Part shown: positions 1 to 62,346 of the stretch, piece after piece
Layout of the letters: every line of letters starts with the position of its first letter
Numbering within the stretch: the stretch's first letter is position 1
Assembly (NCBI GenBank): GCA_026391075.1
Contig: JAPLES010000003.1
Span: 1 to 62,346 of the forward strand
Direction of reading: 5' to 3'
Length of the DNA stretch: 62,346 bases
Origin: Bacteroidota bacterium
Lineage (GTDB): Bacteria; Bacteroidota; Bacteroidia; Chitinophagales; LD1
Notes under the pieces: generated by a model
Database searches by the model: none
What the model saw: the letters and a program-made list of their open reading frames with translations, nothing else
What the model was told of the DNA's origin: nothing
Translations under genes and position numbers: made by a program

Positions 1-2157
1 GCCACGGGAAATAACGGAACTGCTGGTAGCACAGGTGTAACAGGAGTTGGAAGCACAGGAGCAACAGGCTCTACTGGTGTAACGGGTTCGGGTGGGGGAG
101 CCACTGGACCAACGGGTCCCACGGGTGCAAATGGTGTTACGGGTTCAGGAGGCGGAGCGACAGGACCAACAGGACCAACGGGTTTAACAGGCTTACAAGG
201 CGCAACGGGAAACAACGGAGCAACGGGAGCACAAGGCAATCAGGGAGTAGCGGGAGCAACAGGCTCACAGGGTGTACAAGGAATTCAAGGAGCACAGGGT
301 GTGCAAGGTATAACGGGCGCCACCGGAAATAACGGAGCAACAGGAAGTGTGGGTGCTACGGGAGCAAATGGTGCTACAGGAAATAATGGTGCAGTTGGAG
401 CTACGGGTGTTACAGGACCAAGCGGAAATAATGGAACTACTGGTAGCACAGGTGCCACAGGTGCAGGAACTGCAGGAGCCACAGGCGCAACCGGTTCTAC
501 CGGAGCAGGCGGTGGTGCAACGGGACCAACAGGTCCTACAGGAAACAACGGAAGCGTAGGAAGCGCAGGTGCAACAGGCGCACAAGGCCCAACGGGAAAT
601 AATGGAGCGTCAGGAAATAATGGTGCAGTTGGAGCTACGGGTGCTACAGGACCAACCGGAAATAATGGAACTACTGGTAGCACAGGCGCAACAGGCGCAG
701 GAACTGCAGGAGCCACAGGCGCAACCGGTTCTACCGGAGCAGGCGGTGGAGCAACAGGACCAACTGGACCAACTGGATTAACAGGAGCGCAAGGTGCTAC
801 AGGAGCAAGTGGTTCTACAGGTGCTAACGGAAGTACAGGAAGTGCCGGGGCAACTGGTACAACAGGAACAAACGGAACAACAGGAGCTACCGGTGCTGAT
901 GGAAGTGCAAACGCATGGGCTTTGCTGGGGAACAGCGGCACAAATTCTGCAACTAATTTTATTGGAACAACTAATGGGCAGGGATTGAGCTTTAGAACCA
1001 ATAATACATTGCGAATGCAATTAGATACTATAGGAAGACTGGAAGTGATGACTAAAGGCACGGGCAATATGTACATAGGAAAAGGAGCAGGGGTTACTGA
1101 CCTTGCCGGCACAAATACCTATTCGACTTTTCTGGGAGATTCAGCTGGTGCGTACACTACAGGAAAAGCTCAGAACACCTTGATTGGTTATCACGCAGGC
1201 AAAAAAAATGCAGGCACGCGGAACACAGCAGTTGGAACATCCGCAGGAGAAAACACTACTACAGGGGGGAGTAATGCATTCTTTGGATATTATGCGGGAT
1301 ATGGAAATTCTACAGGCATTGGTAATACTTATCTAGGTTCAAGTGTAGAAGCCTCTAACAACGGAGATTACAATACAACCATAGGTTATAGCTCGGGTGG
1401 TGGTAATACCTCTTCACAAAATGTGATAATTGGTGTCAACGCAGGAAATAACAATGACAAAGGTGACGGAAATGTCTTAGTAGGCAATTATATTTTCTAC
1501 TATAACAGCACTACCGACTCCAGTATGTACAATACGGTTCTCGGATTTCAAAGCGGATATAAAACCAAAGGAGGGGACTTTAATCTTTTTGCAGGAGATT
1601 CTTCTGGAAGAGAAACCACCACGGGTAGCGACAATGTATTTTTAGGCCGTAAAGCGGGCAACGTAAATACTACAGGAAGTAATAATACGCTAATCGGAAG
1701 CCTGTCAGACGTTGCAACAGCAACACTCACTAATGCTTCTGCAATAGGTTACTCTTCCTCTGTAAACTGCAGCAACTGCATGGTGCTTGGTGGCATAGGA
1801 GCTAACGCAGTGAATGTAGGTGTTGGTGTTTCTACCCCCACCCGCACATTTGAAGTAAACGGCACCATGCGCTTAGGCAGCAATGGTTCTACACTAACAA
1901 GCATAATTAAAGCCACCGTAAATACCGATGTGCCGAGTGTGGCTGCCGGTGGCTCGCAGCTGGTAACCTTTGCTGTTCCGTTAGCAGCCACTACTTCTAC
2001 CGTTTATATTTCACCGTCTGCGGCACTGGGAGCAGGGTTAATTATTTCATACGCACGTGTGTCTGCTTTAGGTACCGTGAGTGTTAGATTTTGGAATGCA
2101 TCTGCTTCAGCTATTGACCCAGCTGCTCAGGATTTTTATATCACTGTGATTGAGTAA
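1..2157 (+). CDS. Collagen-like repeat surface protein, 5'-truncated by the window edge
   Basis: The frame is open from base 1, so the start lies outside the window; 718 residues are visible. Residues 1 to about 300 are a low-complexity collagen-like tract of G-x-T/G-x-x triplets (GATG, GNNG, GPTG). From about residue 305 the protein changes to a region rich in NTA-x-G-x-x-AG and GSNN repeats, such as [23 protein letters not shown], here described by its pattern only. Similar repeats occur in trimeric adhesin heads and Bacteroidota tail-fibre-like surface proteins. The last ~90 residues form a compact beta-rich end (from about 630) finishing in FYITVIE. It has no T9SS sorting signature that I can recognise. 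The likely role is a secreted or surface-exposed fibrous protein; ligand and function are unknown. A terminator-like hairpin follows. The coding call is secure, the function is inferred from composition. Confidence 0.85.
377..775 (+). repeat. Direct duplication inside the collagen-like tract
   Basis: About 165 bases at 377-541 recur at 611-775 with only scattered third-position differences, an offset of 234 bases (78 codons). The duplication is in frame and adds whole GxT triplets. It looks like a recent tandem expansion of the repeat tract. Confidence 0.8.
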
Positions 2158-2177
2158 TTCAGAAAAGATTTTATGAA

Positions 2178-2207
2178 GCAATGCCATCTCATAAGAGATG
2201 GCATTGC
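2178..2207 (+). terminator. Hairpin after the collagen-like gene
   Basis: A perfect 13-bp stem (GCAATGCCATCTC at 2178-2190, complement at 2195-2207) encloses an ATAA loop, 20 bases after the stop codon. No T-run follows, so it may be a factor-assisted terminator or an mRNA 3'-end stabiliser rather than a classic intrinsic terminator. Confidence 0.6.
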
Positions 2208-2227
2208 CATTAAAGAGGTGAACGCTG

Positions 2228-2258
2228 TTGAATAAAGTGTTTTAGTGCTCTACGTTTT
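2228..2258 (+). promoter_or_regulatory. Candidate Bacteroidota promoter for the MFS transporter
   Basis: TTG at 2228-2230, a 20-base spacer, and TACGTTTT at 2251-2258 resemble the TTTG/TAnnTTTG consensus used by the Bacteroidota primary sigma factor. The last base of the -7 element is a mismatch. It lies 33 bases before the ATG at 2292. Confidence 0.4.
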
Positions 2259-2291
2259 TATCATATTATCACACACTAAATTATTTACCCC

Positions 2292-3722
2292 ATGAACGCA
2301 CCCAAAACATCGCAACTGCTCACCCTTATTTCTGTTTTCTTTTTCTGGGGATTTGTGGCCGCATCAAACGATATTCTCATTCCGGTTTTTAAAGAGAAGT
2401 TGAATCTGGAGCAATGGCAAAGCCAAATGATTTCGTTTGCGTTTTATGTGGCGTATACCGTTGGCTCATTGATTTATTTTGGTTTGTCGCGATTAACCGG
2501 TGGAGATATTCTCAATCGCATTGGTTATAAAAACGGTATTGCACTTGGCTTGGTTATTTCTGCACTCGGCACTATTTTATTTTATCCCGCAGCCGAAACT
2601 TCTTCGTTCCCGATTTTTATTTCAGGTTTGTTCATTGTAGGTCTTGGGTTTTCGTTACAACAAACTGCGGCTAATCCACTTGCCATCAATCTCGGTGACC
2701 CAAGCAAAGGCGCACAACGTTTGAGTTTGGCGGGAGGCATTAATAACATTGGAACAACTATCGGTCCGGTGATTGTGAGCTTGGCAATCTTTGGTTCGCT
2801 GGCAGCGGGAGCAAAATTGGAAAACTTAAGTTCGGTAAAAGGTCCTTATTTAATTCTTGGAGTTGCGTTTTTAATTGTGGCGGTCATTTTCAAATTTTCT
2901 TCGTTGCCAAATCAAATTGTGCATGAAGATGTTGCCAGTGATAAAAGCGACAGCGATTCAAAAAACATTTTCAGTTATCCGCAATTGTGGATGGGCATGA
3001 TTGCCATTTTCCTTTACGTAGGTGTTGAAGTTTCAACTGCTTCCAACCTTCCTGAGTTTATGCGTCAGCATTTAGGAATTGGCACTGCAGATGTTGCTCC
3101 TTACGTTTCGCTCTTTTGGGCGAGTTTAATGATAGGCCGGTGGACGGGTGCAGTAGGGGCTTTTGATTTTACCAAAGGCACAAAACAATTGCTCAACTTT
3201 CTTTTGCCTTATGCCGCGTTCTCGGTTTTTCTACTTGTAAATTATTTAGCCAATCACGACCTTACGCCTTTCTATTTGTATGCGGGCCTTATCGTCATCA
3301 TTATTATTGCCGATATGTTGAGCAAAGGAAATCCTGCACGACAACTCGTAATTTTTTCATCGCTTGGCATTGTCGCTCTTCTTATTGGAATGATGGCCGA
3401 TGGCATGGTGAGTGTTTATGCTTTCATCAGCGTAGGATTATTCTGCTCTACGTTGTGGCCCTGTATTTTCACGCTTGCAATTGCAGGTTTGGGCAAAAAG
3501 ACAAATGATGGCTCCAGCTTTTTAATCATGATGATTATGGGCGGAGGCTTTGTGAGTTTACTGCAAGGTTATCTGGCAAAAGAAAATCTACTCGGCATTC
3601 AGTGGAGTTATCTGGTAGGCGTATTGTGTTTTGCTTATCTCGCTTTTTATGGCTGGAAAGTGAAATCAATTCTCAAGGGTCAGGGAATTGAATACGATAC
3701 AAAAGCCGCAGGCGGTCACTAA
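2292..3722 (+). CDS. MFS sugar transporter, FucP/NagP-type
   Basis: This 476-residue inner-membrane protein has about 12 hydrophobic segments. The start (SVFFFWGFVAASNDILIPVFK) and the segment with LQQTAANPLAINLGDP near residue 125 are characteristic of the fucose/glucose/N-acetylglucosamine permease (FucP/GluP/NagP) branch of the major facilitator superfamily, which imports sugars by proton symport. Length is slightly above the usual ~430 because of a hydrophilic linker near residues 215-225 (DVASDKSDSDSKN) between the two six-helix halves. It stands alone between a terminator-like hairpin and a repeat-rich gap, with its own candidate promoter. The sugar cannot be told from sequence. Neighbouring genes are not sugar-catabolic, so context does not help. 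Confidence 0.85.
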   Translation: MNAPKTSQLLTLISVFFFWGFVAASNDILIPVFKEKLNLEQWQSQMISFAFYVAYTVGSLIYFGLSRLTGGDILNRIGYKNGIALGLVISALGTILFYPAAETSSFPIFISGLFIVGLGFSLQQTAANPLAINLGDPSKGAQRLSLAGGINNIGTTIGPVIVSLAIFGSLAAGAKLENLSSVKGPYLILGVAFLIVAVIFKFSSLPNQIVHEDVASDKSDSDSKNIFSYPQLWMGMIAIFLYVGVEVSTASNLPEFMRQHLGIGTADVAPYVSLFWASLMIGRWTGAVGAFDFTKGTKQLLNFLLPYAAFSVFLLVNYLANHDLTPFYLYAGLIVIIIIADMLSKGNPARQLVIFSSLGIVALLIGMMADGMVSVYAFISVGLFCSTLWPCIFTLAIAGLGKKTNDGSSFLIMMIMGGGFVSLLQGYLAKENLLGIQWSYLVGVLCFAYLAFYGWKVKSILKGQGIEYDTKAAGGH

Positions 3723-3789
3723 TAAATTTTTCGCCTCTCTTCAAAATTGCTTCTTATACTTGCTTAAACTTTCTGGGGGCGTTTGTCCT

Positions 3790-3813
3790 GTCATGCTGAG
3801 CTTGTCGAAGCAT
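3790..3813. repeat. Interspersed GTCATGCTGAGC-type repeat
   Basis: The bases from GTCATGCTGAGC through GTCGAAGCAT match a short dispersed element that I know from many Bacteroidota genomes, where it usually lies between genes. The downstream stretch to about 3860 (AACCCTTCGAACCTG) resembles the other half of such elements. I see only one copy in this window. Confidence 0.45.
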
Positions 3814-3932
3814 ACGGGAACAATCTGAGAAGAACCCTTCGAACCTGAACACGGTAATGCGTGCGATAGGGAAGAAACAAGCCAACCGCTTTTTCTATTC
3901 GATTCATTTCTTCAATTCAGAGAGTAAAATTT

Positions 3933-3992
3933 ACCACTAAGGACATTTAGAACACTAAGAATTTTCTTACTGCCCTGAATGTGCTTAGTGGT
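3933..3992. repeat. Inverted repeat (ACCACTAAG element) before the TonB receptor
   Basis: ACCACTAAGGACATT at 3933-3947 pairs with AATGTGCTTAGTGGT at 3978-3992, 14 of 15 positions, across a 30-base loop that holds another ACACTAAG. It ends 15 bases before the ATG at 4008, so it would sit in the 5' leader. CCACTAAG-type repeats are common dispersed elements in this phylum, so it could be a mobile repeat rather than a dedicated regulator. Confidence 0.6.
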
Positions 3993-4007
3993 TCAAAAAC
4001 TTTTACC

Positions 4008-6272
4008 ATGAAAAAGATTTTATGCTTTCTGCTGCTGACGCAAGGTGTTTATGCTCAAACAGATTCTTCATCCGCAAAAATTGATTTGGTAAAAACAGTT
4101 TTTAAAGATGATGTGGTTATTTCTTCCACCCGCGCGGGAGATAACACGCCAACCACTTTTCAAACAATCAGCAAAGAAGAGTTGAACAAAAATAACCTCG
4201 GACAGGATTTGCCTTTTCTGTTAGATAACACTCCGGGTGTGGTGACCACTTCCGATGCAGGAGCAGGAGTAGGTTATACCGGAATAAGAATTCGAGGAAG
4301 TGATGCTACGCGCGTGAACGTAACACTCAATGGCATTCCTGTAAACGATGCCGAAAGTCAGGGAACTTATTGGGTTGACTTACCCGATGTGGTTTCTTCG
4401 GCACAGAGTATTCAGATACAAAGAGGAATTGGTTCTTCCACAAATGGCGGAAGTGCATTTGGCGGAACGCTGAGTATGCAAACACAAACACCTTCGCAAA
4501 AACATTTTGTGGAAGCCAATGTTTCTATGGGTTCGTTCAACACGTTTAAAATAAACGGCAAAATAGGAACGGGAATTCATAAAGGTTTTTTTGCCGAAGG
4601 CTCGGCAAGTTGGATTACAAGTGACGGATACATTGAGCGTGCTTCTTCTAATCTGCTTTCATATTTCTGCCAATTGGGTTACATGAAAAATAACACGCTG
4701 CTCAAGCTGGTGTATTTTGCAGGACAGGAAAAAACTTATCAGGCTTGGAACGGTGTGCCGCAAGATTCACTTTCAACTAATAGAAGATTCAATGATTTGG
4801 GAACCGATTACGGTCAGCATTTTCCGCCTTACAAAAACCAAACAGACAATTACTCGCAAGATTACTTTCAGTTGCTGTTTGCGCAGTATCTACCTCATCA
4901 TTTGAATTTCAATGCAGGTTTGTTTGCCACACTTGGTCATGGTTATTACGAGGAATACAAAGCGGGACAGACTTTCAATAATTATTTTGAGAATCACGAT
5001 ACGCTCGGTTTATCTTCTGATTTAGTTCGCCAGAAATGGTTGAAGAATGTTTTTTACGGAGGAACTTTTGCTTTGAACTACGAGCACAAAAATATTTCGG
5101 CAACGCTTGGTGGACTGCTCGGACAATATCGCGGAGAGAATTTCGGTAAAGTTATTTGGGCACAGAATATTTCAGACTTTGATAAGAATCAAAAATTTTA
5201 TGATGGGCATTCGGTGAAAAACGATTTTAGTGTGTATGCAAAATTCAGTTACGAAATCTTGCAAAAAGTGAATTTCTACATTGACCTTCAATATCGTTAT
5301 GTAGGTTATTCCGCCAATGGAATTGATGACGACAAGTCGAATTACACGTTTACAAACCAATGGCATTTCTTCAATCCTAAAGCGGGAATACTTTATAAAA
5401 TAAAACCGCAACATCATTTGTATGCTTCATATGCTTTGGGTAATCGCGAGCCGAATCGTGATGATGTTATGGCTGCGCTCGCTTCAGGCAAAACGGTAAA
5501 ACCCGAAACCATGCACAATGTGGAAGTAGGATATAAATTTCTGCATCGCAAATATCCTTTTACTATTAACTATTATTTAATGCAGTATAAAGACCAGTTG
5601 GTGCTCACCGGAAAGTTGAATGATGTAGGAAACCCAATCAAAGAAAATGTGCCCGTGAGTTCGCGAATGGGAGTGGAGCTAAGTGCGAGCACAAATATTT
5701 ATTCACCTCACCCCCATCCCCTCTCCGAAGGAGAGGGGGGGAATACACCCTCGCCCAGAAAAGTCTTTGCCATCAATTACAATTTCTCTTACTCGCTCAA
5801 CAAAATAAAATCGTTCGATGAGTATATCTACACGTATGATGATTACTACTCGCCCCTAGATTCTTTGACTCAAATCATCACGCACAAAAATTCCAACATT
5901 TCTTTTTCGCCAAGCATTGTTGCTTCGTTGGAGTTCGTGGCTTATCCTGTAAAAGGTTTGGAAATTAGTTTGATGAACAAAGCGGTGAGCAAACAATATC
6001 TCGACAATACATCGAACGAAAGCAGAAAGCTGAAACCTTTCTTCTATTCCAATTTACGTATCAGTTACAAACTGCCATTGAAGCGCGATGACAAGGAGAT
6101 AAAATTCACTTTGCTGTTCAATAATATTTTCAATCGGTTTTATGAAAGCAATGGCTACACCTATAGTGAACGTTATTTTTCGGGGGGCGAAAAGACAGAT
6201 ACTTATACGTACAACTACTACTATCCGCAGGCAGGATTTAATATGCTAGGAGGAATGAGTGTGAGGTTTTGA
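4008..6272 (+). CDS. TonB-dependent outer-membrane receptor
   Basis: The 754-residue protein starts at the ATG at 4008, because MKKILCFLLLTQGVYAQ is a good signal peptide; an upstream in-frame GTG at 3981 lies inside the inverted repeat. The plug domain (about 35-150) carries GVVTTSDAG, IRIRGSDATRVNVTLNGIP and a QIQRGIGSSTNGGSAFGGTL motif, all typical of TonB receptors. The rest is a 22-strand barrel ending in an aromatic residue (GGMSVRF). It lacks an N-terminal carboxypeptidase-like domain and no SusD partner is adjacent, so a siderophore, cobalamin or metal-chelate receptor is more likely than a SusC. Residues 566-583 (SPHPHPLSEGEGG...) come from a palindromic repeat inserted in frame, probably in an extracellular loop. 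Confidence 0.9.
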   Translation: MKKILCFLLLTQGVYAQTDSSSAKIDLVKTVFKDDVVISSTRAGDNTPTTFQTISKEELNKNNLGQDLPFLLDNTPGVVTTSDAGAGVGYTGIRIRGSDATRVNVTLNGIPVNDAESQGTYWVDLPDVVSSAQSIQIQRGIGSSTNGGSAFGGTLSMQTQTPSQKHFVEANVSMGSFNTFKINGKIGTGIHKGFFAEGSASWITSDGYIERASSNLLSYFCQLGYMKNNTLLKLVYFAGQEKTYQAWNGVPQDSLSTNRRFNDLGTDYGQHFPPYKNQTDNYSQDYFQLLFAQYLPHHLNFNAGLFATLGHGYYEEYKAGQTFNNYFENHDTLGLSSDLVRQKWLKNVFYGGTFALNYEHKNISATLGGLLGQYRGENFGKVIWAQNISDFDKNQKFYDGHSVKNDFSVYAKFSYEILQKVNFYIDLQYRYVGYSANGIDDDKSNYTFTNQWHFFNPKAGILYKIKPQHHLYASYALGNREPNRDDVMAALASGKTVKPETMHNVEVGYKFLHRKYPFTINYYLMQYKDQLVLTGKLNDVGNPIKENVPVSSRMGVELSASTNIYSPHPHPLSEGEGGNTPSPRKVFAINYNFSYSLNKIKSFDEYIYTYDDYYSPLDSLTQIITHKNSNISFSPSIVASLEFVAYPVKGLEISLMNKAVSKQYLDNTSNESRKLKPFFYSNLRISYKLPLKRDDKEIKFTLLFNNIFNRFYESNGYTYSERYFSGGEKTDTYTYNYYYPQAGFNMLGGMSVRF
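5705..5747. repeat. Palindromic repeat inserted in frame in the TonB receptor gene
   Basis: CCCCTCTCC (5718-5726), GAA, GGAGAGGGG (5730-5738) is a perfect 9-bp stem preceded by CCTCACCCCCAT. This matches the CCTCACCCC...CTCTCC(N)GGAGAGGGG element found between genes in many bacteria. Here it is read as protein, PHPHPLSEGEGG. Confidence 0.75.
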
Positions 6273-6345
6273 TTTTTACTTGCTTATAGGAAATCCGCAG
6301 TAGTGGTATTGAAATACAGAAGAAATACATGGTGAGCAATTAACC

Positions 6346-6378
6346 AAAAACGCGAAGAGAAAATCCTTTGCGTTTTTT
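6346..6378 (+). terminator. Probable terminator of the TonB receptor gene
   Basis: AAAAACGC at 6346-6353 pairs with GCGTTTTT at 6370-6377, with partial extra pairing inside, and ends in a T-run. It lies about 75 bases after the stop codon at 6272. Confidence 0.55.
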
Positions 6379-6393
6379 GTATTGGCTTTTAAA

Positions 6394-6416
6394 GCCCCCT
6401 TCGGGGGTTTGGGGGC
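6394..6416. repeat. GC-rich hairpin repeat next to the transketolase stop
   Basis: GCCCCCTTCGGGGG with a following TTTGGGGGC gives a 5-bp stem with a TTC loop and an alternative 6-bp pairing (6394-6399 with 6411-6416). It abuts the minus-strand stop codon at 6417-6419. It may terminate transcription from the right or be a copy of a dispersed GCCCCC...GGGGGTT element. Confidence 0.5.
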
Positions 6417-7262
6417 CTAATAATCTCCCAACGTTTCTTCCAACTGCCCCAATGCAACAGCAAGTTGCGCATCGTTCGGTGCTACTCCATGCCATTTGTG
6501 TCCGCCCTGCATAAAGTCAACTCCATAACCCATCTTGGTATGCATGATGATGAAAACGGGTTTACCTTTTCCTGTGCGCGATTTTGCTTCTTTCAACGCA
6601 GCTAACACCCGTTCAATATTATTGCCTTCACGCACTTCTAGTACATCCCAACCAAACGATTCAATTTTCAATTTCAAATCTCCGTGCGCTAACACATCAT
6701 CGCAACTGCCGTCAATTTGCGCGTTGTTATAATCAATAGTGCAAATGAGATTATCTACTTTGTTGTGCGGAGCAAACATCAAGGCTTCCCAAATTTGCCC
6801 TTCCTGAAATTCGCCATCGCCATGAAGCGAGTAAACGAGTGAAGAATCTTTGTTTAATTTTTTAGTAAGAGCAGTTCCAATAGCCATGCTCATTCCCTGA
6901 CCGAGTGAACCCGATGCCGCGCGAATGCCTGGAAGATGTTCGTGTGTAGTCGGGTGCCCTTGTAATCGCGAATTCAGTTTTCTGAAAGTGGCAAGTTCTT
7001 TTTTATCGAAGTAACCCGCATGTGCCAGCACACTGTACCAAACCGGGCTGATATGTCCATTGCTTAAGAAGAAAACATCTTCATCCTTCGCATCCATCGA
7101 AAAATTTTTGTTGTGGTTGAGCACATCAAAATACAAAGCCACAAAAAATTCGGTGCAGCCCATAGAGCCGCCCGGGTGCCCCGAGTTAACGGCATGAACC
7201 ATACGAACAATATCTCTGCGAACCTGAGATGCGATACGTTTCATTTCTTCGATAGAAGCCAT
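6417..7262 (-). CDS. Transketolase, N-terminal (ThDP pyrophosphate-binding) subunit
   Basis: This 281-residue protein matches the N-terminal half of transketolase as found in two-subunit enzymes. Visible are HAVNSGHPGGSMGCTEF (about 23-39), GHISPVWYS, LPGIRAASGSLGQGMSMAIG and the thiamine-diphosphate/metal motif GDGEFQEGQ...(N)NAQIDG near 145-180. The enzyme moves two-carbon units between sugar phosphates in the pentose phosphate pathway. The C-terminal half, needed for activity, usually lies directly downstream; here downstream is the convergent TonB gene and upstream is DUF4293, so the partner must be elsewhere. The start MASIEEMKRIA fits the family. Confidence in family is high, functional state depends on the missing partner. 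Confidence 0.9.
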   Translation of the reverse strand: MASIEEMKRIASQVRRDIVRMVHAVNSGHPGGSMGCTEFFVALYFDVLNHNKNFSMDAKDEDVFFLSNGHISPVWYSVLAHAGYFDKKELATFRKLNSRLQGHPTTHEHLPGIRAASGSLGQGMSMAIGTALTKKLNKDSSLVYSLHGDGEFQEGQIWEALMFAPHNKVDNLICTIDYNNAQIDGSCDDVLAHGDLKLKIESFGWDVLEVREGNNIERVLAALKEAKSRTGKGKPVFIIMHTKMGYGVDFMQGGHKWHGVAPNDAQLAVALGQLEETLGDY

Positions 7263-7342
7263 AAGGAAAATTTTCGGTGAAAATAAATTCCGAAAATGTG
7301 TGGGCAGAAAATCTTTCTAACAATATGGGGAAACCGAATCGT

Positions 7343-7918
7343 TTAATCGCGCAGGCGGTCAACGCTCTTGAGTAACTCTTCGTCTTTGCGTATGTAAATG
7401 AAAGCGAGAATCTGCAATACCACCGCTACAATGGTGAGGATGTTCCAAGGCGTAAGAATAACATCGCCTAAGAAAATTTTTGTTTGATACTTGAAATACA
7501 CAAAGCCCTCTGCACACACAATAAACAAAATAGAAAACCAGCAGAATAGCATTTGTTGACTTCGAATTCTTGATGAGCTAAATTCATACTCTGGATTGAA
7601 AAGACGAAAAACAAAAAGTATCCAACCCGCTATTGGAACCAACAAGCGTGTTATTATATATAGAATACCGTTGCTTTTTTCTGTAAGCGGGAAAAGAAAA
7701 ACATTAACTAAGGCAAACCAAATCGCAGTGCATGTAAAAATTAGGTTGAAAAAATAAATGTAGGCTTCATCTTGAAAATGTAGCGTATGACCAACGTTCC
7801 ATCCGGGAACCATATCTTTATAATTAGTGCCCTCTACACCAAACTCGGGCAGCCACAAAAACAAACCAAGGCAAACAATCGAGAGCAAAAGAAAAAGAGT
7901 TTGAATTCTTTGAATCAT
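7343..7918 (-). CDS. DUF4293 membrane protein
   Basis: This small integral membrane protein of 191 residues has four hydrophobic segments. I chose the ATG at 7918 because MIQRIQTLFLLLSIVCLGLFL is the typical start of DUF4293 proteins; an upstream in-frame start would add an unconserved MPRKFSFSKLTT. The end, IRKDEELLKSVDRLRD, is also typical: a short charged tail with KDEELVKSxDRLR. The family is restricted to Bacteroidota and its function is unknown; it is often found near rho or RNA-related genes. It is divergent from the thiolase gene, and 80 bases separate it from the transketolase subunit downstream, so the two may be cotranscribed. Confidence 0.85.
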   Translation of the reverse strand: MIQRIQTLFLLLSIVCLGLFLWLPEFGVEGTNYKDMVPGWNVGHTLHFQDEAYIYFFNLIFTCTAIWFALVNVFLFPLTEKSNGILYIITRLLVPIAGWILFVFRLFNPEYEFSSSRIRSQQMLFCWFSILFIVCAEGFVYFKYQTKIFLGDVILTPWNILTIVAVVLQILAFIYIRKDEELLKSVDRLRD

Positions 7919-7938
7919 AGTAGTGAGTTTTGAAAAAC

Positions 7939-7946
7939 TAAATTTG
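7939..7946 (+). promoter_or_regulatory. Candidate -7 element for the thiolase-truA operon
   Basis: TAAATTTG matches TAnnTTTG exactly and ends 26 bases before the ATG at 7973, within the 54-base divergent gap. I do not see a well-spaced TTG at -33. Confidence 0.4.
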
Positions 7947-7972
7947 CGCGGCAAACCTAAATTTTTTCAGTA

Positions 7973-9166
7973 ATGAACGCATATATTGTAGATGCAATTC
8001 GCACCCCTATCGGAAAATTTAACGGAACGCTTAGTTCCATTCGCCCCGATGATTTAGCCGCATTGGTAATTAAGAAATTGGTAGAGCGAAATTCTTCGTG
8101 GCTTGATGTAAAGCAAATTGAAGAAGTAATTCTCGGAGCTGCGAACCAAAGCGGAGAAGACAATCGCAATGTTGCGCGCATGGCAGTTTTACTCGCGGGT
8201 TTGCCGATTGAAGTAAGCGGAGTAACCGTAAATCGTTTGTGTGCTTCGGGTTTGCAAGCAATAGCCGATGCAAGCCGCGCAATTAAGCTTGGCGATGGAG
8301 AAATTTACATAGCAGGAGGAACAGAAAGTATGAGTCGCGCGCCTTATGTTTTATCGAAGGCAACAACAGCTTTTGACAGAACGCAACAAATGTTTGATAC
8401 AACAATCGGCTGGCGTTTTACAAATAAGAACTTTCCAAAAGAAACTACTTACAGCATGGGTGAAACTGCCGAGAATGTGGCGAAGAAATGGAACATAAGC
8501 CGCGAGGAGCAAGATGCGTTTGCTTATTCATCGCAACTGAAATATCAGCGCGCACATGAAGATGGAAAATTTAATGATGAAATGATTCCGATTGAAATTG
8601 ATAAAGGAAAGAGCGAGAAAATGTTTTTTGAAAAAGATGAACATCCACGCTTGAGTTCATTGGAAGATTTAGCAAAGTTGAAACCTGCTTTTGCAAAAGA
8701 GGGAACTGTAACAGCTGCAAACTCATCCGGTATTAACGATGGAGCAGCAGCAACTTTAGTAGTGAGCGAATACGTAGTGAAGCAATTCAATTTAAAGCCT
8801 CTTGCTCGAATTGTATCTGTTGGTGCTGCGGGCGTTGACCCTGCCTGCATGGGAGTTGGTCCTGTGCCTGCAACGTTAAAAGCACTAAAGCGTGCCGACT
8901 TAAAAATTTCTGATTTAGGTTTGGTAGAATTAAATGAAGCCTTCGCCTCGCAATCACTTGCCTGCATTCGCGACCTTGGTTTGAATCCAGAAATAGTAAA
9001 TGTAAATGGTGGATCTATTGCTATCGGTCACCCCCTTGGATGCAGCGGTGCAAGAATTACAACAACACTTTTGCATGAAATGAAACGCAGAGATGTGAAA
9101 TATGGATTGGCAACCATGTGCATTGGAGTTGGACAGGGTTTAGCAGTAATTTACGAGAAAGTGTAA
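7973..9166 (+). CDS. Acetyl-CoA C-acyltransferase (PcaF/PaaJ-like thiolase)
   Basis: A complete 397-residue thiolase. The nucleophilic cysteine is C90 in NRLCASGLQAI, the activating histidine is H353 in GHPLGCSGAR, and the second catalytic cysteine is C383 in CIGVGQG. The stretch ANQSGEDNRNVARMAVLLAGLP (about 57-78) is characteristic of beta-ketoadipyl-CoA thiolases (PcaF/PaaJ), which cleave 3-oxoadipyl-CoA to succinyl-CoA and acetyl-CoA; many general 3-ketoacyl-CoA thiolases share it. No other aromatic or fatty-acid degradation gene is near, so the substrate is not settled. The stop TAA overlaps the truA ATG by one base, implying translational coupling. Confidence 0.9.
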   Translation: MNAYIVDAIRTPIGKFNGTLSSIRPDDLAALVIKKLVERNSSWLDVKQIEEVILGAANQSGEDNRNVARMAVLLAGLPIEVSGVTVNRLCASGLQAIADASRAIKLGDGEIYIAGGTESMSRAPYVLSKATTAFDRTQQMFDTTIGWRFTNKNFPKETTYSMGETAENVAKKWNISREEQDAFAYSSQLKYQRAHEDGKFNDEMIPIEIDKGKSEKMFFEKDEHPRLSSLEDLAKLKPAFAKEGTVTAANSSGINDGAAATLVVSEYVVKQFNLKPLARIVSVGAAGVDPACMGVGPVPATLKALKRADLKISDLGLVELNEAFASQSLACIRDLGLNPEIVNVNGGSIAIGHPLGCSGARITTTLLHEMKRRDVKYGLATMCIGVGQGLAVIYEKV

Positions 9167-9996
9167 TGAGCAAAACGCGCTACTTTCTTCATCTTTCGTA
9201 TGACGGCACTAACTATTGCGGTTGGCAGGTTCAGCTAAACGCACCTACGGTGCAGCAAACAATTAACGAAGCTCTCCAAAAACTTTTGGGGCATCACATT
9301 GCCAGCATGGGCTGTGGAAGAACCGACACGGGTGTTCATGCCAAAGATTTTTATATGCACTTTGATGCGGAGAATGAAATTGAAGACAAAGTCAATTTCC
9401 TCTTTCGCTTGAATTGTGTTTTGCCCGAAGCCATTACCATTTTTCGCATAATTGATGTTGCAGAAAAAGCCCACACACGTTTTGATGCCACTGAAAGAAC
9501 CTATGAATACTATGTGCATTTCGACAAATCATCCTTCATCAAAAAGTATTCGTTCTATCAGGGCTTCTACAAAATAGATTGGGATAAAGTTTTGCCGGCC
9601 ACTGAATTCTTAAAGACTATTGAAGACTTCACTTCGCTTTGTTTGCCCAGTGAAGATTTTAAAACAAACATTTGCTACATCAAAGAAGCCAAATGGGATA
9701 TTCTTCCCTCACAACATCTCATTCTAAAACCGTTTGAATTTCCTGATACTTCCACCCCATTAGCTACAGGCTATCAAATAAAAAGTGGGGAAGTGTTGCG
9801 CTTAACCATTACCTCCAATCGCTTTTTGCGCGGTATGATTCGAAAAATAGTAGGCACCGTTTTAATGGTGGGCAAAGGAAAAATTGAATTGGTGGAGTTT
9901 AAAGAAGTAGTAACCAACAAAGGGAATTTCCGCATCCACTATCTCGCTCCGCCAAATGGATTGTTTCTTTCGAAGATAAAATATCCTTATCTCTGA
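9166..9996 (+). CDS. truA: tRNA pseudouridine(38-40) synthase TruA
   Basis: TruA converts U38-U40 in the anticodon arm of many tRNAs to pseudouridine. The 276-residue product starts at the ATG that overlaps the thiolase stop codon. The catalytic aspartate is D54 in the family motif GCGRTDTGVHA, and the N-terminal YDGTNYCGWQ and C-terminal NRFLRGMIRKIVGT segments are also conserved. Length is normal. It is probably cotranscribed and translationally coupled with the thiolase, although the two functions are unrelated. A 69-base gap separates it from asnS. Confidence 0.95.
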   Translation: MSKTRYFLHLSYDGTNYCGWQVQLNAPTVQQTINEALQKLLGHHIASMGCGRTDTGVHAKDFYMHFDAENEIEDKVNFLFRLNCVLPEAITIFRIIDVAEKAHTRFDATERTYEYYVHFDKSSFIKKYSFYQGFYKIDWDKVLPATEFLKTIEDFTSLCLPSEDFKTNICYIKEAKWDILPSQHLILKPFEFPDTSTPLATGYQIKSGEVLRLTITSNRFLRGMIRKIVGTVLMVGKGKIELVEFKEVVTNKGNFRIHYLAPPNGLFLSKIKYPYL

Positions 9997-10065
9997 TTTG
10001 CGCTTTGCGTTCAATCTGCATAGGAAAAAATGCTTTTTTATATTCGCAAACTTTAAAACAAGGCA

Positions 10066-11586
10066 ATGGCTTACATAAAAGACTTATCAAAGTTCGAAGG
10101 ACAGGAAGTAGAACTAAAGGGCTGGAACGCACAAAAGCGCGACAGCAAAACAATTGTGTTCATGGTGTTTCGTGACGGCACGGGCTTTTGCCAGGCGGTT
10201 ATAGATTTGAATAATGTAGGCGAAGAAAGTTTCGAAGCCGCTAAGCGTTTACCGCAGGAGAGTTCGCTTTCTATCAAAGGCAAAGTAGTGAAAGACGAAA
10301 AGCAAATTGGTGGTTGTGAGATTCATGTTTCGTCTTTGCAAATAATTTCTACAGCAGATGAAAACTTTCCTATTTCACCTAAAGACCACGGAGTAGATTT
10401 CTTGATGGACAACCGACATTTGTGGTTGCGCTCAAGAAGACAGTGGGCAATTATGCGCGTGCGCAACGAAATCATTTTTGCCATTCATACTTTTTTTCAG
10501 CAACGCGGTTTTGTGCAGATGGACGCGCCTATTTTCACGGGCAACGCCTGCGAAGGAACCAGCACATTGTTTGAAACGGACTACTACGGTGAGCCCGCTT
10601 ATCTTTCTCAATCGGGTCAGTTGTATGGTGAAGCTATGGCCATGGCGCAGGGTTTGATTTACACGTTCGGTCCAACTTTTCGTGCGGAGAAATCGAAAAC
10701 ACGCAGACATCTTTCCGAGTTTTGGATGATAGAACCCGAAATGGCTTTCTACGATTTGAAGATGGATATGGATGTAATTGAAGAGTTCATCCAATATGTG
10801 GTAAGCACTGTTCTCGAAAACAAAAAAGAAGAATTGAAAGCCTTAGACCGCGACATTAGTTTTCTCGAAAAAGTTCGAGAGCCATTTATCCGTATGAAGT
10901 ATGAAGATGCGGTGAGTGTAATTAAAGGCGAGAAGGATGTGAACGGAAAAACTTCTTTGCAAATGTTAGCGGAAGAAGAAGCTGAATTGCAATCTGCAAA
11001 AGTGAAACTACAAAATGAGATTACAGAACGCGAAGCAAAAATCGCTTCCGGTGAATTGAAGAAAGGTGAAATCAATTTCAACCAATCGAAGATTGACAAA
11101 TTGAAAAACGAAGTCAAAGACACCGATGAAAAACTGATGAATATTCCCGTGTGGCAAAACAGTGCAAAGAACTTCAAGCGCGGTGATGATTTTGGTGGAA
11201 GCGATGAAACGGTTCTTACTAAAATGTTTGGTCAGCCCGTAATGGTTTATAACTGGCCACAGGAAGTGAAAGCTTTTTACATGAAAGAAGATGAAACTGA
11301 TAAAGGCTATGCGAAAGGCGTTGACTTACTAGCACCGGAAGGTTACGGAGAAGTTGTAGGCGGTGGTGAGCGCGAAACAGATATTGAGCGATTGAAAAGA
11401 AAAATTGTTGAACACGATTTGCCTATGAGCGCGTTCGAATGGTATCTCGACTTGCGCAAATTCGGCAATGTCCCTCACTCTGGTTTTGGTCTTGGTCTGG
11501 AAAGATTAGTCGCTTGGATTTGCGGCTTGCAACACATTCGCGAAACCATTCCGTTCCCGAGAAGTTACGGAAGATTGCTGCCGTAG
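10066..11586 (+). CDS. asnS: Asparaginyl-tRNA synthetase
   Basis: A class II synthetase of 506 residues. Residues 1-105 form the OB-fold anticodon-binding domain (VELKGWNAQKRDSKTIVFMVFRDGTG). Motif 2 surrounds FGPTFRAEKSKTRRHLSEFWMIEPE near 200-225, and motif 3 is GFGLGLERLVAWI near 475. The ending FPRSYGRLLP corresponds to the FPR...GRL.P end usual for AsnRS and separates it from AspRS. Residues about 300-357 are a charged, coiled-coil-like insertion (EEEAELQSAKVKLQNEI...), which makes it longer than the ~465-residue E. coli enzyme; similar insertions are known to me in Bacteroidota AsnRS. It charges tRNA-Asn in the cytoplasm. Confidence 0.95.
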   Translation: MAYIKDLSKFEGQEVELKGWNAQKRDSKTIVFMVFRDGTGFCQAVIDLNNVGEESFEAAKRLPQESSLSIKGKVVKDEKQIGGCEIHVSSLQIISTADENFPISPKDHGVDFLMDNRHLWLRSRRQWAIMRVRNEIIFAIHTFFQQRGFVQMDAPIFTGNACEGTSTLFETDYYGEPAYLSQSGQLYGEAMAMAQGLIYTFGPTFRAEKSKTRRHLSEFWMIEPEMAFYDLKMDMDVIEEFIQYVVSTVLENKKEELKALDRDISFLEKVREPFIRMKYEDAVSVIKGEKDVNGKTSLQMLAEEEAELQSAKVKLQNEITEREAKIASGELKKGEINFNQSKIDKLKNEVKDTDEKLMNIPVWQNSAKNFKRGDDFGGSDETVLTKMFGQPVMVYNWPQEVKAFYMKEDETDKGYAKGVDLLAPEGYGEVVGGGERETDIERLKRKIVEHDLPMSAFEWYLDLRKFGNVPHSGFGLGLERLVAWICGLQHIRETIPFPRSYGRLLP

Positions 11587-11637
11587 TAAAGCTAATTTTA
11601 CCCAATATTATTTTCACTTACATAATTCCTACTCCAC

Positions 11638-12846
11638 TTGAAATTCTCCGACTTTAATTTTGAACCTGAATTGATGGAAGGGCTTAGCTCTATGAATTTC
11701 GAAAAGCCCACTCCTATTCAAGAACTTTCTATTCCTATTATTTCATCGGGTAAAGACATCATCGGTTGCGCGCAAACCGGAACAGGAAAAACTGCTGCGT
11801 TCCTGTTGCCAGTGATTAATAAAATCATCAAGGAACATAAACACGTGGTGAACACACTCATCATTGTGCCTACTCGCGAACTCGCTGTGCAAATTGATGA
11901 AGCCATGCAAGGCTTCGGTTATTTTACACCTGTAACTGCCATTGCAATTTTTGGTGGCAAGGATGGAATTTCTTTTGAGCAGGAAAAGAAAGCACTAACA
12001 CAAGGAGCAAACATCATCATAGCCACACCGGGCAGATTGATTGCGCATTTGAATATGGGCTATGTAAAATTCGATTCGATTGAGCATTTAATTTTAGATG
12101 AAGCGGACCGAATGCTCGACATGGGTTTCAGTGATGACCTCAATAAAATTATCAGCTTTCTTCCGAAGCAACGGCAGACGATAATGTTCAGTGCAACTAT
12201 GGCTCCTAAGATTCGAGAGCTCGCAAAAAAGATTTTGAATAATCCTGAGCAAGTGAACATTGCTGTTTCGAAACCGGCTGCCGGTGTTTTGCAAGGAGCA
12301 TACTTAGTTTACAACACGCAGAAAATGGCTTTGCTTAAAAGTTTGTTGACCGGAAAAAATCTGTCAAGCATTTTGATTTTCTCGTCTACAAAAGATAAAG
12401 TGAAAGAACTCGAAAGAGATTTGTTGCGCAGCAAATTCAACATCGCTGCGATTCACTCCGACTTGGAACAAGACCAACGAACCGAAGTGTTGCGCCAATT
12501 CAAAAACAAAAACATCCAGATGCTTGTTGCTACCGATGTGCTTTCGCGTGGTATTGATATTGATTCGATTGGTTTAGTCATTAACTACGATGTACCGCGC
12601 GATGCAGAGGATTACATCCACCGAGTGGGCAGAACTGCACGCGCAGAAACCACCGGTGTGGCGCTCACCCTTATCAATCCTGAAGATATGCGTAAGTTCA
12701 AAAGCATTGAAGATTTGATTGGTGATGAAATAAAAAAACTGCCGCTGCCTCCTCAACTCGGTGAAGGACCGGCTTACGAGCCCAACAAAAAGTTTGAACG
12801 CCCGCAAGGGAAAGGAGGTAAACCTGCGTTTAGAAAAAAGAGATAG
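11638..12846 (+). CDS. DEAD-box RNA helicase, RhlE-like
   Basis: 402 residues with the full helicase core: Q motif (FEKPTPIQE), motif I AQTGTGKT at 45-52, PTRELAVQ, TPGRL, DEAD at 154-157, SAT, then the second RecA domain with ILIFSSTKD, ATDVLSRGIDID and HRVGRTAR. The tail is short and basic. I chose the TTG at 11638 because MKFSDFNFEPELMEGL is the conserved N-terminus of Bacteroidota RhlE-like helicases; the first ATG is 12 codons later and would cut it. Likely roles are ribosome assembly or RNA turnover in the cold. It lies 51 bases after asnS. The segment LPLPPQLGEGPA near the C-terminus resembles a translated dispersed repeat, but this is weak. Confidence 0.92.
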   Translation: MKFSDFNFEPELMEGLSSMNFEKPTPIQELSIPIISSGKDIIGCAQTGTGKTAAFLLPVINKIIKEHKHVVNTLIIVPTRELAVQIDEAMQGFGYFTPVTAIAIFGGKDGISFEQEKKALTQGANIIIATPGRLIAHLNMGYVKFDSIEHLILDEADRMLDMGFSDDLNKIISFLPKQRQTIMFSATMAPKIRELAKKILNNPEQVNIAVSKPAAGVLQGAYLVYNTQKMALLKSLLTGKNLSSILIFSSTKDKVKELERDLLRSKFNIAAIHSDLEQDQRTEVLRQFKNKNIQMLVATDVLSRGIDIDSIGLVINYDVPRDAEDYIHRVGRTARAETTGVALTLINPEDMRKFKSIEDLIGDEIKKLPLPPQLGEGPAYEPNKKFERPQGKGGKPAFRKKR

Positions 12847-12857
12847 ACAATACACAT

Positions 12858-12922
12858 GGAATAATGGAATGATGGATTTTTGGAAATGCATTTATGTATT
12901 TCATCCAACATTCCATTATTCC
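12858..12922. repeat. Long imperfect hairpin between the helicase and the Gre-like gene
   Basis: The 20 bases at 12858-12877 pair with 12903-12922 at 19 of 20 positions, and inner AAATGCA/TGTATTT segments extend the stem. The arms are built from GGAATxATGGAAT units. It starts 12 bases after the helicase stop and ends 20 bases before the next ATG. It could terminate the upstream transcript, or be a dispersed palindromic repeat. Confidence 0.7.
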
Positions 12923-12941
12923 AGTTCCTCAAAAAATTGCA

Positions 12942-13397
12942 ATGGACTATTCCATAAAGAAAAAACTCCTCTTGCTCTGCCACGACTTCATTGAAGAACG
13001 CATAAACAATTGTCAAAGTGCTATTGATGCTGCAAACAATTCTATAAACGAAGAAACCAAAAGCAGTGCGGGCGATAAGTATGAAACCTCGCGCGAAATG
13101 ATAACGCAGGAAATAAAAAACAATAGCGCACAACTAGCCGAAGCCATCAAGCAGAAACAATTGCTTTCACAAATTTCCGTTGATAAAAAGTTAGAAACAA
13201 TTCAAGTAGGATGTCTGGTTATCACCAATCATGAAAAATTTTTCATATCCATCAGTGCCGGTTCTTTAAAACTGAACAACGAAACTTATCTCGCTATTTC
13301 ACCTTCTTCTCCGCTTGGCAGAAATTTGATTGATAAGAAGAAGGGCGATTCCGTTTCGTTCAACAACAAATTATATTCGATTCTCGAAGTTTATTAG
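12942..13397 (+). CDS. GreA/GreB-related small protein
   Basis: 151 residues from the ATG at 12942; upstream in-frame codons lie in the hairpin and are unlikely to be translated. Residues 5-85 are predicted alpha-helical and coiled-coil-like, with the segment ETKSSAGDKYETSREMITQEI similar to the Bacteroidota proteins often labelled 3-oxoacyl-ACP synthase but built like a Gre factor. The C-terminal half (about 90-151) resembles the FKBP-like GreA/GreB C-terminal domain: a beta-rich segment with ISISAGSLKL and SPLGRNLIDKKKGDSVSF, the last being close to the SPLGRALLGKKxGD motif of Gre factors. It may bind RNA polymerase; this is inference. Confidence 0.75.
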   Translation: MDYSIKKKLLLLCHDFIEERINNCQSAIDAANNSINEETKSSAGDKYETSREMITQEIKNNSAQLAEAIKQKQLLSQISVDKKLETIQVGCLVITNHEKFFISISAGSLKLNNETYLAISPSSPLGRNLIDKKKGDSVSFNNKLYSILEVY

Positions 13398-13415
13398 TGC
13401 TATATAATTTACCTT

Positions 13416-15002
13416 ATGAAAGAACTCTCCAAATCATACAAGCAGCAAAAAATTGAAGGCAGTTTCGATGCCATCATTATCGGTTCAGGAATGGGCGGAA
13501 TTGCTACCGCTGCATTCTTAGCAAAAGAGGGAAAGAAAGTCCTTGTGCTGGAACGCCACTATACTCCCGGTGGATTTACCCATGTCTTCACACGCAACAA
13601 ATACGAATGGGATGTGGGTGTTCACTACGTTGGCGATTTTCACCGACCTACCACAGAGTTGCATAAAATGTTCAACTACATTTCAGAGGGAAGAATGAAA
13701 TGGGAAGAAATGGGCACGCCTTACGACATTGCTTTTTTCGGGAATGATAAATATGAGTTCCCTGCAGGCACCGATGAGTTCAAAGCGCAAATGAAAAAAT
13801 ATTTTCCAGGTGAGGAAAAGGCCATTGATGAGTATGTCAATTTGATTTACACCACTCAAAAAAATCAACGCTGGTTCTTTGCCGAAAAAATTCTTCCTAA
13901 TTGGCTGAGTTCTTTTTTCGGAAATCTGTTGCGCAAGAATGGATTGAAAGGAAACAAAACCACGCTTGAAGTTTTACAGTCGCTGACCAAAAACAAAAAA
14001 CTAATTGCTGTGCTTGCCACGCAATATGGCGATTATGGTTTGCCGCCTTCGCAAAGCAGTTTCTTAATGCATGCCGCCTTGGTGAAGCATTATATGAAAG
14101 GGGCTTGTTATCCGGTGGGAGGTGCGCAGGAAATTTTCAGAACGGTTGCCCCAACCATTTTAAATAATGGCGGACAAATCTTTACCAATGCAGAAGTGAA
14201 AGAAGTGGTTGTGAAAAATGGAAAAGCAGTTGGTGTAAAAATGTTTGATGGCAAAGAGTTTTTTGCTCCTATTGTTATTAGCGATGCAGGCGTTTACAAT
14301 ACTTACAAAAATTTATTGCCGCAGCAGGAACAGAAAAATACGGAAGCCGAAAAGATGTTTGAAAATTTGGCTCCTTCGGTTGGGCATGTGTGTTTGTACA
14401 TCGGCATCAATGAGTCGAATGAGAAACTGAAATTGGGCAAAGCGAACTATTGGATTTTCCCTGAGCAATATGACCACGATAAAAACATTACCGACTACAT
14501 CAACAATCCCGATGCTCCGTTTCCGGTAACCTATATTTCTTTCCCTTCGAGTAAGGACCCTGATTGGGAAAACCGTTTACCGGGAAGAACTACGATTGAA
14601 ATTGTTACGCTTTCGCCATATGCATGGTACGAAAAATGGAAAGACAAGCGTTGGATGAAACGCGGAGAAGATTACAATGCGTTTAAAGAAAAAATAGCGC
14701 AACGCCTACTCGAAGAACTTTTCAAAAAGCATCCTGAATTGCGCGGTAAGATTGACTACTACGAACTTTCGACTCCGCTTTCTACTGCGCATTTTGCCAA
14801 TTACGAATACGGAGAAATTTATGGCATTGACCACACCACCAAAAGGTTCGACCAAAGACTTTTGAAACCAAGAACTCCGATAAAAAATCTGTACCTCACC
14901 GGTCAGGATATTGTAAGTTGCGGAGTAGGTGGAGCACTATTTAGTGGTTTGATTACCGCAAGCGCAGTGAGTGGAAAAAATTTATTGAATCGTTTGAAAT
15001 AA
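13416..15002 (+). CDS. RetSat/CrtI-like FAD-dependent oxidoreductase
   Basis: 528 residues. The FAD/NAD-binding Rossmann motif is IIIGSGMGGIATAAFLAKEGKKV (about 20-42), followed by LERHYTPGGFTH. The segment WDVGVHYVGDF near 65-76 is characteristic of all-trans-retinol 13,14-reductase (RetSat) relatives within the phytoene desaturase superfamily. The C-terminus LYLTGQDIVSCGVGGALFSGL is the second FAD-binding signature. It probably reduces or isomerises a polyene or other lipid; no carotenoid genes are nearby, so the substrate is unknown. It lies 18 bases after the Gre-like gene and 8 bases before the TfoX-like gene, consistent with an operon. Confidence 0.85.
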   Translation: MKELSKSYKQQKIEGSFDAIIIGSGMGGIATAAFLAKEGKKVLVLERHYTPGGFTHVFTRNKYEWDVGVHYVGDFHRPTTELHKMFNYISEGRMKWEEMGTPYDIAFFGNDKYEFPAGTDEFKAQMKKYFPGEEKAIDEYVNLIYTTQKNQRWFFAEKILPNWLSSFFGNLLRKNGLKGNKTTLEVLQSLTKNKKLIAVLATQYGDYGLPPSQSSFLMHAALVKHYMKGACYPVGGAQEIFRTVAPTILNNGGQIFTNAEVKEVVVKNGKAVGVKMFDGKEFFAPIVISDAGVYNTYKNLLPQQEQKNTEAEKMFENLAPSVGHVCLYIGINESNEKLKLGKANYWIFPEQYDHDKNITDYINNPDAPFPVTYISFPSSKDPDWENRLPGRTTIEIVTLSPYAWYEKWKDKRWMKRGEDYNAFKEKIAQRLLEELFKKHPELRGKIDYYELSTPLSTAHFANYEYGEIYGIDHTTKRFDQRLLKPRTPIKNLYLTGQDIVSCGVGGALFSGLITASAVSGKNLLNRLK

Positions 15003-15010
15003 ATTTCGGC

Positions 15011-15373
15011 ATGGCATATAACCAAACACTTGAAGAGTTGATTCGTGGAATGCTTAAACAAAAAAAGCAATTGACTGTCGAGAAAAAAATGTTTGGGGGA
15101 ATTGCGTTTATGCTGCATAATAAATTGGCGTGCGGCATTGTAAAAGATGAACTGATGGTTCGCTGTGTACTTTCAAAATATGACGAATCCCTTCAACAAC
15201 CCAACGCAGCCGAAATGAATTTTACAGGACGTGTAATGAAAGGTTTCGTAATGGTAGATGAAGGAGGCTGGAGAAATGCCTGGCAACTTAGTCAATGGCT
15301 CGACTTGGGAATTGAATTTGCCGAATCGGATGAAGGCAAAAAAAAGTTGGTTAAAAAGAAATCGAAAAAATAA
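15011..15373 (+). CDS. TfoX N-terminal domain protein
   Basis: A 120-residue single-domain protein. The core MFGGIAFMLHNKLACGIVKDELMVR (about 28-52) and MNFTGRVMKGFVMV (about 75-88) match the TfoX_N family. In gammaproteobacteria the two-domain TfoX/Sxy regulates competence, but stand-alone N-terminal domain proteins are widespread and of unknown function. It ends in a lysine-rich tail (KKKLVKKKSKK), which might bind nucleic acid or acidic surfaces. The gene lies in a tight row between the RetSat-like gene and the SnoaL-like gene, with gaps of 8 and 5 bases. Confidence 0.85.
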   Translation: MAYNQTLEELIRGMLKQKKQLTVEKKMFGGIAFMLHNKLACGIVKDELMVRCVLSKYDESLQQPNAAEMNFTGRVMKGFVMVDEGGWRNAWQLSQWLDLGIEFAESDEGKKKLVKKKSKK

Positions 15374-15378
15374 TTTTC

Positions 15379-15750
15379 ATGAACCACGAATCCTTTTGCA
15401 AAGCATGGCTCGACACCTGGACAGGCAATCGCCCTCAGGAACTTCTTCAGTTTTATCATACTGATGCTTTCTATTCCGATCCTTCTAAACGCATCGGATT
15501 AAAAGGCCATACACAATTGCTCCCTTATTTCGAAAAACTTCTTTCGCTCAATCCAAATTGGAAATGGGAACCGGTTGAAATTATTTCTACTCAAAAAGGC
15601 TGCACATTAAAATGGAAAGCGACAATTCCTGTAGGCAATTCTTTTGTGCAAGAAACAGGATTAGATATTATAGAAATTGAAAACGAACTCATCACTCGCA
15701 ACGAAGTTTATTTCGATAGAATGAAATGGATGGAAGCAATAAAAAAATAA
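15379..15750 (+). CDS. SnoaL/NTF2-like protein
   Basis: 123 residues with the alpha+beta cone pattern of the NTF2/SnoaL superfamily: an N-terminal helix with FCKAWLDTWTGNRPQELLQFYHTDAFYSDP, then GLKGHTQLLPYFEKLLSLNPNWKWEPVEII and alternating strands ending in NEVYFDRMKWMEAI. Such proteins are small-molecule-binding or isomerase-like, and the reaction cannot be predicted. It is the last gene of the row that starts at 13416 and is followed by a strong bidirectional terminator. Confidence 0.75.
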   Translation: MNHESFCKAWLDTWTGNRPQELLQFYHTDAFYSDPSKRIGLKGHTQLLPYFEKLLSLNPNWKWEPVEIISTQKGCTLKWKATIPVGNSFVQETGLDIIEIENELITRNEVYFDRMKWMEAIKK

Positions 15751-15766
15751 AAATCCACTAAAAATA

Positions 15767-15794
15767 AAAGCCCCGCAAAAAATTGCGGGGCTTT
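15767..15794. terminator. Bidirectional intrinsic terminator
   Basis: AAAGCCCCGCAA at 15767-15778 pairs perfectly with TTGCGGGGCTTT at 15783-15794 around an AAAA loop. An A-run precedes and a T-rich stretch follows, so it serves both the SnoaL-like gene (+) and nrdJ (-), whose stop is at 15830. Confidence 0.9.
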
Positions 15795-15829
15795 ATATTT
15801 ATTCCGAATTCAACATTCTGAACTCAGCA

Positions 15830-18800
15830 CTACGAACAACCCATAGAGTTTCCACAATTCAAACACTTGTAACAAGTACCACTGCGCAATGTGATATTTC
15901 CGCACACGCTGCACGGTGGAGCATCGCCCATCATTTCGCTGGCTACTTTATTGAAGGCTTCCATTGAGTTAGATGCAAGGGTTAGTTTTTTCTCTACTCT
16001 CATTTCAGTTACTTCTTTCTTTACCGGTTTAGGTGTTTCCTTCATTTCAGGATGGGTGCTTGGCGGAGTAACCGTTTTAATAGGCTCATCAGAAATATCG
16101 GAAGTTAAATCAGATGTGCTGCGTTCGCGCAAAGCTAATTCACTTGGTGTTACGTGAACTAAATCTGTTCTGCCCAAATATTCCAAAGCCAACAAACGGA
16201 AGATGTAATCTACAATTGAACTTGCATTCTTGATGTTCGGGTGGTCAACCATTCCGCTTGGTTCAAAGCGGGTGAAGGTGAATTTGTTTACGAATTCTTC
16301 GAGAGGCACACCGTATTGCAAACCGATAGAAACTGAAATGGCAAAGCAGTTCATCAAAGAGCGGAACGAAGCTCCTTCTTTATGCATGTCAATAAAAATT
16401 TCGCCTAGGGTTGCGTCATCATAATTTCCCGTGCGAACAAAAACTGTTTGCCCACCAATTTTTGCTTTTTGTGTAAAGCCCATCCGTTTTGAAGGAAGTT
16501 TCTTTCTCTCCACAATGCGCGAAAGCTCGCGCATGAAATGCGTATCTGTAGATTCTTGCATCAACACGCGCGCTGCTTCCAAAACTTGTTCAGGAGTTAG
16601 CTTGCTGAATTCCTGAGTTGGTGCTGCGGTAGAAACTGTTGTTTCTTTTTTATCCTCCTTGTCTTCATCTTTCTTATTCGAAAGCGGTTGAGAAAGTTTG
16701 CATCCATCGCGGTAAAGCGCATTTGCTTTCAAACCTAAGTGCCATGAAAGCTCATAGCAGTTTTGAATGTCTTCAACAGTAGCTTCGTTAGGCAGGTTAA
16801 TCGTTTTTGAAATCGCTCCGCTAATGAACGGCTGAACCGCTCCCATCATACGAATGTGACCGTGCGCATGAATAAAACGTTGTCCTTTGGTTCCGCATTT
16901 GTTCGCGCAATCAAAAATTGGAAGATGTTCATCTTTCAATAATGGCGCGCCTTCTACAGTCATAGTTCCGCAAACAAATTCGTTAGCAGCTTCAATTTGT
17001 TCTTTGTTGTAACCTAATTCGCGAAGCAAATTGAAGTTAGTTCCGTTGTATTGTTTCTCAGTAAAACCAAGGCGTTGTAAAGTTTCTTCACCCAAACTGT
17101 AAACGTTGAAGGCAAACGTAATGTCGAAGGCTGCAACTAAACCATTCTCGATTTTTTCAATGTCGGAAGAATTAAATCCTTTTGCTTTTAATGAATCTGC
17201 ATTGATGTGCGGACAACCGGTAAGCGTTCCGTTTCCTTTCGCATATTTTACAATCGCATCAATTTCTGAAGTTGAATAACCTAAGTTCTCCAAAGCCGCA
17301 GGCACACACTCATTTACAATTTTGAAATAACCGCCACCCGAAAGTTTTTTGAATTTCACCAATGCAAAATCAGGTTCAACACCGGTAGTGTCGCAATCCA
17401 TCAACAAACCAATTGTTCCTGTTGGAGCAATTACAGTTGACTGCGCGTTGCGGTAACCAAATTTTTCTCCCAGTTGCAAGGCTTCATCCCAAGCAGTAGT
17501 GGCTGCCTTCAATAAATAATCAGGGCAGAATTTAGGGTCAATGCCTTGCGGCTTAATTTCGATTCCTTCGTAAGCAGTTGTATCTGCATTGTATGCTGCA
17601 AGACGATGATTACGCATAACCTTCAGCATGTGCTTTTTGTTTCTCTCATAAGCAGGAAACGCACCAAGAGTAGCCGCCATTTCTGCAGAAGTTTTGTAAG
17701 CCACACCGGTCATGATAGCGGTGATTGCTCCGCCAATGGCGCGCGCCTTATCGCTATCGTAAGGAATGCCGCTTACCATTAATACAGAACCGAGGTTTGC
17801 ATAACCAAGACCAAGCGTTCTGAATTCATAAGAAAGTTGCGCTACTTCTTTAGAGGGAAACTGCGCCATGAGCACAGAAATTTCCAACACCGTTGTCCAA
17901 ACGCGGCTCATGTGTTCGAAACCTGCTACATTAAACTCAAGCGTTTTATCGTTGAAGAATTTGCGAAGATTAAATGAAGCCAAATTACAAGCAGTGTTAT
18001 CTAAAAACATATACTCGCTGCAAGGATTCGATGCGCGGATTGGTCCGTCTTCTGGGCAAGTATGCCACTCATTAATAGTAGTATCATATTGAACACCCGG
18101 GTCAGCACAACGCCATGCTGCCATCGCAATTTTATCCCACAATTCTTTTGAAGGAATTGATTTCATCACCTTGCCATTGCTGCGACCGAGCAGGTTCCAG
18201 TTTTCACCTTTCTCTAGTGTATGGAAGAATGAATTGGGAATACGAACCGAGTTGTTAGAATTTTGTCCTGCAACGGTTTTGTAAGCTTCGCCTTCGTAGT
18301 GCGAATCGTAACCGGCTGCAATCAGCGCGGCAACTTTATCTTCTTCTTTGCTTTTCCAATCAATGAAATCAATAATTTCAGGATGGTCTAAATCCAAGCA
18401 AACCATCTTAGCGGCACGTCTTGTTGTTCCGCCACTTTTAATTGCACCAGCAGCAGCATCACCTATTTTCAAAAAGCTCATCAAGCCCGAAGAAGTTCCT
18501 CCGCCTGAAAGTTTTTCGCCTTCGCCACGAATATTGCTGAAGTTAGTTCCTACGCCCGAACCATATTTGAAGATACGTGCTTCGCGGGTCCACAAATCCA
18601 TAATTCCTCCGCTATTCACTAAATCATCGTCAACAGATAAAATAAAACAAGCGTGAGGCTGCGGTCTTTCGTAAGCCGAAGTAGATTGCGCCAAAACTCC
18701 GGTATCAGGATTTACAAAATAGTGACCTTGCGGTTTACCGGTAATGCCATAGGCGGTATACAAACCAGTGTTGAACCATTGCGGAGAATTGGGAGCCGCC

Positions 18801-19186
18801 ATTTGGTCGAGCAAAGAAAAAACCAACTCGTCATAAAACACAGTGGCATCTTTTGCTGTAGCAAAATAGCCGTAGCGCTCGCCCCAACTTTTCCAGCAAT
18901 CTGCCAAGCGGTGCACCACCTGTTTAGCCGAACGCTCGCCACCCAACGATCCATCGGGTTGCGGCACGCCTGCCTTGCGGAAATATTTTTGCGCGAGAAT
19001 ATCAGTGGCAACCTGACTCCATCCCTTCGGAACCTCCACATTGTACATCTCGAACACCGCATCGCCCTTAGGGTTGCGGATTACGCTCGAGCGCAAATCA
19101 TACTCAAATAAATCGAACGCTGATTTTTCCTCTTGGGTATAGAGGCGATCAAACTTCAATCCTTTTTTTTCGTTCTTTCTTGCCAT
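15830..19186 (-). CDS. nrdJ: Adenosylcobalamin-dependent (class II) ribonucleotide reductase
   Basis: A single-chain 1118-residue enzyme that makes deoxyribonucleoside diphosphates using a B12-derived radical. The catalytic domain has [36 protein letters not shown], the active-site segment [20 protein letters not shown] (about residue 388, with the radical cysteine) and [25 protein letters not shown]. The C-terminus ends in a zinc-ribbon-like cysteine cluster, CSVCGN...[13 protein letters not shown], usual for the long NrdJ form. A Pro/Thr/Glu/Lys-rich linker (about 1040-1090) precedes it. It is transcribed away from the decayed pcrB-like remnant. I looked for a cobalamin riboswitch in the upstream 300 bases and saw none. 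Confidence 0.95.
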
Positions 19187-19243
19187 AAAATTTTATTGTG
19201 GGGTATTTTGAAATTGTGCAGGGGTTTTTTGTAATAACGTTGA

Positions 19244-19251
19244 CAAATATA
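19244..19251 (-). promoter_or_regulatory. Candidate -7 element for nrdJ
   Basis: On the minus strand TATATTTG matches TAnnTTTG exactly, 57 bases before the nrdJ ATG. The -33 region (around plus-strand 19267-19275) has no clear TTG. Confidence 0.45.
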
Positions 19252-19478
19252 TTTTTCAGAACTTTTGAAAACCATCCCATTTTTCCACACCATTTGTGCA
19301 AACAGGTTTGGTATGTTTTGAAACGCTGTGTGGGCTTGAATTCCCTTTGTGGAAAAAGATTTATCTAATTTTTTTTCGAAAAAATTTGGGCGTTTCGGGT
19401 AAAAATTTTGTATGGTTTTTTGGGCGGGGGAATCGGGCTTTTGCTGCCTTTACAATGTATCGTTGTATGACTGTGGCA
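19252..19478. other. AT-rich gap upstream of nrdJ and the pcrB remnant
   Basis: No gene is supported here. An open frame runs through it in phase with the pcrB remnant, but the translation (long Phe/Lys/Gly-rich stretch) looks random and has no good start. It presumably holds the nrdJ promoter region and the old promoter of the decayed gene. Confidence 0.5.
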
Positions 19479-19606
19479 ATGTTTTATACCAAACTTAAAT
19501 CTTCAAGCAAACAAGCCGCTGTCCTCATCGACCCCGATAAGCACAACCAAGAAAGTTTAGCGCAATTGATTCACTTAGCCTAAAATGTCAAACTGATCTT
19601 TTCTAC
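19479..19606 (+). pseudogene. Remnant of a PcrB/geranylgeranylglyceryl-phosphate synthase-like gene
   Basis: The ATG at 19479 opens a 34-codon frame, MFYTKLKSSSKQAAVLIDPD then KHNQESLAQLIHLA and a TAA at 19581. KxxxAVLIDPDK is the hallmark N-terminus of the (beta/alpha)8 prenyltransferase family PcrB/GGGPS, whose members are about 230-250 residues. The stop falls where the family continues (…HLA[q]NVKxDLFF); the next bases read NVK, then with a one-base shift DLFY. After that, recognisable sequence is lost except a possible PG-x-x-LP-x-x-NK echo near 19617-19650. Most of the gene has been deleted. The intact family makes prenylglyceryl phosphate ethers. Confidence in the family is moderate because only ~40 residues remain. 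Confidence 0.6.
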
Positions 19607-19662
19607 ATTATCAAAATTTTAACCAGGAACACTACCTGCCAACTAATAAGCAAATTTCGGAC

Positions 19663-21189
19663 TTAATGCTTGAAATGCCTCACCCCTGTCGTTACCATTG
19701 CCTGACCCTGTTTGTTAGCTGCGTCAATTGAGTCTTGGTCTTTGATACTTCCTCCTGGCTGAGCAATAGCGGTTACACCTGCTTCGGCAGCTATAGTTAC
19801 ACAGTCCGGGAATGGGAAAAACGCATCGCTTGCCATTACCGAACCGGTTAAATCAAAACCGAATTCCTTCGCCTTGCGAATAGCATTTTGCAGGGCATCT
19901 ACTCGCGAAGTCTGCCCGCAGTTACTGCCAATGAGTTGTTTGTTTTTTACCAATGCAATGCCGTTACTCTTTAAATGTTTAACAGCAATTACCGCAAACT
20001 CCAAATCAGAAATTTCTTTCTCAGAAGGTGCTTTTGTAGTTACTGTTTTAAACTGATTTCTTTTTTCGCTTGAAGAATCTGCGTCTTGAACGAGAACTCC
20101 GTTCAGTAAATTCTTGAAGGTTTTGCTTTGAACTTTGAATTTTGAACTTTGAACCTTAATAATGATGCGGTTCTTTTTCGATTTCAAAACAGCGAGTGCA
20201 TCGTCATCATAATCAGGAGCGGTAAGCACTTCAAAAAAAAGTGAATTCATTTCGTTAGCCGTTGCCAAATCAATTTTTCTGTTCACGGCAATTACACCAC
20301 CAAATGCCGAAGTAGTATCGCAGGCAAAAGCAGCCTTGTAAGCTTCGCAAATGTTTTCGCGCGAAGCTAAACCACAACTATTGGTGTGTTTGATAATAGC
20401 AACTGTTGGTTCTGTAAATTCTGCAACAAGATTTATGGAAGCATCTACATCTACCAAGTTGTTATACGAAAGTTCTTTGCCGTTTAGTATTTCAAAAATT
20501 TCGTTGAGGTCGCCATAGAAAACTCCGCGCTGATGCGGATTCTCACCATATCGCAAAACCTTTCCGTTGAGTTCGCTCTTTTTGAAAACTTCGAATTTGA
20601 ATTCGTTGTTGAAATATTCAAAAATGAGCGTGTCGTAATGCGAAGAGGTCATGAATGCTTTAGCAGCAAATTTCTTTCTGTCTTCCAAATCGGTTTCTCC
20701 ATTTTTGGTTTGTAGCAATTCCAAAAGTGGTTCATAATCGTTGCGCGAAGAAACAATTACCGTGTCGTTAAAATTTTTGGCAGCAGCACGAATCAAACTG
20801 ATTCCGCCAATGTCAATTTTCTCAATCACATCGTCTTCGTCTTTGCCGGCTTTCACCGTTTCTTCAAACGGATATAAATCAACAATCACCAAATCAATTT
20901 CTGGAATTTCATACAGCGCCATTTCTTTTTGGTCGCTATAGTTATCTCTTCTGCCGAGTATGCCGCCAAATACTTTCGGGTGAAGCGTTTTTACTCTTCC
21001 ACCAAGAATAGAGGGATAAGAAGTAAGGTCTTCAACGGCTGTAACGCTTACACCCAATCCTTCAATGAAACTTTGTGTGCCACCCGTACTGTAAATTTTA
21101 ACTCCGAGTTTATCGAGCTCTTTTACAACGAGATCGAGCTTGTCTTTGTAATAAACAGAAATGAGGGCTGACTTTATTTTCTTGCGCAT
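19663..21189 (-). CDS. purH: Bifunctional AICAR transformylase/IMP cyclohydrolase
   Basis: PurH catalyses the last two steps of IMP synthesis. The 508-residue product has the MGS-like IMP cyclohydrolase domain at about 1-145 (ALISVYYKDKLD, STGGTQSFIEGLG, GGRVKTLHPKVFGGIL) and the AICAR transformylase domain after it, with the catalytic KHTNSCG motif near 266-272 and the ending MVTTGVRHFKH. Residues around 345-356 (KVQSSKFKVQSK) are an in-frame insertion made by a short dispersed repeat, inside the transformylase domain. purN lies 98 bases upstream on the same strand, so the two purine genes are probably one transcription unit. Confidence 0.95.
   Translation of the reverse strand: MRKKIKSALISVYYKDKLDLVVKELDKLGVKIYSTGGTQSFIEGLGVSVTAVEDLTSYPSILGGRVKTLHPKVFGGILGRRDNYSDQKEMALYEIPEIDLVIVDLYPFEETVKAGKDEDDVIEKIDIGGISLIRAAAKNFNDTVIVSSRNDYEPLLELLQTKNGETDLEDRKKFAAKAFMTSSHYDTLIFEYFNNEFKFEVFKKSELNGKVLRYGENPHQRGVFYGDLNEIFEILNGKELSYNNLVDVDASINLVAEFTEPTVAIIKHTNSCGLASRENICEAYKAAFACDTTSAFGGVIAVNRKIDLATANEMNSLFFEVLTAPDYDDDALAVLKSKKNRIIIKVQSSKFKVQSKTFKNLLNGVLVQDADSSSEKRNQFKTVTTKAPSEKEISDLEFAVIAVKHLKSNGIALVKNKQLIGSNCGQTSRVDALQNAIRKAKEFGFDLTGSVMASDAFFPFPDCVTIAAEAGVTAIAQPGGSIKDQDSIDAANKQGQAMVTTGVRHFKH
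20126..20157. repeat. AACTTTGAA-type short repeat inside purH
   Basis: CTTTGAACTTTGAATTTTGAACTTTGAACC is made of 7-8-base units of TTTGAAC/TTTGAAT. Such oligo-repeats are frequent between genes in Bacteroidota. Here it is translated as KVQSSKFKVQSK on the minus strand. Confidence 0.75.
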
Positions 21190-21226
21190 GATGTGTATTT
21201 GAAATTGCGCGCAAAAGTATTTTTAG

Positions 21227-21250
21227 TGCTGAATGCCGAATGCTGAATGT
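21227..21250. repeat. GAATGCC/GAATGCT heptamer repeat between purN and purH
   Basis: TGCTGAATGCCGAATGCTGAATG consists of three near-identical 7-base units in the 98-base gap. It belongs to the same class of short dispersed Bacteroidota repeats as the one inside purH but has a different unit. Confidence 0.6.
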
Positions 21251-21287
21251 GGAATTATTTAACCACAGTTTTTCCACGAAGCAATTT

Positions 21288-21851
21288 TCAATGCAGGACT
21301 TCCTCAATCGCTTTCACATACCACTCATGTTCTAACTGCTGAACTTTGGCTGAAAGTGTTTCGGTGGTATCATCAGAAGTAATAGCCACTTTTTTCTGCA
21401 ACAGAATTTCTCCATCGTCATAAACTTCATTCACGTAGTGAACGGTGATTCCTGTTTCAGATTCTTTATTGGCAAGAACAGCTTCGTGAACCTTTATGCC
21501 ATACATTCCCTTGCCGCCATGTTTTGGCAAAAGCGCAGGATGAATGTTGACAATCTTCTTTGGAAAATTTTGCAACAGAAACGCAGGAATCAATTGCAAA
21601 AATCCTGCAAGCACAATCAAATCTGTCTTTTGAGCATTCAGCAACTTCATCATTATTTCTTCTTTGTTCAACGAATCTTTATTGATGATTGCTGAAATAA
21701 TTTTGTGTTCGTGCGCAATCTTCAACACACCTGCCGAAGGATTATTGGTAACCACCAACACCACTTTTATGGTGGGGTGATTTTCAAAATGCTCAATTAT
21801 AGCTTTGGCGTTTGTTCCTTTGCCGCTCGCAAAAATGGCGATGTGTTTCAT
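21288..21851 (-). CDS. purN: Phosphoribosylglycinamide formyltransferase
   Basis: PurN transfers a formyl group from 10-formyl-THF to GAR in purine synthesis. The 187-residue length is normal. The phosphate-binding loop is SGKGTN (9-14); the formyl-transfer triad is N102 and H104 in NIHPALLPKHGGKGMYG, and the aspartate near 145 in the VYDDGEIL segment, where the family usually has DEGPI. It precedes purH on the same strand, separated by a short heptamer repeat, and is followed upstream by the giant secreted protein on the same strand with a 21-base gap. Confidence 0.93.
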   Translation of the reverse strand: MKHIAIFASGKGTNAKAIIEHFENHPTIKVVLVVTNNPSAGVLKIAHEHKIISAIINKDSLNKEEIMMKLLNAQKTDLIVLAGFLQLIPAFLLQNFPKKIVNIHPALLPKHGGKGMYGIKVHEAVLANKESETGITVHYVNEVYDDGEILLQKKVAITSDDTTETLSAKVQQLEHEWYVKAIEEVLH

Positions 21852-21872
21852 GTATGTAATCTGTAGCTGAAT

Positions 21873-24800
21873 TTATTTCTGCAGAATGAATTTCCTCACC
21901 GTCTTCTCTTCATTATAAGTTACCCGAATAAAATATTCAGCGGGCAACATCAATCCTGTTGGAATCTCGAAATCAGTTCTTCCTTCGGGCAAATCCAATT
22001 CTGTTTTAGGAACAACAAGATGCCCAAGTACATCAGCAATTTCTATGGCTACCTTTCCTTCCTTCGGCAAAATAATTCCAAGGGTTGATTGATTGAATGC
22101 GGGATTAGGTGAAGGACCAACTAATTGAATGGTTCCTGTAAGCGATGCGCATTGACGGTTGTTATCAATCCGTGTTTCGGTTTCGCCATGGTTCACAGTT
22201 TTCGCTTCAACGCACACAAACGAATTTGCTCTCGAAGCGCTTGAAACAAACTGTGCGGTGAAGGTGTATTGCATTACTTGTCCCGAAGGAAGAACGCCAT
22301 TCCAATCTTCTGTAATCAATCCGCCAGTGCCGAGCGTTGCGTATAGATGTATATGTGTGATAGCGCGAGTACCTACGTTACTCATAAGCGTTTTAATTGC
22401 TACCAATACTGAGCCGTCTGTTTGTGTTTGTGAAGTTGCTTCAACCACATCAACCGACAAATCCAAATCAGTGTGCGAGACATAGAAAGTTTGTGCACTG
22501 CTGTTTGTGCATCCAAAATCGGAAGAAACAGTCAACACAATATTGAACGAATCGTTAGTAGTGTATGTATGTGATGTATTCGCAGCAAATGAATGCGCAG
22601 AGCCATCACCAAAATTCCAATCATAACCTGTGGCACCGCTACTGTGATTGGTAAGCGTTATATCAACAGGCGCTTCGCCATACAACGGAGCCATTGCAAA
22701 TGTCGACACAGGATTTGGATGCACCTGAACAGTTTTGGTAATGGAATCTTTACAACCACTATAAGTGGTTACTAAAAGTTTCACCGAATAATTTCCTGTA
22801 TCAGCAAAATAATATTGCGGAGAAAGAACATGATGGAATAGACTTCCATTAATATTCCAATCGCGGAACTGAATTGATTCGCTTAGCGAAAGGCTACTGT
22901 CAAGTGGCGTGTAATTCAAATCTTCGCACAGCGAAAGATTGGTGAAGTTGGCAATCGGATTTTGTACAATCAAAATTTGTTTAGCCACCGTATCGGTACA
23001 GCCAATCGCATTTTCAATTGTAAGTTTTACCGGATATAAACCCGAGACTAAATAACGATGTGTGGGGTTTTGAAGTGCTGAGAAAAAACTTCCATCGCCA
23101 AAATTCCATTGCCAACCCACCACCGAAAACGAATTAGTGATATCAACAAATTTTGTAGAGTCGCCAAGGCAAATGTTTAGAAAATTAAAATCGGCATGAA
23201 GTGCAGGAAAAACTTCTACTGCACTTACCACGCTATCCACACAGCCTTGATTGGTAGTTACTACTAATGTTACAAGTACATTACCCTGTGTAGGAAAATT
23301 GTAGCTAACGTTTGACGTGTTGAATACATTAGTTTGATCAATTCTCCATAGCCAGTTTGTTACACTATCAGGCGGCAACAAACTACTTTCATCTAGAAGT
23401 TGCGATGAGTTTCCTGCACAAATAATTCCGGGATAAGAAAGCCGAGCTACCGGTTTGGCGTGAACCGAAATGTTTTTGACTGCTACACCTGTGCAGCCGG
23501 AATCGGTGAATAAAATCAGTGTAACACTATAATCTCCGGGAGAAGGAAAAGCATGAAAAGGGTTTTGTAATAACGAACTAGTGTTATCTCCAAAGTTCCA
23601 ATTCCATTGATGAATGCTATCGGGCAAAACAGGAATAGTGATATCTGTAAAACCTGTTTGCTGGCCATAGCAAGCAATGCCCGAAGTAAAATCACCAATC
23701 GGTGCGGTGCCTTTAATAGTTACGTTCACTATATCGCTAGTGCTACATCCATAAATATCTGTAACAGAAACAGAATAATTTCCTGCAGAAGCGATAGTGA
23801 TAAATGTTGTAGTTGCTGCGGTTGACCAAAGCACCAGTGAAGGCGGATAGTTGCCTGTGTTAATAGCAAGATCGTTGCCAATGCACATTAGGGAATCCGT
23901 AGGTAAAACAGAAAGTAGCGAAATGGAATCAACGTGAACTGAAGTGGTATCGGTCAATAAAGAACAGCCGCCTACATCAGTAATTAAACAAGAATAATTT
24001 CCCGTTGTATCTTTTTGTACCGTGTAGGTAGTTAATCCATCACTCCATAAAAATGTATAGCCACTTGCAGACGAAAGAAGAACAGGGTGAACATTTACAG
24101 GTTGCCCTAAACAAATAGTTGTATCAACCGGACTCATAGCCGTGTAAGGCATAGTAACATTGATGGCATCGGTGCTCGTGCGGTCAAAAACATCCGTAGC
24201 GGTAACCGAATAAATTCCAGTTCTATTTACGCTAATACTAGAGGACGTTTCGCCATTCGACCATAAAAATTCTTTGAACCGGTTAGTGGCATCAATCGTA
24301 ATTGGGCACAAACTATAAAGTTGAATGGTATCGGGACCCAAATTGACCGCAGGAGAATATTTGTTGTAGATATAATTTTCAACTTGACCGCGTTCTATTG
24401 CCGACAAACTGCTTTTATAAATAATTAGCTCAGCAAGTTCTCCGCTAAAAAAACTATACCCGCTTATCAACTTACCAATTGAATAGTTTTGGTTTACAAA
24501 TGTTCCGCTTAGCGCAGGTGCTGTACCGGTTGCCATGAGAGAACTGTTTTTATAGATTTCTACATTGGTATTAATTGTTTTTATGACATCAGACAAAAAG
24601 TACGAATTAGGTATCACCGATTCCTTCAAGACGGTGGCCATGTTTCTAAATTCCATAAATGAACCACTTTGTGTTGCCCATAAAAACATACCTGTAGTTT
24701 CAGTTCCGGTAGAAAAAATAGTTCGGTTTCCACTGGCTGCGTTGGCTTTGCCCACCACAAACAAACTCATCGACCCATTTTCTAATTGCTGAATAAGCCC

Positions 24801-27800
24801 TCCAGCAAATTCATCGTTACTACCATCAAATTGCAAAGCCGGCTTCACCAATTCAAAGGGATTCGTCAATTGGGCTTGTTTGTTTGGGTCTAACTGCAGC
24901 GCATGTAAATTATTTCCGCTTTGGTCATTCCATTGGCTAACTTTTCCGGCATTTTGAGTAATACCCAAATCGGCTGCTAACCATAAAGCAAGGTTGGGTA
25001 AAAAAGATGGTTCAAAAAGAGTAAACGTATTCACCACCGATTCGCTGAAATCGTTACAAACATTGAAAGCCCTTACCTTCCAGTAAAACACCGGATTGTT
25101 GCTTAGCACCGCACTGTATTGCGTAGCCGTAATTCCATTGATAACTATTGGAGATAAGAACGATGCGTCAGTTGAAATGTAAAGCGAATAACTGCTAGCG
25201 TTTAGAGTCGGTAGCCAGCTAAAATTAATATTGGCAGACCCTGCTTGAAAATTGTTGACAGGACTTTGCAGATTAACAATCTGCGGTTGAGGTGCGCTTG
25301 GCACTACTTGCAGGCTATTGGTTATTGAATTGGAACAACCATTGGTGGCAGTAACTGTTAGTGAAACAGAATAATTTCCGAACGTGCTAAATAAATGTTG
25401 TGGATTTTGTGTACTTGCGTGCGTTGTTCCATCTCCAAAATTCCAATCCCATTGGTTAATATTTTCAGCAATGGGGGCAGTGCTTAAATCGGTAAACAAA
25501 TATGGATTGCTCACGCATGCCAGCGTAGGTTGGAACGCAGCTGTGGGAATTGGTTTTATTAAAACCTGTTGACTGGTATAATTTAAACATCCGGCACTGG
25601 TAGTTACACTTAGCGTGACCACGTAATTGCCCGTATCGGTGTAGCTATAAGTAGGGTTAGCAATAGAAGCAATTCCACCATCTCCAAAATCCCACGAGTA
25701 TCCTGTAATAGCCGAAGTGTCTGTTGACACACTGCTATTCTGCGGTACATAATCAAGTCCTAAACAAAAAGAACCTCCGGTAAAAGTTACATTGGGTGTA
25801 CTTCCTGTTTTAGTAATGTGAATAGTATCGTAGCCTTTACATCCAATAGCATTTGTAACAGTTACAGAATAATTTCCTGAATCGGGCACAACCAAATAAA
25901 CGGTAGATGCCCCAGTTGACCATTGAAATTGAAAACTGTCCCATCCAATGGTAGGTGCTTTTAGCCCAATTAAATTTCCCGAACACATGCTGGTATCGCT
26001 CCCCAATGAAACCACATTTTCGAAAGTATCTATTGCTAGCGTAATCGTGTCGGAAAATGCTGCGCAGTTGCCGTACGAAACTTGTACCGAATAATTTCCG
26101 CTTGCGCCTGTTTGAATGGAAGAGGAAGTTTCTCCGGTGCTCCAATCAAATGTGTACCCTGCTAGAGAAGGCAATTGTGTTTGCAACTGCAGTATATTAC
26201 CCAAACAAATTGTAGTGTCAGAAACGGTAAGGTTGATGTTTGGAAAAGTGACCACAATCGTATCTAAACTAACTCTCCCAAAAATATCGGTAACCGCTAC
26301 CGAGTAAACACCGCTTCGATTTACGTTAATAGTAGCAGTAGTTTCATTTGTTGACCACAAGTAATTTTTGTAACAGTTGCTGGCATTCAACTGCACCGGA
26401 CAAAACCCTGCACTAACAGTTATGTCGGGACCCAAGTGAACAGGAGAGCTATACTTGTTGTATAAATAATTTTCTACTTGCTGCTGTGCCGCGGGGTTAA
26501 GTGCAGTGTTATACAAAATCACTTCAGCAATTTCACCACTAAAGTTTTGATATACCGATGCCAATTTTCCTAATTGATATTTAGCGGTGTCTAAAAAAGG
26601 TCCAGCATACGCAGCACCTTTTGCACCAAGCTCCACGCCATTTCTGTAAATCGTGTCGCCCACCCCAATGTTCTTTTTCACACTGAATAAATAATACTCT
26701 TGAGCCGTTGAATTTCCACCGGCAAGAATTTGCGTAGCATTTCTAAATTGAACTACTGCTGAAGTATGCCACAGGAACATATTCTGGTCGTTGCCTATTG
26801 AAAAAATGGTTCGGTTACCAACGATTACGTTTGGTTTAGCCACAATGAATAAACTTAACGAGCTGGTGCCAATTCCTGGAATAGGGGTGCCGTACAAAAT
26901 GTCGTTAATGCCGTCAAAAAGCAATGCAGGTTTTCCGCAAAGCTCAGGTGGAAATTGAAGGCTGGGTGCTGTGCCCAAATTATTTACTGCATCAAAGGCA
27001 TGTCCGCTTTGGTCGCTCCATTGTGTAACAGCACTGCCACTTAATGCAATTCCGGTATCTGCTTTTAACCACAAAGCAAGCCCCGATAAATCGGCAGGCA
27101 GAAAAATAGTAAATACACGTTTATCAGATTCTGATGTTGCATTACAAATATTATAGGCTACTACTTTCCAATAAAAAACTTGGCTGCCACTTACATTGGC
27201 CGCGTATTGTGTAGTGTAAATATTGTTGAAAATAACAGGCGCAGTAAACAACGAATCTGTAGCGATGAGAAGGGAATATTTAACCGCATTTTGAGCCGGT
27301 GACCAAATGAAATTTATCGTTTGGCTCGAGGCCTGATAATTATCCTGAGGTTGTACCAATTCTGTAATTTGTGGTTGAGCGTAATTGGCAACTACGTTTA
27401 AATTATTTTGAATTGTATCCATACAGCCATTGGTGGCGGAAATAATTAGAGTCACAGAATAATTATTTGAACCGCTATAAATATGCGAAGGGTTTTGTGC
27501 TACTGATATGGCGGAGGCATCACCAAAATTCCAATTCCAAGAGTTTATACTTTCGTTCAAAGGAGCTAGGCTTAAATCGTTGAACTGATAACCGTTATTG
27601 ATACATGCAGTGGTAGTTTGAAAAATAGCTACAGGATTGGGCTTCACAATTACCTGATGGGTTGCCGAAGAGGAGCATCCAGCACTGGAGGTAACAGAGA
27701 GCGATACATTGTAAGTGCCCGTTACAGAATAATTGTACGTTGGGTTTGCAATACTGGCTACTCCTCCATCGCCAAAGGACCATTCATAATTGCTAATAAG

Positions 27801-29294
27801 TCCAGCGGTAGTGTTGGATGGATTGTAAGAATCTCCTAAACATAAATTTGCACCGCTAAAGGTTACGGTAGGTGCTGTACCTACCACCGTTACCGCTATG
27901 GTATCTACGGCACTGCAGCCATTTGCATTGGTAACAGTTAAGGTATATGTATTTGTGGAAGGCAGTACGAGTAAACTATCGGTGCTGTTATCTGACCAAA
28001 GAAATTGTAAACTATCCCAACCGTTTGCAGGAAATTGCAACCCAATAGTGTTACCTGCACATACATTATTTAAATCGGGTCCTAATGAAACTGTGGTTGA
28101 AAAATTATCGATAGAAAAAACTTGGGTATCTGAAACGGCAGAACACAAGGAGTCGTCTGTAACTGTTACAGAATAATTGCCCCCGTTGCTTATACCAATT
28201 GTAGGTGTGGTTTGTGCGTTCTGCCACTGAAAAGAATAACCAATTGTTGAGGGAAGATAAGTACCAATGGTAATTACTTCGCCAGCACAAATGGTAGTGC
28301 TGGCCGCACTTATATTTACATTTGGGTAAGTAATCATAATATCATCCGTACTCTGCCTTCCAAAAATATCGGTTGCAGTAACTGAGTACAATCCACCCGT
28401 GCTAACACTTATAGAGGACGAAGTGGCTCCTGTTGACCACAAATAGTTCGTGAAGCAATTTCCCGCTGTAATGGTTGTTGCGCAAAACCCATAAGGTATA
28501 GTGATATCGGCTCCCAAATTAACTGGAGCCGCGTACTTGTTTTCTAAATATGTTTCTACTTGTTGCCGTTGTGCAACGGTAAGCGCACCCTTGTATACGA
28601 TAATCTCTGCAATTTCCCCGTTTAAAAAAGTACCGCTAGCCGCTGCTACTCGTCCCAAAATATAGTTGGCATTGGTAAAAGACCCTATAGCCAATGCCGC
28701 GGTGGAGTGTTTTGCTAATGAGGTGTTCTTGTAAAGGTCAACGCTCACACCAAAATCCTTTACAACACTTATCAAATTATAAGCATTGGAAACAAAGTTA
28801 TAATTAATCGGGGTGGTTAATCCGGTAACTGCGTTACCATTATTTTTAAACTCGTAGCCAGCGCCATTGTGCCACATGCGCATACCTTGAGTTAAGGATG
28901 ACACCGAAAAAAAAGCTCTACTTCCGGTTATAATGTTGGTTCGGCCTATTATGAATAAACTCATTGAACCACTTTCCAAATTAGGAATTTGTAGTCCGTC
29001 TAATTCGTCATTTTGCCCGTCAAACTGTAATGCGGGTTTTCCACATAACTCAGCGGGAAAAACAAGTCGAGGTTGAAATGTGCCGTTGCTTTGGCTGGCA
29101 TCGAGCCCACTGCCGCTTAGGTCGGTCCATTGGCTTACATAATCAACTCCCTGGATAGCAATTCCAGTATCAGCAGATAACCACAAGGCCAAGTTGGGAA
29201 TATTTGAAGGAGAAAAATTTTGCGAAAAAATTTTGTTGCTCATTAAAAAAGCAGTCAAAAGAAAAACGCAGCGAAGGGTAATTTTCATTCTCAT
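21873..29294 (-). CDS. Giant multidomain secreted protein with T9SS C-terminal sorting domain
   Basis: 2473 residues. It starts with a signal peptide (MKITLRCVFLLTAFLMSNKIFSQ; two nearby ATGs at 29294 and 29288 are possible). Three supermodules of about 700 residues follow, beginning near residues 28, 732 and 1428. Each starts with a LamG/concanavalin-like domain (ALWL-x-AD-x-G, SxWxDxSG, ALQFDG, GEIAEIIVY, VENYLYNKY). The first two continue with Ig-like units (YLWSTG, YSVTVTD), two PKD domains (WxFGDG) and an FN3-like unit (SQVFYWKVVAYN). The third runs into more PKD domains (to about 2270). A CARDB-like segment precedes the type A sorting domain at about 2395-2473 (GPSPNPAF ... EYFIRVTYNEEKTVRKFILQK). 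It is exported by T9SS and anchored on the cell surface; adhesion or glycan binding is the likely role. Confidence 0.92.
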   Translation of the reverse strand: MRMKITLRCVFLLTAFLMSNKIFSQNFSPSNIPNLALWLSADTGIAIQGVDYVSQWTDLSGSGLDASQSNGTFQPRLVFPAELCGKPALQFDGQNDELDGLQIPNLESGSMSLFIIGRTNIITGSRAFFSVSSLTQGMRMWHNGAGYEFKNNGNAVTGLTTPINYNFVSNAYNLISVVKDFGVSVDLYKNTSLAKHSTAALAIGSFTNANYILGRVAAASGTFLNGEIAEIIVYKGALTVAQRQQVETYLENKYAAPVNLGADITIPYGFCATTITAGNCFTNYLWSTGATSSSISVSTGGLYSVTATDIFGRQSTDDIMITYPNVNISAASTTICAGEVITIGTYLPSTIGYSFQWQNAQTTPTIGISNGGNYSVTVTDDSLCSAVSDTQVFSIDNFSTTVSLGPDLNNVCAGNTIGLQFPANGWDSLQFLWSDNSTDSLLVLPSTNTYTLTVTNANGCSAVDTIAVTVVGTAPTVTFSGANLCLGDSYNPSNTTAGLISNYEWSFGDGGVASIANPTYNYSVTGTYNVSLSVTSSAGCSSSATHQVIVKPNPVAIFQTTTACINNGYQFNDLSLAPLNESINSWNWNFGDASAISVAQNPSHIYSGSNNYSVTLIISATNGCMDTIQNNLNVVANYAQPQITELVQPQDNYQASSQTINFIWSPAQNAVKYSLLIATDSLFTAPVIFNNIYTTQYAANVSGSQVFYWKVVAYNICNATSESDKRVFTIFLPADLSGLALWLKADTGIALSGSAVTQWSDQSGHAFDAVNNLGTAPSLQFPPELCGKPALLFDGINDILYGTPIPGIGTSSLSLFIVAKPNVIVGNRTIFSIGNDQNMFLWHTSAVVQFRNATQILAGGNSTAQEYYLFSVKKNIGVGDTIYRNGVELGAKGAAYAGPFLDTAKYQLGKLASVYQNFSGEIAEVILYNTALNPAAQQQVENYLYNKYSSPVHLGPDITVSAGFCPVQLNASNCYKNYLWSTNETTATINVNRSGVYSVAVTDIFGRVSLDTIVVTFPNINLTVSDTTICLGNILQLQTQLPSLAGYTFDWSTGETSSSIQTGASGNYSVQVSYGNCAAFSDTITLAIDTFENVVSLGSDTSMCSGNLIGLKAPTIGWDSFQFQWSTGASTVYLVVPDSGNYSVTVTNAIGCKGYDTIHITKTGSTPNVTFTGGSFCLGLDYVPQNSSVSTDTSAITGYSWDFGDGGIASIANPTYSYTDTGNYVVTLSVTTSAGCLNYTSQQVLIKPIPTAAFQPTLACVSNPYLFTDLSTAPIAENINQWDWNFGDGTTHASTQNPQHLFSTFGNYSVSLTVTATNGCSNSITNSLQVVPSAPQPQIVNLQSPVNNFQAGSANINFSWLPTLNASSYSLYISTDASFLSPIVINGITATQYSAVLSNNPVFYWKVRAFNVCNDFSESVVNTFTLFEPSFLPNLALWLAADLGITQNAGKVSQWNDQSGNNLHALQLDPNKQAQLTNPFELVKPALQFDGSNDEFAGGLIQQLENGSMSLFVVGKANAASGNRTIFSTGTETTGMFLWATQSGSFMEFRNMATVLKESVIPNSYFLSDVIKTINTNVEIYKNSSLMATGTAPALSGTFVNQNYSIGKLISGYSFFSGELAELIIYKSSLSAIERGQVENYIYNKYSPAVNLGPDTIQLYSLCPITIDATNRFKEFLWSNGETSSSISVNRTGIYSVTATDVFDRTSTDAINVTMPYTAMSPVDTTICLGQPVNVHPVLLSSASGYTFLWSDGLTTYTVQKDTTGNYSCLITDVGGCSLLTDTTSVHVDSISLLSVLPTDSLMCIGNDLAINTGNYPPSLVLWSTAATTTFITIASAGNYSVSVTDIYGCSTSDIVNVTIKGTAPIGDFTSGIACYGQQTGFTDITIPVLPDSIHQWNWNFGDNTSSLLQNPFHAFPSPGDYSVTLILFTDSGCTGVAVKNISVHAKPVARLSYPGIICAGNSSQLLDESSLLPPDSVTNWLWRIDQTNVFNTSNVSYNFPTQGNVLVTLVVTTNQGCVDSVVSAVEVFPALHADFNFLNICLGDSTKFVDITNSFSVVGWQWNFGDGSFFSALQNPTHRYLVSGLYPVKLTIENAIGCTDTVAKQILIVQNPIANFTNLSLCEDLNYTPLDSSLSLSESIQFRDWNINGSLFHHVLSPQYYFADTGNYSVKLLVTTYSGCKDSITKTVQVHPNPVSTFAMAPLYGEAPVDITLTNHSSGATGYDWNFGDGSAHSFAANTSHTYTTNDSFNIVLTVSSDFGCTNSSAQTFYVSHTDLDLSVDVVEATSQTQTDGSVLVAIKTLMSNVGTRAITHIHLYATLGTGGLITEDWNGVLPSGQVMQYTFTAQFVSSASRANSFVCVEAKTVNHGETETRIDNNRQCASLTGTIQLVGPSPNPAFNQSTLGIILPKEGKVAIEIADVLGHLVVPKTELDLPEGRTDFEIPTGLMLPAEYFIRVTYNEEKTVRKFILQK

Positions 29295-29337
29295 AGAAGA
29301 CAGCTGTTCTTGTCTCCCGAAAGTAGGATTAATTTCT

Positions 29338-30579
29338 TCAACGCTCTCCCCTTATCAACGCCTCATAAACCTGTGCATACTTTTCAACACCTTTTGAAAG
29401 AGAATAAGTGGCATCGGCTCCCTTGGTGATAGCGATGGAATTAAAAGTCGAAGTATCTACCATCATTTTTTTAATTACATCCCGGTACCCTATCGTAGAA
29501 AATTCTCGAACCAAAATTCCTGCTTGCAAACCTTCGGTAATGCTAGCTACATCACCTACACCAGCGTTGCAAATGTGCGGAATGCCCATGCCCATAATTT
29601 CGCCCTGCTTGGTTGGAGAGGAGGCTTGCTTAGAAAAAACTGGAAGAATGAAAAACAGATTCCAATTAGAGAGAGAAAGAAAAGTGGGAACCTCCTTGTG
29701 TTTTGCGGGAGAAATCAAGAACGCATGAGCAGGCATATTTTTTTTCGCGGCTTTGCTTAAAATACTTTCATCTGTTTCGTTGGTGATGAATAAAAATTTT
29801 GCGTCAGGCTTTTTTTCTAATAAGCATTGGAAGAAGTCTAGCATCTCGTCCAACATATACCAGGTGCCTATACTTCCTAAGTAACTTAAAACAAATTCAT
29901 TTCCTGTGAGTTGAAATTTGTTGCGCAGTTCTGCTTTCAGCTTTTCGTCTACACTGTTTTGCGAAAACAAATTCAAATCGGCACAGCAAGGAATAACTTG
30001 AATGGGTATAGGTTGATTAGGAATTTCATTTCGCGCGTGTAAAATTTTCTTTCCCGCTTCGGTCAAGCTAATGGTGTAATCGGCTTCGCTTAAAAAATCT
30101 ATTTCTTTCTGCTTGAAGAAATTGAAAATGCATTTGTAAAGTGGATTGCTCAAGTTCCAAATCTTTCCATCCACTCGTTCATCGGCATAAAAGCCGCGCA
30201 TGTCAAACAAAAATTTTGTGTCGAACTTTTTCTTCATTGCCAAACCAACAAATGCAGCTATGTAACTGCGGCAATGAACGAGGCTGAAATTTTTTTCTGC
30301 ATGAAGTGCAAATGCTTTTTTATGCATTCGCCATAAATCATAAATGGTAGAAAGCACAGGTGGTTTCTTTGTATAAGCAAGCGGAACCCAATCAATATTG
30401 CTTTGCTGTAATCGCGCAGAAATTTCTTTCGAAAATTTTTCAAAGCGTGCTGCCTTTTCAAAACTAACCAGCGTGAATCGGTAACCCAGTTTCGATAAGC
30501 CTTCTATATAAGGTATCACTTGACTTTGCCCGAGCGGGTCGGTCATGCCATCGTAGCTGAGAAAGAGCACTTGGGTCAT
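29338..30579 (-). CDS. Glycosyltransferase family 4-like
   Basis: 413 residues, predicted GT-B fold. The N-terminal half starts MTQVLFLSYDGMTDPLGQSQVIPYIEGL, typical of one GT4 branch in surface-polysaccharide clusters. The C-terminal donor-binding half has LSYLGSIGTWYMLDEML (about 232-248) and SPTKQGEIMGMGIPHICNAGVGD near 320-345, the latter covering the EX7E-like region (E at GEIMG). It is a cytoplasmic or membrane-associated enzyme adding a sugar from an NDP donor; sugar unknown. It lies only 7 bases after the asparagine synthase gene and 43 bases before the giant T9SS gene, all on the minus strand. Confidence 0.85.
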   Translation of the reverse strand: MTQVLFLSYDGMTDPLGQSQVIPYIEGLSKLGYRFTLVSFEKAARFEKFSKEISARLQQSNIDWVPLAYTKKPPVLSTIYDLWRMHKKAFALHAEKNFSLVHCRSYIAAFVGLAMKKKFDTKFLFDMRGFYADERVDGKIWNLSNPLYKCIFNFFKQKEIDFLSEADYTISLTEAGKKILHARNEIPNQPIPIQVIPCCADLNLFSQNSVDEKLKAELRNKFQLTGNEFVLSYLGSIGTWYMLDEMLDFFQCLLEKKPDAKFLFITNETDESILSKAAKKNMPAHAFLISPAKHKEVPTFLSLSNWNLFFILPVFSKQASSPTKQGEIMGMGIPHICNAGVGDVASITEGLQAGILVREFSTIGYRDVIKKMMVDTSTFNSIAITKGADATYSLSKGVEKYAQVYEALIRGER

Positions 30580-30586
30580 TGATGAT

Positions 30587-32437
30587 TTATTTCTGATTAT
30601 TGTACAGCCAATGATGAAGTAGTATCAACACCCAAATTCTATTGTAAAGAAAGTCTTCGCCTTTTTCAAAACGCGCCACAAGCGATTTTACTTTTTCAAA
30701 TTTTACAGCTCCGCATTTTTCAACCACTTCTTCGCTCAAATATTTTTCAAGCAAGTAATGCAAATCTGTTTTCAGCCATTTCGCCAACGGAATAGAGAAG
30801 CCCCATTTCGGTCTCTCGAAAAATTCTTTCGGTACAAAATCATACAACACTTCTTTCAATAAGTATTTCGCCACACCATTTTTCATTTTCAAATCTTCGG
30901 AAAGATTCAAGGCAAATTCTACTACCCGATAATCTAGAAACGGAGTACGTGCCTCCAGCGAAAATTGCATACTCGCAATATCTACCTTCGTGAGCAAATC
31001 ATCTTTCAAATAATATTTCACGTCAAACAAAGCTTGCTCTTCTGCGGCAGATAATTTTCGTTTCGTTTTAAAATTCTCGTCAAACAAAATTTCATGTTTG
31101 AAATTGTCTTGTAACAAATCATTCAATTCATCTTCACTAAAAAAATATTGTTCTTGCGAAAAAATATGGCTCTTCTTATGCGCTTCGGTTTTATAATTAA
31201 AGACCTGTGCACCGCGCTTGTAACGCTCGCCCATTTGCGCCACCGATAAAGCAATTGGCTTTCTAAAAAATTTCACCAACGGATTATCCAATCGCTTCGC
31301 CCAATTGTAAGCACCATAGCCCATAAACAATTCATCGCCACCATCGCCACTCAATGTCATGGTTACATATTGCCTCGCCAATTTTGAAACCAGCATGGTT
31401 GGAATACCCGATGAATCGGCATACGGCTCATCATAAACCGTCATCATTTTATCCATCAAACCGAGTGCATCGTTTTCGGTTACTATAAATTCGTGATGCT
31501 CCGTGCCGAGATGTTTCGAAACCTTTTTGGCGTACTCGCTCTCGTTATACTTCGCTTCTTTAAAACCAATTGAAAATGTTTTTACCGGATGCGAAGAAAC
31601 ACTTTGTGCAATGGCGGTTACTGCGCTCGAATCAATTCCTCCACTCAAAAAAGTGCCAAATGGCACATCACTTATCATTCGATAACGTACCGATGAAGTG
31701 AGCAACTCTTTCAATTCTTTTTTGGCTGAATCAAAATCTGTAGCAACAGTGGTGGTGATTTTTTCTTCGGGCTTCCAGTAGTGAACTACTTCAAAGCCGT
31801 GTTTGTCAACCAAGGCAAAACTGCCTGCCGGCAACTTGTAAATAGATTGATAAATGGTTTCCCGTTCAGGAATATAGCCAGCATATAAAAATGTGGAAAC
31901 CACACGCTTGTTGAGCGGTATATTTTGTGCCACAAAGTCAATAGCCAGCAACGATTTTATTTCAGAGCCAAATGCAAAATTGTTTTCAGCATAGAAATAA
32001 TACAGCGGTTTTACACCCAATCTATCGCGAAAGAGAAACAGCTTTTCTTTCTGCTTATCGTAAACAGCAATGGCAAACATGCCGTTGAGCAAATGCACAA
32101 ATTCAGTTCCGCGTTGTTCAAATGCTTCGAGAATAATTTCTGTATCGCTATTGGTGCGCGGTGAAATATTCAATTGCTTGGCTATCTCCTTAAAATTGTA
32201 AACCTCTCCGTTAAACACCATCACATATCGTTCGCTCTGCGAAAACATGGGTTGATTGGCGGCCGTACTCAAATCAATAATGCTCAATCTGCGATGACCT
32301 AATCCGCAAGTTTTTTCTTGGTTCAAAAAAAAACCTGCCGCATCGGGTCCGCGATGGCTCATCACGTTCGTCATGGAATGCAAATCAGTTTCGCTGAATT
32401 GTTTCGTGAGAGAATAAAAACCAGAGATGCCACACAT
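30587..32437 (-). CDS. asnB: Asparagine synthase-type amidotransferase (left copy)
   Basis: 616 residues. The N-terminal class II glutaminase domain begins with the catalytic C2 (MCGISGFYS) and includes MSHRGPDAAG, GHRRLSIIDLS and MVFNGEVYNF. The C-terminal synthetase domain has the ATP pyrophosphatase loop LSGGIDSSAVTA (about 263-274) and SGDGGDELFMGYGAYN. All key residues for ammonia production and adenylation are present. In polysaccharide clusters such enzymes (for example WbpS/WbpG-like roles) often amidate uronic acids rather than make asparagine; context favours this here, sequence alone does not prove it. It forms a block with the GT4 gene downstream and the wbpB gene upstream. Confidence 0.88.
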   Translation of the reverse strand: MCGISGFYSLTKQFSETDLHSMTNVMSHRGPDAAGFFLNQEKTCGLGHRRLSIIDLSTAANQPMFSQSERYVMVFNGEVYNFKEIAKQLNISPRTNSDTEIILEAFEQRGTEFVHLLNGMFAIAVYDKQKEKLFLFRDRLGVKPLYYFYAENNFAFGSEIKSLLAIDFVAQNIPLNKRVVSTFLYAGYIPERETIYQSIYKLPAGSFALVDKHGFEVVHYWKPEEKITTTVATDFDSAKKELKELLTSSVRYRMISDVPFGTFLSGGIDSSAVTAIAQSVSSHPVKTFSIGFKEAKYNESEYAKKVSKHLGTEHHEFIVTENDALGLMDKMMTVYDEPYADSSGIPTMLVSKLARQYVTMTLSGDGGDELFMGYGAYNWAKRLDNPLVKFFRKPIALSVAQMGERYKRGAQVFNYKTEAHKKSHIFSQEQYFFSEDELNDLLQDNFKHEILFDENFKTKRKLSAAEEQALFDVKYYLKDDLLTKVDIASMQFSLEARTPFLDYRVVEFALNLSEDLKMKNGVAKYLLKEVLYDFVPKEFFERPKWGFSIPLAKWLKTDLHYLLEKYLSEEVVEKCGAVKFEKVKSLVARFEKGEDFLYNRIWVLILLHHWLYNNQK

Positions 32438-32506
32438 TTCTTATTGATAAATGATTATTGATTATTGAAATGCAGAACAGCCATTTTCGCGTTTCTGGTG
32501 CTGAAT

Positions 32507-33475
32507 TTATTTTTTTGAAAAAGGATGTTTGCTGATTTGCAATTTGCAAAGCGGATGATACTCGCCTTTCAATCCTATTGGCTGTGCTTCGCGAATTTCA
32601 TTAGCAATTCGAATACTTGCCAGCGCATCGCTCACACCAAAACCATTTCCTTTTAAAATTTCTTGATAACTGCGCGTGTGCAAATCGGCAAAGCCATCGC
32701 TAAACTCAATTTCTTCTCCTTCTAAAGTCATGCTTCTATACGTGCGCATGTTTTTTTGTTTAGCCGCTTCAGGTAATGTGTCGGCATTGATGCTCAAAAA
32801 CCAACGCACGCGTGCTCTCGAAAATTCCATGTAACCAGCCGCGCGGTCGTGTGTATGCAAATGCACAACATTCTGTTTCACATCGCCAAATAAAAAACTG
32901 AGCATATCGAAGAAGTGAATGCCTATGTTGGTTGCTATTCCACCGCTCTTGCTCACATCACCTTTCCAACTCGTATAATACCAATTGCCACGTGAGGTGA
33001 TATACGTTAAATCGAAATCGTAAATCTTATTCGGGTCACCTGCCGCAATTTTTTCTTTCAACTTAATAATGTTTGGATGCAAGCGCAACTGCAAAATGTT
33101 ATTGATTTTCTTTCCCGTTTCTTTTTCGAGCGCTATCAAAGATTCTGCGTTGGAAGTTTTAAGCACAAGCGGCTTTTCACAAATAACGTTTGCGCCAATA
33201 CGCAAACCAAAACGAATGTGCGAGTCGTGCAAATAATTTGGCGAGCAAATAGAAACGTAATCGAGCGGAGAATTTTTCCTTGTCAATTTATCAATGTGCC
33301 TATCGAAGCGTTCGAACTCTACAAAAAAGGCAGCATCGGGAAAATAGGAATCCATGATACCAACACTATCGAAAGGGTCATACGCAGCAAGCAAAACGTT
33401 GTCGGTGTCTTTTATAGCTTTTAAATGTCGCGGTGCTATGTAACCAGAGGCACCAATCAATGCGAAATTTTTCAT
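32507..33475 (-). CDS. wbpB: WbpB/WlbA-like UDP-GlcNAc-uronate 3-dehydrogenase (Gfo/Idh/MocA)
   Basis: 322 residues. The NAD-binding start MKNFALIGASGYIAPRHLKAI and the stretch LDYVSICSPNYLHDSHIRFG are nearly those of Pseudomonas WbpB and Bordetella WlbA, as I recall them; E100-K101-P102 is the catalytic EKP motif. The region DLTYITSRGNWYYTSWKGD and GIATNIGIHFFDML (about 165-200) is also family-specific. WbpB oxidises UDP-N-acetylglucosaminuronic acid at C3; a WbpE aminotransferase then aminates it on the way to UDP-2,3-diacetamido-uronic acids. No WbpA, WbpD or WbpI homologue is seen in the window. In Porphyromonas the Wbp pathway supplies the sugar that links T9SS cargo to A-LPS. Confidence 0.85.
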   Translation of the reverse strand: MKNFALIGASGYIAPRHLKAIKDTDNVLLAAYDPFDSVGIMDSYFPDAAFFVEFERFDRHIDKLTRKNSPLDYVSICSPNYLHDSHIRFGLRIGANVICEKPLVLKTSNAESLIALEKETGKKINNILQLRLHPNIIKLKEKIAAGDPNKIYDFDLTYITSRGNWYYTSWKGDVSKSGGIATNIGIHFFDMLSFLFGDVKQNVVHLHTHDRAAGYMEFSRARVRWFLSINADTLPEAAKQKNMRTYRSMTLEGEEIEFSDGFADLHTRSYQEILKGNGFGVSDALASIRIANEIREAQPIGLKGEYHPLCKLQISKHPFSKK

Positions 33476-33698
33476 GTAGCAATAATAGGAAAAGAGGGGC
33501 GAAACAGCTTAGGAAGAATGGAATATTGGCTGGTTCGATGAAATATAAACTCTCTCGTTATTCATCTATCATTCCACTCTTGAATTGGAAATTGAAAAAA
33601 ATAAACCCAGCCGTTAAAAATTGACTGCTTACTTTTCATTGTTTCTCTTATGTTGAATGATAATTTCACTTACCAATTAAACACGGGTAATATTCTTT
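33476..33698. other. Divergent intergenic gap
   Basis: This 223-base gap separates wbpB (-) from the plus-strand glycosyltransferase-like gene. It contains an imperfect inverted arrangement of GGAATATTGG (about 33520) and TCATTCCACTC/GAATTGGAA units (about 33570-33590) resembling the hairpin at 12858. No exact TAnnTTTG element was found for either direction. Confidence 0.4.
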
Positions 33699-34757
33699 AT
33701 GAAGCAGTTGCTGAAATATTTTTATCGTTACTTTTTAGGGCTATCTGTTTGGCAAAAAAACAAGCGCTACTTATCCATTGTTTCCAACCAGCCGACTAAA
33801 AGCGTTTACATAGAACTGTCTGAAAACAAATATGAACGGTATCTGTATTTATTTATAAAATTTTTTTTGCTTGAAGGATATACCGTTTACATCAAAAAAA
33901 ACTATCGCTTCCTTGGCGATTTTGATGTTTATCCAAAATTGTTGTTCAAAGAAAAAAACTTAGTGTTCACTAATTTCCCAGCAACAAACGCCACATTAAA
34001 ATTTTCTGACTGTGCAAAATCTGGTTACGTGCAATTAGGTTACGATTACTTCAACAAGAATAAAGAGGATTCTTTTTTTTATGTGCCCATGGCGCTTCAC
34101 CCTAACTTATATTTTCATAAGTATTGGAATACAACCGTGGCGTTAGAAGCGAAAAGGTTGAACAGCCTTTTTTTTGCAGGTAATTTTGATGCGCAGCAAT
34201 ATCATCAAATAGAAGATATGGGCAAATTCAAAGTGGCTTCGCGGCTGCAGTTGATTGATCAATTGAGAGAAAGTAACCTTGCTGCTTTTCCCAAAACGGC
34301 AGAAGAGTTTCGCGCAGCCATGCAGCAATGTGCAGTAATAATAGTTGACACCAAATATTTTGGAATTGAAGCAAAAGAACTGCGACCTTGCCTAGCGCAA
34401 TTCAATTTTTTTCTTGCCTGTCCCGGTATCAGCATGCCGTTTTCGCACAATATTATAGAGGCTATGTCGTGCGGCACCATTCCGGTTATCGAAAGAGAAT
34501 ATGCACAACTATTTTCTCCTCCGCTTAAGCATTTATATAATGCAATAATTTTTGAAAACGCTGCAGCATTAAACAAAACAGTAGAACTAGCTATTCTTCT
34601 GGAATCAGAATTGGTGTCCACTATCAGGCAAAATGTTGTTCAGTATTACACCAACTATTTAAGTCCGCAAAAGGTGGTGGAGTCGCTGGTAAACAAAAAG
34701 CCGAACCGTGTAATGCTACTGGCAGAAGCACATAGCGTGCGCTTAATGAAAAATTAA
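33699..34757 (+). CDS. Putative glycosyltransferase of unassigned family
   Basis: 352 residues. I do not recognise a named family in the first 200 residues. The C-terminal part has PFSHNIIEAMSCGTIPVIE (about 246-264), which looks like the donor-binding region of GT-B enzymes (exostosin/GT47- or GT4-like, with E in the NIIEAMSCG motif). It begins MKQLLKYFYRYFLGLSVWQ, hydrophobic and possibly membrane-associating, but not a clear signal peptide. Its position within the polysaccharide cluster supports a glycan role. Its stop codon TAA at 34755-34757 shares three bases with the stop of the convergent gene that follows. Confidence 0.6.
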   Translation: MKQLLKYFYRYFLGLSVWQKNKRYLSIVSNQPTKSVYIELSENKYERYLYLFIKFFLLEGYTVYIKKNYRFLGDFDVYPKLLFKEKNLVFTNFPATNATLKFSDCAKSGYVQLGYDYFNKNKEDSFFYVPMALHPNLYFHKYWNTTVALEAKRLNSLFFAGNFDAQQYHQIEDMGKFKVASRLQLIDQLRESNLAAFPKTAEEFRAAMQQCAVIIVDTKYFGIEAKELRPCLAQFNFFLACPGISMPFSHNIIEAMSCGTIPVIEREYAQLFSPPLKHLYNAIIFENAAALNKTVELAILLESELVSTIRQNVVQYYTNYLSPQKVVESLVNKKPNRVMLLAEAHSVRLMKN

Positions 34758-36055
34758 TTGCTGAGAAGGTTTGTCTTTAATAAATCGGCAAATATTTTTG
34801 CCTGCGTTCCTCTTGAATATTTTTTGTAGTTGTCGTTGGTTTCGGCAAAGGTTATTCTTGCGTGCTTAAAATTTTCAAACTCTTGCTTCAAAAAATCAGC
34901 TACGTCCTCAGCATTATTTGCCGCAAATCCTCCATTGGTTTCTTGTAGCAATTTTTGCAAAACCCCTTCGTCATTTTCAACCAGCAATATTTTTTGTTTG
35001 GCAGCCAAATAATCAAACACTTTAGCATTTAGCCAATCAGCACCCTTGCTAGAGAGGAGTAACAAGAGATTCGACTCGCACATTTTTTTTACCATTTGGC
35101 TATACGAAATTTTGGGAAGAGGAACCAACCAGGGTAACAATTCGGGTTTATAATTGATGAGTCGGCTAACTGAATTGGGTTGACCTAGCAAGCCGTAAAA
35201 ATGAACTTCAAAAATATTTTTCTGTACATTTTCTTTGTCAACAAATAGCAAAACTCCATCTAAAAACATTTCAAGATTTTGATGCGGATAGATCGTTCCT
35301 GCATAAGTGATAATAAATTTTTTAGCGCTCCGTTCCATTGCAGCAGTGTTTTGAAAATGCTTTTCATCAAAGCCATTATACACAACACGAACATCGGTAG
35401 TGGCAAACAGTTTTTGAAGTTCTTGTGCGTAAGAAGGAGCGGCTGTGGTAATGAATGATACACCTTGCAAATATTTTTTTTCAAGTGTTCTGAAAAACAA
35501 ATTTCTAATTTTTTGCAATAGGCTTAATTGATAATGACCTTGGTTAGTTGTCCAGCCATCGCGATAGTCGGCCACCCATTTAATTTTGTATTTTTTTGAA
35601 AGCAGGTGCGCGTATCGAAATAAAATAAAAGGTTCTCCGGTGGCAATAATAAAATCGGGTTTGTTTGCTAGAATTTGCTTTTCTGCGGCTACATAAATTT
35701 CACTTTTACTATCAAACCAAAACATGAGGTACTCCAAAAATGTATACAGCAGCGAAAGTATTTTTCGCAACCACACCAGTTGATTAAACCCAAAAGTGAG
35801 CAACAGCCGATCGCGCAAATTTGGTTTAAAGGGAACTCTTATCACTTTATTTTTTAGCAAATCAGTTTCCACGCTAACTTCAACCGCAGTTGGTTTTACA
35901 TAATCTTCGGGGGTGTTCATCGCCTCTTGCCAGTGTCGCGTAACTATTGTTACCGCAATTCCCGAGTCGGGCAAGTAGTTCAACCAACTGTATGGGCGTT
36001 GCCCACCAATAGAAATAAGTGGGGGAAAATCGTAGCAGAGAATTAATACTTTCAC
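34754..36055 (-). CDS. Glycosyltransferase, GT4-like
   Basis: 433 residues, GT-B fold. The acceptor half starts MKVLILCYDFPPLISIGGQRPYSW, typical of GT4 enzymes of the WbuB/WcaI-like type. The middle has IIATGEPFILFRYAHLLSKKYKIKWVADYRDGW (the PxxADYRDxW signature of this branch, near 135-170). The donor half has ITYAGTIYPHQNLEMFLDG and LLLLSSKGADWLNAKVFDYLAAKQKILLV (about 340-370, with the K-V-F-D-Y-L-A region where the EX7E glutamate is replaced by a KxxDYxA pattern typical of the branch). It adds a sugar to the growing glycan on the cytoplasmic face. It converges with the gene on its left, sharing TTAA, and diverges from the gene on its right by 35 bases. Confidence 0.82.
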   Translation of the reverse strand: MKVLILCYDFPPLISIGGQRPYSWLNYLPDSGIAVTIVTRHWQEAMNTPEDYVKPTAVEVSVETDLLKNKVIRVPFKPNLRDRLLLTFGFNQLVWLRKILSLLYTFLEYLMFWFDSKSEIYVAAEKQILANKPDFIIATGEPFILFRYAHLLSKKYKIKWVADYRDGWTTNQGHYQLSLLQKIRNLFFRTLEKKYLQGVSFITTAAPSYAQELQKLFATTDVRVVYNGFDEKHFQNTAAMERSAKKFIITYAGTIYPHQNLEMFLDGVLLFVDKENVQKNIFEVHFYGLLGQPNSVSRLINYKPELLPWLVPLPKISYSQMVKKMCESNLLLLLSSKGADWLNAKVFDYLAAKQKILLVENDEGVLQKLLQETNGGFAANNAEDVADFLKQEFENFKHARITFAETNDNYKKYSRGTQAKIFADLLKTNLLSN

Positions 36056-36090
36056 TTTTCGAAAATAGAAACCTTGCTAAGATTTTGCTG

Positions 36091-37326
36091 ATGAAAACCT
36101 TGATATTCTTCACCGCTCAGTTTCCATTGGGTACCAGCGAAACGTTTATTGAAAGTGAATTTCCTGTCCTCGCCCAATCGTTCGACAAAATTTTTATTGT
36201 TACGAACGATTTATATTCAGCAGAAAAACGAAAAATTCCAGCACATGTTCAGGTAGTTCGTTACCCCTATGCTTCTTCTTTTCTTTCAAAAATTTTATCA
36301 CTCGCCAATTTTTTTTACTTGCAAAAAGAAATTCGTTTTATGCGCAGGCGAGACATTGCGCTGAACAAAGCCACCCTTTCTTCGTTGGTGGCCACTTACA
36401 CTAAAGCTACAGAAGTAAATTCTTTTCTCGAAAAATTTGTTGCTGAAAACAAAATTGACCTTTCAAAGCTCACGCTGTATTCCTATTGGATGAACGATAT
36501 GGCGGCAGGCTTGGCAATGTTCAATTACAAAAATCCGCAGGTAAAAACGCTTTGCCGCGTCCATGGTTGGGACTTGTATTTCGAGCGACACACGCCCAAC
36601 TATTTACCGCTTCGAAATTTTATTGTTGGAAATTTAACGGCAACGTTTTGCATTTCCGAAAATGGAAAAAACTATTTGGATGAATTGACCGCGAATAAGT
36701 TTTCTCAAAAAATAAAGCTGGCGCGGCTGGGCACCTTCAACACAAACAATGTTTTGTCGCCAAGTAATTCTGGCAAACTAAAGCTGGTAAGTTGCTCTAA
36801 CATAGTTCCACTCAAACGCGTTCATCTAATTATTGAAGCACTGGCTTCAATAGATGATTTAGAAATAGAGTGGGTCCATTTTGGTGTGCATTTTTTGAAA
36901 GATGAAATCGAAAATTTAGCACACGAAAAACTTTCAGGCAAAAAAAATATTCATTACAAATTTGGTGGGCAGGTAACAAACGAAGCGTTGTTACACTACT
37001 ATTCTACCAATGCTATTGATGCTTTTATCAACGTAAGCGAAACGGAAGGATTGCCTGTTTCTATCATGGAAGCCAATTCGTTTGGCATACCAGCCATTGC
37101 CACCAACGTGGGCGGCACGGCTGAAATTGTGCAACACCAAGTGAATGGGTTTTTGTTGAAGGCAAACTGCACTGTCGGAGAAATTGTAGAAACAATAAAA
37201 GTTCTTTACAATCTACCTTCGGAAAAGAAAAGCGCGTTGAGAAAAAATGCTTTTGAAATTTGGAACAAAGAATTTAATGCCGAAAACAATTATTGTGCTT
37301 TCGCAAAAACTATTCGCTCTCTTTAA
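36091..37326 (+). CDS. Glycosyltransferase, GT4-like (colanic-type)
   Basis: 411 residues from the ATG at 36091; upstream in-frame codons overlap the divergent gene and are not a natural start. The start MKTLIFFTAQFPLGTSETFIESEFPVL and CRVHGWDLYFERH (about 155-167) are typical of WcaL/AmsK-like GT4 enzymes. The donor-binding half has LVSCSNIVPLKRVHLIIEAL and ETEGLPVSIMEANSFGIPAIATNVGGTAEIV (about 330-360) with the EX7E motif intact (E...E at EGLPVSIME). It transfers an unknown sugar. Its stop codon shares TTAA with the convergent gene on its right. Confidence 0.87.
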   Translation: MKTLIFFTAQFPLGTSETFIESEFPVLAQSFDKIFIVTNDLYSAEKRKIPAHVQVVRYPYASSFLSKILSLANFFYLQKEIRFMRRRDIALNKATLSSLVATYTKATEVNSFLEKFVAENKIDLSKLTLYSYWMNDMAAGLAMFNYKNPQVKTLCRVHGWDLYFERHTPNYLPLRNFIVGNLTATFCISENGKNYLDELTANKFSQKIKLARLGTFNTNNVLSPSNSGKLKLVSCSNIVPLKRVHLIIEALASIDDLEIEWVHFGVHFLKDEIENLAHEKLSGKKNIHYKFGGQVTNEALLHYYSTNAIDAFINVSETEGLPVSIMEANSFGIPAIATNVGGTAEIVQHQVNGFLLKANCTVGEIVETIKVLYNLPSEKKSALRKNAFEIWNKEFNAENNYCAFAKTIRSL

Positions 37327-38474
37327 TCCTGCGCATAAAGATTGAGCAGTTTATCCACGTAATTCACTATGTCAAACTGCCGCGCAAAATCAATTGCTCC
37401 TGCCGAAAGTTTATCGTAAAGTTTTCTGTCCGTAAAAAGCAGTTCTATTTTATCTGCAAAAACTTTTGCGCTTTGCTCGTGTAGCATAAAGCCGTTTTCA
37501 TTGTCGTTTACCAAGCCTAGATTACCGCGCGCATCTAATGCTACTGCGGGCAAACCTGTTGCCATCGCTTCCAGCAGCACCAAACCAAACGCCTCACTGG
37601 TAGATGTATGCACATACATATTCGCTGTCGAATAATAATTCTCTACACGCTCCACGTTGCCTGGCATTAAAATTATTCCCGTCAATTTTTTCCGCTCCAC
37701 TTGTTCTTTCACCACTTCATAAGTAGGACCTTTGCCCAACAAAACTATTTCAACCGATAATTTTCGTTGCAACAATTCTTCAGCAATAGCAATAAAAAGT
37801 TGTTGATTTTTCAGCGGAATAAAACTACCCACATTCACAATTCTTATTTTATCGAAGTTTCTTTTTCTGTTAACAGTACTGAACAATTTAAAGTCAATGG
37901 CATTGTGCTGTTGAAAAACATTTGGCTGCAAAGCTACGGGCAAAACCGATTCGAAATATTTTTTGGTATGCGCTGAAATGGCGATGAACTTATTGTTACT
38001 CTTCAAATAGTTTTTAAGCAGATGTTGCTTCTCGTAAAATTCAGTCAAGAGTTTTTTGCTAAAAAAAGTTTGCTGTGAAAAATTTCTGAACTGCGACATG
38101 TTATCGTGGCAGTGGGTGAAGTATTTAATGTGGTTATAAATTTTTTCTCGCGAAAAAATTTCCGCAGCAAATAGATGCGAGTGAATAATATCTGGCTGAA
38201 ATTCTTTTACTGCAAGTTCAAAATCCCGTAGGTCAACTTTGTTTTTGCGCAGTAAAGAAAGTTGAACAGTAGAACTTGTTTTTCGAATTGGAATATCGGC
38301 TGTCTGATAACTGTATTCATTTTCGCCTGACAACACCAGTAATATCGCTTGGTGTTCTTTGCGCAAATTCACTTCCCTACAAATATCTATCGCTATTCGT
38401 TCGGCTCCTCCTTTTCTAAGATTGGGTATGATGTAAAGAATTTTCAAAAAATGTTTTTTAGCAAGTGGTCGCAA
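37323..38474 (-). CDS. Glycosyltransferase, GT4
   Basis: 383 residues. The N-terminus KILYIIPNLRKGGAERIAIDICREV is the classic GGAER start of GT4 enzymes; the donor half has IVNVGSFIPLKNQQLFIAIAEELL (about 205-228), LMPGNVERVENYYSTANMYVHTSTSEAFGLVLLEAMATGLPAVALDARGN (about 280-330) with E and E of EX7E in place. This is the most canonical GT4 of the cluster. It is followed, 7 bases upstream, by a GT2 gene on the same strand, so 40412 to 37323 is probably one transcription unit of three glycosyltransferases. Confidence 0.9.
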   Translation of the reverse strand: MRPLAKKHFLKILYIIPNLRKGGAERIAIDICREVNLRKEHQAILLVLSGENEYSYQTADIPIRKTSSTVQLSLLRKNKVDLRDFELAVKEFQPDIIHSHLFAAEIFSREKIYNHIKYFTHCHDNMSQFRNFSQQTFFSKKLLTEFYEKQHLLKNYLKSNNKFIAISAHTKKYFESVLPVALQPNVFQQHNAIDFKLFSTVNRKRNFDKIRIVNVGSFIPLKNQQLFIAIAEELLQRKLSVEIVLLGKGPTYEVVKEQVERKKLTGIILMPGNVERVENYYSTANMYVHTSTSEAFGLVLLEAMATGLPAVALDARGNLGLVNDNENGFMLHEQSAKVFADKIELLFTDRKLYDKLSAGAIDFARQFDIVNYVDKLLNLYAQD

Positions 38475-38481
38475 TTTTGCT

Positions 38482-39393
38482 CTACTCCTCCAATAATAGT
38501 ACGGCTTTTCCGCTTCCTAAAAGCAGGTGTCTAATGATATTTAAACGATACTTAGTTTGCATGTTAATAGGGTCATTTAAAATTGCCAAGCATAAATTTT
38601 TTACTGCTTTACGCTTTGATTTGTTGTAGATAAAATGCTTTGCCATTCCAAAATAGCCTGCACTAAGCATTTGTCTTTTTCTTTTAGAAGAAATTTTATT
38701 TCCCGAATGGCTTGGTAAAAAAATATGCCCCAGCATTCGCACATAATCGGCAGACGCATTGTAACGCTTTACGTTTATTGACCTATCATCATGTATAACC
38801 ACTACAATAGTAGCTTGATGAGCAAGAAATAAGAATGGGAATTTTGTGGCTATGCGTAACCACAGTTCCATGTCTTCTCCAACACGAAACCGCAAATCAT
38901 ACTTAAACTGTTTTAAAATTTCATAGTGAATACAGGTTTGTTGACTATGGATTACCGAGAGCGTCAAGTGTTCAAAGGTGCTGCCTTCTTGAATTTTTTC
39001 TTCGCGGCTCTGCAATTCGCCATCTTTATCAAGCAACAATCCGGTGTAAAAAACTGCCACAGGAAAATTTTTATTCGCTACTTCTTTGTGCAGTAATTCT
39101 AATCGTTCTGGCAAGTAATAATCATCGCTATCTAAAAAGCAGATGTATTTGCCTGTAGCATTTTCAATTCCGTTGTTACGCGCGGCACTGCGTTCTGCAT
39201 TTTTTTGAAAAACATAATTAATACGCTTGTCGTTGTACGCTTGCACAACTTCCTTTGTGTTGTCGGTGGAACCGTCATCGACTATCACCAATTCCCATTG
39301 GGCAAAAGTTTGTACGAACACGCTTTCAATCGCTTTGCCAATCAAGTTTGCCCGATTGTAGGTAGGAATAATAACGCTAAAAAATGGCTGCAT
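38482..39393 (-). CDS. Glycosyltransferase family 2
   Basis: 303 residues from the ATG at 39393, where MQPFFSVIIPTYNRANLIGKAIESV gives the conserved GT2 start; longer reading would overlap the upstream gene. GT-A fold motifs are VIVDDGSTDNT (about 34-44), AARNNGIENATGKYICFLDSDD (with the DxD-type metal site near 85-90) and GEDMELWLR (about 175-183), which holds the catalytic-base region ED. It transfers a sugar, probably from a UDP donor, in the cytoplasm. It closely resembles the GT2 at 41700-42626, suggesting duplication. The gap to the upstream GT2 is five bases. Confidence 0.9.
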   Translation of the reverse strand: MQPFFSVIIPTYNRANLIGKAIESVFVQTFAQWELVIVDDGSTDNTKEVVQAYNDKRINYVFQKNAERSAARNNGIENATGKYICFLDSDDYYLPERLELLHKEVANKNFPVAVFYTGLLLDKDGELQSREEKIQEGSTFEHLTLSVIHSQQTCIHYEILKQFKYDLRFRVGEDMELWLRIATKFPFLFLAHQATIVVVIHDDRSINVKRYNASADYVRMLGHIFLPSHSGNKISSKRKRQMLSAGYFGMAKHFIYNKSKRKAVKNLCLAILNDPINMQTKYRLNIIRHLLLGSGKAVLLLEE

Positions 39394-39398
39394 CTTGA

Positions 39399-40412
39399 CT
39401 ATTTCTTGATAAGCACTTTCATTAAAAACTTGATTCTGGCAAAAGCGTCTAATGAAATATTTTTGTGAAGCGGTGAAGCAAAAAATTCTTTCCAAGCAAA
39501 TAGACCAACGGAAGAACAGTTATACGCAACGTTGAACCAAAACTGTCCAATATGTTTGTTGAAAAAAGTGATTTCTACAAATGCCGTTTTGCGGTTTGCT
39601 TCGACTAATCGTTCTAATAAACTTCTTGCGTCTGCAATAAAGCCTTCGCTCTTTTCATACTCATGTTGAGCAATTTTACCAAACAACTCAATCTCTTTTG
39701 TTGTCGCCATAAAGCCCATTGCTTGAAATTGTCTCTGTTTCACTCGAAAACTATTTTCCTTTTGAACGTTTGAAAACAACCTTGATACTTCGTGTTCGTG
39801 GTGCCGCACTTTGTATAATACTTGTTGCAAATTTGCTAAGCGGCTTACTCTTGAAAATCGTGTAAAAAGTTCATAGTCTTCGGCATGAGCAAAAGCGGCA
39901 TCAAAAAACAAATTATGTTTCCTCACCACACTCATTCTAAAAATAGAAGTGCCGTGCGATAAATGAATTTGGTAAAAATGTTTCCAGCAAATGGTATTGT
40001 GGTCTGGTGCATAACGAACTACTGCCGGCAACTTACCTTCTCCGAAAGATTCATACGCAGTGCCCGACAAACCAACATCGGGATGCTGTTCCATAAACTT
40101 ATATTGCAGTTCAAGTCTGTTTAAAGAATTGATGTCGTCTGCATCGGCTCGTACGACATATTTTGTAGTAACCAGTTCAAATCCCTTGTTGAGTGTGGCA
40201 ATTAACTTTATATTTTGTTCGTTTTTTTCATACCTAATTCTAGGATCTGTATAGGTCAAAATAATTTCTTCTGACCTATCAGTTGAACCATCATTGATAA
40301 TTAAAAATTCAAAGTCGGTAAAGGTTTGTTGCAAAATGCTATCAATGGCTTCGCGCAAATATTTTTCGGCATTGTAAACGGGCATTAAAACGGTAATGGA
40401 AGGCACATGCAT
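39399..40412 (-). CDS. Glycosyltransferase family 2
   Basis: 337 residues from the ATG at 40412 (MHVPSITVLMPVYNAEKYLREAIDS). GT-A motifs are LIINDGSTDRSEE (about 38-50), RADADDIN (about 93-100, DxD) and AEDYELFTRFSR (about 190-201). The YNAEKYLREAIDSILQQTF type of start is common in GT2 enzymes of O-antigen clusters. It is the first gene of a three-gene transferase unit reading leftwards. A 274-base gap to the right separates it from the divergent sulfotransferase. Confidence 0.9.
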   Translation of the reverse strand: MHVPSITVLMPVYNAEKYLREAIDSILQQTFTDFEFLIINDGSTDRSEEIILTYTDPRIRYEKNEQNIKLIATLNKGFELVTTKYVVRADADDINSLNRLELQYKFMEQHPDVGLSGTAYESFGEGKLPAVVRYAPDHNTICWKHFYQIHLSHGTSIFRMSVVRKHNLFFDAAFAHAEDYELFTRFSRVSRLANLQQVLYKVRHHEHEVSRLFSNVQKENSFRVKQRQFQAMGFMATTKEIELFGKIAQHEYEKSEGFIADARSLLERLVEANRKTAFVEITFFNKHIGQFWFNVAYNCSSVGLFAWKEFFASPLHKNISLDAFARIKFLMKVLIKK

Positions 40413-40686
40413 TAGCTTCAAAAGATTTTTGGGGTTCTCTACCTGGAGACAAGGTAATAATATCAATTTTGGATTATCTAAAAGCAGCGACCAAATGCTA
40501 AAAAATCAAATCCCCTCCTTCGTATAGCACCATTGCTTAAATAAATGGCTCTACTAATTTAGAGTGGTATGATGCTATACTATTTAAACTTGAAAAAAGT
40601 TTTGAAAAAAAGCAGAGATAAATTTCTAGTGAAGACGGAAGAAAGAAACCGCTGCCAATTATTTTATTACGTTTGTTTTACAGCTT
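40413..40686. other. Divergent regulatory gap in the polysaccharide cluster
   Basis: A 274-base AT-rich region between the GT2 (-) and the sulfotransferase (+), long for this cluster and so a likely promoter region for both directions. TACGTTTG at 40668-40675 is an exact TAnnTTTG match on the plus strand, but it ends only 11 bases before the ATG at 40687, so it would give a nearly leaderless mRNA. I see no gene here. Confidence 0.4.
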
Positions 40687-41661
40687 ATGAAACAGAGAAT
40701 AAAGCGGTTATTGCGAAGAGGGTTCAACACATTAGTAAAGCCCGATGCACCCAGTACCCCTCCTTTGATAGAAAAATATTTATTGGATATTACAGAATTT
40801 GAGTTTTCACCGGGAGAAAAAGTAACCCTCAATAAAAAACCAAATTTGGTCTATTTGGTTGCTCCACTGCAACGTTCAGGACACAACTACATTTCCAACC
40901 TCTTGCTGAAGCACGAACAACTCCAGTTTCCGGCAGGAACAAATTTACCAGGAGAGCAAAACATTATGCAACACGCTGGGCACCTAATGGAGTATGCTTC
41001 AAAAACAGTTGCAGGGCAAAAAGGCTGGGAGCACAAAACCCAAGAACAAGTAAAACTTCAAAGCGCCATTTTGCTTCGGGTTTTGGGTCATTCGCTCATT
41101 GAGTATTACGCAAAGTTTATTCCCGCTAACAGCACCTATATTTTGCTGAAAGATCCAGCTACCATTGGCATTGAAAATTTTTCAAGCGTTTTTCCAGAGG
41201 CGAAATTGATTTGTCTTTTGCGCGATGGACGAGATGTGGTACAATCGCTTATCAAAACGTTTAAAAATTTTGACTTTGAACAGGGGTGCAAATTATGGAG
41301 CGAAGGAACAAACAGAATGTTGAATCTGCCGGAAGAAGACTTAGGCAAAAGGTTTTTGCTCATTCGATACGAAAATGTTTTTTCGAATCCTACTGCAGAA
41401 ATGAAAGCTGTGCTGGCTTTTTTGAACTTGAACGAAAGTGAATATGCGTTCGACAAAATTGATGAAATGCCCATATTTGGTTCTTCTACCAATAGTGTAA
41501 ATGAACGGGGCGAAGTGGATTGGTCTATTACCAATAACCGAAAAGATTTTAAGCCAGTTGGTAAATGGCAACAATGGAGTGTCGCGCAAAAAAATATTTT
41601 TAAAAAAATAGCCGGTGAAACACTCATACGTGCGGGCTACGAACAACATAACAACTGGTAA
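40687..41661 (+). CDS. PAPS-dependent sulfotransferase family protein
   Basis: 324 residues. The 5'-phosphosulfate-binding loop is seen in YLVAPLQRSGHNYISNLL (about 56-73) with RSGxNxxS in place of the usual RSGTTxL, and the 3'-phosphate-binding motif is ICLLRDGRDVVQSLIKTF (about 175-192). The C-terminal part (VGKWQQWSVAQKNIFKKIAGETLIRAGYE, about 291-319) matches the WRxxLxxxQxxxIExxxGxxLxxxGY pattern typical of these enzymes. It moves sulfate from PAPS to a hydroxyl, here plausibly a sugar of the polysaccharide. No sulfate-activation gene (cysN/cysC) is in the window. The gene stands alone on the plus strand. Confidence 0.85.
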   Translation: MKQRIKRLLRRGFNTLVKPDAPSTPPLIEKYLLDITEFEFSPGEKVTLNKKPNLVYLVAPLQRSGHNYISNLLLKHEQLQFPAGTNLPGEQNIMQHAGHLMEYASKTVAGQKGWEHKTQEQVKLQSAILLRVLGHSLIEYYAKFIPANSTYILLKDPATIGIENFSSVFPEAKLICLLRDGRDVVQSLIKTFKNFDFEQGCKLWSEGTNRMLNLPEEDLGKRFLLIRYENVFSNPTAEMKAVLAFLNLNESEYAFDKIDEMPIFGSSTNSVNERGEVDWSITNNRKDFKPVGKWQQWSVAQKNIFKKIAGETLIRAGYEQHNNW

Positions 41662-41699
41662 TTTCCTTACCTACAAACCAAACTTTACCCGGTAAACCA

Positions 41700-42626
41700 T
41701 CACCGCTTTTTCATCTTCAAACACTGCACTGCTAGTTCCACAATTCTACCACCGGGCATATGATATAACAACAGAATCACTTTTGATTTATTCAAAACAT
41801 GGTTGGGGTAACAAATCAAAAACCATACAATGGCTTCGTTCATTTTTGAAAACTGTTTTGTTTTCAAGTAATAGTTGATTAGCAAATGTTCAAGTTTAGC
41901 CATACGGTCGCGTTTAAAAGATGAAGAAATTTTATTTTTCAAAACAGGATTTGAAAAAATAATTTTCATCGCTTTTAACTGCGGGCTGATATAGTCTTTC
42001 TCCAGGGCCTTAGTATTTTCATTATGTACAATCATTTCGACTGTAACTTTAGGAATTTGTATTAGCGGGTACTCGTTTACTATACGAGCGTTCAACTCTA
42101 CATCCTCATTAATTCGAAGCGCGGCATTGAATTTATGTTGAACCAAAATTTCTTTACTAATGCATTGAGTAGAAGGTGCAATCTGGTTTTTAATAACATA
42201 CTCTATTCTGTTTTGGTGTTGAGGAGAATCAAAAACAACGTTTTGCCGCGTACCATTGTCAAAACACCAACACATGGCGGTAAAATAAACTGCTCGCATA
42301 AATTTGTTCTCCTCTAAGGCTCTATAAAATGTCTGCAAATGTTCCGGCAACCAAATATCGTCACTATCAAGAAAACAAATGAATTGACCCGCTGCTTGCG
42401 TAATACCGTTATTACGTGCCGCACAGCGTTCTGCATTTTCCTGATAAAAATATTTTATTCGGCTATCGGCAAACGACTCCACCACCTCTTTAGTATTATC
42501 GGTACTTCCATCGTCAATCAATATTAATTCCCAATCGATAAAGCTTTGTGACAGAACTGAACGAATAGTAGCTGCAATTAAATGAGCTCTATTGTAGGAT
42601 GGAATAATGACAGAGAAGAAAGGCAT
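41700..42626 (-). CDS. Glycosyltransferase family 2
   Basis: 308 residues from the ATG at 42626 (MPFFSVIIPSYNRAHLIAATIRSVL). GT-A motifs: LILIDDGSTDNTKEVVESF (about 33-51), ERCAARNNGITQAAGQFICFLDSDD (DxD near 88-90) and INEDVELNARI (about 172-182). It is a clear paralogue of the enzyme at 38482-39393, sharing the NAERxAARNNGI and SDDxWLPEHL-like segments. It lies between two plus-strand genes and is therefore monocistronic. Donor and acceptor are unknown. Confidence 0.9.
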   Translation of the reverse strand: MPFFSVIIPSYNRAHLIAATIRSVLSQSFIDWELILIDDGSTDNTKEVVESFADSRIKYFYQENAERCAARNNGITQAAGQFICFLDSDDIWLPEHLQTFYRALEENKFMRAVYFTAMCWCFDNGTRQNVVFDSPQHQNRIEYVIKNQIAPSTQCISKEILVQHKFNAALRINEDVELNARIVNEYPLIQIPKVTVEMIVHNENTKALEKDYISPQLKAMKIIFSNPVLKNKISSSFKRDRMAKLEHLLINYYLKTKQFSKMNEAIVWFLICYPNHVLNKSKVILLLYHMPGGRIVELAVQCLKMKKR

Positions 42627-42694
42627 TTTCAATGTTCGAAAATAAATGTTTTTTTAGCCTTGTAACACTTCACGCTATTCAATCCAGAAAAAAA

Positions 42695-43657
42695 ATGAAA
42701 TCTGTTTTAGTAACCGGCTGTGCCGGCTTTATTGGCAGTACTTTGTGTGAAACACTATTGACCCAGGGTTATCAGGTGGTTGGCATTGACAATTTCGACC
42801 CTTTCTATCCGCGTAGCGTTAAAGAAAAAAATTTGGAAACTTGTCTTTCCAATGAGTCGTTTAAATTTTATGAAGGCGATATTTCTGACAAGGCAACCCT
42901 GCGTAAAATAAATGAGAGAGTTGATGCGGTCATTCACCTGGCGGCAAAAGTGGGTGTTCGTCCTTCGCTTTTTCATCCGCATGAATACATTCAAACCAAT
43001 ATTACAGGTACGCAAAATATTTTGGATTGGATGAAAGAAAAGGCCGTATCAAAAATGGTTTTTGCCTCTTCTTCTTCTGTTTACGGAAACGAAACAGCGG
43101 TGCCATTTTCAGAATCGGCTATCGTAGACCACCCTATTTCGCCCTATGCAGCCACCAAAAAAGCTGGCGAGTTGTTGAACTACACTTATCACTCGTTGTA
43201 TCAGTTCGATATTGTGAACCTTCGTTTTTTTACCGTATATGGTGAACGCCAGCGACCCGATTTAGCAATACACAAATTTGTAGATGCCATTTTTAAAAAA
43301 CAACCCATAACCATGTTTGGCGAAGGAAAAACCTCACGTGATTATACCTACGTGCAGGATACGGTGATGGGAATTATAGGAGCGTTGAATTATGTGTCTG
43401 CTAATAAAAATATTTTTGAAGTGGCGAATTTGGGAAATAGCAGTCCGGTTTCGTTGAAAGAATTGGTGGCCACGATTTATGAACTAATGGATGCGCAACC
43501 AAACGTTTGTTACGAACCGAAACAAGCAGGTGATGTAGATGTAACGTTTGCTGATATTTCGAAAGCGAAAAAATTATTTGGCTATCAACCACAAACAAAT
43601 TTGCGACAAGGTTTGAAAAAATTTATTGACTGGTACATAACGCAACAAATTAATTGA
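42695..43657 (+). CDS. NAD-dependent epimerase (UDP-glucuronate/UDP-glucose 4-epimerase-like SDR)
   Basis: 320 residues from the ATG at 42695, where MKSVLVTGCAGFIGSTL gives the extended-SDR start; a longer reading would overlap the divergent gene's start. NAD-binding motif GCAGFIGS (8-15), catalytic serine region ASSSSVYG (124-131), Y151 and K155 of YxxxK (SPYAATKKAGE). GIDNFDPFYPRSVKEKN and RFFTVYGERQRPDLAIHKF resemble UDP-glucuronate 4-epimerases, which make UDP-galacturonic acid. A role with other uronic or hexose donors cannot be excluded. It would supply a precursor for the polysaccharide. The dioxygenase gene follows after 58 bases. Confidence 0.88.
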   Translation: MKSVLVTGCAGFIGSTLCETLLTQGYQVVGIDNFDPFYPRSVKEKNLETCLSNESFKFYEGDISDKATLRKINERVDAVIHLAAKVGVRPSLFHPHEYIQTNITGTQNILDWMKEKAVSKMVFASSSSVYGNETAVPFSESAIVDHPISPYAATKKAGELLNYTYHSLYQFDIVNLRFFTVYGERQRPDLAIHKFVDAIFKKQPITMFGEGKTSRDYTYVQDTVMGIIGALNYVSANKNIFEVANLGNSSPVSLKELVATIYELMDAQPNVCYEPKQAGDVDVTFADISKAKKLFGYQPQTNLRQGLKKFIDWYITQQIN

Positions 43658-43683
43658 GCATCATCGTCACTAAATTATTTTTT
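43654..43683 (+). promoter_or_regulatory. Candidate promoter for the dioxygenase-aldo/keto reductase pair
   Basis: TTG at 43654-43656, a 19-base spacer and TATTTTTT at 43676-43683 resemble the TTTG/TAnnTTTG consensus with one mismatch. The ATG at 43716 is 32 bases downstream. Confidence 0.35.
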
Positions 43684-43715
43684 CTAAAAATTAATTTTAC
43701 CACAAAATCATTCTT

Positions 43716-44484
43716 ATGAAATTTTTTACTGCCGTGCCTTTTACCAATGCCGAAGAAACTGTTCGGAATATTAAATCTGCCCTAGCAACCACTAAAGTGG
43801 TTCAACTGCTTTCGGCACCACCTGAAATTGATATGAAAATATTTTTTGAAGGGCTAGCTGACAGTATCGGAAATTATTATGACGTGAACGAAGATTTAGA
43901 AACAGGCGGTATTCAGGAAGGAAGATGGATTGATATTACTTACGACCCAAATGTGCCTAACCGGTACCGCTCTAGCAACACCCGCCAACCTTTGCATACC
44001 GATGCTTCCTATTATCCCATTGACAATAACATTCAATATTTCTATTGCGCCTCGCACGCGTATTTAGGCGGAGCTACTACTTTCATTGATACAAAATTGG
44101 TGGTAGAGTCTATGCTGGTAGATGGCCGCGAAGATTTGTTGAATCGTTTACAACATACGCCTGTTCACTTTTCAAAATTTGTACGTAACCAAACCTATCT
44201 TAATGAAAGATGGTGACGACTGGCGCGTAAATTTTAATTACTACTGTCTCGACAAAAATATTTCACCTGAAGTGAAAGCACTAGCAGACGAGTTTTTTGA
44301 ATTTCTTGAAACCAGAATTCAGAACGCTGGGTTATTTACACCCGTAAATTTGCAAACGCGCGAAGCCGTTTTTTTTCACGATGAGAAAGTAATGCACGGT
44401 CGCAATGCATTTTTTGCACGTACCCCTGCTGAGCGCAGCTTAATCAAAGGCACCATTATAGAATGGGAGAACAGACTAAGTTGA
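43716..44484 (+). pseudogene. TauD/TfdA-like Fe(II)/2-oxoglutarate dioxygenase gene with a frameshift
   Basis: Two overlapping frames give one dioxygenase of about 255 residues. The first (43716-44216) holds the metal-binding H94 and D96 in QPLHTDASYY and ends NQTYLNERW-stop. The second (readable from about 44206 to 44484) continues KDGDDWRVNFNYYC and carries the distal histidine in KVMHGRNAFFARTP and the arginine region RSLIKGTIIEW. The switch is within AATGAAAGATGG at 44202-44213: removing one A restores LNE-DGDDW. This is a single-base insertion, a real disabling mutation or a sequencing or assembly error. Intact relatives (TauD/SyrP) hydroxylate small substrates. The end overlaps the aldo/keto reductase start by 22 bases, so the pair was translationally coupled. 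Confidence 0.82.
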
Positions 44485-45413
44485 ACTTGAAACACGCCAT
44501 TGGTTTTGGCACCTGGCAGCTAGGAGGCGAAACACAATTCGGCAATAGACAAACCGGTTGGGGAAAAATTGATGAGCCCGAAGCTATACAGGCAATTCAT
44601 CATGCACTCGAAAACGGAATCGAATTTTTTGATACAGCCGATGCATACGGCAAGGGAAAATCAGAAATTATTTTGGGAAATGCTTTTAAACAAAAGCAGA
44701 ACTATCATCCACTTGTTTGCACAAAAATTGGTTCGCGTTGGGATTTGGATGGAAGTTTTTACCAAGATTTTTCTCCTGCTTGGATTGAACAAGCGGTTCT
44801 CGCTTCTTTAAAAAGATTGCAGCTTGAAAGTATTGACACAGTTCTGCTTCATAGTCCCGATGTAAATTTTGATTGGCAGAATTACGACTTATCCCTCTTC
44901 GAAAAACTGATCGAGCGCGGAATAATTAATCGCTACGGGGTAAGTATAAAATCTGCGGGTGCCATTCCTGAAATTCAGAAACAAAAAGTAGGTTCTGTAA
45001 TTGAAGCCATTTTCAATGTTATAGATAGACGATTGAAAATTTTTGCCGATAATAGTTTTGATTTCATTGCGCGTGTTCCACTATGCTCAGGTTTTTTGAC
45101 GCAGAAAATATTTTCCGAAACTCCGAATTTTAGCAGTACAGATATCCGCCAATACATTCCCGAAGCTGACAAAAATTGGCTGGTAGAAAATATTCGGCAA
45201 TTAAATTTTCTTAATGAACTAGAAGGTGGTATCGAAGTTTCTGCTTTGCGGTTTTGTTTATCCCATCCATTTGTGCGCGTGTGCATACCGGGTATGTATA
45301 AGACAAAGCATGTGGATAGTGCGCTTAAAGCAATTGAGTTGGGAAAACTTTCGGAAGAAATAATTTTAAAGGTGGAAGAAACGATGCAGCATTTACCGCC
45401 TGGATGGAGATGA
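44463..45413 (+). CDS. Aldo/keto reductase
   Basis: 316 residues with the AKR catalytic tetrad visible: D57 and Y62 in FFDTADAYGKGKSE, K88 in CTKIG and H130 in LLHSPD. The start GFGTWQLGGETQFGNRQTGWG resembles AKRs of polysaccharide and secondary-metabolite clusters; SALRFCLSHPFVRVCIPGM near 260-278 is the NADPH-binding region. It would reduce a carbonyl with NAD(P)H. Its start lies inside the end of the dioxygenase gene (22-base overlap), suggesting that the two enzymes act on the same compound, perhaps a sugar or an amino-acid-like decoration. It ends 4 bases before the convergent GT2. Confidence 0.87.
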   Translation: MGEQTKLNLKHAIGFGTWQLGGETQFGNRQTGWGKIDEPEAIQAIHHALENGIEFFDTADAYGKGKSEIILGNAFKQKQNYHPLVCTKIGSRWDLDGSFYQDFSPAWIEQAVLASLKRLQLESIDTVLLHSPDVNFDWQNYDLSLFEKLIERGIINRYGVSIKSAGAIPEIQKQKVGSVIEAIFNVIDRRLKIFADNSFDFIARVPLCSGFLTQKIFSETPNFSSTDIRQYIPEADKNWLVENIRQLNFLNELEGGIEVSALRFCLSHPFVRVCIPGMYKTKHVDSALKAIELGKLSEEIILKVEETMQHLPPGWR

Positions 45414-45417
45414 TTTT

Positions 45418-46428
45418 TTAGTTGCGATTCAGCACGTTCACATTTTTGTAAACCGTTTCAAACACCTGCGAATACTTTTCTTTTAATCGCCACAATTCAC
45501 TAATCTCTCCACGCATTCCGTAGTAACGCAACACACCTTCGTTACCTTCTTCATTAAACTTGCCAAAGACTGAAGGATAAAACTTAACCAAAGTTTTTAT
45601 GCGATGAATCAGCGTATCTAACCAAAAAGGCAATCGCAAATTTTGATTTGGTACTTGATAATTTGCCTCCACATACTTATAGGCGTGTGTGTAAATATTT
45701 GTACGCCCAAAACCGAAGTGCAGTTTTTTTAAATAGTCCCAACTCATTCTACCCGTTGTCATCAGGTGTTTGAATTTTAAATCGCGGCTGTACCAAACTT
45801 CTTTTCCAAAGTAACGCGCCAAATAGCACCACTCCGTATCGCCACCCGAAATTAGTTGCCCGCCACTTCTGTCGGAAAGTACATTTTGAATTCCCGAAGT
45901 AAAAAGTTGCTGAAGAAAAGATTTGCGAACTGTAAATCCTGCACCGTACACCTCTGTAACTTTCGATAAACTTTCTTTTGAAAAAGATTGATCACCAACA
46001 GCGAAATTTTTTTCCGATTTTTTGAACCAAACGGGTTCAATGGTTTCAAAAACAGCTTCGCCCATTCCACCTAGAATAGCAATTTTTTCATTGGCATTCA
46101 TGATTTCAAATGCGCGTTGCACATAATTTTGTGTCAGCCAATTATCATCATCACAATAAAGCAGGTAATCGAATTTCGAAACCGAAAAACCTTTTCGCCT
46201 GGCACTGGAAAGCCCTGCGGTAGTTTCTTTTACTACTTGAAATTGTATGGAGGAAGTTTGAAGAATTTCCTTGGCAAGTTCAAAGGTGTTATCCGTTGAA
46301 GCATTATCAACTATCACCAATTCCCAAGGGAAATTGTTTGTTTTTTGTTGAACCACATGACCTATAGTTTCGTGCAAACGGGCAACGCTATTATAACAAC
46401 AAACAACAATGGAAACACCGGCACTCAT
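45418..46428 (-). CDS. Glycosyltransferase family 2
   Basis: 336 residues. The start MSAGVSIVVCCYNSVARLHETI and WELVIVDNASTDNT (about 35-48) give the nucleotide-binding part; LLYCDDDNWL (about 88-97) is the DxD motif; SGGDTEWCYLARYFGKEVWYSRDLKFKHLM (about 193-222) is the acceptor-side ED-like region. It is of the type with a long C-terminal extension (about 250-336). It is the last gene of a leftward unit and its start overlaps the upstream GT2 by four bases (ATGA), so translation is coupled. Confidence 0.9.
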   Translation of the reverse strand: MSAGVSIVVCCYNSVARLHETIGHVVQQKTNNFPWELVIVDNASTDNTFELAKEILQTSSIQFQVVKETTAGLSSARRKGFSVSKFDYLLYCDDDNWLTQNYVQRAFEIMNANEKIAILGGMGEAVFETIEPVWFKKSEKNFAVGDQSFSKESLSKVTEVYGAGFTVRKSFLQQLFTSGIQNVLSDRSGGQLISGGDTEWCYLARYFGKEVWYSRDLKFKHLMTTGRMSWDYLKKLHFGFGRTNIYTHAYKYVEANYQVPNQNLRLPFWLDTLIHRIKTLVKFYPSVFGKFNEEGNEGVLRYYGMRGEISELWRLKEKYSQVFETVYKNVNVLNRN

Positions 46429-47378
46429 TTTTTTGCTTTAAATAGTTTTTGATACAAAACATAAATTGGTTGGGGTAAATAATTATTGATGATATATCCC
46501 TTTACCAAATCAATGTGTTTTGCAGGCCGAAGAAAAACTAATTCGCGAAGTGCTCGTTTATAAGTTTCGGACTCGGGCTGGTTTCCTTTTAGTAGACGGA
46601 GATAGACTGTTTCGAGTCTATCGGCAAGTTCATTTTTAAATTTTCCATTGGTAAATGCGTTAAAATTGTTGAGAACAAAAATCATATCGAATTCAAACGC
46701 ATTTTGTTTAGTGCGCCAATTAATAAATGAAATACCTCCCGTATGTAAGCGATACGCACTCATCACCTCTGCCATATAAAAACACGGTGCTTTAGAAATC
46801 AACAAAAGATAAACCAAAAAGTCGATGCACTTTACACGCATATCAGCCCAATGCGGAAACTGATGAATTACATTTTTTCTAAAAACTACAGAGCCAGTTT
46901 GAACAAAGCCAGCACTTCGCAAATATTGTTGCAGCGTAAAAGCAGCACTGTTGGGTAGGTGCAAAAATCCATCTTTTTTAGGCACGCCTTCCTCAAATAT
47001 TGGTGCTACATCATGAGCTACAAAAGAATACTGCGGGTTATTGTCAAGAAAATCTACCTGTTTCTGTAGTTTTTTTTTATCCATCCAGTAATCATCGCCT
47101 TCGAGTAAGGCTATATATTCTCCTTTACAAGCAGTTATACTCTGCACCCAATTTAGGGTCATGCCCACATTCTTCTCTATCCTATGTAAACGAATTCTTT
47201 CAGGATATTTTGTTGCGTATTCTTTTACTATTTCTGCCGTGCCATCGGTTGAACAGTCATCGCTAACCAGTATCTCCCAATCAAAACTGCACTGTTGCAT
47301 CAACGCACTATCCAATGCCTGCCGCACAAAATTTGCATGGTTATAGGTAATAAAACAAACACTCAATTTCTGCAACAT
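46425..47378 (-). CDS. Glycosyltransferase family 2
   Basis: 317 residues. GT-A motifs: SVCFITYNHANFVRQALDSAL at the N-terminus, ILVSDDCSTDGTAEIV (about 35-50) and IALLEGDDYWMDKKKL (about 88-103, with DDY at the metal site). The C-terminal portion (AYRLHTGGISF near 225-235) is the HxxG segment of WcaA-like GT2 enzymes. It overlaps the next gene by four bases and lies 5 bases after the formyltransferase gene, so it belongs to the long leftward transcription unit. Confidence 0.9.
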   Translation of the reverse strand: MLQKLSVCFITYNHANFVRQALDSALMQQCSFDWEILVSDDCSTDGTAEIVKEYATKYPERIRLHRIEKNVGMTLNWVQSITACKGEYIALLEGDDYWMDKKKLQKQVDFLDNNPQYSFVAHDVAPIFEEGVPKKDGFLHLPNSAAFTLQQYLRSAGFVQTGSVVFRKNVIHQFPHWADMRVKCIDFLVYLLLISKAPCFYMAEVMSAYRLHTGGISFINWRTKQNAFEFDMIFVLNNFNAFTNGKFKNELADRLETVYLRLLKGNQPESETYKRALRELVFLRPAKHIDLVKGYIINNYLPQPIYVLYQKLFKAKK

Positions 47379-47383
47379 AAATT

Positions 47384-48124
47384 CTATTTCTGTTTTTCCT
47401 CTTTTTCAAGGTTGATGCTTACATAAATTTTTTCGCCTGTTTCGGGATGCTCGAACCACGCATTTTTGTAGTCTCCATGAGTAAGAGCGCGCAAACGATG
47501 AATAGCCTGTCCCATGGTTACTGCTTCACTTAAATCTAAATGACATAAGGCATTAAAATCTTTTTTGAGATTCACATTTCCCTCAACGGTGGGAGAAACT
47601 ATTGTATAGGTGTTGTTTAAAATGGTGGGAAGAAACTCTTCCAGTAACATAATTTCTGCTTGCACAATTTTGTTGTAAATATCCATAGAGGTTTCCCATA
47701 TTTCCCCGCTTATCTTCCTTTGGGCTATAATGCCGCCATGGTCTAAGAGCTCATCAATTTCATGAATAGTAGCTCCGAACGGCATTCCATTTAGAATGGA
47801 AAACACTTGTGGAAACCAACCTCTATTGTAAGGATTAAAACCCGGGTGAACGTTTATGCATTTTACCGCTTTAACTAATGCAGCAGGAAACAATTGTTTG
47901 CAATGCAACGATAAAATTAAATCGTACCTGCCCACCAGCGATTCAACCTCCTCTTTAATACAAATGGATCGCGCTTTTACTTCAAGCCCCTTATTGCTCA
48001 AGAAGTTTTTATTGGTATACGAGTAAGCATAAACCACTTCAGCTTCTTGATATGCTGCAATTAATTTTTGAAAAGCATTACATAACGTAACGTTATCTGA
48101 AACCACCAATACTCTTTTTTTCAT
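47384..48124 (-). CDS. VioF/FdtF-like sugar N-formyltransferase
   Basis: 246 residues from the ATG at 48124, which overlaps the previous gene by four bases (ATGA). The Rossmann-like N-formyltransferase triad is N91 and H93 in CINVHPGFNPYNRGWFPQVFSI and D128 in ELLDHGG. Together with SLHCKQLFP (72-80) and EGNVNLKKDFNALC (about 199-212) this matches enzymes that formylate dTDP-3- or 4-amino-dideoxy sugars (VioF, WlaRD, QdtF), and not PurN or methionyl-tRNA formyltransferase. It would use 10-formyl-THF. A VioA-like aminotransferase at 55921-57012 could provide its substrate. The C-terminal ~50 residues (about 195-246) may be a small dimerisation part. Confidence 0.85.
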   Translation of the reverse strand: MKKRVLVVSDNVTLCNAFQKLIAAYQEAEVVYAYSYTNKNFLSNKGLEVKARSICIKEEVESLVGRYDLILSLHCKQLFPAALVKAVKCINVHPGFNPYNRGWFPQVFSILNGMPFGATIHEIDELLDHGGIIAQRKISGEIWETSMDIYNKIVQAEIMLLEEFLPTILNNTYTIVSPTVEGNVNLKKDFNALCHLDLSEAVTMGQAIHRLRALTHGDYKNAWFEHPETGEKIYVSINLEKEEKQK

Positions 48125-49185
48125 GGCGCAATATTTAGTTCGGTAAATTTTTGTTGCAGGGCTTTTGTATAAATTCTGGAACAGGGTTCTGTTACATGCC
48201 ACAAATCAAAAGAGTATTCGAGTTTATAAAAATCGGGATACTCATTAGCATCGGCAAGTTCTATTCTGTTTTGAGCGGGAAGGGAAAAGTAAACCGGAAG
48301 TAAATCCTTATAGTACCCAGGCGATAACCTAGGAGGCAAAATAAAAACTAGGTTGATTTTTTGTGCATCCGCTTTTTGCAGCATCGTTGTCACCATTTTT
48401 TTGTAGGTGCTATTAATTTTTGCTTGGTGCAAGAAATTGTTGTTGGCAAAAAGTTGCTTAGCCGCTTTCGTATTTCTCAATAACTCAGGTTTTTTTTCTT
48501 CCAAAAATTTTAGTCGAGAATTTATGCGGGTTTGATTAAGCAAGGCAGTTTCATTTTCGTCCTCTTTTACTATAAGCGGTGAAAACCCCGTGATTGTCGT
48601 TGTATCCTTTCTCAATTTTTGCTTTTGAATGAATTGATAAGCGTCTTGAAGCAATCCGATTTTAAATTCACTTTCGACCAGATGCACCAGGTCAAATTGT
48701 ACTAGTTCTGCTTTATACACCCAATCATAATTAGATGCGAGCGTTAAAGGCAAAGTATATTGGTATTGACCAAAGCCGAAAAAAGATTTTCTTCTAAGGC
48801 TGTGTAACTGCCCCATATCGAAATTGTCAATAAAATCTAATTCAACCAAAATGTTTTTAAGCGATACGGGTTTACGCTGCATGACAGCGTTATACAGGGA
48901 AAAAATTTCAACAGGAGTTGCTCCGTCTAAGCCGTAGTTAAACGAGTGGGTTGAGAGCGATTTTTCACTATTTAAGGAATCAAAAAGGGCATTGTCAATT
49001 TGGTGTGCGGTTAAACTAGAACCCAAAAAAACAGTGTTGAAATTTTCTGAATGATTTTCATAAAAAAATTGCTTCTTATAATCTACACCCCATAAAAGTG
49101 GAAGTTTTAAAAAAAGGAAGAGGGCATTGTTGGCGAGCCAAACAAAAGTTAAGAGCAGTATTATTTTGAAAAACAGTTTAGTCAT
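48121..49185 (-). CDS. SGNH-like protein, putative O-acylation partner (copy 1)
   Basis: 354 residues. It has one N-terminal hydrophobic anchor (about 5-28, FFKIILLLTFVWLANNALFLF) and an extracytoplasmic domain. The possible nucleophile loop is VFLGSSLTA (53-60, G-S-S with S57), and SFDLWHV near 330 gives a DxxH pair, so the SGNH triad could be complete. It is similar in layout to the gene at 49263-50300 and lies beside the MBOAT gene, as AlgJ/AlgX- or DltD-like partners do. It therefore probably takes acyl groups passed across the membrane and adds them to the polysaccharide. It overlaps the formyltransferase gene by four bases. Sequence identity to a named family is not evident. Confidence 0.65.
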   Translation of the reverse strand: MTKLFFKIILLLTFVWLANNALFLFLKLPLLWGVDYKKQFFYENHSENFNTVFLGSSLTAHQIDNALFDSLNSEKSLSTHSFNYGLDGATPVEIFSLYNAVMQRKPVSLKNILVELDFIDNFDMGQLHSLRRKSFFGFGQYQYTLPLTLASNYDWVYKAELVQFDLVHLVESEFKIGLLQDAYQFIQKQKLRKDTTTITGFSPLIVKEDENETALLNQTRINSRLKFLEEKKPELLRNTKAAKQLFANNNFLHQAKINSTYKKMVTTMLQKADAQKINLVFILPPRLSPGYYKDLLPVYFSLPAQNRIELADANEYPDFYKLEYSFDLWHVTEPCSRIYTKALQQKFTELNIAP

Positions 49186-49262
49186 TTTTCATTTTTGTGA
49201 TTTGCGAAAAACTACCTGCGTGAAACAAACGAAATAAGATTTTTCTCAAAAGGCTGTACATT

Positions 49263-50300
49263 TTAATCATTCTTGCTTTTCAGCTTTACAAAAGCTGTGG
49301 CCAATTTGCGCGTAAAAATTTCTGCGCCTTCTTTGTTTAAATGACCCGCATCAAAACTATATCTCATTTCATAAAATTCGGGCACCTGGATACCCTGGGC
49401 TAAATTTATTTTTTGGGGGCTTGCAATATTTTCGAAAATCGGAATTGTGTTGGCGTATTGCACCTCGCGCATTCGAGGAGGCAGCAGCACAAAAACTTCA
49501 ATTCCCATTTTATGAAGACGAGAAATGAGACTAGTTAATTTAATCAAGTGAGCAGAGACAAGTTTAGTGCGCACTGTTTTGTTAAACACGTTTGTGCTAT
49601 ATCTACTTCGCGTTTCATTGATGCTCGTGTCTTTTAAAAAAGCATTTCTTTTTTCCAACAAAGCTTCGGGGTTCATTTTTTCTTCCTCAGCCGGAACAAA
49701 CCCAGTTGAGTTTTCGCCCAAAACCAATGAATTGGGTGCGGCAATTTTGAACTGCCAAACATCTTTTAGCATGTCAAACTTCAACAGCTGCTCAATAAAT
49801 GGTATGGTATTAAAGAACAAACCTTTTATCCTTTCTCTAAATCCATAGTTGGATTGCACAATGCACTTAATAGTAAACCACCAGTCCGATAAACTTAACC
49901 AGTACTTTTCGTTGATAGTGTGCATGTTTTCGGTTGAGCCAATATCAAAATCGGCAAGTTCGAGAAAAACATATTTCAAATGAGCCTCACGAGTGCCGAT
50001 AATTTTATCGAGATAATAGTAGACCTGGGCGGCCGAAATTCCAATTACTCCAAAGTTGAACGATTGTGTTTCGTGGTTCGTAATTGAATCGAACAGCACT
50101 GGGTTTATTTGCCTAAAAGTACGGCTTGTGCCTACAAAAATTGTGTTGTACTGAGTCTGGCTTTTTCTCCAATACATTTCTTTGTTGTAAAAACTTGAAT
50201 TGCCCCAACTGAAAGGAAGTTGAAAAAATTGAAAGACAGCTCCGTTTATAACACCCACCAAACTCAGCAGTATTGCTATTTTAATTCCAAGTTTTATCAT
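49263..50300 (-). CDS. SGNH-like protein, putative O-acylation partner (copy 2)
   Basis: 345 residues, with a single N-terminal membrane anchor (about 5-28) and the same layout as copy 1: IFVGTSRTF (54-62, GTS with S59), a conserved middle segment with LELADFDIGSTEN, LPPRMREVQYANTIPIF near 275-290, and SFDAGHLNKEGAEIFTRKL near 320-338 with the DxxH pair. The two copies share the plan and some motifs (LPPR, SFDxxH) but are well diverged, so the duplication is old. It lies 2 bases after the MBOAT gene, indicating a direct functional pair. Either copy may be the true acyl acceptor or transferase; the roles may be divided. Confidence 0.7.
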   Translation of the reverse strand: MIKLGIKIAILLSLVGVINGAVFQFFQLPFSWGNSSFYNKEMYWRKSQTQYNTIFVGTSRTFRQINPVLFDSITNHETQSFNFGVIGISAAQVYYYLDKIIGTREAHLKYVFLELADFDIGSTENMHTINEKYWLSLSDWWFTIKCIVQSNYGFRERIKGLFFNTIPFIEQLLKFDMLKDVWQFKIAAPNSLVLGENSTGFVPAEEEKMNPEALLEKRNAFLKDTSINETRSRYSTNVFNKTVRTKLVSAHLIKLTSLISRLHKMGIEVFVLLPPRMREVQYANTIPIFENIASPQKINLAQGIQVPEFYEMRYSFDAGHLNKEGAEIFTRKLATAFVKLKSKND

Positions 50301-50302
50301 CC

Positions 50303-51748
50303 TTAAAATTGGAAATAAATAAACTGGTGATCGCCAAACATTCCGAAATTAATAACGAACAACACGAAGAGTATATAAATCGTCCATCGTGTAAAAAGAG
50401 TAAGTTGGTTTAGAACAAAGTTCAAATCGCCTTTGCGCAAGAACCAGTGTACCATTTCCATAATTCCAATGAATATAAAGCACAACACAAAATTGTAAGC
50501 ATCGGTGCCAAGGATATGCATGCCCAATTGGGTCTTCGAAATTTGCAAACTGTTTTTGATAATTGTGATGGCATCAGTAAAACTGGCTGCTCTAAAAAAA
50601 ATCCAGGCAAAGGTAGCCAGCACAAAGGTAGAGGAAACTTGTACCAATTTGTTGAGCAAGGGAAAGTGGCCCAAGCCTAACCGGGCACCTAACTTCCCTC
50701 TGAATTTTTTCGTGAACTCTCCAAACACCAGGTAAGCACCATGTAGCGACCCCCAAATAACAAAGGTCCAATTGGCACCATGCCACAAGCCGCTAATCAT
50801 AAACGTAATGAATTGATTGAAGTAAGTGCGTGGCTTAGAAACTCGGTTTCCACCTAACGAAATGTAGAGATAATCGCGAAACCAGGTGGAGAGTGAAATG
50901 TGCCAGCGTTTCCAAAACTCAGAAATTGATTTCGAAAAATAGGGTCGGTTGAAATTCACCATTAAATCAAAGCCCATAACTTTTGCCGAGCCAAGTGCTA
51001 TGTCAGAATACCCACTGAAATCGCAGAAAATTTGAAAGGAAAAAAATATAGTGGCAAGAATGGTTTGGAATCCGTGGTACTCATTCGGATGATTATAAAC
51101 CGGATCAACAAACAGCGTGAGCCGGTCGGCAATTACAACTTTTTTAAACATACCCCAAAGCATTAATCGTAAACCCTCCACCACACGTGCATAATCAAAA
51201 ACATGTTTTTCATAAAACTGGTGCAACATATTTTGCGGCCGCTCAATAGGACCTGCCACTAACTGCGGATAAAACATGACATACAGCGCGTAAATTCCAA
51301 AATGACGTTCGGCTTTTTGATTGCCTCTGTACACTTCAATAGTATAGCTCATGGCCTGAAACGTGTGAAACGAAAGACCAATTGGCAATAAAATACTTAG
51401 GTAAGGTATTGGATTAGTAGAGCCAAAAAAAGTGCACAACCCCGATAAATTTCCATTGAGAAAGTTGAAGTACTTGAACACCGCAAGCACGCCAATATTT
51501 GCGATTAAACTGGCAATGAGCCACCATTTTTTTCGTTGCGCATTTTTTTCGTTCTCTAATAAAATGCCCGCGAAGTAGTCGATGATAATGGTAAAAAAAA
51601 GAATGAGAATGTAGACCGCTTTAAAGAACATATAGAAGTAACAACTGGCAGCTAACAACCATGCCCAGCGCGCGCGGTGCGGCAACAAAAAATAAATAAT
51701 TGTTACCAGCGGAAAAAAAATCAAAAAAGTGAGGGAGTTGAAAAGCAT
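50303..51748 (-). CDS. MBOAT family O-acyltransferase
   Basis: 481 residues, about ten to twelve membrane segments. The start MLFNSLTFLIFFPLVTIIYFLLPHR and the middle segment FCDFSGYSDIALGSAKVMGF are characteristic of AlgI/DltB-like MBOAT enzymes. H323 in MISGLWHGANWTF is the invariant catalytic histidine, and FWKRWHISLSTWFRDYLYISLGGNR precedes it. The enzyme moves acyl (often acetyl) groups across the inner membrane for O-acylation of exported polysaccharide. It is upstream of two SGNH-like genes, forming the usual MBOAT-SGNH pair in duplicate. It follows the epimerase gene by 13 bases. Confidence 0.92.
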   Translation of the reverse strand: MLFNSLTFLIFFPLVTIIYFLLPHRARWAWLLAASCYFYMFFKAVYILILFFTIIIDYFAGILLENEKNAQRKKWWLIASLIANIGVLAVFKYFNFLNGNLSGLCTFFGSTNPIPYLSILLPIGLSFHTFQAMSYTIEVYRGNQKAERHFGIYALYVMFYPQLVAGPIERPQNMLHQFYEKHVFDYARVVEGLRLMLWGMFKKVVIADRLTLFVDPVYNHPNEYHGFQTILATIFFSFQIFCDFSGYSDIALGSAKVMGFDLMVNFNRPYFSKSISEFWKRWHISLSTWFRDYLYISLGGNRVSKPRTYFNQFITFMISGLWHGANWTFVIWGSLHGAYLVFGEFTKKFRGKLGARLGLGHFPLLNKLVQVSSTFVLATFAWIFFRAASFTDAITIIKNSLQISKTQLGMHILGTDAYNFVLCFIFIGIMEMVHWFLRKGDLNFVLNQLTLFTRWTIYILFVLFVINFGMFGDHQFIYFQF

Positions 51749-51761
51749 GAATTTTTTTTTG

Positions 51762-52895
51762 TTACTGTTTTAGCAATCCTTTCGAACTTAACTCGGCCAT
51801 GCTTTTTTCGTAATTGTCTTTTTCAATTTGCTGGGTATTTACCCAATCGGCAAATAGTTTGATTCCTGATTCGAAATTTGTTTTAGGCACAAAATTCAAT
51901 TTTGACTTAATTTTTTGAAGTGAAGCAAAGTTATGGCGTATATCACCTATGCGGTAATTGCCAGTGGTTTTTATTTCCACGTTAGAATTGTATAAACGTT
52001 TTAAAGTTTCTGCCACAGTTAAAACAGAAGTTGCCATGCCTGAACCTACATTGAAAATTTCGTTGTTAGCCTCGTGCTTTTCAATTCCTAGAATGGTAGC
52101 ATTAACCACATCATCTACAAAAACAAAATCGCGGCTTTCTAATCCATCTTCAAACACGTTTATGTTGTTGTTGTTTTTTATTTGTGTAGAAAAGATGGAG
52201 AGAATTCCCGTGTAAGGATTTTTAAGCGATTGCCCCGGGCCATAAACATTTTGATAGCGAAAAATAACGAATGGAATTTTTGCCGCTCCGCACATCATGC
52301 TTACATATTGTTCTTGGTTGTACTTGGTAATACCATAGAGGGAGAGAGGATTGATTTTTGAATTTTCATCGGTCGCCACTACCGTTAACTCGTTTCCGGT
52401 TTCGTCAATTGGTTCAAACTTTTTTTGTTGCATTTGCGCCTCATTACGCGATGCTGGATAAATAGCTTCCCCCTTTGCATTTTGATATTTCCCTTCACCA
52501 TAAACCGCGCGTGAAGAAGCGAGCACCACTTTTTCCACCTGGTGCTTTTCGTTCAGTAATACATCGAGCAATGTGCCGGTACCGGTACAATTCACATCAA
52601 TATATTTTTCAACAGAGTACATGGATTGGCCGGTTCCTGTTTCGGCTGCCAGGTGAACAATCACATTTGCCTGCTTCACCGCGTTAACCAAACTTTCTCT
52701 ATCGCGCACATCGGCTTGAATGAATTGAACTTTGTCTTTAATAGAATTGTATAAAGGCGATTGTTCTTTATTACCATGAATTTGTGGGGAAAGATTATCG
52801 AGCACGATTACTTCATAGCCTTTCTGCAAAAGTTGAAGAGAAAGATTTGAACCGATGAAACCGGCACCACCTGTTATTAATATCTTTTTCGTCAT
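51762..52895 (-). CDS. NAD-dependent epimerase, dTDP-L-rhamnose 4-epimerase-like
   Basis: 377 residues, longer than usual SDR epimerases (~320). NAD motif ITGGAGFIGSNLS (about 6-18), then SSRAVYGEGKYQNAKGEAIYPASRNEAQM (about 130-158), an insertion characteristic of the WbiB/Tal-type dTDP-L-rhamnose 4-epimerase subgroup, then LYGITKYNQE (YxxxK). The product would be dTDP-6-deoxy-L-talose, a known O-antigen sugar. It ends in a 20-residue tail (NYEKSMAELSSKGLLKQ) typical of this subgroup. It overlaps the fucosyltransferase gene by one base (TAATG-like junction at 52895), suggesting coupled translation. Confidence 0.78.
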   Translation of the reverse strand: MTKKILITGGAGFIGSNLSLQLLQKGYEVIVLDNLSPQIHGNKEQSPLYNSIKDKVQFIQADVRDRESLVNAVKQANVIVHLAAETGTGQSMYSVEKYIDVNCTGTGTLLDVLLNEKHQVEKVVLASSRAVYGEGKYQNAKGEAIYPASRNEAQMQQKKFEPIDETGNELTVVATDENSKINPLSLYGITKYNQEQYVSMMCGAAKIPFVIFRYQNVYGPGQSLKNPYTGILSIFSTQIKNNNNINVFEDGLESRDFVFVDDVVNATILGIEKHEANNEIFNVGSGMATSVLTVAETLKRLYNSNVEIKTTGNYRIGDIRHNFASLQKIKSKLNFVPKTNFESGIKLFADWVNTQQIEKDNYEKSMAELSSKGLLKQ

Positions 52896-53800
52896 CAGAA
52901 TTTGTTTTCCATTTTAATCCAATCCTGCGGAATTACAGTGGAATAATCTTCGGTAGAATTCAACCAAATTTTGGGAGCAATTATTTTTTTGTCTTCGTTT
53001 TGCGTTAACCAAGCTCCCCACCAACTAAAGGTTGAATTAGGAATAACGTGATTTCTGCAATGTGTCATTAAACGAAGGTCCTCATAAAAATCGGGAAAGT
53101 TGTGCGTTACAAATTCGTGTTCAAATGGAATTTTGTAATTATTGAGCACCCATTGATTGTCATCCGAAAAAATAAATACACGCATATTTTTACCAAGCAT
53201 ATCTGCCATTGCCTTTAGTCCATCATTATAGTATTGTTCCTGGCATACATTAAACATTGGGTTAGCTAAGAAATTTGTTCTGCGTATGCTTATACAAACC
53301 GAATCTGTGTTTTGCATACGTATAATAAGCTCAGCATTTTTTTCGTTCACCTCCTTTTTCAACGTAAATTCTCTCAAAATTACGTTTCTGTATTTTTTGA
53401 AATAAAGCTCGCTCACAAAATATCCTTCCAGGTAAGTGTTGTCTTTAATGCGAAGCAAGTTTGGGTCAAAAACAGTTTCTTTTTCTTTAACCCATTGCTT
53501 ACGATAATACGGTGCGCGTTCGTGTAATTTCCTGTTGATGTAGTATGAAATGCGATTGCTGCCGTCAACAGTTTTCACTTTTTTAATTTCTTCCTCGGTG
53601 GCTATATTCTCTTGAATGTTGAATTGATTTAAACCGTAATCGCGTTTATAAGTAAACCCGAATTGTGTTACCTCGGAGTATTTGATGTAGTACGAATTGT
53701 CAATTTTAAATTCGCAATTTAAATCGAGCCCGCGAGCTCTACCATACGCATACTGGCACAATTGGTTTCCTATGCCCTGAAAAATTTTTACAATGATCAT
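52895..53800 (-). CDS. Alpha-1,2-fucosyltransferase-like (GT11)
   Basis: 301 residues. The start IIVKIFQGIGNQLCQYAYGRARGLD matches the GxGNQLFxYAxxxxL signature of GT11 enzymes, and the C-terminal end has VIPNSTFSWWGAWL (about 257-270), their most conserved region (NSxFSWWxAxL). The usual HxRRGDY donor motif appears changed, as ISIRRTNFL (about 171-179). It would add L-fucose or a similar 6-deoxyhexose, possibly 6-deoxytalose. It belongs to the long leftward unit and lies 9 bases after the wzt gene. Confidence 0.85.
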   Translation of the reverse strand: MIIVKIFQGIGNQLCQYAYGRARGLDLNCEFKIDNSYYIKYSEVTQFGFTYKRDYGLNQFNIQENIATEEEIKKVKTVDGSNRISYYINRKLHERAPYYRKQWVKEKETVFDPNLLRIKDNTYLEGYFVSELYFKKYRNVILREFTLKKEVNEKNAELIIRMQNTDSVCISIRRTNFLANPMFNVCQEQYYNDGLKAMADMLGKNMRVFIFSDDNQWVLNNYKIPFEHEFVTHNFPDFYEDLRLMTHCRNHVIPNSTFSWWGAWLTQNEDKKIIAPKIWLNSTEDYSTVIPQDWIKMENKF

Positions 53801-53809
53801 CTGCTACTT

Positions 53810-55039
53810 TTAGAAAATTTTCCAATCTAATTTTGGCCGCACAGCACCTGAAATATTTCCGAACCATTTTTCGTTTTCGCGGTTATCAAAAATTTCGAAA
53901 TTCATTACGTTTTGAAAATAGAAAAGGGTTATGGAGCGTTGGCTTACCGCCATAATTGAAATGGTATAGTTTCCGCTGTTCATTAAATTTGAAGGAACGG
54001 TGCAACTCCCTTTTATGTTTCCTTTTTTTGCACTCACTACGGTTGAAACAGTATTGAAAATATGTTCTCCGGTAATTGAAAATAGATTCAAACTGAAATT
54101 AAATTCAGGGTAATCGTTTTTTAATTCGAATTCAAAATACAGGTCAAAACCATGGTTAATATCGAGTGTTTCGCCATCATGAATTTGTAGTTCAACTTTG
54201 CGCAATTTTACATTTTCATTGCCTGGTGCCTTTGCTTCTTCAAAAATTACTTTTGAACTATACAGAGTGTTGCGTTTAAAATAAGAATTGATAACCGCGG
54301 TAGGATTTCCAATTTCGGCTACTTGCCCTTTCTCGAGCAATACCACTTCTTGACAAAGATTTTTTACCGCTTCCATATTATGGCTTACAAATAAAACGGT
54401 TCGCCCTTGCGATGAAACGTCTTTCATTTTGCCAAGGCATTTGCGCTGAAAATCGGCATCGCCTACCGCTAATACTTCATCTACTATTAAAATTTCAGGT
54501 TCCAAATGTGCGGCTACGGCAAATGCTAAGCGCACATACATTCCGCTACTGTAGCGTTTAACAGGGGTGTCAATAAATTTTGCAACGCCACTAAACTCTA
54601 CTATCTCGTCAAACTTTCTGGCTACTTCTTTTTTAGTCATGCCTAAGATGGCTCCATTCAAAAAAATGTTTTCGCGACCCGAAAGTTCTGGATGAAAACC
54701 GGTACCAACTTCGAGCAAACTTGCCAGGCGGCCTTTCATTTTTATTTTTCCGGTGGTAGGTGCGGTTACCCTCGAAACTATTTTGAGCAAGGTGCTTTTA
54801 CCCGCTCCATTTTTACCAATGATACCCAGTACTTGGCCCTGCGTTACACTAAAACTAACATCGCGAAGCGCAATATGAATTCCATCTTCGCTATATTTTT
54901 CACCAATGCGCAACAGTGGATCTTCTTTGCCGCTAAGTTTGGCAATGGTTCGCTGAATGTCACTAGCTAATGTGCCGGTACCCACTTTTCCAAGTTGATA
55001 AACTTTTGAAACATTTTCTACGCGTATAACTGTGCTCAT
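53810..55039 (-). CDS. wzt: O-antigen ABC exporter, ATP-binding subunit with carbohydrate-recognition domain
   Basis: 409 residues. The ATPase domain (1-240) has Walker A GKNGAGKST (75-83), signature YSSGMYVRLA (163-172), Walker B ILIVDEVLA (183-191) with E188, and the switch histidine H220 in FVSHNMEAV. The C-terminal domain (about 260-409) is beta-rich, with LNLFSITGEHIF and YTISIMAVSQ, and fits the Wzt_C carbohydrate-recognition domain. That domain binds the modified end of the O-chain and stops export until the chain is finished. Partner of the permease immediately upstream (9-base gap). Confidence 0.93.
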   Translation of the reverse strand: MSTVIRVENVSKVYQLGKVGTGTLASDIQRTIAKLSGKEDPLLRIGEKYSEDGIHIALRDVSFSVTQGQVLGIIGKNGAGKSTLLKIVSRVTAPTTGKIKMKGRLASLLEVGTGFHPELSGRENIFLNGAILGMTKKEVARKFDEIVEFSGVAKFIDTPVKRYSSGMYVRLAFAVAAHLEPEILIVDEVLAVGDADFQRKCLGKMKDVSSQGRTVLFVSHNMEAVKNLCQEVVLLEKGQVAEIGNPTAVINSYFKRNTLYSSKVIFEEAKAPGNENVKLRKVELQIHDGETLDINHGFDLYFEFELKNDYPEFNFSLNLFSITGEHIFNTVSTVVSAKKGNIKGSCTVPSNLMNSGNYTISIMAVSQRSITLFYFQNVMNFEIFDNRENEKWFGNISGAVRPKLDWKIF

Positions 55040-55047
55040 AGTTTTGC

Positions 55048-55896
55048 TTAAACGGTATCCATAAAACTGTTCTCCACTCTTCTAAACATAAGCACGCCCG
55101 TTATCAAAATTAGAAGGGCTGTGCCGGCACTGTACAATATTGTTTCCATTGAAAATGTTCCCTTGCCTAAAAGGGCATAGCGAAATATTTCTACCACTGG
55201 CGAAAGCGGATTTAACATGGCAATGGATTTAAACCTGCCTGGAATTAATGATAGCGGATAAATAACGGGTGTAGCGTACATGGCTAATTGTACGCTAAAA
55301 CCAATGAGGTAGTTTAAGTCGCGGTATTTGATGGTAAGCGAAGACACTAATACGCCCAAGCCCAAGCCCATCATAGCTAAAATCAGAATCAAAAACGGAA
55401 TAAACAATATGTAAAAGTTAGGGTGAATATTTTCTCTGTAAAAAAACAGAAATGGAATAATGAGCAAACATTGGATGCAAAAACTCATGAGGTTAGAAAT
55501 AACTACAGCAATAGGAATAACCAAGCGAGGGAAATAAACTTTGCCAAAAATGCTTGCGTTACCAATAAAGGTATTTGATGTTTTAACCAGGCAAGAGGAA
55601 AAATAATTCCAAATAACTACGCCTGTTAAAATAAAAAGGATGCGCGGAATTTCATCGGTAGGAACTTTAACTATGGAAATAAAAATCGTGTACACCGCAG
55701 TGGTAAACAACGGTTGTAAAAAATGCCAAAGCGGCCCCAGTATGGTTTGCTTGTAAACAGCGATGAAATCTCTGCGCACAAAGAGCAAAATTAAATCTCT
55801 GTAGCGCCAAAGTTCGCGTAAATTAAAATTGAAAATTCCTTCGGTGGGCTCTATTACCTGAGTCCATTCATCCTGTTGTGTCTCCCCCTGCATCAT
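55048..55896 (-). CDS. wzm: O-antigen ABC exporter, permease subunit
   Basis: 282 residues of ABC-2 type with six membrane segments. The start region FNLRELWRYRDLILLFVRRDFIAVYKQTILGPLWHFLQPL (about 22-62) is the amphipathic interface and first helix typical of Wzm/RfbD permeases. It pairs with the ATPase downstream on the same strand. Together they move the lipid-linked polysaccharide across the inner membrane. It precedes the wzt gene by 9 bases and follows the aminotransferase gene by 24 bases, in one unit. Confidence 0.93.
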   Translation of the reverse strand: MMQGETQQDEWTQVIEPTEGIFNFNLRELWRYRDLILLFVRRDFIAVYKQTILGPLWHFLQPLFTTAVYTIFISIVKVPTDEIPRILFILTGVVIWNYFSSCLVKTSNTFIGNASIFGKVYFPRLVIPIAVVISNLMSFCIQCLLIIPFLFFYRENIHPNFYILFIPFLILILAMMGLGLGVLVSSLTIKYRDLNYLIGFSVQLAMYATPVIYPLSLIPGRFKSIAMLNPLSPVVEIFRYALLGKGTFSMETILYSAGTALLILITGVLMFRRVENSFMDTV

Positions 55897-55920
55897 TGCG
55901 GACGAAAATATCCTTTTCTA

Positions 55921-57012
55921 TTAAGATTTAAAGCGCAGTACATGGCGCATAATCTGACAAATGCGTTTGACTTGTTCTGTTTCTAATTCATAATAAAGCG
56001 GTAAACAAAGTACTCTGCTCGAAACATCGGTTGTAATAGGAACGCTTTGTTTCTTTACGTAATTGAGGGTTGAAAGAGGTGGGTAAAAATATCTGCGCGG
56101 ATGAATAAAATCTGCCTGTAGCGATAAGACCACGCTTTTTAAAACCGCTTCGCTCTCAAACAGCACCGGGTAATAGGAGTAATTGTATTCCGTTTCAGCA
56201 GGAATAGTTGGGCGGGTTATTTGTAAATTATCTTTCAGCAAAAGTTCGTCATACAATTCGGTTAGTTCTTTCCGTTTGCGAATAATTTCTTCTACATAAG
56301 GAAACACGCACAAGCCCATGGCCGCATGAAACTCTGAGTTTTTTGCATTGATACCCACTCCCCAAAAATCTTCTTGCCCTTTGTGCCCAAAGTTGCGCAT
56401 GTAATTGAATTTGTGCGCAGCCGTTTCATCGTTGGTTACAATTCCACCGCCTTCGGTGGTGTGAAAAAGTTTGGTGGCATGAAAACTTAAGGTGGAGGCA
56501 TGACCATAATTTACCAATGGTTTGCCTTTGTATTTTACACCAAAAGCATGAGCCGCATCATAAATAATTTTGAGCCCGTGTTTGGTAGCAATTTTTTCAA
56601 TGGCCTCTACATCACAAGGTATGCCATACACATGCGTTGCTAAAATGCCTGTTGTTTTTGCGGTAATGAGCGACTCTATTTTAGTGGCATCTATGCAAAG
56701 TGTGTGGGCATCAATATCAGCAAAAACAGGTTTGCAGTTTTCCCAAACTATAGAAGAGGTGGTAGCCACATACGAAAAAGGGGTGGTTATAATTTCGCCC
56801 GAAAGTTCTAGTCCTTTGATTGCAATTTGAATAGCCGAAGTGCCGTTGTTGAGAAAGGAAAAATGTTTTGACTCAAAATAAGTTCGTAATTTTTCTTCGA
56901 GTTCAAGCAATAGCGGACCATTGTTGGTGAGGTGAGCGCGTTCCCAAATTCCTTTCAAATATTTTTGATACTGTTCGGCTGGCGGAAGAAATGCACGCGT
57001 AACGTTTATCAT
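55921..57012 (-). CDS. DegT/DnrJ aminotransferase, VioA-like
   Basis: 363 residues, fold type I PLP enzyme. The Schiff-base lysine is K181 in LSFHATKLFHTTEGGG, and D152 in IIYDAAHAFGVKYKG binds the pyridine nitrogen. LTNNGPLLLELEEKL (28-42), NNGTSAIQIAIKGLELSGEIITTPFS and ATHVYGIPCDVEAIEKIA match VioA-type enzymes that make dTDP-4-amino-4,6-dideoxyglucose from the 4-keto sugar. A 3-amino (QdtB/FdtB) activity is the main alternative. With the formyltransferase at 47384-48124 it could give Qui4NFo. The dTDP-sugar genes rmlA and rmlB are not in the window. Confidence 0.85.
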   Translation of the reverse strand: MINVTRAFLPPAEQYQKYLKGIWERAHLTNNGPLLLELEEKLRTYFESKHFSFLNNGTSAIQIAIKGLELSGEIITTPFSYVATTSSIVWENCKPVFADIDAHTLCIDATKIESLITAKTTGILATHVYGIPCDVEAIEKIATKHGLKIIYDAAHAFGVKYKGKPLVNYGHASTLSFHATKLFHTTEGGGIVTNDETAAHKFNYMRNFGHKGQEDFWGVGINAKNSEFHAAMGLCVFPYVEEIIRKRKELTELYDELLLKDNLQITRPTIPAETEYNYSYYPVLFESEAVLKSVVLSLQADFIHPRRYFYPPLSTLNYVKKQSVPITTDVSSRVLCLPLYYELETEQVKRICQIMRHVLRFKS

Positions 57013-57067
57013 GATTGTGTTTTATGGTGAAAATAAAAAAACAAGTTTCAGTGTAAATGAGAAAACA

Positions 57068-58399
57068 CTAATCCGATTCCGGATGGGTGATTCGGTAATT
57101 CATAACTATCAGGAGCACCGCCAATAAAGGCTGAACCGGAATACGATAACGTACCAACGCCCCATAATTAAAACTGGTCATACCAATTGCTATTCCAACT
57201 ACTAAAATAATAGGCAGGCAGAGCATTACGATATGGTCACGAAACAAAACATTTACCACGCGATAAGCTCGACCGGTTAAAAACACGCGAAAGAAGTAGA
57301 ACAAAAAAACAAGGCTCTCCATACCAGACAACAGCATAACCGCATTGCGAATTTGCCAAACGAACGGACCGAACAGGCAAACCAACAATGCTAGCGGTGC
57401 TTTGCGTAAAATTCCTGCAAGACTGTAATCCACATCATCACCCAATGAATAGAACGAACCACCATGGGTCTCTCCTAATGTCGTGTGCCAACTATGAAAA
57501 CCTTCTGCCTTTTGCGCAAGTGCATCTATATTATAGGACTGAACAGAATTGCCAATGCCTTGAATAAAAAGAAAAGAAGCAGCCCCACCTATCAAGAGAA
57601 AAAGAGGACCTGCTACGATGCGCAGGATTCCGCTCCTTAGCGCGCTACGATAATAAACGGCAGTCATCAGCAAGACTCCGGGAATAATAGAAAACAAAAT
57701 AAATCCGCGGATGGATAAAATAATAGCACCGGAAATTAAGAGCCCAAGAATATTTGGAACAATATTTTTTTTGCTTATGACCAATTGGTAGTAAGCAGTA
57801 ATGAACAAAAAAATGCAGCCGAGCATTATGGTGTCTTTAGAAACGCCCGAACCCCAAAATAGAACAGATGGAATCATTAAAAAGGCAACGGCAAATTGCC
57901 TTTCTAGTTTTGGATAGATAGAACTAAAGAGAGCAAACATACGGAACACAAAAATGTAAGAGATAAATCCAAAAACCATGGTGCATGCTATATAGGAGTT
58001 AAAACAAAATAGATTTACAAATCCACCAATACGAATGGTGGTAAGGGAAGCAGTGCCACGCAATAAATACGATGCACCTTGACTGTAAACATCATAATGA
58101 CATTCTACCGGATAATTTGGAAAAGGAGTTAGCATGAAGTACAAACTTGTACCCGGGTCGCTAAAAAACAATTTGTACAGCGGCTTCATGGTAATGTAAA
58201 AATTGATGCTGTCGCCTCCACGGTAATAGAAAAGATAAATGAAGGCGAAGCCAAGAGAACCAAACATTTTATAATTAAGGCCACGCATGTAGTAGCGCTG
58301 GTAAATAGGATTGCTTGCGTTTTTGCTGCGAATAAAATTAGCTAGAAAATAAATGAACCCAAGATAGAGGGGCAGTAAGAGTATGTCTATTACATCCAT
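57068..58399 (-). CDS. Polytopic membrane protein, possible Wzy-like polymerase
   Basis: 443 residues with about eleven hydrophobic segments and one longer hydrophilic loop (about 275-320, SVQSYNIDALAQKAEGFHSWHTT...). I do not recognise the family from sequence. The segment IPSVLFWGSGVSKDTIMLGCIFLF (about 175-198), with SGVSKD in a membrane context, and its place at the outer end of the cluster recall Wzy/EpsG-like or O-antigen ligase-type proteins. It is the first gene of the leftward unit. Function as polymerase or ligase is inference. A Wzy would be unusual beside a Wzm/Wzt exporter. Confidence 0.55.
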   Translation of the reverse strand: MDVIDILLLPLYLGFIYFLANFIRSKNASNPIYQRYYMRGLNYKMFGSLGFAFIYLFYYRGGDSINFYITMKPLYKLFFSDPGTSLYFMLTPFPNYPVECHYDVYSQGASYLLRGTASLTTIRIGGFVNLFCFNSYIACTMVFGFISYIFVFRMFALFSSIYPKLERQFAVAFLMIPSVLFWGSGVSKDTIMLGCIFLFITAYYQLVISKKNIVPNILGLLISGAIILSIRGFILFSIIPGVLLMTAVYYRSALRSGILRIVAGPLFLLIGGAASFLFIQGIGNSVQSYNIDALAQKAEGFHSWHTTLGETHGGSFYSLGDDVDYSLAGILRKAPLALLVCLFGPFVWQIRNAVMLLSGMESLVFLFYFFRVFLTGRAYRVVNVLFRDHIVMLCLPIILVVGIAIGMTSFNYGALVRYRIPVQPLLAVLLIVMNYRITHPESD

Positions 58400-58444
58400 A
58401 ATTCAATTTCAAAAGTAAGCGATTATTTCAGTCGGCATGAATGG

Positions 58445-58476
58445 TTTTTGAAAACCCGTGCTACCTTTCATCTTTG
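58445..58476 (+). promoter_or_regulatory. Candidate promoter for the right asnB copy
   Basis: TTTTTG at 58445-58450, an 18-base spacer and CATCTTTG at 58469-58476 resemble TTTG/TAnnTTTG with one mismatch. It lies 22 bases before the ATG at 58499, in the 99-base divergent gap. Confidence 0.35.
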
Positions 58477-58498
58477 CCGAAATTGAATTACAAAATTT

Positions 58499-60400
58499 AT
58501 GTGCGGAATTGCCGGATATTTTTCGAAAGAAACTACTCACCACTACGAAGCGTATTTGAATGATGCCGTTAAGTCGCTTGCGAAAAGAGGCCCCGATTTA
58601 CAACAAACAAAAACTCTTTCTGCGCAAATTGGTTTTGCTCATGCACGGCTATCTATCATAGATACTTCGACTGTTGCTAGCCAACCCATGAGTGATGCCA
58701 GTGGAAGATTCACCATCATTTTCAATGGAGAAATTTTTAATTACCGTGAGTTAAAAGAGCAGTTTTTACGTGAAGTAAAACTCAATTCCACATCCGATAC
58801 CGAAGTGTTACTTCATCTTTTCATTCAGCAGCGCGAAAAATGTTTGCAGCACTTAAATGGGTTTTTTGCCTTTGCTGTTTACGATAACGAGAAGAAAGAA
58901 ATTTTTCTTGCACGCGATCGTTCGGGTATAAAGCCTCTGCATATTTATGCCGATGAAAAAATGGTTGTGTTTGCCTCTGAACTAAAAGCCATTCTAAAAT
59001 TTCCAATCAAAAAAGAAATTGATTACAACACACTCGCCCTCTATTTGCAATTGAATTATGTGCCGGGCAACAATTCCATTTTAAAAAACATTATGCGCTT
59101 AATGCCTGCGCATTATGCGGTGATTGACGCAAACGGAAATTTGAAAACTGAAAAGTATTATTCGGTTCCTTATGTGGGCGGACAAAAAATTGAGGATAAT
59201 GATTTCAATTACGAATCTTCGAAAGCAACACTCCGAAAATTAATTGAAGAATCTGTTCAGCGAAGATTGGTGAGCGATGTTCCTTTGGGTTCTTTTTTAA
59301 GTGGAGGAATTGATTCATCCATTGTTTCCTACTGCGCAGCAAAAAATGTAAAACAGCTCAATACATTTTCCATTGGCTTTAGCGATGAGCCTTATTTTGA
59401 TGAAACCAAATACGCGAATCTTGTTGCTAAAAAGTTTGAGACCAATCACACTGTCTTCTCCATTTCTAACGATGAAATGTTTTCGCACATTTTCGATATT
59501 CTCGATTATATAGATGAGCCATTTGCTGATTCATCGGCTATTGCGGTCTTTATTCTGAGCAAAAAAACAAGGGAAAAAGTTACTGTATCTCTTTCGGGCG
59601 ATGGTGGTGATGAACTGTTTGGTGGTTACAATAAACACCAGGCAGAACTTCGAGCGCGGCAAAATAATTTTCTGAATAAAGTGATAGAAACAGGTCTTCC
59701 GCTTTTCAAAATCTTACCCAAGTCGCGGCATTCAAAATTTGGAAATCTCTTTCGACAGTTGCAACGCTATAGCGAAGGCTTACAGCTTTCTGCTGCTGAA
59801 CGTTATTGGCGATGGTGTGTTTTTAATTCGGAAGATTCTGCCTTATCACTTCTTCAAAACAAAAATGCAATTGATAAAAATGAACTGGATAAGCGCAAAC
59901 AATTTGTGCGCGATGCTGTGAAAGAAGATGGCGAATTGAACGACATTTTTTTTGCAGATACACAAATGGTCTTGCCAAACGACATGCTTACAAAAGTTGA
60001 TTTAATGAGCATGGCAAATAGTTTAGAAGTGCGCGTGCCGCTCCTCGATTACACAGTTGTAGATTTTGCATTCACACTTCCGGTTTCGTTTAAACTTGAT
60101 AAAAATTCGGGAAAGAAAATTTTAAAAGATGCTTTTAGAAATGATTTGCCACCCGAATTATTTACTAGACCAAAGCATGGTTTTGAAGTTCCGCTTTTAA
60201 AATGGATGAAAACAGGATTGCGCTCGTTGATTGAAGAAGAATTGCTATCGAAAAAATTTGTTGAAGAGCAAAATATTTTCGATGCTGCTGCCATCGAAAG
60301 CCTAAAACAAAAATTATTCAGCAATAACCCCGAAGATGCACACGCCACTGTTTGGGGATTGCTCGTGTTTCAGTATTGGTACAAAAAATATTTTTTGTAG
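58499..60400 (+). CDS. asnB: Asparagine synthase-type amidotransferase (right copy)
   Basis: 633 residues. C2 is the glutaminase nucleophile (MCGIAGYFS), with KRGPDLQQ, FAHARLSIIDTS and IFNGEIFNYREL following. The synthetase domain has the PP-loop SGGIDSSIVSYCA (about 267-279) and SLSGDGGDELFGGYNKHQAEL. All catalytic residues appear present. It is related to but clearly different from the copy at 30587-32437: the N-terminal half diverges and this one is 17 residues longer. As a monocistronic plus-strand gene at the edge of the cluster it may amidate a sugar acid or simply make asparagine. Four bases separate its stop from the convergent Omp85-like gene. Confidence 0.88.
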   Translation: MCGIAGYFSKETTHHYEAYLNDAVKSLAKRGPDLQQTKTLSAQIGFAHARLSIIDTSTVASQPMSDASGRFTIIFNGEIFNYRELKEQFLREVKLNSTSDTEVLLHLFIQQREKCLQHLNGFFAFAVYDNEKKEIFLARDRSGIKPLHIYADEKMVVFASELKAILKFPIKKEIDYNTLALYLQLNYVPGNNSILKNIMRLMPAHYAVIDANGNLKTEKYYSVPYVGGQKIEDNDFNYESSKATLRKLIEESVQRRLVSDVPLGSFLSGGIDSSIVSYCAAKNVKQLNTFSIGFSDEPYFDETKYANLVAKKFETNHTVFSISNDEMFSHIFDILDYIDEPFADSSAIAVFILSKKTREKVTVSLSGDGGDELFGGYNKHQAELRARQNNFLNKVIETGLPLFKILPKSRHSKFGNLFRQLQRYSEGLQLSAAERYWRWCVFNSEDSALSLLQNKNAIDKNELDKRKQFVRDAVKEDGELNDIFFADTQMVLPNDMLTKVDLMSMANSLEVRVPLLDYTVVDFAFTLPVSFKLDKNSGKKILKDAFRNDLPPELFTRPKHGFEVPLLKWMKTGLRSLIEEELLSKKFVEEQNIFDAAAIESLKQKLFSNNPEDAHATVWGLLVFQYWYKKYFL

Positions 60401-60404
60401 AAGT

Positions 60405-61622
60405 TTAAAAAACTTCGTTCAGGTTGAACGCAAAGCCGCGCGAACCGCCCGTGCCAAATCCATAGTCAATAGCAGAGTTTGTATTGGTTCGCTTGTTCAT
60501 TTTTATTCGAAGACCTAAGCCTATTCCCGGCTGCGCTTTCACAAAATTATTTCCGGGCCATTCAGAAAGTGTTCGAAGGTTTCCAAACACCACACCACCC
60601 AATAATCCGCTGCGCAAAATGTTGAAACGAAATTCTGTTTCTAAGTAAATCATGTTTTTACCTCTGAACCTTCCCATGGCATAACCACGACCGCTGTTGT
60701 TATTCGTATCCCATCCGGTACTCGGCAAATCAAGATAAGGTGGCTTGCCCGAAAGTGTAAGCCATAAATAACCCCAAAGCGCAAAGCCCGCATCCCAGTG
60801 AATAGGGAGCGAAAAATATTTTCGGTAATCAACGATAAGAGAATTATAGCTGTTGCTGCTTCCTAAAAATTTTTGATTGCTGCGAAACTGGAAATTAAAA
60901 TACATACCGCTCTTCGGATTGTTTGGATTGCTTCGGCTATCGTATAAAAAATTTAAAGACAATCCCGATGAAGTGCTGTTTTTGGAGTACCCATATTTTT
61001 GAAAATCTGTAGGATTCTCTTCGGTATTGCTTTCGTCTAAAATATGCCAGTGATAATCGAAATGATATCCCAAACCAATGTTTGTGTTTTCGGCTACCTG
61101 ATAATACAATGTTTCATAAACACGAATTTGCGAGTAGTTGATTTTATGGGCATTGGTTAATAAAGTTCGGCTACCTAAACCATAGGTAACGGTTGGAAAA
61201 TTGTAATAACGAAAATCACCTACTAATCGAAACTTATCGTGGTAAAAATACAAGTTTGAAAGCGAGGTAGCTATTACCTGATTGTATTGGGTGTATTGAA
61301 AATTGCTATTGAAAAACGAAAGTTCATCTCGGTTTTTTTTACCTGTATAAAATGAAATATTGATGGGCAATACACCCGCTACACCAGTGGCAATAGAATA
61401 TCCGGGATAAGGAAGTGCAGTAACAAAAGGGCCGTTAGGATTTTTTTTACGCGAAAACAATCCTCCATTTTTTTTCTTGAAAACCCTTTTTACCAAATCG
61501 AGTACATCCATTTGATTGCTGATAGAATCTTTGACTACGGGACTTGGTGACATGGGTATTTCTGCATGTACGCAACCAATAATCAAAAAACAGCAACAAG
61601 AAATAATTTTTAGGTGAAGCAT
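60405..61622 (-). CDS. Omp85/BamA-like outer-membrane protein
   Basis: 405 residues with an N-terminal signal peptide (MLHLKIISCCCFLIIGCVHA; the cysteine before VHA could also be read as a lipobox). The C-terminal ~330 residues look like a beta-barrel of the bacterial surface antigen (Omp85/BamA/TamA) superfamily: alternating strands with NFLYDSRSNPNNPKSGMYFNFQFR (about 235-258), a DxRxxPxxPxxG motif typical of these barrels, and a final aromatic residue (LNEVF). POTRA domains are absent or reduced to the short region before about residue 75. Its substrate is unknown. It is convergent with the right asnB copy. Confidence 0.8.
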   Translation of the reverse strand: MLHLKIISCCCFLIIGCVHAEIPMSPSPVVKDSISNQMDVLDLVKRVFKKKNGGLFSRKKNPNGPFVTALPYPGYSIATGVAGVLPINISFYTGKKNRDELSFFNSNFQYTQYNQVIATSLSNLYFYHDKFRLVGDFRYYNFPTVTYGLGSRTLLTNAHKINYSQIRVYETLYYQVAENTNIGLGYHFDYHWHILDESNTEENPTDFQKYGYSKNSTSSGLSLNFLYDSRSNPNNPKSGMYFNFQFRSNQKFLGSSNSYNSLIVDYRKYFSLPIHWDAGFALWGYLWLTLSGKPPYLDLPSTGWDTNNNSGRGYAMGRFRGKNMIYLETEFRFNILRSGLLGGVVFGNLRTLSEWPGNNFVKAQPGIGLGLRIKMNKRTNTNSAIDYGFGTGGSRGFAFNLNEVF

Positions 61623-61782
61623 TTTATCAAAAAACTTAATCAGAAATATGTTGATGGCAAGAATATGGAATTGTGCTACGACCTGTTCAACTTCAACAAG
61701 TTTAATATCCTCGTGAGCAAAGTTCTTTCCAAAATAAAGGACGAAAGCGAAGGACTTTTTATTTTCATTCCAAATTCATGTG

Positions 61783-62271
61783 ATGAAAAAAATATTTACG
61801 CTGGCTCTCACCTGCATTTCCCTTCTGCTACAAGCGCAGCAAACAAAAATTTTGTGGCTTGGAAACAGTTACACCAGCGTGAACAATCTTCCTAAAATGT
61901 TTCACGACCTGGCATTGAGTGGTGGCGATTCCATTATTTACGACTCGAACACGCCAGGCGGTTATACGTTCAATCAGCATTCGGTCAACACTACTACGAT
62001 TCAAAAAATTTATTCGCAGCCTTGGGATTATGTGGTGCTGCAGGCGCAAAGTCAGGAGCCTTCCTTCCCACCTTCGCAAGTGCAAACAGAAACCTTTCCT
62101 TATGCGCGCACGCTTGATAGTTTAATTCATGATAATGATTCGTGTACGAAAACTGTTTTCTATTTGACTTGGGGCAAAAAATATGGCGACCTAGCAAACT
62201 GCGCATCGTCAAACTGTCTAAAAACTCACCGGCTCCTGTTGATTATTTTATTGCGCTATTATTTGGTATAG
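61783..62271 (+). pseudogene. SGNH hydrolase-like gene, truncated or frameshifted
   Basis: 162 residues from the ATG at 61783. A signal peptide (MKKIFTLALTCISLLLQAQ) is followed by KILWLGNSYTSVNNLP with the SGNH nucleophile S29 (GNS), and VVLQAQSQEPSFPP and VFYLTWGKKYGDLANCAS, which match the N-terminal part of Bacteroidota SGNH hydrolases, usually 250-300 or more residues. After about residue 145 the family pattern disappears (LKTHRLLLIILLRYYLV, then stop); the catalytic DxxH near the end is missing. Another frame stays open from about 62190 to the window edge but does not look like the missing part. It is a broken gene, or it is cut by an assembly join near 62210. Confidence 0.6.
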
Positions 62272-62346
62272 AAACAAGCCTGTACTATCCTTGCACATGC
62301 AATTCATACAAGGTAAAGACAGAGCACAAAGCATTCTTTTCCCTGA

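Follow-up and report, generated by a model that had tools for sequence, protein, structure and literature searches.

In the 62,346-nucleotide stretch of Bacteroidota DNA studied here (the window), the gene of a giant T9SS cargo protein lies close to a gene for a WbpB homologue, and the first-pass annotation took this as a sign that glycan and cargo are coupled, as in the A-LPS anchoring of Porphyromonas. The question is whether the locus makes a sugar that links cargo to the cell surface, or a plain residue of a surface glycan with the cargo as a bystander. The second answer is probably the correct one.

Gene order of the locus

Both genes named in the first-pass annotation were recovered. The cargo ORF encodes 2473 aa and ends in a T9SS type A tail (TIGR04183, residues 2396-2472, 26.7 bits, cut-off 23), while the best PDB matches of the 322-aa wbpB product are WbpB chains (3oa2, 383 bits over residues 1-309; 3o9z, 324 bits), a homology that certainly exceeds chance. 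Their arrangement had been described as a cargo gene directly followed by the WbpB-bearing cluster, the two being neighbours on one strand. The cargo does come before the cluster in plus coordinates, and both genes share the minus strand, but in transcriptional order wbpB is the first gene and the cargo the fourth. Because two genes separate them, wbpB and the cargo are not immediate neighbours; one of the two, an amidotransferase gene, was absent from the first-pass naming. The intergenic gaps from wbpB through the amidotransferase and a GT4 glycosyltransferase to the cargo are 69, 7 and 43 bp, and these co-directional genes may form one transcript. A scan of promoters and terminators was uninformative (40 promoter-like sites vs. 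37.0 expected).

As part of the explanation that we favour as a whole, the region from 29.3 to 58.4 kb would probably be a surface-polysaccharide locus of O-antigen type with an ABC exporter (Table 1), and the presence of sugar-tailoring genes and of this exporter in the same locus counts for the polysaccharide reading. The exporter ATPase has a Wzt_C match below cut-off. The variable part contains genes for GT4 and GT2 glycosyltransferases, SDR epimerase-like, AKR-like and sulfotransferase-family proteins and a split TauD-family gene set, some of which are kept in relatives and others missing. Relatives often have a homologue of GT_34754 upstream of wbpB, at a distance of one or two genes. 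For the structural model of the 443-aa membrane protein, plain Foldseek gave no match at E <= 0.001, and a second structural aligner matched GT-C enzymes. Homologues of this protein also occur near wbpB in several further genera and families.

Table 1. Features of the window, with the evidence for each assignment
Feature	Coordinates	Strand	Evidence
purN	21288..21851	-	Pfam Formyl_trans_N; adjoins cargo on far side
2473-aa cargo with LamG-like module(s), PKD repeats and a T9SS type A sorting tail	21873..29294	-	Pfam, TIGR04183
GT4 glycosyltransferase (GT_a), third in module	29338..30579	-	Pfam Glyco_transf_4, Glycos_transf_1
WbpS-like class II glutamine amidotransferase (ASNB1)	30587..32437	-	NCBIfam, motifs, clade
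wbpB, Gfo/Idh/MocA-family UDP-GlcNAcA 3-dehydrogenase, first in module	32507..33475	-	3oa2; Pfam GFO_IDH_MocA
GT4 glycosyltransferase (GT_34754)	34754..36055	-	Pfam; relatives' neighbourhoods
Variable part of polysaccharide locus	37323..47378	both	Pfam/NCBIfam
dTDP-4-amino-4,6-dideoxyglucose formyltransferase	47384..48202	-	NF005755, 310 bits, cut-off 238
MBOAT O-acyltransferase	50303..51748	-	PF03062
Polysaccharide-type ABC exporter	53810..55896	-	ATPase 53810-55039; ABC-2 permease 55048-55896
DegT-family sugar aminotransferase	55921..57012	-	best NCBIfam TIGR04427, below cut-off
443-aa membrane protein, GT-C-like model	57068..58399	-	no Pfam or NCBIfam match

A conserved unit of wbpB, amidotransferase and glycosyltransferase

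A WbpB match was present in 54 of 99 relatives, from which 50 loci of 49 genomes were compared (the neighbourhoods of G052, G076, G093 and G097 were left out, G024 (L137) has no whole WbpB ORF, and G087 contributes two loci). In 26 of the 50 loci, belonging to four genera of three families, wbpB is directly followed by the amidotransferase gene on the same strand. The amidotransferases next to wbpB form one clade of 29 rows (support 97/97), 28 of which lie within three genes of wbpB, the exception being L065 with an insert. In 13 of the 14 same-genus loci with the triple of wbpB, amidotransferase and GT4, the called start of GT_a overlaps the end of ASNB1; the window is the exception. The genes are real and recur in relatives, and the conserved part is wbpB-amidotransferase. 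Among 76 named-record loci the amidotransferase is found near wbpB in five, and is not a usual neighbour there. Five genus loci have a WbpI-type UDP-GlcNAc 2-epimerase gene before wbpB, directly in L068, L070, L073 and L076 and two genes away in L065.

The best NCBIfam model of the amidotransferase is TIGR03108, at 520 bits under its cut-off of 816.9, and the asparagine synthase model TIGR01536 is matched above cut-off (475 bits, cut-off 267.1); three further members of the clade behave likewise, so the enzyme could make asparagine or another amide. The N-terminal Cys2 and an SGGIDSS motif are present. P. gingivalis can anchor its cargo without WbpS. With the amidotransferases of TIGR03108 (XrtA/PEP-CTERM; WbpS and WbqG according to PMC7468200) the window enzyme shares the best model, class II and Cys2, and differs from them in its score below the curated cut-off; an exosortase gene is not among the genes recognised in the window. 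An amidotransferase of the WbpS-like type amidates the linking sugar of P. gingivalis (PMC7468200). The module should yield a 2,3-di-N-acetyl hexuronate in amidated form, destined for a surface polysaccharide; the P. gingivalis linking sugar is built on this core.

The other Wbp enzymes of the genome

The first-pass annotation had counted a genome with no further Wbp-pathway gene against its reading; a wbpA-like gene, wbpD and wbpE are all present, so that together with wbpB, itself the single match in the genome (E <= 0.001), all four Wbp enzyme types occur. These three genes lie on a different contig from wbpB. The wbpD product (L018:11575-12156) has 217 bits to 3mqg, a lipopolysaccharide-biosynthesis acetyltransferase which we take to be Bordetella WlbB, and the wbpE product (L018:14493-15623, contig C48) has up to 344 bits to WbpE chains, with 7b0d slightly higher (347). 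The DegT gene of the window was not adopted as wbpE, the WbpE match being the C48 gene. A TviB/WbpA-type dehydrogenase is encoded at L018:10177-11469; it scores 495 bits with the TviB model NF011729 (under the cut-off of 592) and 383 bits with the NDP-sugar dehydrogenase model TIGR03026 (over the cut-off of 189.8), which supports the enzyme type and leaves UDP-GlcNAc 6-dehydrogenase as its putative exact function.

In named-record loci, genes of the wbpD, wbpE and wbpA types occur no more than four genes from wbpB in 42, 33 and 23 of 76 cases, where a neighbour was counted if its best match in the reference set was wbpD, wbpE or wbpA of this genome, at any identity and E <= 1e-8. ORFs were called mechanically (>= 90 aa) and pruned by length, a step that removed the WbpB ORF from 4 of the 80 named loci. 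The genome shares the WbpB, WbpD and WbpE enzyme types with the wbp-wlb O-antigen pathway of P. aeruginosa and Bordetella, and some sister species also have the WbpI-type epimerase beside wbpB; it differs in having wbpB on another contig than wbpA/D/E and the amidotransferase as part of the unit.

In the explanation that we favour, WbpA would oxidize UDP-GlcNAc at C6, WbpB would then oxidize C3, WbpE would aminate the product, and WbpD would N-acetylate it to UDP-GlcNAc(3NAc)A, after which the amidotransferase would convert the carboxylate to an amide and the GT4 enzyme would move the residue onto the glycan. The wbpB-amidotransferase-GT4 unit would be the conserved edge of the locus, responsible for the synthesis and attachment of one residue, and WbpA, WbpE and WbpD would be supplied from another contig. 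We infer the structure of the sugar, the order of the steps, the role of GT4, the export route and the status of the product as an ordinary glycan residue and not a T9SS link.

The giant cargo and its neighbourhood

Besides its sorting tail, the cargo matches Pfam PKD_4 over eight stretches and also Laminin_G_3; it carries three copies of the motif LALWLxADxGI, and its N-terminus is hydrophobic by eye. Proteins with LamG and PKD modules are frequent among T9SS substrates. In this genome TIGR04183 has at least 150 matches, all above cut-off (150 of 331 candidates scored; among the matches listed the lowest has 37.4 bits, and the window cargo is not among them), so the presence of a cargo at this locus is unremarkable.

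Of the 18 genus loci, 9 have a cargo homologue in the same place; a further three (L064, L066 and L068) break off at a contig end, and in L070, L074 and L075 the triple is followed by other genes. purN adjoins the cargo in all 7 genus loci with that side visible. The homologues share 35-67% identity and the closed ones range from 1179 to 2473 aa, while wbpB in the same loci is 74-96% identical. Within the genus, a CTD gene was found at the third position in 7 of 27 cases and in 0 of 196 elsewhere, which together with the 9 of 18 loci indicates that the link between cargo and module was fixed in the genus lineage; the cargo would have been fixed between the module and purN in part of this one genus. 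Outside the genus, CTD ORFs are no commoner near wbpB (6 of 562 at a distance of up to three genes) than farther away (9 of 809; 106 loci), as counted with home-made HMMs on a length-pruned ORF set, by which tails may be missed. Frames shorter than 120 aa or cut at the locus end were dropped from this test, and L142 and L145 were left out (same contigs as L064 and L079).

The adjacency of cargo and wbpB therefore fails as a sign of coupling and was rejected as evidence for it, given the abundance of CTD proteins in the genome, the lack of enrichment outside the genus and the loci without cargo. The cargo looks like an ordinary T9SS substrate and a bystander, whose position reflects synteny and is not evidence of a partner. 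The shared direction of the four genes, their short gaps and the fixed link within the genus count against this view.

Does the sugar anchor T9SS cargo?

The first-pass reading can also be put independently of the cargo gene: the Wbp sugar would be the T9SS linking sugar, as in P. gingivalis A-LPS, and after cleavage of type A cargo PorU would attach the new C-terminus to an amino-acyl form of the amidated residue with which an O-polysaccharide ends. We regard this as possible but doubtful. As in the Wbp/Vim pathway of P. gingivalis (A-LPS) and T. forsythia (SAGA), the WbpA-type, WbpB, WbpD, WbpE and WbpS-like enzymes, PorU (NF033707, 1291.8 bits, cut-off 420) and type A cargo occur in one genome, which confirms the expectation of a porU gene. 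The module is constant within a variable glycan locus, as a linker would be, and the WbpI-type epimerase of the five genus loci recalls the linking sugars of P. gingivalis (Glc form) and T. forsythia (Man form; PMC7468200). A wbpB mutant of P. gingivalis does not anchor cargo (PMC11285876).

Against this, the adjacency argument is lost, and PorU does not need WbpB, because 42 of the 99 relatives have PorU only (both, 53; WbpB only, 1, G094; neither, 3; PorU in 95 in all). Elsewhere, sugars of the WbpB type are normal constituents of O-antigens (PMC4031482), and P. intermedia anchors its cargo with a different sugar and lacks WbpB (PMC11969387). The genes are scattered in P. gingivalis (PGN_0613, 0168, 1236, 0002, 1234 and 1055-1056; PMC13086638), whereas here wbpB has the WbpS-like gene as its neighbour; an ABC-type exporter is encoded in our locus, whereas a Wzy/WaaL route is proposed for P. 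gingivalis (PMC13086638).

For the Vim steps, candidate genes were found with family models, but no gene was established as VimA, VimE or VimF. They are a FemAB-like gene on C85 (PF04339, 36.9 bits, cut-off 27; PF13480, 23.9 bits, cut-off 22), overlapping GNAT (PF13527, 35.1 bits, cut-off 25) and polysaccharide-deacetylase (PF01522, 89.2 bits, cut-off 23.1) genes on C42, the latter being one of three Polysacc_deac_1 genes over cut-off in the genome, and a DUF7033 and GNAT-like gene pair on C3. The FemAB-like and GNAT-like genes were considered for VimA, the deacetylase and DUF7033 genes for VimE. P. gingivalis VimA resembles the TIGR03019 model, whose best score in this genome is 20.7 bits against a cut-off of 260. 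The DUF7033 gene was not adopted as VimE: it has matches in 83 of 99 relatives (E <= 1e-15) and does not follow WbpB, being about equally common with it (47/54) and without it (36/45). In four other Bacteroidia loci it lies, by eye, beside RadC- or WecB-like genes. No recA-vimA neighbourhood, which we take to be the arrangement in Porphyromonas and thus a reference, was recognised by eye in the six loci of a phylum search.

Of ten genes adjoining the triple in relatives that were typed as possible VimA or VimE genes, two encode glycosyltransferases, three 2OG oxygenases, and one each an acyltransferase, a methyltransferase, a sulfotransferase and, upstream of wbpB, a UDP-GlcNAc 2-epimerase; the tenth has no match, and none was adopted as either. 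Ten genes farther away in four loci comprise four polysaccharide deacetylases, two GNAT, two GT2, one weak match and one without match. The deacetylases, in the wbpB locus of other genera (L080, L084, L085 and L086, in the last directly beside a GNAT gene), speak for a linking sugar, but glycan loci often contain genes of the GNAT and deacetylase kinds.

A bolder version, A-LPS-type anchoring outside the oral Bacteroidales, with 3-dehydrogenase, amidotransferase and transferase in one operon with a dedicated giant cargo and a Glc/Man linker switch among sister species (WbpI present or absent), seems to us quite improbable. Least of all do we expect that the lectin-fold LamG-like modules of the cargo bind the polysaccharide made next door, the pair being kept for surface retention or matrix building: the Laminin_G_3 match, the three motif copies, the co-direction and the persistence of the pair in half of the genus loci agree with it, but the cargo homologues differ far more than wbpB in the same loci, three loci continue with other genes, and such modules are common among T9SS substrates.

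Implications

On the favoured reading of a plain surface-glycan residue, the neighbourhood of cargo and glycan genes is a warning against reading coupling where a genome has at least 150 CTD proteins. Since PorU occurs without WbpB in 42 of the 99 relatives, wbpB cannot mark cargo anchoring generally in this order. The linkers described for P. gingivalis, T. forsythia and P. intermedia differ from one another, and the conserved wbpB-amidotransferase-GT unit in T9SS-rich relatives offers a concrete candidate sugar for cargo linkage.

Genomic Context and Composition of the wbpB Gene Unit

The host genome comprises 3.6 Mb in 91 contigs, and the window is one entire contig (C34, 62,346 bases). The first-pass annotation placed the T9SS cargo gene next to a wbpB-bearing glycan cluster on the same strand. 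Both ORFs exist and share the minus strand, but wbpB comes first in transcription order and the cargo gene fourth, with two genes between them. The gaps along this row are 69, 7 and 43 bp, and purN and purH come after the cargo gene. Close to the contig start, a protein at 301-2157 (+) contains collagen-like repeats (PF01391).

Positions of the wbpB gene unit and of a membrane protein gene in the window
Feature	Position	Strand	Remark
wbpB, 322 aa	32507-33475	minus	first in transcription order
asparagine-synthase-like amidotransferase	30587-32437		second in transcription order
GT4 glycosyltransferase	29338-30579		third in transcription order
T9SS cargo, 2473 aa	21873-29294	minus	fourth in transcription order
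443-aa membrane protein	57068-58399	minus	no Pfam or NCBIfam match

The assignment of WbpB as a strong homologue was borne out by 383 and 324 bits to the WbpB chains 3oa2 and 3o9z (the next chain listed had 45 bits), and the genome holds one copy. A search of the genome for further Wbp genes located wbpA-type, wbpD and wbpE genes within about 5.5 kb on another contig (C48). The TviB/WbpA-type dehydrogenase reached 495 bits with NF011729, under the cut-off of 592; WbpD had 217 bits to 3mqg; WbpE had at most 344 bits to WbpE chains and 347 to 7b0d, a named scyllo-inositol transaminase. These types are usual partners of wbpB, because wbpA-like, wbpD-like and wbpE-like genes lay within four genes of it in 23, 42 and 33 of the 76 named-record loci (each gene assigned by its best match in the reference set, at any identity). 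Wbp genes of Zobellia and Odoribacter are already on record (Shoji et al., 2014, PMC4031482). In one genome of the same family, the wbpB match (G024:C83:11838-12796, L137) is broken over two frames and adjoins purN.

The amidotransferase has the class II Cys2 and an SGGIDSS motif. Its top NCBIfam model was TIGR03108 (520 bits, cut-off 816.9), a family that takes in WbpS of P. gingivalis and P. aeruginosa and WbqG of E. coli (Veith et al., 2020, PMC7468200), followed by asparagine synthase TIGR01536 (475 bits, cut-off 267.1). Amidotransferases of this kind formed a single 29-row clade (support 97/97), and for 28 of these rows wbpB is no more than three genes away. The lead of TIGR03108 was 45 bits in the window and 37, 42 and 12 bits in clade members L067, L087 and L141; outside the clade it was -1 to 21 bits in asparagine-synthase-like genes (L082:12319, L077:8610, L131:3736 and window 58499), the first two of which are also close to a wbpB.

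Of the 50 loci that contain a WbpB ORF, 26 have the amidotransferase as the next gene after wbpB on the same strand. The whole triple of wbpB, amidotransferase and GT4 gene was found in 14 of the 18 loci of the genus (the window counted), where the last two genes overlap or almost touch, and in all six loci of another genus in the same family. The wbpB-amidotransferase pair also occurs in one genus each of two more families (f19 and f21), and the two loci of a further family (f22) have both genes side by side but the other way round. Only 5 of the 76 named loci had such an amidotransferase within four genes of wbpB, one being a same-genus contig and the others distant matches, so the association is particular to this part of the order. 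Among the open-licence PubMed Central titles and abstract openings listed in literature searches, and in passages of PMC9950754, PMC12618676, PMC10202324 and the papers cited here, no operon of wbpB-wbpS type next to a T9SS cargo gene was described.

Cargo Gene and T9SS Components

The cargo tail scored 26.7 bits with TIGR04183 (cut-off 23), and the protein contains eight PKD_4 stretches, one Laminin_G_3 match and three LALWLxADxGI motifs, each heading modules similar by eye. A cargo homologue directly followed the GT4 gene in 9 of 18 genus loci (gaps of 24-653 bp), and in a tenth (L065) a single 2OG-oxygenase gene lies between the two. Other genes follow the triple in L070, L074 and L075, L072 is without the GT4 gene, L077 has a different amidotransferase, and L064, L066 and L068 run out at contig ends. 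After the cargo gene, purN was present in all seven genus loci with that side visible. Closed homologues had 1179-2473 aa, and identity in the same genus loci was 35-67% for cargo versus 74-96% for wbpB.

Adjacency had been taken to suggest coupling of glycan and cargo, which the wider comparison did not sustain. At least 150 TIGR04183 matches occur in the genome (an estimated one gene in 20 or more, assuming about 3,000 genes), so a gene with this sorting domain (CTD) beside any given operon is unremarkable. Outside the genus, 6 of the 562 ORFs lying up to three genes from wbpB had a CTD, versus 9 of 809 farther away (106 wbpB loci; another HMM gave identical counts). Immediate neighbours of wbpB there had a CTD in 3 of 198 cases (L130, L132 and L166), about background; large CTD proteins are encoded at L132:10481-13912 (matching the cargo of the window at 28%) and L166:2-9658.

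A search for porU-like genes identified the sortase PorU in the genome (1291.8 bits, profile positions 2-1095). Among 99 genomes (own included, tallied by hand), 53 had PorU and WbpB, 42 PorU only, one WbpB only (G094) and three neither. PorU is nearly universal in this set and so does not depend on WbpB, and for the same reason these counts cannot argue in favour of a link either.

The search for vimA-type genes yielded candidates of the right enzyme types for the VimA and VimE steps on three contigs, though none identifiable as VimA or VimE. On C3, a DUF7033 gene, which is matched in 47 of the 54 WbpB-bearing genomes and 36 of the 45 that lack WbpB, adjoins a GNAT-like gene; on C42, a GNAT gene and a polysaccharide-deacetylase gene overlap; on C85, a FemAB-like gene exceeded Pfam cut-offs and had just 20.7 bits with TIGR03019. 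A deacetylase lies within the wbpB locus in other genera (L080, L084, L085 and L086), the L086 copy beside a GNAT gene. The C3 row (L058:57-8597) also includes a PorP/SprF-like gene and one for a large protein whose tail resembles type B, both recognized by eye; the row may be a secretion and surface unit of the T9SS type B kind.

Predicted Product of the Locus

In other genera and families, homologues of the 443-aa membrane protein are encoded close to wbpB. The AlphaFold model of the window protein (mean pLDDT 80) aligned best to GT-C enzymes (ALG12, Z 16.5, 274 aligned, rmsd 4.2; ArnT 5f15, Z 15.3). Because these scores are somewhat above chance level for helical models, the protein may belong to an undescribed family of lipid-linked-sugar glycosyltransferases. 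A TauD-family dioxygenase at 43716-44484 (+) is split into two overlapping frames (43716-44216, with PF02668, and 44179-44484), possibly by a frameshift or an assembly fault.

WbpA, WbpB, WbpE and WbpD would produce UDP-GlcNAc(3NAc)A, the amidotransferase would turn it into its amide, and the GT4 enzyme would add the amidated residue. A WbpI-type UDP-GlcNAc 2-epimerase gene precedes wbpB by one or two genes in five genus loci (L068, L070, L073, L076 and L065) and is absent from the window; this difference is a likely Glc/Man switch of the residue among sister species.

An exported surface polysaccharide is the most likely product, because genes for a Wzt-like ATPase, ABC-2 permease, MBOAT, GT11, sulfotransferase-family protein and dTDP-Qui4N formyltransferase accompany the glycosyltransferases. 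The predicted residue corresponds to the core of SAGA, the linking sugar of P. gingivalis A-LPS, minus the amino-acyl exchange. In P. gingivalis, a pentasaccharide ending in SAGA joins cargo to O-polysaccharide (PMC13086638), and anchoring fails without wbpB (PMC11285876). The T. forsythia linker is the Man form (PMC7468200), and P. intermedia, without WbpB, WbpD, VimA and VimE, has a different linking sugar (PMC11969387). That the residue predicted here would likewise link T9SS cargo to the surface polysaccharide is plausible from the enzyme content, though less likely than not.
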